Origin: Isoetes taiwanensis
Lineage: Eukaryota > Streptophyta > Lycopodiopsida > Isoetales > Isoetaceae
Assembly (NCBI GenBank): GCA_021234155.1
Contig: JAJEKV010000003.1
Span: 27,635,166-27,699,165, forward strand
Length of the DNA: 64,000 bases
Reading direction: 5' to 3'
Every line of letters starts with the position of its first letter. Position 1 is the stretch's first letter. The translations under genes and the position numbers were made by a program. Shown here one piece after another: positions 1 through 64,000 of the stretch. A model generated the notes under the pieces. The model did not search any database and had not been told where the DNA came from. It saw nothing but the letters and a program-made list of their open reading frames with translations.

Positions 1-3000
1 CGCTATTGTCACCCTTGGCCTTAGCAATATCATATTCCTCGTCGACGGCATGGATATCATAATAAAGATCACATGTGCCATCTTCCGTTACGTCAAGTGA
101 CTCATTATCCTTAACATCATATATTAGGCATCCCTCCCTAATAACTTTGAGGCACTCCGGATCATGAGCAGCAGATAGTGCATGCAGATGTGACTCACAC
201 CAAGGACAAACGATGACAATAGTGAAGGACCTCGGTTGTCAATCCTATACACCTGGTAAAGAAGCTCTTGTAGTCCTTACGGTTCATGCCCATATCTCCT
301 CTCCCACCCCCTGGCTGTCCAACACAAAGAGTGATATATTTTTAAGGCGAAGTTGAATCGGCAAGAGACCTTTGTACCCAATGGAGACTGAATCTTGGGA
401 TGATTGTCGTCTTCTCGATAATCTTCTTCACAAGGGCCACTTTTCTTCTCAACTCGCCCAATTACCTTAGGGGTAGAGTCTCCTTATGTTTTGTATTTTT
501 AGCCTTCCAATTCTTTAGGAAGTCCTTTGACCGAATACAAACTTCTTGATGTCATCATTCTTGAATTTGTCCGGCAATCCAATTTCGGATAATGCCACAT
601 CCCCCGATAGCCTTTGTAACTCGGCTCCCTACAATTTGTGACTTCATTGTAATTACATCCTTTACATGGCTGCGGCACTCAACGAAGGACATCCTATCCT
701 TGGTGAAAGCACCCTTCTTGTATAAGACTTCCTTCTTTAAAGCGGTCTAAAACCCAAATGGTCTCGCGTCGTCTAGCCCCCGAAGTCTTTCTCATCTCTG
801 TCACATTCAAGTCAAAGATGCTTACATCAGCGGGGAGGCACCCTACCCATAGTATCGGCAGACTTCCCTTGTGCATAAAGCGTCCCGAATTCATTCCACT
901 TGAGCCATCTTGCCTCCTTACAAAACACAATCTTATCTGAGCACGTTGGTCCCGACTTCTTTGGATGAGCTTCGGAAGGACCCGCAATGTCATCACCACC
1001 TTTTTTCTTTGATTTTCTTGCGGTCTTCTTCTTCTCAGTATAATTTATGCGGCAGTCCGCTCCAGCGGCTTGAATGCCTCGGACTTTGACCCGCATGCGG
1101 TGGGCAATGGGCAGCCATATTCCACCCACTGTTGTTGGGGCGTGGCGCGGTTTTGTTCAACGTATGGATTTGCAATAGTACGGACATTGAATCAGTAACA
1201 TAGAATAGAAACACGCCGGGTGCGATTTGAATAGAATTGATCAAGAGAAAAATCACGCCTGGCGTGAAATGAATAAAGTTACTAATGCAATTCCACGCCC
1301 GGTGCTTTCAAATCAAACCAATTCACGCGGTGTTTTCAAATCAATCAATTCCGCCCGGGCGTGTTTTCAAATCAATTGGTTGACTTGAAAACACCGGCGT
1401 GAATTCGATTGATTTGAAAACACGCCTGGCGTGAATTGGTTTGATTTGAAAGCACGCCTTATGAAACCAGGTTGATTACCTTTTGTATAGAAATGTCTTC
1501 CCCATTTCATTCAAAGTTGCACTAATCTCACCAAATCTGCGAGGTGAAGTATTGGCATCCAAGATCGACACCTCCTATACGATAGTGATTGTAGAACACT
1601 TTTTGGCCTGTTTGTTACGCTTTGATGATGATCGCCTTTTGTGCCTCAACGGAATGTTGCCCGCCGATGATGACATATTTAATATCATCACTTGATAATA
1701 GCTCACGGGACGTTCGGCCCACACAAAGAAGCTTGTTCGAGATCATATCCCAAGGTAGCACATCCGCTGGCATAGGCATTTGACCTGGATTACTAATCAT
1801 GCTCACGAACAATCTCCATGGCATGTGCTGGATCATATCTTCTGCTAACATAAATGGAGCTTGGTGAACGGATGAGGGACTTCACATGGATCGCAAAAGT
1901 TTTCTTAAGACCCAATGGATAATGGTCAGAGTATTTATTCAGCTTGTTCATGGCCTCTAGCTGCGCCACTCTGGCCCTCCGTTCATTCTCAAAACGAAGC
2001 CTCCATGCCTTCGGACAACCTGCAGTTGAACATCCTTCCCTAGATCTAGGACCCTCTTAGAAGCTTTCAAGTCAGCTAATTCCCTAGCTTGCTGCAAATA
2101 GTGACTTGGTGTCGGTTTAGTGAACATGCCTCTACGCACAGCTGTAACCCTTGGCAAATAGATATTGGCGTAACTGCTACATTGGTTGGCCAACCATACT
2201 TAAAACATGTCTCACCGTTCACATCCGTCTTCATGAACGTATTCTTGTATGCATGAGCTCTACAATGAGTAAGTCCGAAAGCGCAGATCTTTCTTACGCT
2301 ACGTGTAATCTCCAAGAGCAATTTGCGGTTGGTGTCATCCTCTTCCTCACAAGAGATTAGGATCCCTTGTTTGGCCATCTTGTTCCGCTTCCTTTTTTCC
2401 TCGAGAAGAGAGTTAAGTCGAGCTTGCCATTTGTCTTGGCAAGGTCAACGTACTCACTCGGCACCCTCGCCCATTTCCTCTTCGAGGCGGCGAGGTCAAT
2501 TGGTTGCTATAAGAATCGGCCCTTCATCATCTAAGGTGAGATCATATGGTATGCGCATCCGGTCGCGTCTACCCTTGCTTTCTTGGCAGGATTAGAACCC
2601 GAATTATTAGGGGTTTTCTTCCTCTTGAGCACTGCAATGAAGATGAGCACTTTTTAGAGTACTTTTCAGAACAAGAGATCACGCCACGTGCATTTAAACC
2701 TAAATTAGTACAAATCACGCTTGGCGTGTTGGTATCTCCTATTATTGACCATGCTATGCGTTAATTTGAAACTAAATTATTTTGCATCCACATTTTAAGC
2801 TACATACCCTTCATGAATCCATATTTCACACTATTTAACCTCATTGAACATTGCTATCTCCAACTGTCTAACACCGCTATATTCTATATAAAAAGCGAGC
2901 AAAATTATGTTCTCTGAGCGGACAATCGAAAGCATTGGCCGATGTTAATATTTTAAAATTCATGCAAAGCATAATAACTCAAACTCATGCAAAGCATATT

Positions 3001-3207
3001 AAGTGAAAGGAAATATCTCAAATTCATGCAAGCATAATACTCTCTCCACAAAGTGTATTCTCGTGGCAAATTAAATACCTTGAATAGGGTTACGCGGTAT
3101 TCTCGATCAACGCCCCTCGAAGCTTGAGAAGAGCCGGGTTTAGAGATTCCTCTTCCACCGCTTCCTCTGCCCCATCCGCCTCGACCTCGATTCGCTTTAG
3201 AAGACAT
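1..3207 (-). pseudogene. Gene B of the transposon, copy 1 (3' part outside window)
   Basis: Unrecognised multi-exon gene read leftward. Exon 1 starts at ATG 3207 with an RG-rich N terminus (MSSKANRGRGGWGRGSGGRG) and ends near 3079 at a GTATTT donor. Exon 2 follows a TTCATTGCAG acceptor near 2629 and opens with KRKKTPNN..KKAR, a nuclear-signal-like stretch; it runs to about 1478 at a GTAATC donor. The next exon, near 1165 leftward, holds a basic K/R-rich segment and a conserved block KIVFCKEARWLKWNEFGTL. Around 240-30 the frame reads CPWCESHLHALSAAHDPEC, a possible Cys/His metal site. Several one-base indels break the frames, and the acceptor before the third exon reads AA instead of AG. The continuation in copy 2 reaches an FCP1-like domain. 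The function is unknown; a DNA- or RNA-binding partner of the transposase is only a guess. Confidence 0.6.
1165..1478 (-). repeat. Palindrome-rich intron of gene B, copy 1
   Basis: Contains perfect 13-bp palindromes CACGCCTGGCGTG at 1254-1266 and 1421-1433 plus decayed copies about 33-50 bp apart, alternating with TTTCAAATCAA-type spacers that pair with TTGATTTGAAA on the other arm. The whole block from about 1254 to 1455 can fold into one long hairpin. The same structure lies at 36601-36812 in copy 2. Confidence 0.75.
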
Positions 3208-3672
3208 CTCCGGAGTCGCCTAGTAACAGAGTCGGAAGGTCGCCGGATCTGGCTTTCGAGCTGCTTTCAAGAAATAGCTTTTTCTACTGTCACGAGAAAT
3301 AGAGAAATTTGAATTTCAAGAAAACACAAAATGCGGTTTGAAATATTCTTGACACATACAAATAATAATGACGAAGACCCGTCCGCTGACTTCTTTCATT
3401 AAGTTTTTAAAAACCAATCTACCCAAAAAGTATCCCGCCAAATTTATCCCGCCTAAACGTAGTTAACCTAATCTTTCTTCTAATTCGAATTTTTCCCGAC
3501 CGCCGGAGTTTCCATAGCCTTGACTTCTCAAATCAGCCTTCGAGACTCAAATCAGCTTCTCAAGAATGGCTGTGCATTCGGTACTCATCTCATTCCAATA
3601 GCTTGAACATTAATTTCCAATAGTAGGTGTTCGAATAGCAATTTTTCTGCAAAGGTCGAAGATGAATGTTTC
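3208..3672. promoter_or_regulatory. Divergent intergenic region between genes A and B, copy 1
   Basis: These 465 bp separate the ATG of gene B (minus strand) from the ATG of gene A (plus strand), so they probably hold both promoters. No clear TATA box is visible, and the 13-bp palindrome is absent. The matching region in copy 2 is 34372-34840. Confidence 0.45.
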
Positions 3673-4119
3673 ATGTTAACTACAAATCGAGAAAAAAGGA
3701 AAGTAGGATTATGCAAGATCGACTCCATCGATCCGACTGTAAACTGTCATGGAATTCCGCTCGGGGATAAGTATGTCCGAGTTACAGTGATTAACTGCTG
3801 CACTATGGATGAAGCTTTACCTCGCAGACACCCCGGTGGGGATACGGTTGGAGAAAGTGTTGGAACATTTGTTGCATGGCCAAGAAACCGCTTAAAAAAG
3901 GTATGTAACATGTATTACATTGTAGAAATATAGAAGTAGACAAAATTTGTTGTATTCATTGGAAAAAGATTACAATTGTATATAATCTGGATAAACTGGA
4001 TAAACCAGACAAAATCCCGTGACTCTTGTTTCAAGCCCGGGCCTCTTGAGTAGCCTGGGCTATCGATCTCCCATTTCCATTGCGGGGCATAGTGAATTCT
4101 TACGGTAAAACCCCAAAGA

Positions 4120-4681
4120 AAAACACGGGCTCTAGCTCCACCACCCCCTTTGCTCCACCTCCACCTCCTGCTCCTGCTCTGCTCGCTTTGCTCCATTGGT
4201 TGAACCTCCAATGCATCATTATAGCGCCCTGCGGTAGTGGTTCCATTGGTTGAGCCATCTCCATTGCATCATTATACCGCCTGCGTGGTAGTGGTTCGTG
4301 TTGGGGCATCCGGGCATAGAGGCTAACCACTAAGAAACGCGGCTCCTCATTTTGAATCTCGGTGACGGATGCGAGATTCACTCTCGATCAATGCATGTCT
4401 TGCATTCTCGAAGTGATTAGATAAGAGGGCCAGCCTCGGTGCGATTGCAAGGGCCCCGAGCCCAGATCTATCATTGCCCTGGCGCTCTGGCGCCGCCATC
4501 ATCATTACTTGATCCAAGTACTCCGGGGTTGCAAGGCGGTGCTCAGTAGGGACTGGTGCTGGGCCGCGGTTCAACCGGAGTGGAAACTGGAGCCGAAACC
4601 GAGTCAAACGTGTGATTGCTGGCCCAAATGTAATTCCAATGCATCTTCGTCACCAACCGGGTGATTAATGTAACTTGGCAT
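4120..4681 (-). pseudogene. Coiled-coil/proline-rich transposon gene, copy 1 (frameshifted)
   Basis: The start is ATG at 4681, directly after an AG that can act as splice acceptor (ATTGATAG|ATG). The N terminus reads MPSYINHPVGDEDALELHLG, then a Pro/Val-rich stretch, then YLDQVMMMA and a helical segment (LALLSNHFENARHALIESES) likely to form a coiled coil, then two repeats of EPLPQA-YDA-E type and a Gly-rich tail. Small indels break the frame. The 5' exon is probably non-coding, from the promoter near 5620. No known family recognised. Confidence 0.45.
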
Positions 4682-4857
4682 CTATCAATAGGAAGTGAGC
4701 GGAGTATCAGTATTCACGCCTGGCGTGTTATATTTATTTATTTATTTATAAACTTAGAAACTAAGAGACACGCCCGGCGTGTTTAGCGTAAAGTTGAAAG
4801 TAGGGATACAATTGTTTGCACGCTCAGTGTAAAACCGCCTATATAGGAAAAACTATA

Positions 4858-5032
4858 CACGCCGGGCGTGCATTCCATGAGGTAGAAAAAAAAAACACAT
4901 CTGGATAGATAAGTAAATAGATAAAGGCCGGGCAATTATTGGCGTGTAAATAATTGCCACGGCCTTTATCTATTTACTTATCTATCCTGCATGTTTTTTT
5001 CTACCTCTGATGAGTGCACGCCCGAATGTATT
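4858..5032. repeat. About 170-bp hairpin in intron, copy 1
   Basis: The left arm GATAGATAAGTAAATAGATA (4904-4923) is mirrored by TATCTATTTACTTATCTATC (4967-4986). Pairing extends outward through GGTAGAAAAA / TTTTTCTACC to GGGCGTGCA / TGCACGCCC. The apex holds a decayed 13-bp palindrome. The counterpart at 33020-33218 has an intact apex. Confidence 0.8.
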
Positions 5033-5599
5033 CATGTTGAAGGCTAAAGGTTACCATAAAACACGCTTTAGCGTGTTTCAAATATTATCTTTCAGATTTT
5101 TCTAATGCTTTCTACTACACTTATTCATAATAGAAACTTGCATGCAATAGCATGATTAATTCAGGAAGAGAAACTCAAGAATTTACTCGAAACAAAAAGA
5201 AGCAGATGAAGTTTATAAAAACTATTCGGTTTTCATAAACATCATCGCTTCCTCTCGCCGAAAGCAAATGCAAAAGCTTGTCTTCTTGGATTAAACGCCA
5301 TTGAGATGCAACTTAAAACTAAATGAAAACTAACCTTGAGTTTGTGAGGTGGAAGGATTCAAGAACGGAGGACTATGCTTGTGGTTTTAATTAGGTTTTT
5401 CGATTCGCGAGACCTTAGTCCCGCTACAGATGCTCGAGAACTAAAAGGCTGAGTCTTTTAGTAAGTTAGGAATTGCCGAAACCAAACATCTAACATTCTT
5501 TGAATATAAATCGCTCACTAAGATTTCAGGACGGCGGATCCAAACACAGCAGCAGCGCAACCGGCAAATCGTATGAAGGAAGGAAGAAAATGTAGGAAC

Positions 5600-5687
5600 T
5601 TTGAGAGCGTAAAATGGATTTATATAGGCATAATTAGAAATAAGTTAGCGTGAATAATTGATTGCTTGAATTAACACGCTGGCGTCA
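5600..5687 (-). promoter_or_regulatory. Second duplicated promoter, copy 1 (coiled-coil gene)
   Basis: On the minus strand a decayed palindrome (5674-5687) is followed by TTATTCACGCTAAC and a CCTATATAAA TATA box near 5619-5628, in the same layout as the promoter at 6840-6916. It lies upstream of a presumed non-coding first exon. Confidence 0.5.
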
Positions 5688-6303
5688 CGGTCTTTCCCGC
5701 ATGGACATGACATGTATATGGTATATATGGAGAATATTGCATTTCATGCAATAAATTCTCACGGCATTTTATTCCATTTATTGCATTCGAAAAAATAGAA
5801 TTTAGAAATTTTATATAGGCTAACTTAAAAATGATTTTAAAGGCAAAGTTATCAATGCTAAAAAATGACTTGTAAGGTTGGGGAATTGTTTTAGGTCGTA
5901 TAGGAAAATTTCCTATGGTTACTGTGATGCATCAAAGATTTCTCATGTGGTTGATTTATAGTGTTCCCGAGACTTTGTTGAGACAAAATTTGCAGATACA
6001 AAATTTTAGAGAGACACAATTTTAGAGAAAACAGCTTGGAGCCAAAATAATTGGAGAATACAGTTTGATTTTATCCAAAAAATTTTATGTACAGAAAAAC
6101 TGTTTGAAGAAAACTGTTTGAAGACAAAGTTTATGAAGAAAACTGTTTGATTTCATTAAAAACAGTTGTATGTAGAGATGCCCGAAGGCTTGGAAGCAGT
6201 TGCCCGAAGGCTTTTCACACAATTTACAGAAAAAAAATGCCCGGAGGCGTGTCCAAAACTTCTGTAAGAATGGAAACAAAAAATGGGCCGCCCGGGATCT
6301 GCA

Positions 6304-6797
6304 TCACTCTTCTTCCACGCCTGCAACAAAGAAGAAAGAAAGGTGTTAGAAAAGAAAGAAAGGTGCAAAAACAAAAAACAAAAAGAAATCACATGCAAAC
6401 CTGGTTCATCTCTTAACCACTCCAAAAACTGGTCGAATTGTCGGCCTTCCTCCTCCTCCTCCTCCTCCTCCTCCTCCTCCGAGATTTCATTCTCTGTTTC
6501 AGGGTCAAGCCAACCCTGAAGCAGAGCGGCCATGTGCTCTTGGGAGGACATCTCCTCCTCTTCCTCCAACTCCTCCTCTTCCTCCTCTTCCTCATCTTCA
6601 GAATCAGAGGAATCAGAGGAGCTCAACTCCTCCTCTTCCATGTCGAAATCAGAATCATCCTCTGAATCGGAATCAGAGGAGAATTGGGAAAGAAAATCAA
6701 TGAGGGGGGGGAATTGAGCGGGTTCTTCAACCCGACGTCTCTTTGAGGAGACCTCGGGTTCTTCATGAACGTCGAGCGCTGAGGCTGAACGCTTCAT
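6304..6797 (-). CDS. Acidic 137-aa transposon protein, copy 1 (two exons, intact)
   Basis: Exon 1 is 6797-6401 and exon 2 is 6320-6304. The 80-nt intron (6400-6321) has a CCAG|GTTTGC donor and a TTTGTTGCAG acceptor. Joined, they give 414 nt, that is 137 codons plus stop, ending DEPGVEEE. The protein starts MKRSASALDVHEEPEVSSKR, has a basic KRRR nuclear-signal-like patch near residue 20, then Ser/Asp/Glu tracts including two long poly-Glu runs, and a hydrophobic FDQFLEWLRDEPG near the end. Such composition suits a nuclear acidic protein (activator or histone-chaperone-like), but no family is recognised. It lies antisense inside gene A's intron. This is the only gene of the element that reads through without a break. 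Confidence 0.7.
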
Positions 6798-6916
6798 GGC
6801 GGGCAGAAAAAAAATTGGGACAGAATGGAAGTCTTGAGAGTGTGAACCGGATTTATATAGGGTTAATTAGAAATTAGCGTGAATAATTTATTGCCTCAAA
6901 TAACACGCCAGGCGTA
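6798..6916 (-). promoter_or_regulatory. Promoter of the acidic gene, copy 1
   Basis: On the minus strand the order is the palindrome (6904-6916), TTATTCACGCTAATTTC, a TATATAAA box at about 6853-6860, then the ATG at 6797. The motif sits about 45 bp before the TATA box, as it does at the paired promoter near 5620. Confidence 0.6.
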
Positions 6917-9900
6917 CGAAATTCCCGCCAGCTATATCATCTAGGGTATATTATTATGGATAATAAATTCTCACGTCTATTAGTTATATGTCTTTTCGTA
7001 ATCATATATCCAAATTTTCGATAATTAAAATTTGGATATATTTATATAAATGTCATTTCCTTGTTGATTTCGTTTACGCCCATTGTTATTATTATATTAA
7101 ACCTATTTCCAAGGAATTTCTTGCTTTTAAAAAAATTTGATTTACCTCTACATATTCCATAAATGTACGTAGTTTTTTTATCTTATGGTGTAATAATTTT
7201 TTCCTACTCATTGACTAAAAAGGGTGCAATTTGCCTAGGTCAATGGTGCCTCTCCAACTCAAGATGATGTGCAACATATTGAAAAGAGCAATATCAATGA
7301 AAAACCAACTCCTAGCAAGAATGTTGAAGAAAAACAATTAGTCCTCTATAGTAGGGTGCAATGGAGGAACAAGAAGGTGAGAATCATGCACAAGTGCAAC
7401 AAGGAAATAGTAGGCCAAGGAGTCATTGTGCTAGCAGATCCTGGTCAAGCTGTTAATGATGAAAGGCTAGGGGAAGACAATATTGGTATTGCAATTTCGA
7501 TGTTGGAAGACAACTGGAAAGGTAAAGGTTTGGGTGACAAGGAATGTTTTGGTTGTGTCAAGCAGGAGGTTCCTTGCATCATGGCATGGCCTATAAGTAG
7601 TGTTCAATTTGTGGAGGATTATATTTTTCCAGAGCCTGAGGTTGTTGGGGACAATGATTGTCTTGATATTGATCCATTGGCAGTTGGAACTCTAAACCTA
7701 GGCAAAAAGGGGAGAAGTATCGGTTGCCGACATTATCCTAGCAAAAGAGCCAAGTTGATTAGTGACACCAAACGTGAGACAATGGTGAAGGTTAGGGGCT
7801 CAGATTGTTGTTGGAGTGATTGTATGCAATTCTTCACAATAGAACAATTGGTGGAAGCAAGAGCCACTTTTCAAGAGTACACTGTTGATGAGAGGAGGAC
7901 CTACATGTACACAATCTTCGAGCATACACTTCAAGATGAAAGAAACCCAAAGAAAAAAAGATACCCTTTGCTAGGCAAATGGATATGTGCAAAAGCATGG
8001 CAGAGTATCCATGCAATTCCAACTTCTTCATGGCATAATTGGCCAAAAAAACAGGCAGAGGGGAACAGGATTGCTTTACATGGAAATAATGGTTTGTTAA
8101 GACCAACAGCTAGGACCTTGGCTGCCAGGGAGATATTTGAAAAATATATTGATTTCAATGCAGAGTCTATGCCACACAAAAGCAGAAGGGATGAAAAGGG
8201 AAGAGCAGTTGTTGAGAAAAGGTTGCCATCACATTGTACTCAAAAGAGTATTTTGGAAGAAGTGAATTCCCTACTTCGAGAATTGGGAATTCTTCCAATA
8301 TCCCAACCTAGCTTTAGTAGGTTATGGAAGAAGCATTTCAATCATGTCACCATAGCAACTTCAAACAACTTTGCAAAGTGCAATTTATGTGCTAAGTTGA
8401 AGGAGACTCTTGATAAGGCGTGCAACCTAGTCAAAGGGCTAGGATAAGGGGAGCATATGAAGGACCATATGGTGACCAACTATCATGTAGATCATGTTAT
8501 TGGATGTGGAGGACTTTATCTGCATTGGAACCCAATAACTATTTATGTATTATACATGACAAGATGGACCAGCAAAAGACTTGTCTTCCACAATTCAAGT
8601 ACATACCAAAGTCATGTGGAAGATCATACCCTTCTGAGATCTCAATGATGGGGCAATCTTGCATGGGCGTAATCAAACCTACTATGGCCATTTTAGTTTG
8701 GAGTTGTGGAGTGATGGTCAGATTTTCATATTGGGAGTATCATGAGGTGTTTGAGAAACTATGAAAATGGATACAATGGTCACCTCGGGGACCTTCTGAC
8801 TAGCCGGGCACTACATAGAGCATTGTTAGATGGAAACCCTAACAATATTGAAAAGTTCAGCAAGGCAAGGTTTAGGAAGCATGGGTCTAATGAACATGTT
8901 GGAGCTTCAACTTCACGTGCTAAACCTCAATATCTACCCAAAAGGTTTCTCTTGCAACTTGATAATTGTCTTTGGCCAAAATAAGAACAGGTGGATGTTT
9001 TCTTTCCTATCCTACTTAACAGCTGTGGGGATATTTGAAAGAGTTAATTTAGGGTTTCTTATGCCCGGGCATACCCATGAGGATGTGGATGCATTATTTG
9101 GCAAATATAGTTGTATCTTGAAGCAAACAAACAAAGTGACCAACTTTCCTAGGCTAATGGAAATCTTGCATGAATGCACTACTCCAAACCCTATAGCTTC
9201 TCTCATAGAAGAAGTGCCCGATTGGAAGAGCTTTGTGGATGGTTATACATTGGATCTTGAAGGTCATTCCAGGCCTCTGCAGTTCACTTTTTGGGTGAGA
9301 GATGGGATTCCAATCTTCCAATGGAAGATGAGACCTTCAGGAGGATGAGTGGGAGAGGAGGGGAGGAAATATGGCGTAGAGATGAGAATGGCAAGCCTAT
9401 GATACCTCTAGGTCAACCAAAAGCTTTAAAACCTACTGAAGAAGTGAAGCAATTGGGATTGACTAAGGAAGGAATCCAAGACTATATAAAGCATTGGCAA
9501 ACCAATCCGGATGACACCAACGAGTGCCTTGGTGGCTTACTTTGGAAGAAGGTGATTAACTTTGTTGGGGAGATAGACACATCCTCGGATGAATTGAAAG
9601 AAGGGTGGTTGCCTAAAACTAGGTGGAAGACCTTAGCAGGGTCTTTGAGGATGTTGATGACACCTTGTAAGTAGCATTTAAGCAATATGCTCCTCCTCCT
9701 TCCCGACAAACACTATGTTGGTCCTAAGAACAATAGGCCAAAGTTTCTAGGCATGGATGCTTATGAACCTTCCACTGACTTGGAATGCCACCAATTTGTG
9801 GTAGTAAAGCCATCAGATTTAGATACATATCCAGTGTGGTTGGGGTTCACTATCTCTGATATTTGCAAAGAAGAAGGTAATATTAACTTCAACCATGTGC

Positions 9901-10288
9901 GGGTGGAATGGTGGTGTCCAGTACCAACGTATCGGATAAAGAAAGGTACTCAGATTGTTGGACAAAGAGATGGAGGAGAAATCCGAGTGATCCTGATCTT
10001 TGGCTAGACTATGAAAGTGTTTTGTACTCATGGACTCCAAACACTATTCCAGCTAGAAATGCGAGAATTACAATACCTCAGGATGTCAGGAAGAAGGCTA
10101 TGATATCATTGGGGGTGCTTGAAGAAAGTTGAATAACTATGTAAATTTTTGTTATCACGTTTTTATGATATGGTGCTGTATTGTGAAATATTGACTATTT
10201 TGTAAATAACATGATATTACGTTTTCATAATTTTGAGGTGAAATGTGTGAATTTGAATATGCTACTAAAAACATGCAATATGAAATTT

Positions 10289-10332
10289 GTCCCAAAATTA
10301 AGACATAAACCTAATTTAATTGAATGATGGTT
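10289..10332 (-). repeat. Terminal inverted repeat, inner end of copy 1
   Basis: Read on the minus strand it begins AACCATCATTCAATTAAATT and differs from the left end of copy 2 at only one of 44 positions. Confidence 0.9.
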
Positions 10333-11785
10333 AGTACATATCTACCAAGTATTCTCCACATAGACGACCAAGTTGGATGAATCGGTCTTCATGGAGCAAT
10401 CTGGTCCTATACCATTGCAATTGTATAAGACCATATTCGTTCCCAAGTCCCCAACCAATTGTACCATGCGGGAATATGAGAGGATATTGCAATGGCTCAT
10501 ACATAGGATCAAGTATGTTCACAAAGGTTGGTTCACCTTCGTTTCGCACCCAAAAACCAGCCACTCTAGGTGCAATGTCAGCTGTATTGTTAACATCCAC
10601 GATAGCTGCGATATCATCACTAGCAGTTGCTCCTTGTACAGTTATATATGCGGACGGCATGCGCATGCTTCCCATCGGTCGAAGGTTTCGAATAAAGGGA
10701 TTTACTTGATCAAGAACTGAACCTACGATACCGATCCATTGAAATGGCACACCTTGACCTCGAGCTTGTGTGTACCTCTCTGACTCATCATATATGTACC
10801 AATGTATTGGATGGCCGGGTTCCCCACTAGGGCGTAGTCGATGATATGTTCGACATGTTATGGTTACGGATGAAGGAAAGTCTAAATCTACAAATTTACC
10901 ACTTACTCCAAGTACACTAAAGCAGAATAATCTATTCACCTTTCTTGCTAGTTTTGCAAATTCTGGTATGTTGTAGAGATTATATAGTGCTGCAGGAATA
11001 GGAGGCAATGGCGGCAAAATCCATCTTCCTTCATTGCAACAGAAGCCATTTCTTTCAACATTTAACAATGGAATTTGACAATAGGTGCATCTCTTATTCC
11101 ATATACACATAGCATATGCACGATTTATTGCCAAGTTCATGCGATGTGCACAAGCTCGCCAATGTGTGGAAGGACTTTCTCCTCTGATCATTGGACCTTC
11201 TTCATTAGGTGTGCGCATCGTGTTCATGTTTGAGCAGTTTGAGTCCAAAATCTCAAGAGTCTGTGATTGTAGAAGACCTTGTTCGCGTACTTCTACATTT
11301 GAAACTAAGCAAATAGCCTCTAATTGCTCTTCTCCAACCCGAGTAGAATGCAATATTCTTGCACGTTCTCTTGCTTTTTGCCTTAAATGTTGCTTAATAT
11401 TTCTCATAGCCAATGGGTTTTCAAGCGTTTGAGAGTTTCTAATAGGAGAGACAATGGATGGCTCACCATGGGCTGGTTCCATAATTAATTGGTTTAGCTG
11501 ATGCATATTTTCTTCGGGGTTTTGAATACGACATTCATTCATACAACTTCTGTTCTCTTCGGCTACATTTCCATCACTTGCAACTAGGGACCGGTTATCT
11601 ACAATGGAGCTCACGTTCCTTCTCTCTATTTCTCTAAATCGATGTTGCCTATAACGTTCTCTTCTTCTTTCTCGATGCCTTTCCATGTCTTCCACACTCC
11701 GACTTGCATGGCGTTGTCTATCCCTCTCTTGTATTCTCTCCCTATGTTCCTCACTTACACTCGAGAATCCTTGTCTACGAGGCAT
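10333..11785 (-). pseudogene. Helitron Rep N-terminal part, truncated by copy 1
   Basis: An open frame read leftward from MPRRQGFSS at 11785 (an in-frame ATG exists at 11827, but 11785 starts a typical basic N terminus after an AG) to the TIR junction at 10333. The N-terminal 60 residues are Arg/Glu-rich. Residues around 250-320 carry Cys pairs (CTYCQIPLL, FCC). The end shows Helitron_like_N features: FVNILDPMYEPLQYPLIFPH and QWYRTRLLHEDRF..LGRLC. The catalytic HUH and tyrosine motifs and the helicase would follow but are cut off by the transposon, whose first bases create the stop codon. Known role: rolling-circle replication initiator of Helitrons. About 480 codons remain intact. Confidence 0.85.
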
Positions 11786-13167
11786 TGCGATTGTACTAAA
11801 AATAAAATGTGGCAACGTGCAAGACACTTACTTCCTTTTTGTCCTCCAGTTTTGGCACCCCGTCAAGTTTTTGTTTTCCATCTTGTCGGCGACCAGAGAT
11901 AAGCCTTACATACATGCGAGAATACGATTAACCTCCAAAAGGAAAGCATTATGTATATGTATATATATAGGATTAGATTATATAAACAACACCATCATTC
12001 GAGAAGACTAAGCCATACTCAAAGACTTCCTTTATAAATCGAGCTACTTCAAGTTCACATTGGTTTTTTGTCTTGAAAATAAGAACGAAAGCATGTAGGT
12101 TTCAATTTGTATGATTAGCCTCCTCACACCCCGTGCAAGAGAACCTTCTAAAACCTACCCAACCCTACTATCATGTTGGGCCGATACAAATGATAGAAAA
12201 TGCACAAGTCTTACAACGGAAAGCAGCTGAGAATTCACATTAAAAAAATGATCGCTACTTGCAAAAATTCCCTATTCCGACAGTACAGTATAGTTGTCGA
12301 TAGAATGCTACAGATACCCTTCAAATACTAGAGTTAAGTCCTGCTGGCAATAATGTTACATCCTAATTGTCCTGGCTAGCAGAGATAGTAGAACTTGTGT
12401 ATATTGGGGCATTGTCTATTTTCTATACAATAATGCTCGATCACCTGTTCTCTCTTATTTGTATACATCTAATCAAATTTTTTGTTATCGTAAGTGAGTG
12501 TTGGTATACTATTGGCTTTTACTACTGTTGCCAAACGTGTTCTTCTAGTAAGATACCTACCACCTATTGCCGACCATTTTAATGAAGGCCAGAATAACAC
12601 AAGATCACTACTTTCATCAAATTTTGGTACAAATTATTCAATAAAATTTGTATCCAAATTGTTATTTTGGAATATGTTTGTATGCTTGCTCTCTCTTTTC
12701 TTCAATCTCAAAAAATAACTTCATTTACTCGAAAAGATGAAAAGAATGTTTCAATCTGCCATTGGCAACAGCATGACCTATACATAAAAATGTACCAAGA
12801 TATCATGGATGGTAAACAACATCTAAGCCTTGCATATATGAGCTTATATTCCATCCGTTTAGGCCATTGATTCTTTGATGCATGTAAGTTATAAGCCAAA
12901 GGTGTTTTATCCCTATTGGTGGAACCGATGTTTGAAAATATGATGCAAAACATATTTTTGCTTTTACTTGACACACTTCAAATGCCCAAATGCTAACAAT
13001 AACAAGATGTTGTCGTGGGAGAAGACAATGGAGTTACGAATCACTGTCGGGGATCCACAACGTAGGAGATGTGGGCGAGGGGGATGGGGGTGTCCAAGTT
13101 GTGGGGGAGGGGTCAATTGGCAGGCAGATGAGAGACTCAACTACCACACTTATCCACATAAGGAAAA
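11786..13167. other. Unassigned AT-rich DNA upstream of the Helitron Rep frame
   Basis: Probably 5' leader and body of the interrupted Helitron. I see no coding signal, no clear Helitron 5' TC terminus and no tRNA-like element. From 13040 to 13110 it is G-rich (GGGGGATGGGGGTG). Confidence 0.4.
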
Positions 13168-13180
13168 GGAAGTTGCGAAG
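13168..13180 (+). repeat. LINE target-site duplication, left
   Basis: GGAAGTTGCGAAG here matches GGAAGTTGCAAAG at 16443-16455 at 12 of 13 positions. Confidence 0.85.
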
Positions 13181-15646
13181 ATGAGATTTTCAAGGTTCTC
13201 AAATCCTTTGGCAGAGGCAAGTCCCCTGGTCCTGATGGCCTTCCTAGTGAATTCTATGTTCACTTTTGGGATATTCTCAAACATGATATAATTTCCATGG
13301 TTTCAGGTTTTTGGGGGGCCAATTTCTTACATCCTTCAATCTCTGCTGGTTTTATCTCCCTCATACCTAAAGTGGATAACCCATCTACTTTCTCAGATTG
13401 GAGGCCGATCTCTTTAACCAATACCTCTTATAAGATATGTGCCAAGATAATTGCAAATAGAATCAATGCATTTCTGCTTGAGAAGAACATATCTCTCTAT
13501 CGGTCGACCTTTCTTCCTAATAGATTTATCTTGGACAACTATATCTTTGCTATGGAAGGTCTTCACTGGAATAGCATCTCCAAACAAAATTGTGTGCTCC
13601 TCAAACTTGATTTTAAGAGAGCATTTGATACAGTGAGATGGGATTTTCTTGATCTTGCTCTCTCAAAGTTTGGGTTTCATCCTAAATTAAGGCTTCTTAT
13701 TCATGGTTTGAATTCTTTCTCTAATTCTGCTGTCATTATCAATGGCTCCCCCACCCAATTCTTTCCTCTTGCTAGAGGAGTCAGACAAGGTTGCCCCCTA
13801 GCCCCCTACTTATTCTTGATAGTAGCTGAAATGCTCACAAAGGCTGTTCTTCATTTCAAAGAGCTTGGGATGATTAAAGGTCTCAAATTGCCAAATAGTG
13901 ATGAGTCCCTAACTCTATCCCAGTATGCTGATGATACCTTTGCCTTTTTAGATGCTGATATATCTAACATTGACTTCTTTCTTGACATTATCAAGCAATT
14001 TTCACCGCTACGGGGTCCAACTAAACTTGGCTAAATGTGTGATCATTGGTGATAATATTCAGCCAAACTTTGCTAATCTCAAGGTTGTTAATACTCATCA
14101 TGCCTCTACTCTTTTAGGTATGCCTTTGTCTCTCAATCCTAATCTCAAAGGCCTCGGTGACCTATAATTGTGAGAATAAGGAAAAAGCTAAATAATTTGA
14201 GAGGTGGTTTGTCCTTTCTTTGGTAGATCTATTATTGCAAACTCTGTCCTGGCCAGCACTCACATTTACTTTTCCTCTGCTTTAGTGGCCCCTAAGTCTA
14301 TCTATTCCGAGATTGAAAAGATTATCAGAAAGTTCATTTGGAAAGGCTCCCATCTAGTTGGATGGAATTATGTTTCAGTGCCTAAAAAACATGGTGGTCT
14401 TGGGCTGCAAGGATCTTTATTTGCAAGCCTGTGCTCTGGCTGGCAAATACATTTGGAAATCCTTCATGAATAGTGCTGGTCCATCCTCTCATTTTATCAG
14501 ATACTGGCTTTCTTGCTCTCACCTGGTTGGCCATCCTACAATTGAGCATATTTTACCTGATTCCTGTTTTAATGTTCTTCAGGCTGGTGCAAATACTTCC
14601 CCTCTTATGAGAAACTTCATTATGGCTTGGAATAAGGTGCAATCTGCCTATGTATATGAGGATCCTCATGATCTTAACTTGCAAATGACTATTTTCTGGA
14701 ATCCAATTCTGAAGAATCATCCTAGTAAGACTCTTGCCTTGAGACATCCTAGAATTTATAAGAAATGGTCTGACTATGGCCTCCTTTTCCTTGGTGACCT
14801 ATATATGAACAACAAACTCATCTCTTGGACCAATCTGAAAAACTTAGTTCATGGCACTTCTAGTGATAAAAAGATCTATTTGCATATTAAGTCTATCCTT
14901 CCTCAGACTTGGTTAAATAATATTGTCCCCAAGGCAACCAATTGGAGCATTGCAGGTAAGTGTTTATATAAGGTCAGTCAAATCTATTCTGCTATTAGCA
15001 ATTTTGACAATCATTCCAAAGCTGGTCTCAAATGGTCTATCTCTATGGAGGAGGCCAAATCTCTATTTCATAATGTCTGGAACTCCTATTGCTTCCCCAA
15101 GGTCAACTTCTTTATCTGGTTGTTAGCCAATAAAAGCATTCCCAATTTACAACTTCTCTCCCTCGGGGAATGACAACATCTCGCCTTGTGCGGCTTCATT
15201 GTAGTCCGGAGGAAGATCTTGAACACATCTTTATCTGCCCTAAGCTTAATTCTTTTTGGTCTTGGTTTGATGATAAGCTGGGTCAGTTTTTTCCCAACAG
15301 GATCTGTGGAAATTTGCTGTCTTATGTCCAAAATGATTGCACTTTTGCTAATACTATCATGTTTATTGCTCTTTGGAATATCTGGAAGGCAAGAAATAGA
15401 GTAGTTTATGGCAAAAAGAATTTCTCGATTTTTTGGATCAAATTGCATTTTCAACTAGATGTTCAGTCTACTGCTACAACTCACAAAAGGAAGCAACCTG
15501 ATAAATATGACAGAAAATGGGATTTGGTTGGTCATTTCAGGGGGTCTTTTGATTTATTTGTAGCTAACTTCAATGTTATAAATTCTAATGCTGCTTTTGG
15601 GGATGATGTTAGCCTACTTGGAGAAATGCAAGAAGAGCATGGGTGA
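13181..15646 (+). pseudogene. LINE reverse transcriptase and zf-RVT region, frameshifted
   Basis: RT blocks appear in order: FISLIPKVDNPSTFSDWRPI (13342), LKLDFKRAFDTVRWDFL (about 13600), RGVRQGCPLAPYLF (about 13775) and the active site SQYADDTFAF (13918). A thumb/connection region follows. The C-terminal zf-RVT-like part reads FFIWLLANKSIP at 15109 and EDLEHIFICPKLNSFW at 15212. Frameshifts near 14000, 14170, 14400 and 15165 split the frame, so it is inactive. Confidence 0.85.
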
Positions 15647-16034
15647 TTTGGAGGATAATCTGCTCAAAAGGGAAGCTGATCTTGATCTGAAACTATTCTT
15701 CAACAAACTCTCTGAAAATGAAGAAAAATTGGACACGACTATTGCAAGAATGTTTTGCAGAGAAGTGGTGCAAGTCTACACTATGTTTGATTTCCTCTCC
15801 ATGTACCACAGATACATGACTGAGGAACAATTCTCAAGATTCAGAGAGCAGTACTACACTCACAGACTGCTGGCTGATTTGTTTGGTTCCTTGCTTTGTT
15901 TGACCGGATCTGACCTATCTTGCATGGATAGAATTGCTGAGAAGACTACTGGTAGTTACACCTTTGGATCTGCTGACTCTTTCTATGCCTTCTTCAACTC
16001 TAAGCTTGACTCCCTCTCATTTCAGACCCAGTAG
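15588..16034 (+). CDS. Extra LINE reading frame downstream of the RT, unknown function
   Basis: A 148-codon frame overlaps the end of the RT frame by 59 nt and lies before the poly(A) tail. It is rich in charged helices (YLEKCKKSMGDLEDNLLKRE) and contains CREVVQVYTMFDFLSMYHRY and EEQFSRFREQYYTHRLLADL. It could be the original C terminus of the RT protein shifted by one base, or a separate 3' ORF. No family recognised. Confidence 0.5.
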   Translation: MLLLGMMLAYLEKCKKSMGDLEDNLLKREADLDLKLFFNKLSENEEKLDTTIARMFCREVVQVYTMFDFLSMYHRYMTEEQFSRFREQYYTHRLLADLFGSLLCLTGSDLSCMDRIAEKTTGSYTFGSADSFYAFFNSKLDSLSFQTQ

Positions 16035-16401
16035 CCTCATCCTTCTATCTGACTTCCAATCCAAGTCTGCTAAGACATTTTGCTCAATGGTATCTCCTAA
16101 TCTTGCAGAATTTTGGTTGATGTTACTTTCAGGTTTTAACATTAATTACTGGTTGGGGTCGCGATCTCCACACATTTTTGAAGACTATCTTATTTTTGGA
16201 AGACTATTTCTACTCAACAAGTATCTTTTGGCCAATTCACATCACCTCATGGTCTAATTTCTGCTACATACTCTTCATACTACACATCACAACATTTTGA
16301 TGGGCGTTTATGTATAAAGATCTTTGATATGCTTTAATCTGGCTGATCAAAGCGGATCTATGTCTTGTGTTTCTTGATTAATGGAAAAACTTACTCTTAC
16401 T

Positions 16402-16442
<41 letters not shown>

Positions 16443-16444
<2 letters not shown>

Positions 16445-16999
16445 AAGTTGCAAAGGAGGGAGGGGGGGGATAAAAAAAGACAAAGGAAAAAGGTTCGCCT
16501 TGGAGGGTCCTCAATCCCTGTCGAGGCCCATACCCGACGCACACGTCAGCAAATATTCACCCAACCACATCCCGCCAGCTCAGCCCGGTCCAGGGGGTGC
16601 ATTTCATTAGCTCTGCACCCTCCACGTAAGCAGGACATTGACGGCGCCAGCTGGTCAAGGACAAAGACAGCACTCGACCTCCGGTATTGGGAAACTGCGC
16701 CCCTTTTACCTGCCGGAAGCAAAATTAAATTTTACTATATTTTTCGGCATTGACGTTGAGGGCCATTATTGGGCGGCTCGTTAAGTACAGCCCTTGGCTA
16801 GCTAAGAATACCCTGAAGAATTTGTGTAGCAGGCATAGATCTTGCTTCGATTCTTGCCTTTTCACCCCTTTTTTAAGCGCCAAGCATTTTTTTACGCCTT
16901 ACATTGCTCTAATTTGAGTTTCTTTTGCAATTCCAGCATCGCCCATCACCGGATTACGCTTTTCCTTGGCCTTCCCTCACCCAGCAGCTAGAAAAAAAA
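16443..16999 (+). other. Flank between LINE and LOG exon
   Basis: Holds the right LINE target duplication (16443-16455), then GC-richer sequence that ends just before the LOG-like exon and may be its former promoter and 5' UTR. No TATA box identified with confidence. Confidence 0.35.
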
Positions 17000-17117
17000 A
17001 TGGGTGAAATCAACGGAAAAACCCTCTAGATTCAAAAGAATCTGTGTTTTCTGTGGTAGTAGCAGCGGCCGGAAGAGCAGCTATAGCAACGCTGCTATTG
17101 AACTTGGCAAGGAAATG
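17000..17117 (+). pseudogene. LOG-like: LONELY GUY (LOG) exon 1 fragment, frameshifted
   Basis: The frame 17028-17117 reads [20 protein letters not shown] then [10 protein letters not shown], the conserved N terminus of cytokinin riboside 5'-monophosphate phosphoribohydrolase, followed by a GT donor (ATG|GTATGT) at the exon 1 position. The likely start ATG at 17000 (MGEINGK) is one base out of frame with this block and hits a stop (TAG, 17027-17029). No later LOG exons with the PGGxGTxxE motif are seen downstream, so this is an isolated exon. LOG enzymes release active cytokinin bases in the cytosol. Confidence 0.8.
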
Positions 17118-18610
17118 GTATGTTCTTAGCTTTCTTTTCCTCTGTGTATCAATCCGATCCCGTTATTTTTTTTTCTTTCAATTCGTTCCTTCTTATTGCT
17201 AACAGAATCTATTGTGGGTTGTAATCAGCTAATGTGATCGGGCTCTTTAGCATAGTATCATATTAGTTAGAGTTGGGCAAAAAATTTCTCAATAGAGCAA
17301 AACCCAGAAACAATCTCTGAGCAATTTAAGCTTCTGGGTTTCTGATAGATTGATCAAATCCATAGGTTAAAATCTGAATTAGATATGTGTTGTATAAAAG
17401 TCTTGAAAACGAGTAGTGTAAGAAGCTGAGAATGGAGAGAACACATTGGATGTAATTACAGAAAGAAAAAGGACGGAGATGGTCCGGAGGTCGTATGAGT
17501 GGTACTGCCATAGCCAAAAAATTGCGAAGCTTAAATGGGGGGGCTTTAGCCCTTTTAACTAAGATTATATAGATCTAAGAATTGAAAGCAACAGTGTGCC
17601 TTCAACCTAAACTACAGAATTGAAATCATTTCTGAAAGCTTGCATCAAAAACTACGGAATTGAAATGATTTCTGAGAAGTCTTATGTATGACTAAGAACT
17701 TAGCAGAAAGAGGAACCGCAAGAACTCGGATTTTAGACGTACCTTCTTCGCCCTTGAATTCAATCCGGTGATTAAAGGAACCTATTTATGCATGTCCTAA
17801 ACCATTCCCAAGCTGCCAAATATTCCACAGATGTCTCCATATACAAAAATCACCCTGAAACGCGTCGATGTTTGGATATCTGTTTCGCTAATTTAACCTT
17901 ATCCGGTTTAGCCTCTTGAGCCTCTTGTCGATTATTCGGTGGCCGTGAGTCTCTGCCCATCGTTTACAGCCACACCCGCCGTACCTCTGGCCTGGCATTT
18001 GACCCTTATCCTTATTTTTTTTCCCCCTTTTTTTATTCCTCACGACCCATTCACGAAGCCGGAAACCAAACGTTACGGGGTTCCTGGATCAGACACGTGT
18101 TACCCAAATCACGTTGAAATATAGTTATATATGTCTTGATAACTTAGCCAAACTTAGGCTTAAGGCCATTTCCACATGGCCTCAACCTAGTGGGCACCCA
18201 CCACATGGAAGCACCCATTGGAGCCACATGGCAGAGACATGGAACGCTAATCTACAATTGCCCTAAACCTAACCCTAGGCCACTTTTTGGCTCCACCTGC
18301 CTTGTGACCTGCTCTTCGCGCGGAACTCCCGTTTCGAACACCTTTCGTTGTAGCGTAGCTCAGATCGACAACCCCAAGGCAGTGCGCTCATCAGAAGGAG
18401 GAGGAATCACTCGACTCATCATCAAGTCATGGAGACCCCAGGAGTTGGAGGAAGTTCGTCTGAAGCAGGTATTCATAGTAGCTTCATAGGTAGATCATTT
18501 GGAACCTAAGATTCCAGATGACCTAGTATCTTATCTTGCTAGTAGAGCCTTCAAAGAGCCCCTAATCTAGGTTTGGAACCCTAATCAATGAACCATAACT
18601 GTAAGTTAGA
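17118..18610. other. No recognised gene; one exon-like open stretch
   Basis: Starts with intron-like sequence after the LOG donor. An open stretch at 18190-18489 ends in CTGAAGCAG|GTATTC, which resembles an exon with a donor site, but its protein is not recognised. Otherwise only AT-rich DNA. Confidence 0.3.
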
Positions 18611-18640
18611 CTAGTAACAGTGCCCAGCGTTGCTGGGCAT
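18611..18640 (-). mobile_element. Helitron 3' terminus (minus strand)
   Basis: Read on the minus strand: GCCCAGCAACGCTGGGC hairpin, then ACTGTTA and CTAG, followed by host T. Hairpin plus 3' CTRR, inserted between A and T, is the Helitron 3' signature. The element body must lie to the right of 18611; its 5' TC end is not located. Confidence 0.7.
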
Positions 18641-20530
18641 ATGTTGAGGATTTGTAAATGATAAGATAGCAATGATACTAAGGTGCCGCTCATCACTCTG
18701 TACATTATCCTTTCATTCAGTCTCTACCTTGCTTTCCAATTTGCCCCTCTCTTAGAAGCCTCTGCATACATGTTCCTGAGCCTAGAACAGCTTGATGCAT
18801 TGACAAAGTTTCTTAATGTCTTCCATCCTCACTTACCCTTAACAGAGGCTGGGAAGCTTCTTAATGTCTTCCATGTTTGCTTACTCTTAATGGAAGCTGG
18901 TGAGCAACCTCGGGTGACTGGTTGCTAGGCTTTCGTAGAAAAGATATTCCATATAAAAGGCATATAAATGTTTGGTGGCTCTTAAAATACCATATACATT
19001 AATATTTTATTGGGCATTTGGAGTTGGTATATTATAAGAAGTACATCATCCTTAACTTAAGGCTAAATATTTCGGTTGGTGTTAAAAGTAGAGCAAACTT
19101 GAAAAGAAGCAACCCCAAAGATAATAAAAAAATGTGCTAGCAAAGCTAATGGTTGCATAAATTAATGGTTCATTCGTTGGTTATTGTTAGTGGGATAACT
19201 AAATGCTTCTAAAGCCAAATTCTCATACTGTTTTTGCGGCGAGAGATAATTATATCATGTATTGCAATAGTGCACAACCTGCTTTACATTGACTACCAAA
19301 ACCAAACGAAACCAAGACTACCACTTACAAAGTTCAATGCAAAAATGTTGACAAAACAATAGCAGATAATCAATGATTACTTTAACGCTATGCCTTTTAT
19401 ACAATGGTAAATTAAGATGTAGAATCTGCAAATATATAGTTTACCAAGACAACATGTGTTCTCTAAATCTACAACCAATTGAAGCTTGGTATGATACATT
19501 TTCTGAGATTCTCATAGTTTCAGAGCCGCAACATCTTCCTACATGTAGGAAAAACAAAACCAAGACTACCACTTACAAAGTTCAATGCAAAAACGTTGAC
19601 AAAACAATAGCAGATAATCAATGATTACTTTAACGCTATGCCTGGCAGTTTATACTATGGTATAATGTGCATGGAGTGCTAAATTAAGATGTAGAATCTG
19701 CAAATATATAGTTTACCAAGACAACATGTGTTCTCTAAATCTACAACCAATTGAAGCTTCGACCACTTGAAGAAATTATGATACATTTTCTGAGATTCTC
19801 ATAGTTTCAGAGCCGTCTCAGTGATATTTCCCAACCTAGCACAATTGGAACATTACTTTTCTGAGCGTGTCAAATAATTTGGCAAACAGAATTTTTCAAC
19901 ACAATGTACCATAAGTTTTGGCATAAAAATTTTGAAAAGGCTTGCCTAATCATAATGACTTTTCTGCAACAAAAGATGCTTCGCTAGACTCCATGTACAT
20001 TGTAAAGATTTGCATAACTGCAATCAAATTGGTCATGAAGCGCAAGTACATTAACACGCAATATATATCAATCTAACTTTGCAAGCTTCAATCTACTGGT
20101 GAAGTTTCTGGGTACAATGCAATGATACATCTCTATAGGATAAAAACCAATAAAGGAAAACAAAATACATACCATTTTCAATGCAAATATTGCTGAATAT
20201 GGTGCTCCTGTATACACATGGCATCCTCCTACTCACAGCAATATTTCCTGCCAGCAATGAAGCTTGAGTGTAAGATTCCCTAATTCCTACTTTTTATCTT
20301 CAGAAGCTTACAATCATTTGTAAATGCGGAAACTCATGCCCCTGCAGATTACAACGGGCGCAACTAAACAACTAATAACCTAACCCAGCTAGTCATATCA
20401 TTAAAACCAGATGAAAATATGTACAATATAAGAGTTTTCTTGCAAGTCCATCTCTGAATCATGCATCTATTGCCATTATATCAGATGTAACAGTTACAGA
20501 GTACATATAGACTTTTACTGGGTTTTGCAG
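18641..20530. other. Probable non-autonomous Helitron body, non-coding
   Basis: AT-rich, with no coding signal. The only structure seen is the tandem repeat at 19311-19814. Confidence 0.35.
19311..19814 (+). repeat. Two-copy tandem repeat, about 250-bp period
   Basis: ACCAAGACTACCACTTACAA starts at 19311 and again at 19559. The second copy has two small insertions (TATACTATGGTATAATG and GACCACTTGAAGAA). Both end at TTTCAGAGCCG. Confidence 0.9.
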
Positions 20531-20643
20531 GATATAGAGGATATAGAGAACCAAGAAGTGTTGAATGGTGTAGCCCCTGCTTTATCAAATGCGTACCTCA
20601 TCAATGGGCATCCAGGACTGCTTTTCAACTGCAGATATAGAGG
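20531..20643 (+). pseudogene. Laccase-like exon fragment
   Basis: After a GGGTTTTGCAG acceptor the frame reads GVAPALSNAYLINGHPG then LLFNC. This matches the plant laccase block APN-SDAYTING-PG--YNC between the first and second cupredoxin domains. An AG|GTAATA donor-like site follows. No copper-ligand HxH motifs are present nearby, so only a piece remains, perhaps captured by the Helitron ending at 18611. A chance match is possible given the short length. Confidence 0.5.
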
Positions 20644-21659
20644 TAATACATGTGGTGCAGAACAAAAAGTACCTTCTGAGAGTAATCAACAAATCCATCT
20701 ACAACTCGAATTTATCCAAGCAACGTGCCACTTAAAAACGAAAGCACCTTCTTTTACCAATCCCAAAGACAGATTAAGTGCCTAAATTCAAAAGCATATC
20801 CTGCCTGGGAGCCAGAGTGCGCAAATTTTGATCCTTCAAAGAGGGAAAACTGTGGTTCTTTCTGCAAATCGAAATTCTACCTACATCAACATTCTGTGGC
20901 TTTTGCATCTGCCCGCAAAGCAACAAAGGGAGGTCTGCCATCATGCATCACCTGTAGTAGCAACTACTCCAGTTTCGCCAATGGGCCACCTGTAGTTTAT
21001 CCCCATTTTTTGCAGATCTGACCTTACTAAAAAGCTCGTTTAAATTCCGCATATCTAAGCTCGGGATTCATGTGAATAAATCTTCTGATGTCCTAACCCA
21101 TTCCTTGATTGGCGTTTCCTTTGCTTTGTCAAGCAAAACCTGATAAACATGACAGTTGCATTATCGCAATGGGCAGACCTACCAGAAGCAGCGCCAGGCA
21201 GATCCGAGATACGGCACCATAGCAAACCCTGCACCGAATCTACCAAGCCCTGCACCGAATCTGCTTTATCTTTCTCAGACTTTTTACTCTTCTTGCATGC
21301 AAATTTTGAAAAATACCTGTACCCAAACAGTCTAACTATTCTCTGGCTCCAACAAACGGCTTCAAACGGGGATAGCTGCGGAACAATAAAATCATATATC
21401 CTGTTCAAAAATCAAAAGCTAAGAAATAAGTCAGAGTTGAGCTGAACGGGGTGCAACTCCGCCAAAAGCCACCAAGAGCCGGGGGGTCACCAAGAGCCGT
21501 CAGAGTTGATAGATTTTTCTACCATTCTTGGATGCTGCTAGGAAAGAAGAAGTCGTCGGAACTTTTAACGAACCCTAAAAAAAATGCACATCAAATCTCG
21601 ACCATAAGATCGAGGCCATTGATTTCATCAAATCTGGGCCGTCGAAAGTTTTAGGGTTT
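20644..21659. other. Unassigned sequence right of the laccase fragment
   Basis: Contains a short tandem CCCTGCACCGAATCT duplication (21225-21262) and a minus-strand open stretch (21055-21408). That stretch contains CDNATVMFI, faintly like the end of PP2C phosphatases; this is too weak to call. Confidence 0.25.
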
Positions 21660-22332
21660 TATGCACGACATACACTAAAACTTTATAATAAAGGATGTAT
21701 GTGATTAGGCTTAGATGGATCTTCATTATTTATCATGTTATGTTGACGTACGATATTGGTTGATCTTATATTTGCACCTCTTGTGTATTGGGAAGGGGGG
21801 TAGAGACTTAGTGGCTATTATCTAGATGATGCTTCTAGTTTAGACCCCTTAATTCCTATTATTATGGGGCCTATGCATAGGAACCCACCCGGCTACGGGG
21901 GCTATGGAGTGACTTAGCACCATACAACGAGGCTAGTAGCAAAACGTTGAGCGTGGCTACTGGGGACCCATAGTGGGCTAGGCCTATAGTCGGTCACTTC
22001 GTGTGAGCCGGGTATGGGTCCGACACTTCCTGGGTCAATGGTGTCGCCCTGACCCTCAGGAGTTGCAGGTGTTGGCCTGGCTCTTGTTTTGAGGAGTTCA
22101 GTCGTCGCATTAGCAGCACTTGGGATGATTTTAGGTACGAATCATGTGTCGCCACGATCATCTAGTCGCCCATGGAACCATTAGACCCGTCAAGGCACCT
22201 CCGTGTCTCCTTCCCGCACTGAGATACCTTGGGTGTGGGATAGATGGAGGGCCCATGTAGCCAGAGGGCTGGATGGGGGATTTCCTACAAGATGTACGAC
22301 CGGGCATCGTATATTTAGTAGGGAGCATCACA
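21660..22332 (+). repeat. Probable 5' LTR of an LTR retroelement
   Basis: Ends CATCACA two bases before a tRNA-Met primer-binding site. The left border is uncertain because no second LTR copy lies in the window. Confidence 0.5.
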
Positions 22333-22333
22333 A

Positions 22334-22345
22334 TGGTATCAGAGC
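22334..22345 (+). other. Primer-binding site, initiator-Met tRNA type
   Basis: TGGTATCAGAGC, complementary to the 3' end of plant initiator tRNA-Met, next to an LTR-like end. Confidence 0.8.
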
Positions 22346-22846
22346 AATGTTCTTGGTTAACTAAGAGCTAGCACTGATTAAGTAGTCTAACCGGCCTAAT
22401 AGAGCATGGAATGGAAATTCCAGCATTGAACCTCGAAAAATGGGAGAAAAATGTCCTCCTAGGTAGTGGGGTCATAAAGTTAGGCTAAATTATAAATGCA
22501 GAAAAACAAGATGAGTCAAATTAACGTTCTAGTAAAATTTCACCCAAAATGGGTCGAAGAATCATCTCAATCCGCACAAATCCATTATTGACACACCAAA
22601 CTATTAGGAAAGATTCAAATTTTAATAATAATATTATAATAAGGAAATAACTATATATAGTAGGAATATTTAATTTGGGGGGGGGGGCTAAGTAATAGGG
22701 GTATTAATGGTGAGGAAATATTCCTAGCCCTAATAGCATCTTTCCCTTTTTAAATATCATTTTAGAGTCCCACTCTCCCTAAGACACCTTAAACCTCTTT
22801 TTCTTGATCTCCACCTTAAGCTAATCCATTTCCTTGACCATAAGAT

Positions 22847-23558
22847 ATGGCTCGCACTAAACGCACCGCCAGGAAATATAGGAGCTCAAGACAGAGGCCC
22901 ATCATGGCGGAGATGGCAACAGGAAGTGGCAAGAAGATCCCGAAGCACCTCAGGCCCAGAAGGGAGGAGGAAGAGCAGCACGATTCGTCCGGCTTCATGG
23001 ACGAAACCTTCCACTCTTTCTATGAGCAGGCGCCTAGCATCTCGTCAGAGGCCATAGAACAAACAGGTGAAACGGTCATGCTCGGCACACCCTCGCCCAG
23101 CCAAAAGGAGCAGCAGACTCGCCAGAAGCAGCATGAGAAAGAGGAGCAATAAGGCAGGCAGCAGCAGGAGGAGGAGCGCCAGCAAGAAGAGGTCGGCCCC
23201 AGCAAAAAGACGGGGAAAGAGAAAGTAGCAGAATGGTCAGAGGATAGGGCAGCAAGAAAGAAGAGGGAGAGAGAGAAGGAAGCAAGAAGGAGGGACAAGA
23301 GATCCAAGAGGGACGAAGATCGACCCAGGGGGACCGTCCACATCGAGGAACCTTGTTGGGAGGCAACCGACGAGGAGGAAGAGGTCGAAGAAGGCGGTGG
23401 GGAGGGGAGGAAGAGCTCGAAGGGGACGTCGGCGAAACCTCCAATCCTGATGCCCAACCACCTTATCCGAAGTCGCCCAAGCCACCTAAGGTGGTAAAGA
23501 AGGAAAAAGCGGGAGAGCGCGAGTTCATGCTGGAATAGGACCGCGAGTTCGAACGCAA
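22847..23558 (+). pseudogene. Retroelement gag-like ORF with histone-H3-like start (5' part)
   Basis: Starts MARTKRTARKY about 500 bp after the PBS, resembling the histone H3 tail (ARTKQTARK). It then becomes a charged protein: HDSSGFMDETFHSFYEQ, poly-Glu/Gln/Lys stretches, a Pro/Lys-rich segment and REFERK at the end. A stop at 23150 and frameshifts break it. The frame is interrupted at 23559 by a DNA transposon; joining 23558 to 26278 gives DREFERKKKAYQEYLRK, so the two parts were contiguous. The position after LTR and PBS suggests gag, but no gag domain is recognised. Confidence 0.5.
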
Positions 23559-23788
23559 AACAAGGTGACGGTGCAAACGCACTAATGACCTGTGGTGCAA
23601 TTGCAGATTCCTTTTTCAAAAACACATAAATTCGACAGTTTTGACCATTTAAAAAAAAAACAACTACCAAAAAATAAAGTCGCATTCCAAATATGGGCAA
23701 TTTTAAAAGCGGGCGACAGATTTTGTGTTAAGACACACTAAGAAGATGCACTTTCTTACGGCACAAAAATACAAAGGAAAGGAAGAAT

Positions 23789-24450
23789 GTCTATGCGCGC
23801 ATAGACAACAAAGTTATATTCAATAATTCAGTACAATAATATAGGCACTTAAAAAAATGTTCTCCACATTAAATATCAAGAGGAGGTAGGTGTTTACTTC
23901 AACAAACGCAAATATGAATTCCTTGCTTTGCTTGTAAGTTTTAATTGGTGTACAAGCATTACCAAGTTGAATTTGCCACATCGTTGCAAATAAAAGTATT
24001 TTCCAAATTCATAAACTATTAAACAAAGGAAGAATAAGAAACCAAAGCATAAAAGCTCATAGAGTAGTCATAGAGTAGACACAGACATGCCTATGCGTGC
24101 ATAGAAACAATGAAGAAGCCTATGCGTGCATAGAAACAATGAAGAAAACTAGATACCTGTCTATGCGTGCATGGCCAGGAGTTTCTAAAGAGTACGTCCA
24201 GTCTATGAGCACATGGGCAAGCACCTACTTTTATAAAACGTCTATCCTATGTGTTCATAGGCTAGAGGTTTAAAGTATATCATTTGCCTATGCGCGCATA
24301 GACAAGCAACAAATGTTGAAAGCTCTTGCCTATGCACGCATAGACAAGCAACAAAATTTAAACAACAGTTAAATTCTTAGCAACAAATTTTAAAAGCTTT
24401 CATTTATGCGTAAGTAGACAATAGATAATCTATTTATGCGTAAATAGACA
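23789..24450. repeat. Array of 14-20-bp palindromes, left half of second-family element
   Basis: TGTCTATGCGCGCATAGACA (23789-23808) is a perfect 20-bp palindrome. CTATGCGCGCATAG occurs at 24288-24301. Near copies such as CTATGCGTGCATAG and CTATGCACGCATAG lie near 24097, 24132, 24160, 24245, 24330, 24402 and 24432. Confidence 0.85.
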
Positions 24451-25143
24451 ATAGATAATCTTTTAATTCCGACGGAATGGTACAGATTTAAAATAGCTAC
24501 TACAGAAGAAAAATCTTTGAGAGACATGACAAAGTTTTAAAAAGCCCTCGTGGTCTTTCAAAGCTTCAAGAAATAATTGAAGTCTTGAGATCCTTCTAAA
24601 TTGTAACAACATCATAACAACCTGTCTTGAGCATGGATGGAATCTACCAAAATAGAAGAAAATGCATCCAATCTTGATTAGTTCTCAGCAACAAAGGGTT
24701 TTAACTGCAATTTCTGAAAACCAGAATCATAATAACGAACAAAGGGTGGAAAACGACCTTAAATCACTTGCAGAATTATCATAACTTAATTGCAGAATTG
24801 AACAAAAACATTGGCCTATTTTCATAAAAACCTGTGTTGTGGCCTAAAACACTTCGATTCAAGAAAAACAATTGCAGCCTGCAACCGAGATAATAGAGTA
24901 AACAGCTGAAAGTAGCAAAGAAGCTTAGTGAACCTGCCAAAAAATGATCTTACCTACTGGAAATAGACGCTTCCATATTAGCACAGCCATTAACCTGCTT
25001 AAAAATTTTCTGTATCAAACCAGAAGAAAAAGAGAAGGCCAAAACTAGAGCAGACATGAAACAAATTTGGGCTTCCAGTTCACGACCTGACAAAGAAGCT
25101 TACCTGGTGAGAAGTCGACCTTATGAAATAGGGTTTGATGAGA

Positions 25144-25250
25144 TGATCCGGCCTGATGGCTGCAATTCGGCATGGCGCTGATGATTCTACAGGGTTTGGT
25201 GAGACGATCCGGCCTGATGGCTGCAATCCGGCATGGCGCTGAAGATCAAG
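25144..25250 (+). repeat. Two-copy tandem repeat, about 66 bp
   Basis: GATCCGGCCTGATGGCTGCA occurs twice, each followed by a CGGCATGGCGCTGA block. Confidence 0.85.
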
Positions 25251-25277
25251 CCGATTTCTAGAACAAGAAAAAAAAAA

Positions 25278-25391
25278 AGGGAAAAACTACAATATACCCC
25301 TAGCTTTTTGCAAAATTCACAGTATTTTCTAAAAGTTAGGGGTATGTTGTGAATTTTGCAAAAAGTTAGGGGTATATTGTAGTTTTTCCCA
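25278..25391. repeat. Foldback of about 114 bp with about 45-bp arms
   Basis: GGGAAAAACTACAATATACC near 25279 is mirrored by GGTATATTGTAGTTTTTCCC at 25371-25390, with further pairing through GCTTTTTGCAAAATTCAC. It is probably a nested MITE-like foldback. Confidence 0.85.
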
Positions 25392-25426
25392 AAAAAAAAC
25401 ACCAAACAAAAAAAGTATCTTCTTAT

Positions 25427-25925
25427 GGGTGCATAGCACAGCCCGAAAGTTTTGCCCATGCGCGCATGGGCACTACCTACCAAGTTATTTTTCTACCTGC
25501 CTATTTTTTTCACAACCTACTGGTTTTGGTTTTGTTTCCGACCTGTCCATGTCCATATGTGGCACTACCTACTAGGTTCCTTTCCTACCCGCCCATTTTT
25601 TTCCACAACCTACTAGTTTTGGTTCCGACCTTGTACTTGTCCATACATGAACTTTTCTTGAACCCGTGATATTTTATGATTGATATGACGTCTTGCTATT
25701 TACCTTTGTATCTATTTTGCATCAATAAAAAAATTGTCATGCCATGCGCGCATAGCTTGAGAACCTTTTTTCTTCTAGGTGGCTATATGCACATAACATG
25801 CTCTGCTTGCATGCTCAATAACATTTGTGTTACTCAGTTATGGATATATATGCACAATGCAAATTTTGTTTTAGTTGTGTGTTATAATTTTGTAGCTTGC
25901 ATATGCGCGCATAGCATGTTGTCGT
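25427..25925. repeat. Palindromes and tandem repeat, right half of second-family element
   Basis: GCCCATGCGCGCATGGGC (25454-25471) is a perfect 18-bp palindrome. Half or decayed copies lie near 25430, 25743 and 25910. Between 25478 and 25655 a roughly 100-bp unit (CTACCTAC...CCGACC) is present twice. Confidence 0.8.
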
Positions 25926-26330
25926 TCTCCTTGAGCAATATGAAATGCATACGGCTTTATTTCCACGTTTCAGTCTTCATTATTCGTCAACATTCTGATG
26001 GTTCTTTCATTTTCCCACTTTCCATGTGTGTCCCAAAACCACCTAAATTAGATTTTTATTTTATACTTAAATTAGGGATGTCAAATTAACAGGACGCCAA
26101 ATTTTTTGTAATTTTGGCCCCTAAAATGGCACATGCAATTGTAAATTTAGGGTCATTTTTTTAAGTGACCCCCCAAAAGTGGCAGAATTTAAGGGTATTT
26201 TAGGGAATCTTTGAAAGATTCCTTTTTGTGGTGCAAACGCAGGTCATTAGTGCGTTTGCACCGTCACCTTGTTGCAAGAAGAAAGCATACCAAGAGTACC
26301 TTCGTAAAAGGTAACAATGATTGGTATTGC

Positions 26331-26537
26331 AAGCAAAATGTACAGAAGTATGTTAAGGGCGGCAGACCAAGGAACCAGCCGTAGCTGCAACCACCTCGGC
26401 CAGAAGCCTCGAAGAAGGTCCATCATGGACACAATTCGAAGCCCGCCCGAGTTTTCCGGGAGATTAGGCACTTCCAACAGTGAACTAATCTCCGGATCCG
26501 GAAGGCGCCGTTTGAACGACCCGTCCGTGAGATTTGT
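26331..26537 (+). pseudogene. Histone H3/CENH3-like fragment
   Basis: One frame reads KQNVQKYVKGGRPRNQP (compare the H3 tail KQTARKSTGGKAPRKQ), then KKVHH, then FREIRHFQQ and TNLRIRKAPFERPVREI, matching H3 alpha-N/alpha-1 ([26 protein letters not shown] in broken form). The RHFQ variant is closer to centromeric CENH3 than to canonical H3. In-frame stops occur after the tail and after RHFQQ, and at 26538. It follows the gag-like frame directly once the nested transposon is removed. It could be a captured host gene piece; no alpha-2/alpha-3 or loop-1 sequence follows. Confidence 0.65.
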
Positions 26538-27127
26538 TGAAGTTCATCACATAGTTATGCAAGGTAGGTAAATTGTACATGCATAAGTTGTATAGTTCAA
26601 AATAAATCTTTACCCTAATGGTCAAGTTGAGCCAAAGGCGTCAAAGGGTAATGTATATAAGATAAATTTCAAAGGTTATATTATACTATTTAATGGTTAA
26701 TGGTTGGCTCCATGTTTTCGAGCCAACTGAATTTTTAAATAGAAACATGTAAGGTGGCTCGCAACCGATTGCAAAACCATCGAAGATCAGAGATTAAATG
26801 CGGTGCTATGCAATGCAGATTATACAGTGGTACTCTGGAGGTGATCGGCTACAATGCTAATGGTCTAATACATCCATTAGATCAATTCGAGTTCAAATGA
26901 AATAGCTACAGTGTTTATCTCAGTCCCATATGAACAGTAAGTTTTATATGAGTTTATTACCTTTGAAACAAGGTTGCTATTTGAATTTAAATATGAAGGA
27001 GATTGTTTTTAATGGCTGAAAATTAACTAGATTGCAATTTGATCTAGTTGACTTTGTGTTAGCACATTGTGTTGAAGTTGAATAATTGCATAGATTATTC
27101 CTATATTAGTGGCTTGATTCTAACATT
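26538..27127 (+). other. Probable copia 5' LTR and flank
   Basis: AT-rich DNA that ends TCTAACA just before a primer-binding site. The left LTR border cannot be fixed without a second LTR. No gene seen. Confidence 0.4.
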
Positions 27128-27140
27128 TGGTATCAGAGCC
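27128..27140 (+). other. Primer-binding site of copia remnant
   Basis: TGGTATCAGAGCC directly before the gag start ATG at 27141. Confidence 0.8.
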
Positions 27141-27719
27141 ATGTCTAGCAGATTTGGTGCAGGGTTATTGAGCGAAGTAGAGGTCTACAAAGGTGGATCA
27201 GGCTTCCAAGTTTGAAAGGATGCCATAAAACATATTTTAGAGGTGGAAGACCTTTGGGATCTTGTTGATCCCTCTGGAGAATTTGATGGCCAGGATAGTT
27301 CTGCTACAAGTGCAAATGTAAGAGTTGGAACAAGAGGTAACTCTAATACTAATGTTGCAGCAATAAGTATAGGAGATGCAAGTTCAGGACAAACTACTGC
27401 CTGCTCAAGTTGAACCAGGAAGGAGTCCATTTGCAAGATCAAAGGAGGCACAAGGCATTATTACCTCAAAGGTCAGTCCTCCTATAAGACTGAAATTGAG
27501 AAACATGACTGCTAAAGAAATGTGAATTTACTTGCTAAAACATTATGAAGAAAAAATATCCTCTCAAATATACATTCTTGAAAAGGAATTGAGAAAGTTA
27601 AAATTAAAGGGTAAAGATGATGTCTCAGAGTTTTTTAACAAATTTGATAATATTGTAGCAGACTTAAGTGGGGCAGGTGTGAATAAGATTCAAGCAGTAA
27701 TCGAATAGCCATCGCCGAA
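27141..27719 (+). pseudogene. Ty1/copia gag remnant with Ty3/gypsy patch at its end
   Basis: Starts MSSRFGAGLLSEVEVYKG and reads KDAIKHILEVEDLWDLVDPS, typical of copia gag. Further on, in shifted frames, come YEEKISSQIYILEKELRK and DDVSEFFNKFDNIVADLSGA. The last 15 codons switch to a gypsy pol phrase, KIQAVIE-PSPKN, which continues after copy 2 as VHEVRSFLGLAGF. Several stops make it dead. Confidence 0.75.
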
Positions 27720-27723
27720 GAAT
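27720..27723 (+). repeat. Target-site duplication GAAT, left of copy 2
   Basis: GAAT here and at 40074-40077. Collapsing the duplication restores the frame PSPKNVHEVRSFLGLAGF. Confidence 0.95.
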
Positions 27724-27754
27724 AACCATCATTCAATTAAATTGGGTTTATGTC
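27724..27754 (+). repeat. Left TIR of copy 2
   Basis: AACCATCATTCAATTAAATT followed by GGGTTTATGTC; mirrored at 40043-40073 with two mismatches. Confidence 0.95.
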
Positions 27755-30700
27755 TTAATTTTGGGACAAATTTCATATTGCATGTTTTTAGTAGCATATT
27801 CAAATTCACACATTTCACCTCAAAATTATGAAAACGTAATATCATGTTATTTACAAAATAGTCAATATTTCACAATATAGCACCATATCATAAAAACGTG
27901 ATAACAAAAATTTACATAGTTATTCAACTTTCTTCAAGCACCCCCAATGATATCATAGCCTTCTTCCTGACATCCTGGGGTATTGTAATTCTCGCATTTC
28001 AAGCTGGAATAGTGTTTGGAGTCCATGAGTACAAAACACTTTCATAGTCTAGCCAAAGATCAGGATCACTCGGATTTCTCCTCCATCTCTTTGTCCAACA
28101 ATCGAAGTACCTTTCTTTTTATCCGACACGTTGGTCAACCGATGCCTTTGGACACCACCATTCCACCCGCACATGGTTGAAGTTAATATTACCTTCTTCT
28201 TTGCAAATATCAGAGATAGTGAACCCCAACCACACTGGATATGTATCTAAATCTGATGGCTTTACTACCACAAATTGGTGGCATTCCAAGTCAGTGGAAG
28301 GTTCATAAGCATCCATGCCTAGAAACTTTGGCCTATTGTTCTTAGGACCAACATAGTGTTTGTCAGAAGGAGGAGGAGCATATTGCTTGTGAATGCTACT
28401 TACAGTGTCATCAACATCCTCAGCACCTGCTAAGGTCTTCCACCTAGTTTTAGGCAACCACCCTTCTTTCAATTCATCTGAGGATGTGTCTATCTCCCCC
28501 AACAGGTTAATCACCTTCTTCCAGTAAGCCACCAAGGCACGGTTGGTGTCATCTGGATTGGTTTGCCAATGCTTTATATAGTCTTGGATTCCTTCCTTAG
28601 TCAATCCCAATTGCTTCACTTCTTCAGTAGGTTTTAAAGCTTTTGGTTGACCTAGAGGTATCATAGGTTTGCCATTCTCATCTCTATGCCATATTTCCTC
28701 CCCTCCTCTCCACTCATCCTCTGAAGGTCTCATCTTCCATTGGAAGATTGGAATCCCATCTCTCACCCAAAAAGTGAACTGCAGAGGCCTGGAATGACCT
28801 TCAAGATCCAATGTATAACCATCCACAAAGCTCTTCCAATCGGGCACTTCTTCTATGAGAGAAGCTATAGGGTTTGGAGTAGTGCATTCATGCAAGATTT
28901 CCATTAGCCTAGGAAAGTTGGTCCTTTGTTTTCTTTGCTTCAGTATACAACTATATTTGCCAAATAATGCATCTACATCCTCATGGGTATGCGGGGCATA
29001 AGAAACCCTAAATTAACTCTTTCAAATATCCCCACGCTGTTAAGTAGGATAGGAAAGAAAACATCCACCTGTTCTTATTTGGCCAAAGCACAATTATCAA
29101 GTTGCAAGAGAAACCTTTTGGGTACATCTTGAGGTTTATACGTGAAGTTGAAGCTCCAACATGTTCATTAGACCCATGCTTCCTAAACCTTGCCTTGCTG
29201 AACTTTTCAATATTGTTAGGGTTTCCATCTAACAATGCTCTATGTAGTGTCCGGCTAGTGTAAGGTCACGGAGGTGACCATTGTATCCATTTTCATAGTT
29301 TCTCAAACACCTCATGATACTCCCAATATGAAAATCTGGACCATCACTCCACAACTCCAAACTAAAATGGCCATAGTAGGTTTGATTCGCCCATGCAAGA
29401 TTGCCCCAGTCATTGAGATCTGTAAAGGGTATGATCTTCCACATGACTTTGGTATGTACTTGAATTGTGGAAGACAAGTCTTTTGCTGGTCCATCTTGTC
29501 ATGTATAATACATAAATAGTTATTGGGTTCCAATGCGGATAAAGTCCTCCACATCCAATAACATGATCTACATGATAGTTGGTCAGTCATATGGTCCTTC
29601 ATATGCTCCCTTATCCTAGCCCTTTGACTAGGTTGCACAGTCTTATCAAGAGTCTCCTTCAACTTAGCACATAAATTGCACTTTGCAAAGTTGTTTGAAG
29701 TTGCTATGGTGACATGATTGAAATGCTTCTTCCATAACCTACTAAAGCTAGGTTGGGATATTGGAAGAATTCCCAATTCTCGAAGTAGGGAATTCACTTC
29801 TTCAAAATACTCTTTTGAGTACAATGTGATGGCAACCTTTTCTCAACAACCTGCTCTTCCCTTTTCATCCCTTACGCTTTTTTGTGTGGCATAGACTCTG
29901 CATTGAAATCAATATATTTTTCAAATATCTCCCGGCAGCCAAGGTCCTAGTTGTTGGTCTCAACAAACCATTATTTCCATGTAAAGCAATCCTGTTCCCC
30001 CCACACTTTTTTTTTTGCCAATTATGCCATGAAGAAGTTGGAATTGCATGGATACTCTGCCATGCTTTTGCACATATCCATTTGCCTAGCAAAGGGTATC
30101 TTTTTGTTTGGGTTTCTTTCATCTTGAAGTGCATGCTCGAAGATTGTGTACATGTAGGTCCTCCTCTCATCAGCGATTGTACTCTTGAAAAGTGGCTCTT
30201 GCTTTCCACCAATTGTTCTATTGTGAAGAATTGCATACAATCACTCAACAACAATCGGAGCCCCTAACCTTCACCATTGTCTCACGTTTGGTGTCACTAA
30301 TCAACTTGGCTCTTTTGCTAGGATAATGTCGGCAAACCGATACTTCTCCCCTTTTGCCTAGGTTTAGAGTTCCAACTGCCAATGGATCAATATCAAGACA
30401 ATCATTGTCCCCAACAACCTCGGGGCTCTGGAAAAATATAATCCTCCACAAATTGAGCACTACTTATAGGCCATGCCATGATGCAAGGAACCTCCAATTG
30501 CTTGACACAACTAAAACATTCCTTGTCACCCAAACCTTTACCTTTCCAGTTGTCTTCCAACATCGAAATTGCAATACCAATATTGTCTTCCCCTAGCCTT
30601 TCATCATTAATGACTTGACCGGGATCTGCTAGCACAATGACTCCTTGGCCTACTATTTCCTTGTTGCACTTGTGCATGATTCTCACCTTCTTGTTCCTCC

Positions 30701-31144
30701 ATTGCACCCTACTATAGAGGACTAATTGTTTTTCTTCAACATTCTTGCTAGGAGTTGGTTTTTCATTGATATTGCTCTTTTCAATATGTTGCACACCATC
30801 TTGAGTTGGAGGCACCATTGACCTAGGCAAATTGCACCCTTTTTTAGTCAATGAGTAGGAAAAATTATTACACCATAAGATAAAAAACTACATTACATTT
30901 ATGGAATATGTAGAGGTAAATGAAATTTTTTAAAAGCAAGAAATTCCTTGGAAATAGGTTTAATATAATAATAACAATGGGCATTAAACGAAATCAACAA
31001 GGAAATGACATTTATATAAATATATCCAAATTTTAATTATCGAAAATTTGGATATATGATTACGAAAAGACATATAACTAATAGACGTGAGAATTTATTA
31101 TCCATAATAATATACCCTAGATGATATAGCTGGCGGGAATTTCG

Positions 31145-31260
31145 TACGCCTGGCGTGTTATTTGAGGCAATAAATTATTCACGCTAATTTCTAATTAACC
31201 CTATATAAATCCGGTTCACGCTCTCAAGACCTCCATTCTGTCCCAATTTTTTTTTTCGCC
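31145..31260 (+). promoter_or_regulatory. Promoter of the acidic gene, copy 2
   Basis: GGCGGGAA, palindrome TACGCCTGGCGTG (31145-31157), TTATTCACGCTAATTTC, TATATAAA (31202-31209), CACGCTCTCAA, then ATG at 31264. The same elements in the same order recur at 32344-32440. Confidence 0.65.
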
Positions 31261-31263
31261 GCC

Positions 31264-31742
31264 ATGAAGGCGTTGACCTCGGCTTTCGGCGTTCATGAAG
31301 AACCCGAGGTCTCCTCAAAGAGGCGTCGGGTTGAAGAACCGCTCAATTCCCCCCTCATTGATTTTCTTTCCCAATTCTCCTCTGATTCCGATTCAGAGGA
31401 TGATTCTGATTTCGACATGGAAGAGGAGGAGTTGAGCTCCTCTGATTCCTCTGATTCTGAAGAGGAGGAAGAGGAGGAAGAGGAGGAGATGTCCTCCCAA
31501 GAGCACATGACCGCTCTGCGCCCGGGGTTGGCTTGACCCTCAAAGCGAGAGAATGAAATCTCGAGGAGGAGGAGGAGGAGGGAGGAGGAGGAGGAGGAGG
31601 AGGTCGACAACCGACCCGGTTTTTGGAGTGGTTAAGAGATGAACCAGGTTTGCATGTGATTTCTTTTTGTTTTTGTTTTGCACCTTTCTTTCTTTTCTAA
31701 AACCTTTCTTTCTTCTTTGTTGCAGGCATGGAAGAAGAGTGA
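31264..31742 (+). pseudogene. Acidic transposon protein, copy 2 (frameshifted)
   Basis: Same two-exon layout as copy 1: exon 1 31264-31647, intron 31648-31725 (CCAG|GTTTGC...TTGTTGCAG) and exon 2 31726-31742 ending MEEE-stop. One poly-Glu run is shorter. A frameshift near 31520 gives an early stop after ALRPGLA, so the protein would lose its C-terminal EEE...FLEWLRDEPG part. The exon 2 reading EPGMEEE matches copy 1's EPGVEEE. Confidence 0.65.
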
Positions 31743-32343
31743 TCACGAGATCGGGCGGCCCATTTTTGTTTCCATTCTTCTGAAGTTTTGGACCGCCTCC
31801 AGCATTTTTTTTTTCAGTAAATTGTGTGAAAAGCCTTGAACAAGCTGCTTCCAAGCCTTCAGGGCATCTGTACATACAAGCTTTTTTAATGAAATCAAAC
31901 AGTTTTCTTCATAAACTTTGTCTTCAAGCAGTTTTTTCTTCAAACAGTTTTTACGTACATAAAATTTTTGGATAAAATCAAAAGCAGTATTCTCCAATTA
32001 TTTTGGCTCCAAGCTGTTTTTCTCTAAAATTGTGTCTCTCTAAAATTTTGTATACGCAAATTTTGTCTCAACAAAGTCTCGTGAACACTATAAATCAACC
32101 ACATGAGAAATCTCGATGCATCCACGGTAACCATAGGAAATTTTTCTATCGACCTAAAACAATTCCCCAACCTTACAAGTCATTTTTTAGCATTGATAAC
32201 TTTGCCTTTAAAATCATTTGTAAGTTAGCCTATATAAAATTTCTAAATTCTATTTTTTGAATGCAATAAATGGAATAAAATGTCTTGGAGAATTTATTGC
32301 ATGAAATGCAATATTCTCCATATATACCATATACATGTCATGT
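31743..32343 (+). other. 3' flank of acidic gene, non-coding
   Basis: Contains repeated AAACAGTTTT-type tracts (31890-32030) and AT-rich DNA up to the second promoter. No gene seen. Confidence 0.45.
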
Positions 32344-32531
32344 CTGGCGGGAAGACCGTACGCCAGGCGTGTTAATTCAAGCAATCAATTATTCACGCTA
32401 ACTTATTTCTAATTATGCCTATATAAATCCATTTTACGCTCTCAAAGTTCCTACATTTTCTTCCTTCCTTCATATGATTTTGCGGTTCTTGGCTGCTTCT
32501 TTGTGTTTGGATCCATGATCACGAAATCTTG
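32344..32531 (+). promoter_or_regulatory. Second duplicated promoter and non-coding first exon, copy 2
   Basis: Palindrome TACGCCAGGCGTG (32359-32371), TTATTCACGCTAACTT, TATATAAA (32420-32427) and ACGCTCTCAA, then a short leader to a TTG|GTGAGC donor at 32531/32532. The layout copies the promoter at 31145-31260, so one arose from the other by duplication. Confidence 0.6.
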
Positions 32532-33019
32532 GTGAGCGATTTATATTCAGCAATGTTAGATGTTTGGTTTCGGCAATTCTAACTTACTAAAAGACTCGCC
32601 TTTTAGTTTACAGTAGCATCTCATGTAGAGAGGACTAAGGTCTGCGAATCGAAAAAAGCCTCGGAATTAAAACCACAAGCATAGTCCTCCGTTCTTGAAT
32701 CCTTCCGACCTCACAACTCAAGGTTAGTTTTCATTTAGTTTTTAAGTTGCATCTCAATGGCGGGTTTAATCCAAGAAGACAAGCTTTTGCATTTGCTCGA
32801 GGCGAGAGGAAGCGGAGATGATGTTTATGAAAACCGAATAGTTTTTATAAACTTCATCCGCTTCTTTGTTTCAGTAAATTCTTGAGTTTCTCTTCTGAAT
32901 TAATCATGCTATTGCATGCAAGTTTCTATTATGAATAAGTGTAGTAGAAAGCATTAGAAAAATCTGAAAGATAATATTTGAAACATGCTAAAAGCGTGTT
33001 TTATGGTAACCTTAGCCTT

Positions 33020-33218
33020 CAACATGAATACGCTTCGTGCACTTTCAGTGAGAGAGGTAGAAAAAAAGCATGCGAGATAGATAAGTAAATATATAAAGGC
33101 CAGGCAATTATTTACACGCTAAGCGTGTAAATAATTGCCTCGCCTTTATCTATTTACTTATCTATCTATCTGCATGTTTTTTCCCTCTAGCGGGAATACA
33201 TAGCGGCGTGTATAGTTT
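33020..33218. repeat. About 190-bp hairpin with intact 33-bp apex, copy 2
   Basis: The apex CAATTATTTACACGCT / AGCGTGTAAATAATTG around base A33121 is a perfect palindrome containing CACGCTAAGCGTG (33115-33127). Arms GATAGATAAGTAAATA and TATTTACTTATCTATC, then GGTAGAAAA / TTTTTCC, extend it. It lies in the predicted intron 32532-33382 of the coiled-coil gene. Confidence 0.85.
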
Positions 33219-33382
33219 TTCCTATATAGCAGTTTACACGCTGAGCGTGCAAACAATTGTATCCCTACTTTCAACTTTACGCTAAACACGTCGGGCGTGT
33301 CTCTTAGTTTCTAAGTTTATAAATAAATAAATATAACACACCAGGCGTGAATACTGATACTCCGCTCACTTCCTATTGATAG

Positions 33383-33915
33383 ATGCCAAGTTACATTAAT
33401 CACCCGGTTGGTGACGAAGATGCATTAGAATTACATTTGGGCCAGTAATCACACAGCCCAGCTCCAGTTTCGGCTCCAGTTTCCACTCCGGTTGAACCCA
33501 GCCGAGCACTAGTCCGGTTGGAGCACCAGTCTTGCAACCCCTGGAGTACTTGGATCAAGTAATGATGATGGCAGCAGAGCGCAGGGCAATGATAGATCTG
33601 GGCTCTGGGGCCCTTGCAATCGCACGGAGGCTGGCCCTCTTATCTAATCACTTCGAGAATGCAGTACATGCATTGATCGAGAGTGAATCTCGCATCCGTC
33701 AGCTCGAGATTCAAAATGAGGAGCTGCGTTTCTTAGTGCGGATGCCCCAACACGAACCACTACCACAGGCGGTATACGATGCAATGGAGATGGCTCAACC
33801 AATCGAACCACTACCGCAGGCGCTATACGATGCATTGGAGGTTCAACCAATGGAGCGGCGGAGGCGGGAGCAGGAGCGGGGAGGTGGAGGTGGAGCAAAG
33901 GGGTGGTGGAGCTAG
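33383..33915 (+). pseudogene. Coiled-coil/proline-rich transposon gene, copy 2 (frameshifted)
   Basis: ATG 33383 sits right after ATTGATAG, the predicted acceptor of an 851-nt intron. MPSYINHPVGDEDALELHLG is followed by a stop in this copy. The frame from 33532 then reads PLEYLDQVMMMAAERRAM, ALLSNHFENAVHALIESES and RQLEIQNEELRFLVRMPQ, giving a coiled-coil-like helix of about 45 residues. Two repeats (EPLPQAVYDAMEMAQPIE and EPLPQALYDALEVQPME) follow, then an Arg/Gly-rich tail. Function unknown; it may form oligomers. Confidence 0.5.
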
Positions 33916-34371
33916 AGCACGGTGTTTTTTTCTTTGGGGTTTTACGAGGAAGAATTCACTATGCCTGCAATGGAAATGGGAGTATCGATAGCCCGGCTAC
34001 TCAGTAGACTGGGCTTGAAACAATAGATGCAGGATTTTGTCCGGTTTATCCGGTTTATCAGATTATATACAATTGTAATCTTTTTCCAATGAATACAACA
34101 AATTTTGTCTACTTCTATATTTCTACAATGTAATACATGTTACATACCTTTTTTAAGCGGTTTCTTGGCCATGCAACAAATGTTCCAACACTTTCTCCAA
34201 CCGTATCCCCACCGGGGTGTCTGCGAGGTAAAGCTTCATCCATAGCGCATGATTAATCAACGTAACTTCGGACATACTTATCCCCGGCGGAATTCCATGG
34301 CGGTTTCTGATCGGATCGATGGAGTCGATCTTGCATAATCCTACTTTCCTTTTTCGATTTGTAGTTAACAT

Positions 34372-34840
34372 GAAACATTCATCTTGACACTCGAGGAAAA
34401 TTGCTATTGAGACACCTACTATTGGAAATTAATGTTCAAGCTATTGGAATGAGATGAGTACGTTAATTTTGTAGCCATTCTTGAGAAGCTGATTTGAGTC
34501 TCTGAAGGCTGATTTGAGAAGTTGAAGGCGCTATGGAAACTCTGGCGGTCGGGGAAAATTGAATTAGAAGAAAGATTAGGTTAACTACGTTTAAGGCGGG
34601 ATAAATTTGGCGGGATACTTTTTGGGTAGATTGGTTTTAAAACTTAATGAAAGAAGTCGTACGGACGGGTCTTTCGTCATTATTATTTGTATATGTCAAG
34701 AATATTTCAAAGCGCATTTTGTGTTTTCTTGAAATTCAAATTTCTCTATTTCTCGTCTGGTAGAAAAAGCTATTCCTTCGAAAGCTTCGGCTTCGGCCAG
34801 ATCCGGCGACCTTCCGACTCTGTTACTAGGCGACTGGGAG
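34372..34840. promoter_or_regulatory. Divergent intergenic region between genes A and B, copy 2
   Basis: 469 bp between the two divergent starts. It corresponds to 3208-3672 of copy 1. Confidence 0.45.
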
Positions 34841-37800
34841 ATGTCTTCTAAAGTTTAATCGAGGTCGAGGAGGGATCGGGTGAAGGAAGCGGTGGAAGAG
34901 GAATCTCTAAACCCGGCTCTTCTCAAGCTTCAGAGGACGTTGATCAGAATACACAGAATACACAGAACCCTATTCAAGGTATTTAATTTGCCACAGAATA
35001 CACACTGTGTGGAGAGTATTATGCTTGCATGAATTTGAGATATTTCCTTTCACTTAATATGCTTTGCATGAGTTTGAGTTATTATGCTTTGCATGAATTT
35101 TAAGTATTAACATCAGTTAATGCTCTGATTGTCCGTTCTGTAGAACATAATTTTGCTCTGTTTTATATATAGAATATAGCGGTGTTAGACAGTTGGAGAT
35201 AGCAATGTTCAATGAGGTTAAATAGTGTGAAATATGGATTCATGAAGGGTATGTAGCTTAAATGTGGATGCAAAATAATTTAGTTTCAAATTAACGCATA
35301 ACATGGTCAATAATAGGAGATACCAACACGCCAAGCGTGATTTGTACTAATTTAGGTTTAAATGCACGCCAAGCGTGATCTCTTGTTACGAAAAGTCTTT
35401 GTAAAAAGTGCTCATCTTCATTTGCGATTGCTCAAGAGGAAGAAAACCCCTAATAATTGGGGTTCTAATCACGCCAAGAAAGCAAGGGCAGACGACCCAG
35501 ATGCGGTACCATATGATCTCACCTTAGATGATGAAGGGCCGATTCTTATAGCAACCACTGACCCTGCCTGGCCTGAAGAGGAAATGGACGAGGGTGCCGA
35601 GTGGTACGTTGACCTTGCCAAGACAAATGGCAAGCTCGACTTAACTCTCTTCTCGAGGAAAAAGGAAGCAGACAAGATGGCCAAACAAGGGATCCTAATC
35701 TCTTGTGAGGAAGAGGATGACACCAAGCGCAAATTGCTCTTGGAGATTACGAAGCGAGAAGAAAGATCCGCCGGACTTACTCCTTTGTAGAGCTCGCATA
35801 CAAGGATACGTTCATGAAGACGGATGTGAGCGGTGAGACATGTTTTTAAGTATGGTTGGCCAACCAATGTAGCGATTACGCCAATATCTATTTGCCAAGG
35901 GGTTACAGCTGTGCGTAGAGGCATGTTCACTAAACCGACACCAAGTCACTATTTGCAGCAAGCTAGGGAATTAGCTGACTTGAAAGCTTCTAAGAGGGTC
36001 CTAGATCTAGGGAAGGATGTTCAACCTGCAGTTGTCGAAGGCATGGAGGCTTCTATTTTTGAGAATGAACAGACAATTAGTGGCGCAGCCTAGAGGCCAT
36101 GAACAGTTTGAATAAATACTCTGACCATTATCCATTGGGTCTTAAGGAAACTTTTGCGATCCATGTGAAGTCCCTCATCCGTTCACCAAGCTCCATTTAT
36201 GTTAGCAGAAGATATGATCCAGCACATGCCATGGAGATTGTTCAGAGCATGATTAGTAATCCAGGTCAAATGCCTATGCCGGATGTGCTACCTTGGGATA
36301 TGATCTCGAACAAACTTCTTTGTGTGTGGGATCTAACGCCCAGAGCTATTATCAAGTGATGATATTAAATATGTCATCATCGGCCGGGCAAAGATTCCGT
36401 TGAGGCACAAAAGGCGATCATCAGTGCCCGAGAACAAACAGGCCAAAAAGTGTTCTACAATCACTATGCGTATAGGAGGTGTCATATCTTGGATGCCAAT
36501 ACTTCACCTGCAGATTTGGCTGAGATTAGTGCAACTTTGAATGAAATGGGGAAGACATTTCTATACAAAAGGTAATCAACCTGGTTTCATAAATTGTATT
36601 CACGCCAGGCGTGCTTTCAAATCAAACCAGTTCACGCCGTGCGTGTTTTCAAATCAATCGAATTCCGCCCGCGTGTTTTCAAGTCAACCAATTGATTTGA
36701 AAAACGCCGGGCGGAATTGATTGATTTGAAAACACGCGGGCGTGAACCGGTTTGATTTGAAAGCACGCGCGTGAATTGCATTAGTAACTTTATTCATTTC
36801 ACGCCAGGCGTGATTTTTCTCTTGATCAATTCTATTCAAATCGCGGCGTGTTTCTATTCTATGATACTAATTCAATGTGCGTACTATTGCAGTCCATCGT
36901 TGAACAACCGCATGCGCCAGTCAACGATGGGTGGAATATGGCTGCCCATTGCCCACCGGGCATGGTCAAAGTCCGAGGCATTCAAGTTTCTTTGGAGCGG
37001 ACTCGCATGCATGAACAATTATCTGAGAGAAGAAGAAGGCGCAAGAAAATCAAAAGAAAAAGGTGGTGATGACATTGCAGATCCTTCTGAAAGCTCATCC
37101 AGCAGGTCAGGACCAACAGACTCGTATAAGATTGTGTTTTGTAAGGAGGCAGTATGGCTCAAGTGGAATGATCTCGGGACGCTTATGCACAAGGGAAGCT
37201 GCCAGATACTATGGGTAGGGTGCCTCCTGTTGATGTAAGCATCTTTGACTTGAATGTGACAGAGATGAGAAAGACTCGGGGGCTAGGCGACGAGAGACCA
37301 TTTGGGTTTTAGACCGTGCTTAAAGAAGGAAGTCTTATACAAGAAGGGTGCTTTCACCAAGGATAGGATGTCCTTCGTTGAGTGCTGCAGCCATGTAAAG
37401 GATGTACGTACAATGAAGTCAGCTGTAGGAGCTGAGTTACAAAGGCTATCGGGGGATGTGGCATTATCTGAAATTGGATTCTTTGGACAAATACAAGGTC
37501 ATGTAATGATGACATCAAGAAGTTTGTATTACGGTCAAAGGACTTCCTAAAGAATTGGAAGGCTAAAAATACAAAACATAAGGAGACTCTACCCCTAAGG
37601 TCTTGAGTTGAGTTGAGAAGAAAAGTGGCCCTTGTGAAGAAGATTCTTTGGAGAAGATGACACATCCCATATTGAGTCTCCATTGGGTACAAAGGTCTCT
37701 TGCCAGATTCAACTTCTGGCCTTAAAAATATATCACTCTTTGTGTTGGACAGCAGGGGTGGGAGAGGAGATATGGGCATGAACGGAAGGACTGATAGCTT

Positions 37801-38890
37801 CTTTACCGGTGTATAGGATTGACAACTGAGAGGTCCTTCACTATTGTCATCGTTTGTCCTTCAGGTGAGTCACATCTGCATGCACTATCTGCTGCTCATG
37901 ATCTGGAGTGCCTCAAAGTTATTAGGGAGGGATGCCTAATATATGATGTTAAGGATAATGAGTCTGAACGTAAGCGGAAGATGGCACATGTGATCTTTAT
38001 TATGATATCCATCTTTGTCCGGACGAGGAATATGATATTGCTAAGGCCAAGGGTGACAATAGCGGTGCATGGGAATGTTTTTCTTCTAGATGATCGGACT
38101 TAAGAACTATATTCTTTCATACGGATCGGGATCGGTAAGCGGGATGAGTCGAGAAGAGGATGAGGATCGGGACCCCCTCCTAAGTGGGGAAATCAAGTAC
38201 GAGCTACAAACTAAGGAGAAGGGTCCCTTAAATAAAAATGGATTTCCCCGTCTATGGTCGCTTACCTCGTCGAGGCATTTGCTCCAATTGATACAACTGC
38301 TTGGAGCTTCATGTTGGAGGTTATATTGCCCGAGAGGCTCTTATGGGTGCAAGAAGATGTCTTTGCTTTGTGAGTGATGAGCAGGCCAAAGACTTTCTTG
38401 AACCATTCCTCATGCATGTGCTTGCCAAGTCTCCTAAAGGCCCTTATGGCAACCTGAAATCATCAGCAATCAAAAGTCTCGTAGACTTGTCCAATTCGAA
38501 AGTGGGCGTTGCTTACGGAGTGGGAACTAGTAATCTGCGACCGATAAGGAAAGCGGTAATGAACAAATAGTTGCTAAACTGGTTGCTCAAAGAAACCGAT
38601 GATGGGCGAACTTAGGGAATATTTTTGCCCACATTGCGGGTGATGCAAGCAACAATAGAGTAGATTCACAAGTTAACAATGAACTAATTGACGGAAAAAC
38701 GAAAATGAAGGCAAGCGAAAGGCGGCTCTAGTGATTCACAGGTTTGCCAAATCAATAGTAAAATAATGTCGGTTGTGAAGGGCCGCGGAACTAATAGAAA
38801 ATAACAATTCTAACAAATCGAGAAGAAGGCGAAGATTAAGGGTGGCGAAGGGGAGAATGGCGCCGATGATGGCGTAAACGAAGATGATAG
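34841..38890 (+). pseudogene. Gene B of the transposon, copy 2, main part
   Basis: Exon 1 from ATG 34841 is RG-rich but has a stop after MSSKV caused by a local change (copy 1 is open here). Intron 34979 to about 35428 contains palindromes at 35327-35339 and 35365-35377. Exon 2 (to 36571) reads KRKKTPNN, KKARADDPDAVPYDLTLDDE, EWYVDLAKTNGKLDLTLFS, SHYLQQARELADLKASKRVL and MISNPGQMPMPDVLPWDMIS. Intron 36572-36892 has GTAATC, a TACTAA branch-like site and TATTGCAG. Later exons show KIVFCKEAVWLKWNDLGTL, VGAELQRLSGDVALSEIG, SHLHALSAAHDLECLKVI, ELHVGGYIAREALMGARR and SDEQAKDFLEPFLMHVLAKS, then a Lys/Glu/Gly-rich linker ending near 38890 (GATAG|GTATGG). Many indels. No known family recognised for this part. 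Confidence 0.55.
36572..36892 (+). repeat. Palindrome-rich intron of gene B, copy 2
   Basis: Perfect CACGCCAGGCGTG at 36601-36613 and 36800-36812, with decayed copies between. TTTCAAATCAA spacers on the left pair with TTGATTTGAAA on the right around a centre near 36698, so about 210 bp can fold into one hairpin. Confidence 0.8.
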
Positions 38891-39126
38891 GTATGGCCTT
38901 GCCCACGAAATAGCGCCACGCAGCGTGATTTAATTTGTATTACCTTTGAATTAAATCGCGCCAAGCGTGCTTTGATTATTTTTCGTTGTCAAACTAAATC
39001 ACGTCGGAAAGCGATTTGGTTATGACTATTTCAAATCACGCTTGGCGGCGTTTGTATTGTTTGTGTTATCGTACCTTCTTTGACCCGGATACATGTTTGA
39101 TGTTTCACTTCCATTGCGTTTCTAAG
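38891..39126 (+). other. Predicted intron before the FCP1-like exon
   Basis: GTATGG donor-like start and TTTCTAAG acceptor-like end. Holds CGCGCCAAGCGTG (38957-38969) and a decayed CACGCTTGGCG near 39037. Phases on both sides do not match exactly in this damaged copy. Confidence 0.4.
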
Positions 39127-39677
39127 AAGGTTGTGGTGTTCGACCTAAGCGGAGTCCTTTGCAAGACTTTTCGAAAAATAAAGTGGCTAGAGAACGGTTT
39201 CATCGGACACACGGTAGAATCAAACACCAAGTGGATCTATCCGGCGGACTTGAAGGAGATGCTAGGCGAGGCATTCAGGTTATTTCGAGTTGGTATTTGG
39301 TCATTCATGGAACTAAGGAACATCAAGGATACTTTGGAGCCACCGGGGAAATGCGTAGACATTGGTTGACCCTTTGGGATCGGAACAAATGTGTGAAGTT
39401 CACTAATCCCAAGGATCCAACAGGCAAGCCTATCTTCATCAAACACTTGAGTAACATGATGGACGAACTTGGTATCGAGAATAAGGATGATATAATCATA
39501 GTGGATGATGATGCTCTCAAATGCTTCTACAATCAAACACAGGCCCTGAATCCACCATCTTACGATCCAAAAAACTTTGCGACAGATGATTTTCTGGTGA
39601 AGTTTGTGTCTATTATGCATAATTTGGCTATGGGGATGACGGTGGGTGGTGTTAGATTCGTACCCAGAACTGGATAG
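39127..39677 (+). pseudogene. FCP1/HAD-like phosphatase domain of the transposon
   Basis: Reads KKVVVFDLSGVLCKTF (HAD motif I; the second Asp of DxDxT is Ser here, as in several plant DLNGVL-type members), then YPADLKEMLGEAFRLFRVGI and WSFMELRNIKDTL. After a one-base shift near 39350 it reads HWLTLWDRNKCVKFTN, GKPIFIKHLSNM (motif III Lys) and KDDIIIVDDDALKCF (motif IV). The end is RFVPRTG-stop at 39677. The order fits FCP1-type CTD phosphatases. It is probably the C-terminal domain of gene B, joined through the preceding intron, but could be a separate gene. Copy 1's counterpart lies outside the window. Catalytic activity is doubtful given the motif I change. Confidence 0.65.
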
Positions 39678-40042
39678 AACGGCGGACATGGAACCACACC
39701 TTGTTAAATACGTGGAAAAACATGGATTGATTCCTTAATGTTTTATTGGAATATATGATATTTTTGTATGATATTTGTGCCATGTATCGATAATTTCGAG
39801 TCTGGAATTGCCTCGCAAATAATGCAATTTGTTATTATCAAACCTAATATTATCATCTATCGAGCAAGCAATTTTTGTCTCATCTATGTTATCAACTTGC
39901 TCTTATTCTGCATATTTCAATTCGCATATGAAAAGTCACACGTGAATCGCAACCTTATGTTATTTTTGAAGTCCAAAAAAAAAGATTAAAAAAAACAAAA
40001 ACCCCCTAGAAGACAATAGCAGGTTGGCGTGATTTTGGAGTT
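39678..40042 (+). other. 3' flank and subterminal region of copy 2
   Basis: AT-rich, non-coding. Ends with half of the palindrome (TTGGCGTGA, 40024-40032) just inside the right TIR. Confidence 0.5.
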
Positions 40043-40073
40043 GACATAATCCCAATTTAATTGGATGATGGTT
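40043..40073 (-). repeat. Right TIR of copy 2
   Basis: Read on the minus strand: AACCATCATCCAATTAAATT then GGGATTATGTC. Followed by the GAAT duplication at 40074-40077. Confidence 0.95.
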
Positions 40074-40077
40074 GAAT

Positions 40078-40557
40078 GTGCATGAGGTGAGAAGCTTCTT
40101 GGGCTTAGCAGGATTTGTTCAAAACAATGACATGGTATGGAAATTAAACAAGGCAGTTTATGGCTTAAAACAAGCACCAAAGGGATTGGTCGCACTATGC
40201 AAGATACAACAAACCCAGCTGTCGGTACGGGATGCTGCTAGGGGACGAGCGGGTACGAGTGCACCACCTGGGGTTGGTCGCACTATGCAAGATACAACAA
40301 ATCCAGCTGTTGGTGAGTCTTCTGAAGGGACCTTGAATGGAATTTCTGAGGAAGAGATCAAGGCTCTTGAGAAGATGAAGATGCCAGAATTCGATGGAAC
40401 TGGTACGCTAGAGGATGCTATGCTATGGTTCGGTCACATGAAGTTATATTATGCGGCTACTAAGAAAAGCGATACAGCAAAGGTGTTGCATGCTTCTCTT
40501 AAGCTAAAATGTGTTGTTGCGCGATGGGTTCTTGCAGGTGTGCGATGGGTTCTTGCA
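40078..40557 (+). pseudogene. Chimeric retroelement remnant right of copy 2
   Basis: One frame strings together a gypsy phrase (VHEVRSFLGLAGF), a copia RT phrase (DMVWKLNKAVYGLKQAPKG, about 40130-40185) and a gypsy-like gag piece (KMPEFDGTGTLEDAMLWFGH, about 40377). A 42-bp stretch with CGCACTATGCAAGATACAAC is duplicated (40176 and 40275), and a 22-bp unit CGATGGGTTCTTGCAGGTGT is doubled at 40521-40564. Gene order is scrambled, so it is a patchwork, not one protein. Confidence 0.7.
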
Positions 40558-40565
40558 GGTGTTGT

Positions 40566-41507
40566 CTCTATTCAAGCATGGTATGAGGAGGGTCGCCTAC
40601 TGTCTTGGCCTGAATTTCAGGCAAAGTTCCTGCTCTCTCGTTGGGATGTATCTCTATGGGAGAAGGTCGCAGAAAATTTGCCTCTCATAGTGCAAGTTGG
40701 TGCTGCTGAAAGGGTGCCATGGGACTGTCATGAAAATATTCACAAAGGCAAGCAATTTGTCAGATCAGTATATCGCCTTCTTTTAGCACCACAACCCCTT
40801 CAGTTGCCAGATGGGTGGCACCTACATGTTCCACAGCCCACTTTGTGTCGTACATGGCGATGGCTTTGGGATAGGTTGCTCCACCCTAAAGTCTCTATAC
40901 TGTGGTGGCAGGTTATCCACAGGTGCCTGCGGGTTAATGCCTTTCGGCATCGCTATGATCCTCGCATATCTGCAGTATGCCCGCTCTGCCTCTCGGACGT
41001 TGAGACTCTTGAGCATTGTCTCTTTGATTGTCCTGAGGTTCAACCAGCATGGTCCTGGCTACAAGGTTTGTTTAACAGTACATTGGACTGCCGATGCATT
41101 CTTTTGGCGTCCTATCCCAACGCATGGCCTCCAGCTAAACAAAGGGCATTTCATCTTGGTTCCGGTTGGCTCCTATGGTCGATATGGGAGCGTCGCAGAC
41201 ACCACATCTTTCAGGGCATTTATTCGTCTGCACACAGTGTTATTATAGTGGCCCAGAAAAAGATATTGACAGCCTACGAGTGTTCTTCCCTTGACTCAGA
41301 ACTGGTGGAACGCATCTGGATTCAGTATCTTCGAATTGATTCTTATCATTAGTCTCCTATTCTGGAGTAAGTACATTGTGCTCCAGGCTCGTGCTCCTGT
41401 GGCATCTCTGTATGCTTACACAGTTAGATGAGACATGTAAATTTTGTACTTTTTCTCTGATTAATAAACTTTTTGGCTTTCGTCCTTCAAAAAAAAAAAA
41501 AAAAAAA
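40566..41507 (+). mobile_element. 3' tail of a second L1-type LINE
   Basis: Frame to 41352 has LLSWPEFQAKFLLSR, then zf-RVT features: WWQVIHRCLRVNAFRHRYDP, CPLCLSDVETLEHCLFDCPE and WLLWSIWERRRHHIF. Ends in poly(A) at 41489-41507. Target duplication GGTGTTGT at 40558-40565 and 41508-41515. Only about 260 codons of ORF2 remain. Confidence 0.85.
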
Positions 41508-41515
41508 GGTGTTGT

Positions 41516-43100
41516 TGCTTCATGGTGGGCTATCCACACTGACAACATATGTTAAGAAGACTTCAAAATCAACAATGCCAAGAAAGCCACTGCCAAACTG
41601 GAAAGCATGATGGCCGGAAGGTCTAGATAGAAGAACCTGGAAGAGCAAGAAATGATTTTTCTTTGTCTGATCACCTAAAGCCACAGAAGAAATTGTGCCG
41701 AGAGGGAAAAACGATTATGGATTTGCATGTTTTTTCTTTTTTTTCTTTGCCGGACTGCAGAAGGTATCTAACAATAAATTTAATTCTTTCTTATTTTGAT
41801 TATGTGGGTTTGCACATATGTCGATGATTCTGACGGCTATGAATTTTTTGCATTCCTTGAAGGTCTTCAGTGCGGCCTTCTGACTTGGATCAGAAGCGGA
41901 AAGCTAGAAATATCATGCTTTCTTCGGAGTAGAGTTCTCTTCCCGTTGGATATGGAGATAAAAATCGAAGAACTAAGGTATGTAAACTACACCGAATGTC
42001 TTTGCAAGTCTCATTCCATTATTTTCTTAAGCCTACACTTTATACAAAACAATGAGAGAGATGACCAAAGCAAAAAAAGAATGAATTTTGGATGGCTAGA
42101 GTATTCAAATTACGGCCTTGTGTAGATATACCTATACTTTCTAAACTCAATAGTAATCATCTATGGGAATCTTCTCTTGTACCATATGAAACACCTCCAT
42201 AGCCTCTGCAATGTTTAATTTGAGATCATTTGGAGGCTCAATCAGATGTAAGACTTCATCCATTCCATTGTTTTCTTAAGCCTGCACTTTAGATAGAACA
42301 ATGAGAGAGATGAGCAAAGAAAAAATAGAATGAATTTTGGATGGCTAGAGTATTCAAATTATGGCCTTGTGTATATATGCCTATACTTTCTAAATTCAAC
42401 AATAATCATATACGTGAATCTTCTGTACTATATGAAACACCTCCATGGCCTCTGCAACCTTTGATTTGAGATCGCTTGGAGACTCAATAGGATGTAAGAC
42501 TTCATTCCAACCCAAGTACACTGACTTCACCAGCATGGATCCACCAAGGGATATGATTGCTCACGACATCTGACATAACTAAGGTATCGGAGCCGATTGT
42601 AAAACTCTACTGGCTTAACAAGCCACCCCGAAAGATGTGGCTGCATTGTATTTGGAAGAGTAGATGCAAGAGACGGATAGATCAGAGTGCAAATTGATTC
42701 TGATATATAATAGTCAGCATTATTTGTGTAGAAAATCTTATTATTTGTGATGGCTGACTATAAGACTCTTCTGGCAACCATCTGCTCACAGATCCAACCA
42801 TTTGCCCATTTAACCCACCTGACTATCTGCCCATTTCATCCACCTGATTCGTATCCATCAATAGCAATACAAATGAGATATTAACAACAAAATTTTCTAA
42901 ATACTTTGATTTGATTGAAGTGCAACTCATGCTAACATGCATATGCAGCAAGTCTTTGCTAAAATTCATAGAGAGGAATCGTATTAACAAACTTTATATC
43001 ATTACATTGTGTACCACATTTTTTTTGGCTTATGCCTTAGTTAATATACATGTGTCTTAGAAGCACCAGAGGTTTGGTAGTCTAATTTTCTATATTTCGA
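41516..43100. other. Unassigned DNA right of the LINE
   Basis: After GTTGTTGCTTCATGG, which continues the pre-LINE sequence, there is an open stretch at 41796-42000 (GKLEISCFLRSRVLFPLDME) followed by AG|GTATGT, which looks like an exon but is not recognised. Then comes the tandem repeat at 42012-42507 and AT-rich DNA. Confidence 0.3.
42012..42507 (+). repeat. Two-copy tandem repeat, 249-bp period
   Basis: CATTCCATT-TTTTCTTAAGC starts at 42012 and 42261. Both units include AATGAATTTTGGATGGCTAG and GAAACACCTCCAT-GCCTCTG, with scattered substitutions. Confidence 0.9.
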
Positions 43101-46100
43101 GTTTTTCCATGATGCATGTTAAAAAGAAAAAAGAAAAATGGAAACTATAACTTATGGAAACTATAACTTGCGGTGGACACGTACGGTAGACATGTACAGT
43201 AGACATGTATGTACCTAGCATGATGTCAGCATGGGGTTATGCATGAGCGTTCTTTCTGTTTTGTCAAGCGTATTATTTTGGACATGTATATTATGACATG
43301 GATAATTGTTGACATCTTTCTATTTCATGTCTCATATTGCATCAGGGTTTGTTATATGAATGTGATACGTTGGGTTTATGATTTTTCTTTTGGGTGGTAT
43401 ATTTCTTATCGGTGTTGCAATTGCATTATCACCAATGTGCCTTGTCAATTCTTTTATCACGTTTTTTCTCATGGAAACGATACCTTGTGGTCGGACTTGC
43501 ACGGATCTTATGTTATAGGCTTTAGGCATGATATCTGACATAGAGGTTATGTTCGTAGTATAGTCTGTTTTTTTTCTAGAGTGCTCACATTGCTTGAACT
43601 AACATTTTTTCATATGTTTAGCAGTAGTGATGTTGGACTCGTTTTTCCCTAGTTCTATGTGATTTGGTATTCCACTTTCCTATATTTCGAGTTTTAACAT
43701 GATGCATGTTTCTAGAACTCGCAAGTTGCATGATTTCTCATGGAAACTATAACTTATAGTAGATGTGTACGTTTTGAAGCTCTATTCTTCTTGTTTCTTT
43801 GTTGGGTTTTATTCTTTTATCTGATTAGTTTCATGCTTGGCTATTGTTTCACTTTGTCCTTACTCATGGTCCATTACTCCTCTTCCGGCCTTTTGTTTAC
43901 TTGTTCTATTAGCCATTGTTAGTCTTGTTTTCACGTTGTTTGGTCCATGTGGTTCATGTTATCCCTTTCATTGCAATCTCATTGCTCTATTCCTCTGCTG
44001 CGTTTGTTTCATTTACTATATGATCTCTGATCCCCTCCATCCCACTCAGTCCTTGAGTCTAGTTGGTCCCTAAGGTTAGCATGCCTCGTCAGTTTGTTGA
44101 TTGATCATCGTTTATTCATTTTTGGCTTCTATACTTTGAGTTTGACCAGTGGATATTTTCTAGAACTTCTTTTTCGCTTGATTTCTTAGGAGAACTATAA
44201 CTTACTGTAGTATGTCTTTTGTCGTTGTTACGGCTGCATTATAATCAATGTGCCCTGTCACTTCTTTTATCGCTTATTTTTTCTCATGGAAAATATAACT
44301 TGTGGTAGACTTGCACGTGTATGAGTATAGGCATGGAGGTTATGCCTGAGCATTCTATATCGATCATGCATTAAGATGTTTTCTTTAAGTGCAATTTTTT
44401 ACCTCATTCTACACCAGTGTTTGTTAATTGTGGGGGATCTGTTTAGTTCATGATGCATGGATATTTGTTTCATGTGATTGGTTTATCTTATTTTGTATGG
44501 GTCTCTGATGTAATATGGTTCTGGTTGATATAACAATTACCTTAAAATCAATGTGCTCCCATCATTTTCTTATCTCGGTTAATATTCTATTATCCTATCC
44601 ATTGTCTTCTCTTTGGGTCGATGGTCACGTCCTTTAGTTCTAGTTGTCCTTCATTGCTCCATTGTTCTGTAGTCTATGTGTCTTTTTAGTATTTGCCCTG
44701 GTTTCATACTTGTTCCATTGTCCCGTTTCTTCCTATGGGTTCTTGTAGTCCTACTTGTACTCCATTTGCTTCATTAGTTCTTGCTTTTGCCAATTTTGTT
44801 CATCTAAGTTGACACTTATGTCCTGTGTCTTTATGGGATCCTTCTTTGTCTTCTCTATTGCAACTTATTCATGTGTTCAATTGTCGAATTTGTTCCTCTC
44901 GCCCTTCTAGTTCTGGCGGTTTTCTATTGCCTTTATCCAATTTCCTCCTTTTGCTCCGCCTGTTCCATAGTTAGTGATCTCTTTAGTTCTATTGATGCTT
45001 TACACCCTGTTTTTTGCAGCGGCATTGCTTCAGGGCCTGATCACCAATTTGCCGCTTCATTTCTTCGATCTCGATGTTCCACTTCGTTATTCATTTTTCA
45101 TAGTGTCTGCCCTGATATTTGTTCTTGCTTCGGTCATCCTGTTTCTTCCTATGGACTCCTGCGCTCTTATTTGTGCTCCCTTGCTTCTATAGTTCTTGTT
45201 ACATTTTTCCCTATGCTTAGCCTATGTTTGGCACCATGTTTTTCCTTTATCTGCATGGTTCTTCTGCTTTCTCAGCTCCATTGCTCATACTATTGTTTTG
45301 GTTGATTCCTCATTTCTTGTAGTCTGACTGATCTATTTCGTTGCATTCGTTTTGGTTGCTCCATTTGCACTGTTTGTATTGGTTCATTGGGCCTCACGCT
45401 GCTTTTCTTCATTTTTCATGGTTGGCGTCCATTGCTTGTTTGGTGGTTATTACCGCACCTCCTTGTTGTCAAGTGCCTCATTGCCTCTATTGGCCCCTTT
45501 TTTGTTCAATTTACCATTAGTTACCCCCGTTGTCTTCTTCTTCTTGCCTTGTTCAAATTAACATTAGTTACCCCGTTGTCTTCTCCTTCTTGCCTTAATT
45601 GCCCTGTTGTTATATTGCTCCTTTGCTCCACAATGTCTGCTTTAATCTTTATCCATTTATCCCGGTCCTAGGGTAGTCTGCATATTTCAATGAATTTTCA
45701 GTGATCTTACTTGTTTTTGCTCGCAGTCTCGGTCTGTGATTGGAGGAGGTGGGTTCCTCTTTGTGTCGGATGTTATTGCTTTGCAAAGGACCTTTCCCTA
45801 GAATGCCATGATTCTCTTCTTATATAGAAGAGAACCATCATTCTGGGAAAAGGGAGTTTTGGCGTCACGCCATTTTGAGCGTCAGATCTATCTATATCCT
45901 GAGCCTTCTATGGCGCAAGCTTTCTTTGGCTCGGTTTACTATATATCCATATTGCCTGCTATCATTCCTCATTGGCGTTTCCTCTGAGCTGAATTCTGTT
46001 GGTTCTAAAGTTTCCCTCCCTCCCTCCTCTGAGTCTAGTCACCTGGAATCGGCTCGTCTTAACATCCGTTGATTTCTTCTCGTTCCACCTAGTGAGGGTT

Positions 46101-46150
46101 GTATCGACTCTTCTCTTCTATATCTTTGTGACTGGTGGCCTCTGCAATTT
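43101..46150 (+). other. Pyrimidine-rich, repeat-derived region without recognised gene
   Basis: The plus strand is strongly T/C-rich from about 43,750 to 45,660, which produces Phe/Leu/Ser/Cys-rich open frames of up to 144 codons with no domain. Diverged copies of a unit containing CATGGAAA-TATAACTTGTGG recur near 43140, 43470, 43738, 44190 and 44286. A second pair (TTTCTTCCTATGG...TAGTTCTTG) lies near 44727 and 45141. A 50-bp unit (CATTAGTTACCCC-GTTGTC) is doubled at 45508-45590. Confidence 0.5.
45791..45855. repeat. Short foldback with about 24-nt arms
   Basis: The arm CCTAGAATG-CATGATTCTCTTCT pairs with AGAAGAGAACCATCATTCTGGG around a TATAT loop, with a few mismatches or G-T pairs. Confidence 0.75.
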
Positions 46151-46250
46151 CCCAGCGTAGCACTTGTCACTTCTGGAGAGCACCTAGGGGCAAATCCCCG
46201 CGGTCCCTCTCTCTCTCTTGCGTTGGCCACATGCACGAAATTTTTTTATC

Positions 46251-46298
46251 TCTCGTGCTATACGGCGAGAGACAATTTTTATACCGTATAGCACGAGA
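46251..46298. repeat. Perfect 15-bp-stem hairpin
   Basis: TCTCGTGCTATACGG (46251-46265) and CCGTATAGCACGAGA (46284-46298), with an 18-nt loop. Confidence 0.9.
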
Positions 46299-47195
46299 GG
46301 CAATGAGAGACAATAATCTCTCGTTGCCTAACTAAGTCGGTTAAGGGAAAAAATAAAAAACGGCCGAATTTTTCCTAACTAAATTTTTTCAGATATCGGA
46401 TTTTTTTGGGACCCCTGCTCACGGTGGCCGCATCCCCTGAGGTTGAATAGGCCGCATGCCCTGACGTTGAATAGGTTGAATTCTTTGTTTGCATCCAGCT
46501 CTGGAGTTTCGAAATTGAGGCATGGCCGTTTCTGGAGTTTCGGATTTGAAGCCATGTTTGCAGATTTCGTTGGAAAAGCAAGAAAAAGTAACAGGCTGAA
46601 TCTGTAGAAAAAGAATTCCCTGTACTTCTATTATGGAAATGGGGCTTATTGTGTCGTTTTGGGAGTCTGTTTTCTAGAACTAGAAGCCATCTGTTTTCTA
46701 CTCCAAGCTTGATGTGCAGATTGCAGGCGACATTTTTGAATATATGTTCATGTGGATTCCCTGTTCAGGATTCCTGTTGTTTCTTTGAGGCGCCCCTGTT
46801 TCGGCAGTTGCAGGATCTGCCTTAATAATATCTGCCAAATCGTTTGCTTAAGGGTATCATCCAGGCACTCGGCAGCCTGTTCTTGTTATATTGCTATATT
46901 TTATGCATAATGGGTTCTACATAAACATCTCTTGAATTGTTATTTCTTTCAAGAACATAGCAAAATAAAATCTGTAACAATCTCGAAACTAACAGTTAGA
47001 GCTGGAGCATGCATCTATTCTTGGAAAATGGGCAATCTGTTTCATGTAGTTAGCAAATAGAGGTTCCACAGCGGCGAAAATCTGTTTCCTTGTGCATGCC
47101 GTCAAGCTTCAGGATACTTCGATTCTACAAGGAAATATAAATGAAATCGCTTTTGTGGAAGCATCTGAGCTTCCTTCTTGCCAAGCAACAGCCCA

Positions 47196-47310
47196 GAAAA
47201 AAGGAGGAGCCGCAGCTATGGCAAAATCTGCCCAGAAGAAAGAAGGAGCTGCAGGAGCTATGGCAAGATTTGCCCAGAAGAAAGAAGGAGCCGCAGGAGC
47301 TAGAAGAGTT
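47196..47310 (+). repeat. Minisatellite, about 51-bp unit, two and a half copies
   Basis: Unit GCCCAGAAGAAAGAAGGAGC followed by GCAGGAGCTATGGCAAGA. One frame reads AQKKEGAAGAMARF repeatedly, but no flanking coding context supports a gene. Confidence 0.8.
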
Positions 47311-47615
47311 TGATGCCATAGCCGTACTCTGAAGAAGGAGGCGCATATCCAGAAGAGTTCGACGCCATAGCCTTTTCATTTGCCGACAAGACAAGAAGCC
47401 CCAAAAACTTTCACGAGCACCCCCAAGAACTTTCACGAGCACCGAAACCAAAATGGAAACTTAATGGGTTATGTATAATGGAAACGTCCCTAACAGCAGT
47501 TAGGGGCAAATTGTCTCTCAAAGGGAGAGCCAAATTTTTTACTCTCCCTTCATCTCTTGCCATCTCCCATCTCTCCCCATCTCTCAAATTGTCTCTCAAC
47601 CCCCATGTGGCCAAC

Positions 47616-47799
<184 letters not shown>

Positions 47800-47897
47800 G
47801 TAAAGGTGGTTGGGGGCAGGGCCCAATCAAGCAATGTAGTGTGGTGTGTAGTCACACGTCCAGTTGGATGTTGCCTAGTGGCATGACGTTAAAACTA

Positions 47898-48062
<165 letters not shown>

Positions 48063-51000
48063 CTCCCCCCTCCCGGTGTAGCACTTGTCGCTTGGGTAGG
48101 CTCCAAAGGATTCTTCTATTGGATGTGCCTTTTTTCTCTTCCTGGCGTAGCTTTATGGCTTCCAGAGGGCACTGAGGGGAGGACCTCCGCGGTTGGCCTA
48201 GTGTATCTATATATTTTCTCTCTCAGCGTAGCAATGTCGCTTCCGAAGATTCTTTATAATTTTTCTATTCTATTATTTTTTCTCATCAGATTCTTGTGCT
48301 CTGCTTGCTTTTCGAGTGTGATGCATGCTTGGCTATAGGGCTCCTAACCTTTTCACATTAACCATCTGTGTGATTGTGTTTTGCAGTTCGGCGCGATCCT
48401 CTTTCTTGACACTGAGATGATAGCCAATTTTCAGCGGTTCCGAGGTGGTTGCAGTTGCAGTTTTCACTTCTACCCCTTCTTGTTGGGGTAGGGGTTGGGA
48501 GTCGATATTTGAGGATTGGGGGCCGAGGTGCAGTTTTGGTCTGGTCAATTCTGACTTGGACGGGCTTTGGATGCAGTTTTGGGTTTGGGAACTTTCTGGG
48601 TCCTGGGCCTAGTTATATGCTTTAAGCTAGTAATATGGCTGCGGTCATTATTGGATTTTTTTCACTCATATTCACTCATGTTGGGGCCTCATTGTTGGTA
48701 CCCCTATGGGTCATTGTATTTTCACTCATTCAGCTCAATGGAACTCCACTTCACTTGTTATTGCTTTGCAAAGGACCTTTCCCAGTTGCTCAGTTTCTTG
48801 CAATCTTTTAGTTGGTCATTGTTTACATCCTCTAGATCTATGAGACTCTCATGTGGCACGAGCTGAGCTGCCTGACATAGATGTCCTTATCTAGCTTCTC
48901 TAGTTGTTCACCATGCAGTTGTGCCACCTGGCTTGAGAAATAATATATGTTCTAACAGCTTATGCATGAATGACTTATACAAGATGATGTATGTTCCTTG
49001 AAGCACATGCCGACTCTGATATTTTGCTATCCTGCAGGACCAGATATTATATTTTACGATAACTATGTTCATTGTGATGACAATGAACATGCCAACTAGG
49101 TAGTGTTCCTTACCAACTAAATCCGGCATGCATATGCCACGATGAACAGAAAATCATTGAAAATCATTGAAGGATGATTTTGCCAAATAACAAAGCCGTC
49201 TGCTTCTCCTTGCCGTTGCGATTGAATGCATAGCTGCGATGCCGTTGCGATTCATTGGTCCAGCTTCTGTTCCTGATTTCGATGCCCATACTTAGGTAAT
49301 CTCCTATCTACTATCTATTTTCTCTCTGTTTGCTACTAGATCTTCGTCATGACTGCATCATATTTATGGATGTCTTTTGCTCAGATCCAAGGATGGAAAT
49401 ATTCAACTGTGATTCGGCTTCTATTTCATATATTCCATCATATTTGCATATTCAATCATCAGATCAAAGCTAGCCCTGTATAGATGACATCTTCTAGGCA
49501 GCATGTTCCCCTTCATAATTCATATCTTCATAGGTTTTTGTTTAGATATTAGAGATATGGGTCTCTCTGAGACGAGATTTATCATCAATCATCTTGAAAA
49601 TCTATATCAGCTTTAAAGATTTTATGTACTTTGTCAGGACGGAAGTGAAATGGATGTTTATTTTTAATAGTAGTGGTCTACTACAAAATCTAGGTATTAT
49701 TTCTTTTCTCTATTCATTCTATTTTGTAGACTTCATTGAGAGATTTGAGCTACTACATTCCCTAGATGAGGTGTATTCGATATGTTATTTGTGCTATACT
49801 TTTGCCATATTCTCTTTTTAAACTGCTTTTGCTTTCTTACAGGAACATGCATTCGTATCCATAGCACATGCTCCAACATCTTAGCTTAGTCTAGAAATTA
49901 CGTGCAGAATTGAGGCTAGATAGGAAGATTTGCAACCAATTCCACCAAAATTATATCTGGTAAATTTTTTTAACTACACTTGCTAAACTTTTTAGTTATG
50001 ACATTTTTATACATTTTCAAAAAAAAAAGAAAAGCTGCTTATGAGGTTCCTTGAGAAAATCCAGAAATCTGTTCCTTTAAACTTCTCTCTCCATTTTCTG
50101 TAAATTTACAGGTCACAATAAAAGAGGCATGTTCTTTTCTTGCAAATGCATGTGTGGGGGGCATATCATTTCTCGAGAGAACACGGTGGAATGAAGGTAT
50201 GGACAATTTGATTGCAATTGTTCAATATTAATGTGGGATGAGGTGACAACTATAGAACTGAAAATGGTTAGGTTCCTGTTTGAGCTAAATAGAGGAAAAA
50301 TTGAGTGTCTTTTGCAGGTCCTCATATTTTATTTGTGCTTCATATTTTGTGCTCCACATACACATTGTGCTATCTGCAACACCAAATAGGATATTTTGAT
50401 CAAAGAGCTTCTTTTCCTGTTGTCAAGCATAATTTTGGAGGCCACCAATTGGTGATCTACAGCAACAAATCAATTGCTCTATTTGATTGAAGCAAGAGAC
50501 ATTGAAAAAAATCCAGGTTTGGCCTCACACTTTCTTTGCCCGCTTTGCTCATCCATTCAGCTATTTTTAGTAGATATATACATAGGCAAGTGTATGTACA
50601 GTACAAATCACTACATACCAAAGCTTATTTCTCAAGAGCTTTGGCTAATTGGGATGCCAGGTGAGCTCCCATTTACATATTGAAAATTTTACACTTTGAT
50701 CTCCGCCTGTAAGCTGATATTATATTCGTTTCTGCTAGAAATGCTTGCACAACATTAGCTTCGAATATTGATTGAGGCCTAAAGTATAAATGGGTTGCAT
50801 GCAATTAGGGAACCTTCTTACAAAAGTGTAATATGGATTGAAGGAGACTGGTAGACATATGTTTTATCAATTTTTTATTGTTTACTATGGTTCTACTCAC
50901 AAATTGCTGCCCACTATTCTATTCTATTCTATTCTTTAGAATCATCATTGAATTTCATATACAAATGCTTCAAATAGCAACTCCTTGCAGATTTGCTTTC

Positions 51001-53741
51001 ATACAAGAAAAAGGCAACAAATGATTTTTGGAATGTGTAGGTACTACTCTAACATACAATTTTCACTCACTGCCTAGCTTATGATGCTACCTCTCAGGCA
51101 ATTCCTTTGTCTCAGGTAATTTCGTTTTTTGCCTTCTTGGTCTTAAAACCCAGTGTATTCCTCTGTCAATTTTAGAAATTGCTAAAGAGTGCAAAATGGA
51201 GTGCATCATCACTGCAATTTTCCTTTGCATAGTTATGATTTAACACTGTCAGATGTATAAGTATGGAGCAATAAGATACTAACTCAAAAAAGTGCATCCA
51301 GCAAACACCTACAATATGGCACATCTTCGCAGCCTCATCATGCAAGGTATGCCACTACCTTTTTTTGATCAATAGGCTAATATTCTAATATGATCGCCAT
51401 TTATTGAAGCTTCTATGGCCTTTAAGGCTGCGTAATTATGTATGCTAAAGAGTAGCCAAGAGTAACATCTTATTGATGCAAATTGCAAGGTATCATATTG
51501 CGTCAACAGGCATCGGGAAGCATTATAAATTATTTGTTGATTGGCTGCCTACACGTGCATGATCCACTAGCTATTGGCAGAAGGAATGTGTATAACTTCA
51601 GTAATGCGTGAGGTTGCCATAGTATATAAGGCAACTTTATAGCCTCTTCTTTAGTCTTTCTTTGAAGTTTGGTGTATCATAGCCTTGGAAAAGGTCAGTT
51701 GATTTTTTGAATGATGGAACTTTGTGTTAACATTGCTTATAATTTGAAGATATATACAGTGTATATTGCTGAATGTTTAGAAGGATACAAGCCATTGTGG
51801 TTGTATCAAAATGTATTGAAGATGCTATCCGTTCTAACGGCATCTGTAAATCTGATAAAATCTTTCTAAAATATCTGAGTTTTCCTAGGAAAGCAAGGTA
51901 AATCACAGGAGCACTAAACGTCTTCTGTCTGAAGCATGGTGAGGAAATGGACACCTGGAAGGTCTGTCTGCTTACATTACTAAGTTTCTATTTCAACAAT
52001 GTTCGAAGTTAAAAAGGCAGCTGTCTTAATACTAGGTAATTTACAGTTGCATATATATTGCCATTGGCATGATTCAATATGGAAGTATATTCGTATTGCA
52101 TGCATTACTATCTCTCTTTCTTGCTGTGCATATAGGGGCATCATATCTGTTTTGCAATTAAGGAATGAAAATTCACCATCACATTCTTGGCCTACATCAC
52201 TGCCAATACAGAGAATAGTAGAGCCATGAATCTAATTAATAAGTATCCTCTGTCCCACTTAAATACGCTAGATACTTGGTTCCTCTTTCCATCATCTTCT
52301 TTTCATACTGTGTTTCAGAAGGCAAATGTAACAAGGATATGGTCTTCTCTGCTTCTGTTGAGCATAAATTTCTGAGCAGTCGGGCTTTGCCAATGCAGCA
52401 GGGCAGCGATCATGATCAAGATGTTGCCTTTGTTAAAACAAATGTGCCAATAAAAGTAGGTATTGATATCGTTTGTTCTCTACATTTGGGTTGGCTACAG
52501 CTTCGTCATTCGAGCTTGCAATCCAAGTAGTATTTTACCATCCTAAATATGAGACGTAAACAATAGTTGTGTAAGTCGATAAGGAGGTTTTCACAATGTT
52601 TCGAAATATATTTCTACAACTTTTGTGTTCTCTATCTTATACAGGACTTTTCTCTCTGATTTGGTGCTATTCATGAGGTTCCATCTGCTTAAATATTGTT
52701 TCATATTCTTCACAGGTTTGGTTCTTGCATTCCCCACCTTCGTTATGGAATGTTCTTGGATATGGAGTAGCTCTCTCTGTAGACACTAGCATGCTTTTGT
52801 AAACAGCTATTGCTATAGTGTCATTTGAATGGTTTTGAAGTCATCAAGCACTGATGAGAGCCTTTCGTTTCCTATTGCCTTAGTGTAAAATAGTGCAAAG
52901 ATTTTTGTTCAAACATAAAATATGTGTATTATACTTTGTATTAGATTTTACACAAAGATTGTGCATAACGTGGACAAAATTACAATGGTTGGATATATTA
53001 AAAGTAGTACATGGCTTATACCTAACTTTACACATGTCTAAAAACTTCAAATTTATCGGTTCAATGATTTGTTAATATATTCACAAACATTAATGCACAT
53101 CTTAGCAAAATACAATCAATACTAGACAAAAGAACCGCAAATGATAAACAACATGAAAACAAAAATTGCATATGTATAAACTTTTGTTTATCCATCCAAA
53201 ACCACATGCTATGTATTCGAGATTTGATTAGAATCCCCTAACATTATTAAATTTTGACATGTCATTAGGCATTTTGCAAATCAGAACATTAGTGTACACC
53301 CTAACAAATTACATTATTAGCACTAGACAAAAAATCGCAAATGATGAAGAACGCAAGGTGAACAAAAAATGCATATACATAAACCTACCGTTCCCTATCC
53401 AAAACCACATGCTATTGCAGTGGTATCTCTTTGGCATACCATCAGAAAATATCTTAGACCACCACATTCAAATATATCTTATTGACGTTTAAAGCGGCCT
53501 CCATCGTAAACTTATAAAACAAATGCTTCATCTAGCAGTCTTCATGGCACATTTTTCAAAAAAAGAAACATGCATTTAGCATGCTTATGAACTCCTTCCT
53601 CTCAACTCACTTACAATGCCATATATTTCAACACAAATTGCCCAAAGCCCCACTTCAACTTCCTAATTGCCTACAATAGAATCATATTCATGTCCAGTAA
53701 CGCCAACAATCAAACAAGCGCCCCTTCAAATTGTTACTAAA
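48063..53741. other. 5.7 kb without recognised gene
   Basis: A repeat unit shared with 46154-46205 is at 48075-48200, and the phrase TTATTGCTTTGCAAAGGACC at 48760-48779 is shared with 45767. Elsewhere there are short open stretches with splice-like borders (for example 52320-52457) that I cannot assign. Two diverged copies of a roughly 190-bp unit (CACTAGACAAAA...CCAAAACCACATGCTAT) lie at 53070-53215 and 53270-53415. No domain, tRNA or rRNA is visible. Confidence 0.4.
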
Positions 53742-53769
53742 GCCCGGCAACGCCGGGCACCATAACTAG
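53742..53769 (+). mobile_element. Helitron 3' terminus (plus strand)
   Basis: GCCCGGC-AAC-GCCGGGC hairpin (53742-53758), ACCATAA, CTAG (53766-53769), then T. The element body lies to the left and may include the 190-bp repeats at 53.1-53.4 kb. The 5' end was not found. Confidence 0.75.
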
Positions 53770-54369
53770 TACTTTAAAGAAAATGCGATGGCATCTGGCA
53801 TCAATCTTTGAAATTCCATTTCATTGCTTTAAGCAGTCAAAACCTCTTCCATAACACTTGGGAAAGAGGCACAGCTTACAACTTGTCAACATAGCACATG
53901 TAAATAAAAAAAAATATCTTACACAGTGGAGAGCGCAAGACAAAATTTCTTAAGGTTTAGACAATCCTTCCATGGTTCTTCTCTCTTTTTATTTTATATT
54001 TTATTTTAATATTGATATTTTATTCACCTTTTACACCAACCAACATTTGCTCGACTAACTAGATGATATTGATTCCATTATACAACTATATTGAAAGAAG
54101 ATGAATAAAATGTTTAAAGAAAGCTAGACTATGTGTAAAATTTATTTTAGTTGTATTTATGAAAATAGCATTCTTAATAGTTCTCAACTTATACAAGTTT
54201 GTGCCATTTAGACCTTCTAAATTTTAATTCGCCATCTTTATTAGCTTTTTAAACTTATGCCTGACAAGCAGCAATGCTGGGCACTTTTTTTAGTATATAT
54301 GTAATGATGATATATGTGTAAAAACTTGCAATAGCAACCAGACGTAAGTTCCCAACTTCATCTTCAATT
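53770..54369. other. Short spacer with a decayed Helitron 3' end
   Basis: AT-rich, no gene. At 54261-54293, GCCTGACAAGCAGCAATGCT then GGGCAC, seven bases and TTAG keep the spacing of the neighbouring Helitron ends but with CTAG changed to TTAG. Confidence 0.5.
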
Positions 54370-57157
54370 ACTTGATCTTTTGGAAAGATACAAGAATGTG
54401 TTTCCTGAGGAGTTGCCTATAGGGCCACCTCCGACAAGGGAAGTGGAGCATGAGATTGACTCTTGAGCTTGGAACTAAACCAATAGCAAGAGTACCTTAT
54501 TGCTTGAGTCCTCTTGAGATAGAGGAAGTCAAAAAGCAAGTTAAGGAATTGCTTGAAAAGGGATTTATCCAGCCAAGTAAGTCTCCTTTTATGGCTCAGT
54601 GCTGCTAGTTAAAAAGAAACATGAAACGATGCACATGTGCATAGATTATCGTGCTCTTAACAAAGCAATAATTAAGGATAAATATCCTTTACCATGTGCA
54701 TAGATTATCGTGCTCTTAACAAAGCAATAATTAAGGATAAATATCCTTTACCACAGATTGATGATATCTTAGATTGTTTGGGTGGTGCAACTTGGTTCAT
54801 CAAAATTGATCTAAGGAGTGGATATCATCAAATTAAAATCCGTGAGGGTGACAAACTGAAGATTGTCTTTCGAACTCATCAAGGCCACTATGAGTTCTTA
54901 GTCATGCCATTTGGTCTCACCAATGCATCGGCTACATTCATGAGATTGATGAACTGAGTATTCGCTGATTACTTAGACAAATCAGTTGAAGTATCCTTGG
55001 ATGATATGCTTGTATACTCGAACTCATTGGAAGAATACTTTCAACATCTAGAGCAAGTGCTTAAAGTGTTGCGAGCCAATACGTTATATACCAAAATTTC
55101 TAAGTGTGATTTCCTTAAGCAAAGGGTTTCTTATTTGGGTCACATTCTGTCGGGGGAGGGAGTGTCTCCGGGCCGTAGCAAACTACGTGCAGTACAAGAA
55201 TGGATTCAATCTGAGAATGTTCATGAGTTGAGAAGTTTTCTTGGGTTGGCTACCTACTACCAAAACTTTGCGCCTAAGTTTTCAAAGGTAGTAGCCCCGC
55301 TCACCAACCTCTTGAGAAAAGATCAAGAGTATGTGTGGGGTCAAGCTCAACAAGAGATCTTTGAAAGGATTGTAAGTCTTTTGATGAGCAGTCCAGTACT
55401 AAAGGTACCTGACCTCAATGAGTCGTTTGAGGTATATATGGATGCTTGTGGACAAGCTCTGGGAGGTGCGCTTATTGGATATGAAAATCGTAAGCTTGAT
55501 CAAGTGGAATGGAATTATGCAACATATGAGCAAGAACTATTGGCATAGTTCATGCATTGAAGACGTGGTGGCACTGCCTGAGATGTATTACCAGTGTGGT
55601 ATATACTGACCACAAGCCTTTGAGATTCTTGCAAAGCCAAGTTGAGATTAGCCCTAGGCAAGCTAGGTGGCTTGACTTTTTGCACGAGTTCCATTTTAGT
55701 ATTCAGCATACTCCTAGAAAGAATAATCTAGTTGCAGATGCCTTATCTAGGATCAAGCATTTAAATACTTTGATGGTAGGGGAGAATGATCTCTTTCTTT
55801 CAAAGGATTAAAGAGGCGTATCAAGAAGATAAGCAATAACCTGCAGTAACCAAGTCAGGGGATTGGTGGACTGAACAAGATGAGGTGTACTTTTATAAAG
55901 CAAGGATTTATGTACCATTAATTGCGTGACCATCATGAAACCCCACAAGCTGGGCATGGGGGTGAGTGGAAGACCTACGAGTTGGTCAAGTGCCACTACT
56001 AGCAGACATGAAAGAACAAGTTAGGGACTTGGTTTTGCATTGTTTGACGTGTCAAGCTGTTAAAGCTGACCATGGACGTACCCTGTGACTATTGCAACCT
56101 TTACATATACCATTGCAAAGATGGGAGTGTATAAGTATGGACTTTATAGTCGCTTTGCCTAGGTCCACAAGGCAAAACACTCAGGTGTGGGTAATTCTTG
56201 ATTGTCTAACTAAGTACGCCAAATTTGTGATCTCACAGGGAGATGCTACTGGTCCTGATGTAGCAACCGTATACATGAGATATGCTTTCTCTATTTTTGG
56301 TTTTCCTTTATCTATCATAAGTGATAGGGATACCAAGTTTACAGGTCACTTTTGGAAGGACCTTATGAAAGGTCTCAAGGTACGACTGAAAATGAATAGT
56401 GGTAACCATTCACAAATGGATGGCCAAACTGAGTGAATCAACATGATCTTGGAGGATATGTTGAGAAGTTTTGTTCGTGAATGCCAAACTCGTTGGGAGG
56501 AGTATTTTGCCTTACCTAGAGTTTGCATATAACAACAACCATCATTCGGGAATTAAGATGACTCCCTTTGTTGCTATGATGAGGCAGAATCCTAGAACTT
56601 ATACCGATATGCATAAGTATCTAGAGATGGATGCCGCAATGAATATGTTGGATGTCATGAATGCAATTTTGCTTCAATGTCAACAAAAACTTGTGTAGAG
56701 TTCAAGATTGTGCTGAAGTTTATGCTAATAAGCCTAGACGTGATGTTACCAATGAGGAGAGTGACTATGTGTTTTTAAGGATTGTGTATCCTTCATCATT
56801 ACGAATCAACACCCTTAAACAGTTGGTTAAAGGGTGAGTGCCTAAGTTAACCCCGAGATATGCTGGAACTTTTAAGATTGTTAAAAGGTTGGGTACCACA
56901 GCATATGAGTTGGCGTTACCACAGGATATTGGGATCCATCCTGTATTTCATGTAAGCCAGCTTAAGCGAGCTATACTAGATACAGATAATGTTGTTAGTC
57001 CTGAGAGTATACCGCTAGTGCTGAACTCCGCTGTAACATCCAAATGGAATCTAGATACTCATGTTCGGCAGTTGCGCAATACAGATAGCGAGGACAGTCT
57101 CCTGCAGATGCCACTTGGGAGACGGATGAGTTTGTGCAACGTTTTCCTCATTTGAAA
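54370..57157 (+). pseudogene. Ty3/gypsy pol remnant
   Basis: In order: pre-RT (VFPEELPIGPPPTREVEHEI, about 54400), RT ([47 protein letters not shown]), an altered active site EVSLDDMLVYS at about 54990 where the usual Tyr of YLDD is Ser, and RNase H (VYMDACGQALGGAL, then TDHKPLRFLQSQ at 55607). Integrase follows (WECISMDFIVALPRSTR, DCLTKYAKFV, SIISDRDTKFTGHFW, NSGNHSQMDGQTE), and then a C-terminal domain (PRYAGTFKIVKRLGTTAYEL, HPVFHVSQLKR) ending FVQRFPHLKL near 57156. Several stops and frameshifts make it inactive. gag and the 5' LTR are absent. Confidence 0.9.
54634..54751 (+). repeat. 59-bp tandem duplication inside the RT
   Basis: CATGTGCATAGATTATCGTG at 54634 repeats at 54693. It duplicates the RT motif around [15 protein letters not shown], a local error in this copy. 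Confidence 0.95.
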
Positions 57158-57183
57158 CTCTAGACCTTGAGGATAAAGACCTA

Positions 57184-57950
57184 AGGGGAGGGGAGAAAAT
57201 CGTTACGGTCCAAGGGCAAGTCGCACTTGTAGACCTTGGGACTAAGAGTTTGCCGTGGAAGTGTCATTGGGTGGCCTGGGAATGTTCCAAGAGCTAGTTA
57301 CTACCTAGGCGCAATGTTGTGGGAATTTATAATGGCAAAAGTTTCGTATAATAAAGTGCCTTTTTAAATAAATGTTAATGAACCATTGAAATAAGGGGTC
57401 CACGTGGCGGAACCCCGTTGGCTGGAAGTGTTCAAAGGGTAAATTTCTTGTCTCAGACCGCGGACGTCCTACGGGCCTTCTGGAATTGATCTGGGAGGTC
57501 GGGATCAACTTTAGGCTGGCTATTTGCGGCCAAAAAAGGCCCATATCCATAATATCCCCTATTCTTAGCATCCCTCTTATTATATAAGAGATCTGGACGT
57601 TTTCTGAAAAGGACACAGCGATTTAGGAGCAGACTTGAAGAATTCCAATTCAAGCTAAGAATCTTTGCTTCAGTGGAATTCTACGATGATTCTTCTTTTT
57701 GTGTTGTTTAGAGGCCATTTCGACCTCTTTGGGATTATTCCCAAAGCTTCTTTGATAGTTGGGAATTATCCATTGTGTTTGTGTTCTCTGCTCTAGTGTT
57801 GAGCAATACTGCAATAGCAGTATAAGTTCTTTCGATAAGAACTATTGAAGTTGGGCTTCAAGCTAATCCTGGGGATTAGCTGTTGTCGTGGGTGGGGAGT
57901 TCTGGGAACTCAAGGTTGAGGGGAACTCTGGGAGTTCTAGGTAGCACAAC
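57184..57950 (+). repeat. Polypurine tract and probable 3' LTR of the gypsy element
   Basis: A polypurine run AGGGGAGGGGAGAAAA ends near 57199, then TCGTTACGGTCC starts the LTR-like part (the usual TG start would be TC here). A TATATAAG box lies at 57581-57588. The right border is not fixed. Confidence 0.55.
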
Positions 57951-60173
57951 CAATCCTACCTTTTTAGGTCTTGACATATATTAGAAATAGTGGTCCTATT
58001 TTCTAGACTTAGGGGTTTTGCCTGAAGTATAAGAAATGGATAAATTTAGTAAAGGAAAAAAATTAGGGCCAAAGTTCACTGTCAAACAATTCTTAAATGG
58101 TTACAGTTTAAACACCATTTGGAAAAGGTGAATACCATGTAAAAGGGTTATTGCAACTGATGCTCCATGCTGCAAAAAAGTCAGTGTTAAACAAGGCTTC
58201 TGGGCTCCTGAATAGGATGCTAACCTCCTCGCTTGCATTGCTCATTTGGAAAACCTTGCCTAAGAAAGCAGGTATTTAACAATAAAAAAAAGGAAAAAGA
58301 AAATCAGATTGCTTTTGTGTTCAAATGTAACAGGGGAACGCATAGGTTATACTCGGGGAAGTGGTTATTCTAGCCAAAAGCAATGGTCGGATTAACCATC
58401 GCTTTTATCCCAAATAAATCTAGAAATGTCCAAATTAGCCACTGCTTTTGGCCGTATTAACCACGCAATGAACTGCGTATGAGACTTTGTATCGACAGAC
58501 TGATCTTGGATAAGATCTTGGAAGCAGCTTCCTAAATGCTCTAATCAAGTTGAAAGATAATTTGGATCTTCTTCCCAGTCTCTAAGAAACCCATTCAATC
58601 ATCAAAGGAAGAGTTTAGAGCATAAACCAAGCCAGATTAGTGAAAAACAATAGAGATCATTGGCTTCTAGGCTTGAAACTTAACAGATCTATAATCTGAT
58701 TTACCATTGTGCCAGTGTAGGATCAATTAGATTAGAATTAGAAGTGTTTCCACAACACAGACCACGACAACTCCACACATCCAGCAGCTTGCATGGCATC
58801 AGCCAGGGCCATCCAATAATGCACAACCAAGCCTCCCCATGCTGCCACCACTTCAGCATAGGCTACAACCATTCCCCACCTACCACACACAACACCTACC
58901 ATGACAGCCAATATTGACCAGTAGAGAGCATTAGGAGCAAAGACGTAGGAGCCGCAATATAGTGGTGGATTGCTTGGCAAAAGAGGCAGGGGAGAACCCC
59001 TTTAGCTACTCCAGATGCTAATTTTTGCCCCGATGACGTTCCATACGCCTGTACATATCGTTAGGGCAAGCCGCCATGGAGCGTATACTCCATAAACGAG
59101 GATCACCGTCTAAGGTGCAAATTGAAACATAACAGCTCTCATTGCCCAGAGCCACCCTGCATGTGAATATGCACCCAAACAATTATCAAATTAGCTAATT
59201 TACCAAAAAATATCATGTACTTTTGGGATTCCTAAGATTTTAGTTTCATAAAAATAGCTAGAAGGATACGTCAAGGCACACAAGTTGTGCCACTGCTTCT
59301 TAAGTAAATCTAATTACATGGCAATAGAATATAAACTTCTAGATTATCTAATACCCTTGAATTATCTTCTGATAATAATAACGGGAAACATGGAAGTACA
59401 TCGACATCTAGCTAAAAATAAAGTGCATGCAATCTTTAATTGGCTTAATAATACTCCATAGAACAATGGATATAATCTTATAGTCATTGGGCAAGTGAAG
59501 TACAACAATCCTATAGGCAACATCCAAAGTTAAGTACCTACACATTTGCATTGGGGGGACTTTTGGCTTCTTTACCTCAAATGTATGAAACTTTTGCCTT
59601 TGTGCAATACAATTAACTTTTATGAGTGCTATCAGCTGAGATGTCTATCTTTGCTTTTCTGAATGGGACCATTATGGGGTTGATTGGGACAAAAATAAGA
59701 GCTTTCGATGGGTTGTTCTTTTCTAAGCATCTTAGTTATATGAGTGCAAAATGTGAACTTCCTTTTCTTCTACCATCTTTCATTATCAACCCTTAAAGCT
59801 GTCATATAACCCATCAACTAAATCTAAAAAGGAAGTGAACTTTATTAATGTTTATGTGCATTCTAAACTTTATTTTCGTTAGTATGTTTTGCTAAAACCA
59901 ACAGGCAGAACATATAAATGGATATGGGAGAGGGTAATAGAACTTAAACAAAGCACGTAACATTGCCAGGTGTCAGCAATTTTTGCCCCCTTTTATATTG
60001 CCTTTATCTTGCCTCCCATCAGTCAGTTTTTACACTTAAATCGCATATTGAATTGGAACTAATCTTTAGAATAGGATTTAGAAGAATACATAAGGTGCAT
60101 ATTGTGAAGTTTCCTTTGCTCAATGCAGAGTGACGTGTTAAAACTTCTTGACAAACGTGCAAGGAGCGGTTAA
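57951..60173. other. Unassigned AT-rich DNA
   Basis: No domain recognised apart from the minus-strand membrane-like open stretch near 58738-59140. Confidence 0.4.
58738..59140 (-). pseudogene. Membrane-protein-like fragment, unidentified
   Basis: An open minus-strand frame (58980-58738) reads NPPLYCGSYVFAPNALYWSI and LAVMVGVVCGRWGMVVAYAE, strongly hydrophobic with Trp and Tyr. The same frame upstream to about 59140 continues (VILVYGVYAPWRLALTICTG) with two stops and begins after a CATGCAG acceptor-like site. It could be a decayed exon of a multi-pass membrane protein; family not recognised. Confidence 0.3.
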
Positions 60174-62038
60174 AACCAACATTCAATTATTTTAAGAATA
60201 TGTCTTAATTTTGGGAGTTTTTTTTTCACGCAGCTTCCGTCGCTTTTGCGTTTTTTTTCCTTTCGTCGCTTTTTTCCTCTTCCCGCCCGCCGGTCACTTT
60301 CTTAAAACTTTCCCCCTACTTTTCCCACTTTCTCCTTTTCGTTTTCCTCACTCCTTTTTTTTTTTCATTTTCTTTTACGCCCGCTCTTTTCTTCTCTTCT
60401 TTCTCTCCGCCCTGACTTCGAGCGGCGCCTTTCCTCCAGACTTCGAGCTACGGCTTCTTCTATGGCGCCTTCGAGCTATGGCGCCTTTCCTTCAGGCTAT
60501 GGCCTCCTCACGCTATGGCGCCTGCTTAGCCCATTTTAACTGAGGCAACAAAGGAGGCACATTCCAGCTGAGGATGACTAAGGAAGGATGAGGCAAGAGG
60601 CTTTCTTTTCTCTGAACATTCTTCATAGCCAGGCCTATGCCGACCTTTTTGCCATTCCGACTTTCCTTCCCATATATTTCCCTGCTTTCTTCATGGACAA
60701 ACCTATTTCGGCATTTTTTTTCCATTTCGTTCTTCATAGAAAGACCTGTTCCGACCTTCTTCATGCCAGGTGAGCTCGGTCTGCTCTTTCTACCATTTCG
60801 GATGCATCCATTCAAGCTATAGTGAGTATGGTTCGCCTTAGGTTCTCTTGCAATGGCTGTGTTTTCTGCAGGATCATATTTCAAATGACCAGGGCATGCA
60901 AGAGATAGAGGGACTGCCATATCTGCAGGTATTATTACCATCAAGTTTAGATCTCTCTATTTCGATTATGATAATCTATTATTTGGCCTTCAATTCCGAA
61001 TCAGAGTTTATGTACCAAGTTTGTGGGAATGTGTTCTTCAGTTCGTTGAGATCTTATTTGCTTCAATTTGGCGATGATACAGAAGCAAAAGGAACGATAT
61101 GAGATGAGAAGCTTTTATGAATATCTGGAAAGCACACTACACAGATGGGATTGCTTAGGATTTAATAGTTATTTTGCAGAAGATTTAGCCAAGACCCAAA
61201 TTCTTGCTCCCAATTACATTATATTTGTTTCCAAAGGCTTGTAGCAGCACAGATCATGTGATTCTTGTTCTGTTTTGCTTACAATTTGTTTGCAAAATTA
61301 ACTCAGTTCTGATTGTGTACTGGTGTTTTCGATGCTGCTGAAGGGAATAGATGCTGCTGAAGGGGATAGATCTTTTCGATATATGCATGGGCTCTATCAT
61401 TCTCAAAGAAGAGGATGAAAGATGGATTAATATTTACTGCGAAACTTAAACTTTTGGACCTTCAATCATCCAAGCTAAATCGCGCCAAGCGCGTTTTCCA
61501 TGTTTTCACATTCTAAAGTTTAAAGCGTGTAAACTGTAAAGCATGATTTTATTTACATATATGTTTTTATAAATCAAAAAGTAAATGTTTACGTACCTCA
61601 TTTTTTTGTTGTTCGTAGGCCCTTTGCAAATTAATGAGAGTGTATTTTTGAATAATTGTGTTGAATGTCAACTATAAGGTGTATTGTGTTTGTCTTGATT
61701 CTGTCTTCAAACGCTGGATATTGGGTTAACTTTTAATGTTGCTAAATATATATTACATGTATATTGACGCTATTTGCATGTCCTATAAATTATATTAGAA
61801 GATAAAACATGAAAAACAATAGCTATTCTCCATTATTCTACCTCAGAGAAATATCTCAATAATGCATGAATAAGTCTCCTTTTTATGGCATAATTTAAAT
61901 TAGACTAGTCAACAAGTGTTTTTGAGTGAGATTTTTGGTGAATTGGTTTAATGTAAAAACAACAATATTTGGCTTTTATAGGGCCAAACTGGCGCGCTTT
62001 TGGAACAGACATAATCCCAATTTAAATGAATGATGGTT
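60174..62038 (+). mobile_element. 1.87-kb derivative of the 12.35-kb transposon family
   Basis: The left end AACCAACATTCAATTATTTT...TATGTCTTAATTTTGGGAG matches the left 44 bp of copy 2. The right end GACATAATCCCAATTTAA...GAATGATGGTT matches its right end, including subterminal TGGCGCG. Target duplication TTAA at 60170-60173 and 62039-62042. The interior has no transposon gene. It holds a C/T-rich stretch (60205-60540), repeats of CTATGGCGCCTT, and one exact 13-bp palindrome variant, CGCGCCAAGCGCG (61481-61493). Non-autonomous. Confidence 0.88.
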
Positions 62039-62042
62039 TTAA

Positions 62043-63183
62043 GCAGAAACCTTGAAGGAGAGGTTGCAAGCTAGTGTGTCAAAGATCAAAGTCCAATATA
62101 AGGCCCTAAGTTAAAAACATAGGAAGAGCATATGGGAAACAAAAGTAGGGAAGTGATCGAAGCCGAAGGAGACACACTTCTCAGTTTACATAAGGTCACT
62201 GAGTTGCAAAGCCAAAGGAGACACATTTCTTAGCTTAACATAAGCTGGTGAGTTGCAATATAGGGGCAAATGAGCATAAATGGGGTGGAATTTGCTCGCA
62301 TATGTCCTATTGTTTACACGCAAGAAGTGAAAGAACCTTGAGGAGAATAATATAATTATACTTTTCTTCAGAAAAAACAATGTGCAACTCGAAATTTCGA
62401 ACAAGGGTCTCAGATAGGGGTTGATATCTAGGTTGCCCTTTCATCCCTCCTTTCCATCATAGCCCTTTGGAATAGTCCTTATGCATTGGCACATTCTGAT
62501 AACATTACTCTCCATCTTCTAATGCTATATTGAGCCTGGCTTTGCCTTCCCCGCCTCAAATATGCCTCCATCTTTATCGATTCTGTTCTGCCAGTTCTTG
62601 TTGGGCAAACCAAAAGTTTGCATCTTGGAATTCAGGGATTCTTCCTTTCTCCAGCAATAGCTAGTTTGGCCATTTTAGACCATACCAACAGGCCCTGCCT
62701 GTGGCATTTTCATGTAGAATAATAAGTATTATCTATGGCAAGAATCACCAGAAGAAGAAGAACGTCGACCCATATATAATGTATAAATCATTCCCCAGTT
62801 GTAATCATGTAGCTCCTTGGATTTTTTTGCACAAAAAATAAATCATTATTCATATGTCGAAACATGAAGCATGTACTACGAGTTATATGGAATGGAATGG
62901 AATGGAATGGAATGGAATGGAATGGAATGGAATGGAATGGAATAGAATAGAATAGAATGATTTTTATCGTCCAGGTTCCATAACAACATTGTAATGCACA
63001 AAATCACTAGCCCAACAAAGTTATAAGTTGGTAATCACATCAACCTTATTGTCCATCAAGGCATAAAGTTGTGTCAGTGATCTTTCGTTATATGAACATT
63101 CTACAATTTTTTAGATTTATCCGATAATCTTCTAGAATTATATTGCAATGATGAGGTGTAAATACAAGGCATTTAGTATACAA
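62043..63183. other. Unassigned DNA with pentanucleotide satellite
   Basis: Two similar short units (AAGGAGACACA-TTCT-AG) lie near 62168 and 62215. The GGAAT tract follows at 62886. No gene recognised. Confidence 0.4.
62886..62959 (+). repeat. (GGAAT)n / (AGAAT)n microsatellite
   Basis: About eleven ATGGA units followed by ATAGA units. Confidence 0.98.
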
Positions 63184-63213
63184 CTAGTAATGGTGCCCAG
63201 CGTTGCTAGGCAT
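63184..63213 (-). mobile_element. Helitron 3' terminus (minus strand), body beyond right edge
   Basis: On the minus strand GCCTAGCAACGCTGGGC, ACCATTA, CTAG, then T. Same family as the ends at 18611 and 53769. The element would extend rightward, at least in part outside the window. Confidence 0.7.
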
Positions 63214-64000
63214 AAGTTGGTTGTATGTTGACTTCTTAAAAACTCTTGTATGAACGTCATGCTGCAACAAATGTTGAACATTATGAGGGGCGGTTAATCA
63301 TTGCTATGATCATTAAGTTACCTACAAAGTTTACGAAAATTGATGTGTATGGATTTGAATCTTTGTTTATTGCATATTTCATACATATTTTATAAACCCA
63401 TATGCAAAATTGTGACCAACAGTTAGGGTTTGAGATGTATGTGAAATGGGATACATATGAGATGTATGTGAAATGGGATACAATATGCCTAATAAGGTTA
63501 CCAATTTTAATGTAAGAGTGATGCACAACATCATAGTGATATGATGTTGGTAAAACTGAATCAGGAAATAAAGAGAGAAAAAAGCAACAATTTGGCGAAG
63601 TTCTATATTTAGTATAACCACGATTTATTTTCAAAAATGTGATAATACAATATTTGGGACGAAATTTTGTTGCCACTTCATCCATCGTACAATAGAATGT
63701 CAAAGGATAAAACTATTTTTTGAGGTCCTTTTTTGCATGCAACAAATTCCATCAAATCCAACGTCTCCAATATTCTATAAGCTTCTCTTAGTTATCTGAC
63801 AAAAACTACCTTAGAAGTATCTAGAACGTTGAACAGATGTTAGATGTTGGAAGTACTTTCCATGACATGGCCCCCCACTCGCGAAGAATAAGGTTGTGGC
63901 ATAAAACTCCTCCCTTCTCTGTTGGGTTGTTATTTGCACACAGATGCAAAGAAAGTAGAGTGTGTACATTCAGAGTGCCAAATATTAGCTGCCATTTCCA
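63214..64000. other. Probable Helitron interior, non-coding
   Basis: AT-rich. Contains a short doubled phrase (GATGTATGTGAAATGGGATA at 63433 and 63461). No gene seen. Confidence 0.35.

Follow-up and report, generated by a model that had tools for sequence, protein, structure and literature searches.

The described DNA transposons that come closest to the family presented here are those of the Sola superfamily. As characterized in the relevant section of one published source (PMC10741241), Sola elements encode DDD transposases, generate 4-bp target-site duplications and are bounded by terminal inverted repeats (TIRs) of 11–1124 bp with very variable ends. The same section gives their size as mostly 2–9 kb, with some exceeding 15 kb, and places them in plants such as Physcomitrella. 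Physcomitrella Sola1 is among the plant TIR elements listed in part of a second source (PMC9033089), and an excerpt of a third reports SOLA elements to be far more numerous in Azolla than in Salvinia (PMC6786969). DNA transposons of lycophytes are little described in the literature searched, and the word Isoetes is absent among the matches listed from the literature on such elements. In the lycophyte Isoetes taiwanensis, a large DNA-transposon family, seemingly of recent origin, can now be described with exact ends, target-site duplications and a gene inventory.

The window analysed is a stretch of 64,000 nucleotides of contig JAJEKV010000003.1, and contains a complete element of 12,350 bp (27724..40073). 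Starting at its left side, the element is preceded by the target-site duplication GAAT (27720..27723) and opens with a 31-bp TIR on the plus strand (27724..27754), the first letters of which are AACCATCATTCAATTAAATTGGG. It closes with the right TIR on the minus strand (40043..40073), after which GAAT is repeated (40074..40077). The two TIRs are identical at 29 of 31 positions, and the ends of the element read AACC..GGTT. When the flanks are merged on a single GAAT they read through in one frame as PSPKNVHEVRSFLGLAGF. The original prediction had proposed this unit, its TIRs and its duplication, and had taken the rejoining of an interrupted pol phrase as a sign that the borders are exact. The unit, its TIRs, its duplication and the rejoined reading are confirmed; a stop codon lies immediately upstream of the rejoined phrase.

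The family was traced through the assembly from which the window is taken (1,658,258,908 bases in 1,110 contigs). The left TIR, allowing up to three mismatches, has 1,857 forward and 1,861 reverse matches, a total of 3,718, against 0 + 0 for a reversed control. The right TIR differs from the search pattern at only two positions, so that both ends are counted and the elements are fewer than the matches. The left parts of 20 copies were taken from 40 listed exact matches to a 96-bp query, which biases the sample towards similar copies; all 20 start at the same base. Right ends were fetched for 12 of the 20, the other eight being left out because the alignment was interrupted or short or the contig ended. 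All 12 terminate at the same right border and carry perfect 4-bp duplications, 11 scored by script and one (L020) by eye, as a base is missing from its right TIR and the script returned False. With those of the two elements that lie entirely inside the window, 14 duplications are available: GAAT, TTAA, GTGT, CCAT, CCTA, TAAA, AAAG, CTTA, ATGC, ATAT, AATA, AATT, ATAT and ATTA. They comprise 13 different sequences, 45 of their 56 bases are A or T, and TTAA occurs once. Shared borders with differing duplications in 12 of 12 copies are far beyond chance, and it is near certain that the element is a TIR DNA transposon. A genome-wide TIR search and a collection of duplications had been suggested as checks with the original prediction, and copies ending elsewhere as evidence against it; both have been run, and the ends of all 12 copies coincide. 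Eight of the 12 were compared end to end with the window's element. These nine copies are 12,202–12,504 bp long with pairwise identities of 90.1–93.6%, and are best conserved in the left 3.3 kb, where gene A is located.

Two further members had been predicted within the window, and both are present as described. The first is a copy on the minus strand (1..10332) that runs off the left edge, its other end lying outside the window; it is identical to the 12,350-bp element at 9,578 of 10,150 ungapped positions (94.4%). It contains the N-terminal part of gene A as an uninterrupted ORF of 402 amino acids (7239–8444, plus strand). The second is a derivative of 1,865 bp on the plus strand (60174..62038), flanked by TTAA at 60170–60173 and 62039–62042. 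At its left end, 36 of 43 bp are shared with the large element, and at its right end 29 of 31; comparison of its interior with the large element gives nothing further better than E = 0.006. Since 7 of the first 31 positions at its left end differ from those of the large element, we infer rather than observe its mobilization by the same transposase. A piece of the interior has 12 matching places in the genome.

Gene A, the presumed transposase gene, is encoded on the minus strand (27924..30818) with its ATG at 30818–30816. It reads as ~969 amino acids across several frame changes with no evident intron; this reading was stitched by eye, and its letters at the frame changes are uncertain. An unaltered ORF of 297 amino acids (28119..29012, minus strand) already matches the Pfam family DUF7869 (PF25273) with E = 2e-12 and 47.5 bits. 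In the stitched reading the match rises to E = 3.9e-36 and 124.9 bits, and DUF7869 is the sole Pfam family matched. With a single frame step, gene A of one copy gives E = 2.4e-40 and 138.6 bits, with two others at chance level. All three readings exceed the curated cut-off of 26 bits. A comparison with known transposase families had been proposed at the outset; it yields DUF7869 and no named transposase or integrase model in Pfam up to E = 10, a range in which the HMMER filters drop most matches above ~0.1. NCBIfam and PHROGs gave no match, nor did phage records searched by tblastn, and no relatives were confirmed in viral contigs and prokaryote genomes. DUF7869 is labelled a transposase in no search result.

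Three acidic motifs are found in the gene A product: IHDKMDQ at residue 438, LLQLDN at 571 and HTHEDVD at 612, the last lying inside the 297-amino-acid ORF. Candidate D-D-D residues, D440, D575 and D616 or D618, were assigned within these by motif, independently of any alignment to an enzyme. In copy L014 the second motif reads LDNCAGQNKNR, resembling a DNCxGQNKN pattern that we take to be one of uncharacterised transposon proteins. A single-sequence AlphaFold prediction for an unaltered ORF of 188 amino acids covering the first two motifs has a mean pLDDT of 35.7, too low for the model to be used. Gene A is likely to encode a DDD transposase acting by cut-and-paste, and DUF7869, an unnamed domain, is now tied to a mobile element. 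The gene A product would bind the AACC TIRs, excise the element and join it to the target at staggered cuts 4 bp apart, so generating the 4-bp duplications, and would also mobilize short derivatives with similar ends.

The duplications of CACTA and Harbinger elements are 3 bp in length, those of Mutator 7–12 bp and those of hAT ~8 bp; the family described here differs from all four in its 4-bp duplications, and gene A matches none of their Pfam transposase domains. Dada elements have duplications of 6–7 bp, no TIRs and insertion in small-RNA genes according to the part of the source that treats them (PMC3706591), compared with the 31-bp TIRs and 4-bp duplications found here. Ginger elements share duplication length (4–6 bp), long TIRs and plant members with the present family, but their TG..CA ends and integrase-like transposase, as given in the corresponding section (PMC10741241), contrast with AACC..GGTT ends and a gene A that matches only DUF7869. 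Kolobok ends are described in an excerpt as 5′-RR..YY-3′, and the duplications of Kolobok and piggyBac as TTAA-specific (PMC9587614). The AA..TT ends of our elements fit the Kolobok pattern, the duplications have the same length as in both groups, and one of the 14 is indeed TTAA. These points would favour membership of some other superfamily already named that makes short duplications, such as Kolobok, Academ, Ginger or a relative of CACTA, with a transposase diverged too far for Pfam. Yet TTAA is absent from 13 of the 14 duplications, the Pfam searches with gene A turned up no transposase or integrase domain, and the ends are not TG..CA, so that we regard such an assignment as very unlikely.

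The comparison with Sola is more favourable. Duplications of 4 bp flank all 12 genome copies as well as the window's two complete elements, the 31-bp TIR falls within 11–1124 bp, and lengths of 12.2–12.5 kb are inside the sizes stated in the Sola section of PMC10741241. Gene A has candidate D-D-D motifs, and hosts among non-flowering plants are reported for Sola in the sections cited above. The element differs in exceeding the usual 2–9 kb and in carrying several further genes, including one related to NIF/FCP1. Sola is made probable by how long the duplications and the elements are, by the candidate motifs and by the hosts. With a probability of roughly 0.65, the elements are a lineage of the Sola superfamily, set beside it by published description: a probably young family of 12.2–12.5-kb cut-and-paste DNA transposons with the DUF7869 protein of gene A as transposase. 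The family most likely belongs, then, to a group that is already named but little studied. The original prediction was right to propose a TIR family that has AACC at its ends, duplicates 4 bp of target and cannot be placed in CACTA, piggyBac, hAT, Mutator or Harbinger; its suggestion of an undescribed superfamily overlooked Sola and is not supported.

A separate status can be argued nonetheless. DUF7869 elements with AACC ends could constitute their own superfamily or an unnamed lineage, moving by cut-and-paste with a DDD/E-type transposase and having only the 4-bp duplication in common with Sola. The one domain that gene A matches is of unknown function, DUF7869 was not found by name in the literature searched, and sequence searches of solved structures gave no related structure, with no match for P0001 and matches no better than chance for the gene A core. 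However, the features open to comparison fall inside the Sola description as given in that section of PMC10741241, and the missing Pfam name is weak evidence, since a Pfam model named Sola appeared in no search result either. We consider a separate superfamily rather unlikely, and Sola membership the better reading.

To the right of gene A, one or more genes run on the plus strand (31264..38570). An ATG near 31264 begins an acidic N-terminus; open stretches come after it, and the limits and exons are uncertain. When all three plus-strand frames were searched against Pfam, stops being written as X, a weak NIF match and otherwise chance-level matches were returned, and the open stretches outside the NIF-like gene match no Pfam family. 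The NIF/FCP1-like gene encodes a HAD domain and lies at 39110..39677 on the plus strand, its start being approximate. Its stitched reading matches PF03031 with E = 4.9e-13 and 49.5 bits (cut-off 21.8), while the raw ORF (39126–39677) reaches E = 6.8e-4 and 19.8 bits, below the cut-off. Searched against solved structures by sequence, it gave only chance-level matches. At least four genes had been predicted in the element; two have domain support, and the remaining plus-strand stretches are without a family match.

The NIF-like region is present in all nine end-to-end copies. Motif I reads DLNG in three of the nine and DLSG in two, and in four is gapped or garbled (L010 belonging to the garbled ones). 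The second aspartate of DxD is accordingly missing wherever the motif can be read, and, judged from sequence, the protein may function in binding rather than hydrolysis. Extra genes, one of them phosphatase-like, are the main oddity of the family. They may ride along as cargo or helpers. In a more specific scheme, the elements stand apart from Sola and the lineage has captured an FCP1-like pseudo-phosphatase along with further genes that assist the element or counter silencing by the host, all retained in full-length copies during a recent burst; this combination seems to us unlikely. The roles might also be reversed, gene A being a passenger and the transposase either a plus-strand protein without known family or one supplied in trans by another element. 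The plus-strand proteins match nothing except the NIF-like domain, and every frame seen in the copies is interrupted, both of which would be compatible with that arrangement. But gene A is large and present in every compared copy, its acidic motifs are plausibly spaced, and no part of the element is better conserved than its left 3.3 kb, all of which makes a passenger gene A highly improbable. Gene A remains the candidate transposase.

Apparent divergence between copies is 6–10%, and most of it falls at CG and CHG sites. Agreement among 18 copies was analysed over their left 3.3 kb, using stretches of at least 10 bases in which at least 17 of the 18 agree. Within these stretches CG occurs 3 times (87 expected) and CHG 0 times (70 expected), whereas the controls are at expectation (GC 85 against 87; GHC 71 against 70). 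Choosing agreeing stretches could inflate the depletion of CG and CHG, yet the GC and GHC controls stay in place. CA (217 against 163 expected) and TG (174 against 134) are in excess; taken alone, this would equally fit methylated CG having been lost long ago through deamination. Divergence by substitution in the same region is 3.94% over all columns, drops to 1.48% once CG/CHG are left out, and to 0.76% at positions 5 bp or more from them. In the comparison of nine copies, near CG/CHG, indels occupy 6.1% of cells, transversions 4.0%, C-to-T/G-to-A changes 2.4% and T-to-C/A-to-G changes 2.3%. Indels and transversions thus outnumber C-to-T, and the reverse transitions are equally common, a pattern that deamination would not produce.

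In the portions of its description consulted here, the published assembly of Isoetes taiwanensis (1.66 Gb in 204 scaffolds and 909 contigs) was built with minimap2/miniasm from nanopore reads (v9.4.1 flowcells) and then polished using racon and pilon (PMC8566536). Modification-linked nanopore errors are described in an excerpt of other work (PMC10687267). The CG/CHG pattern appears to be explained best by methylated cytosines being miscalled in nanopore reads, within repeats beyond the reach of short-read polishing. Given such miscalls, many frameshifts are probably artefactual, and the family itself is probably both younger and more intact than it appears. Errors of this kind can give a young transposon the look of an old and broken one, and would lead both dating and gene prediction astray in comparable assemblies from nanopore reads. 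A reading of the copies as old and dead, from their 6–10% divergence and broken frames, was rejected, as the disagreements lie at CG/CHG and indels and transversions exceed C-to-T changes. The right half of the element, compared in nine copies, has a weaker form of the pattern (CG 59 against 150 expected, CHG 15 against 112), with neither GC nor GHC far from expectation. Away from CG/CHG, divergence over the whole element in these nine is 1.5%. Indels away from CG/CHG, at 1.3% of cells, fall outside this explanation and perhaps arise at homopolymers.

The DNA into which the 12,350-bp transposon (27724-40073) inserted is a chimera composed of remnants of retroelements (flanks 27575-27723 and 40078-40227, joined with a single GAAT). 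A single frame within these flanks passes through two phrases in succession, VHEVRSFLGLAGF and WKLNKAVYGLKQAPKG, which we take to be gypsy-like and copia-like respectively.

When the transposon is compared with further genome copies of its family (L009-L028 and L041-L048), the mismatches between copies cluster at CG and CHG, and indels are numerous. Nanopore base-calling errors at methylated cytosines would be expected to leave such a pattern in repeats beyond the reach of short-read polishing. Within the transposon there are two imperfect palindromes, located at 36598-36776 (186 aligned bp, 87%) and 33053-33188 (137 aligned bp, 86%); these are perhaps small nested elements.

Elsewhere in the window there are tandem duplications. 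One, at 54634-54751, is an exact duplication of 59 bp, a length that would shift the frame; the sequence in which it lies looks, on visual inspection, like a gypsy reverse-transcriptase phrase. The duplication at 19304-19759 is near-exact, comprising 92 bp at 98% (spacing 248) and 83 bp at 99% (spacing 272). That at 42012-42505 has a spacing of ~247 bp and an identity of 86-90%. Long microsatellites, CT followed by CTAT, occupy 47611-48026.
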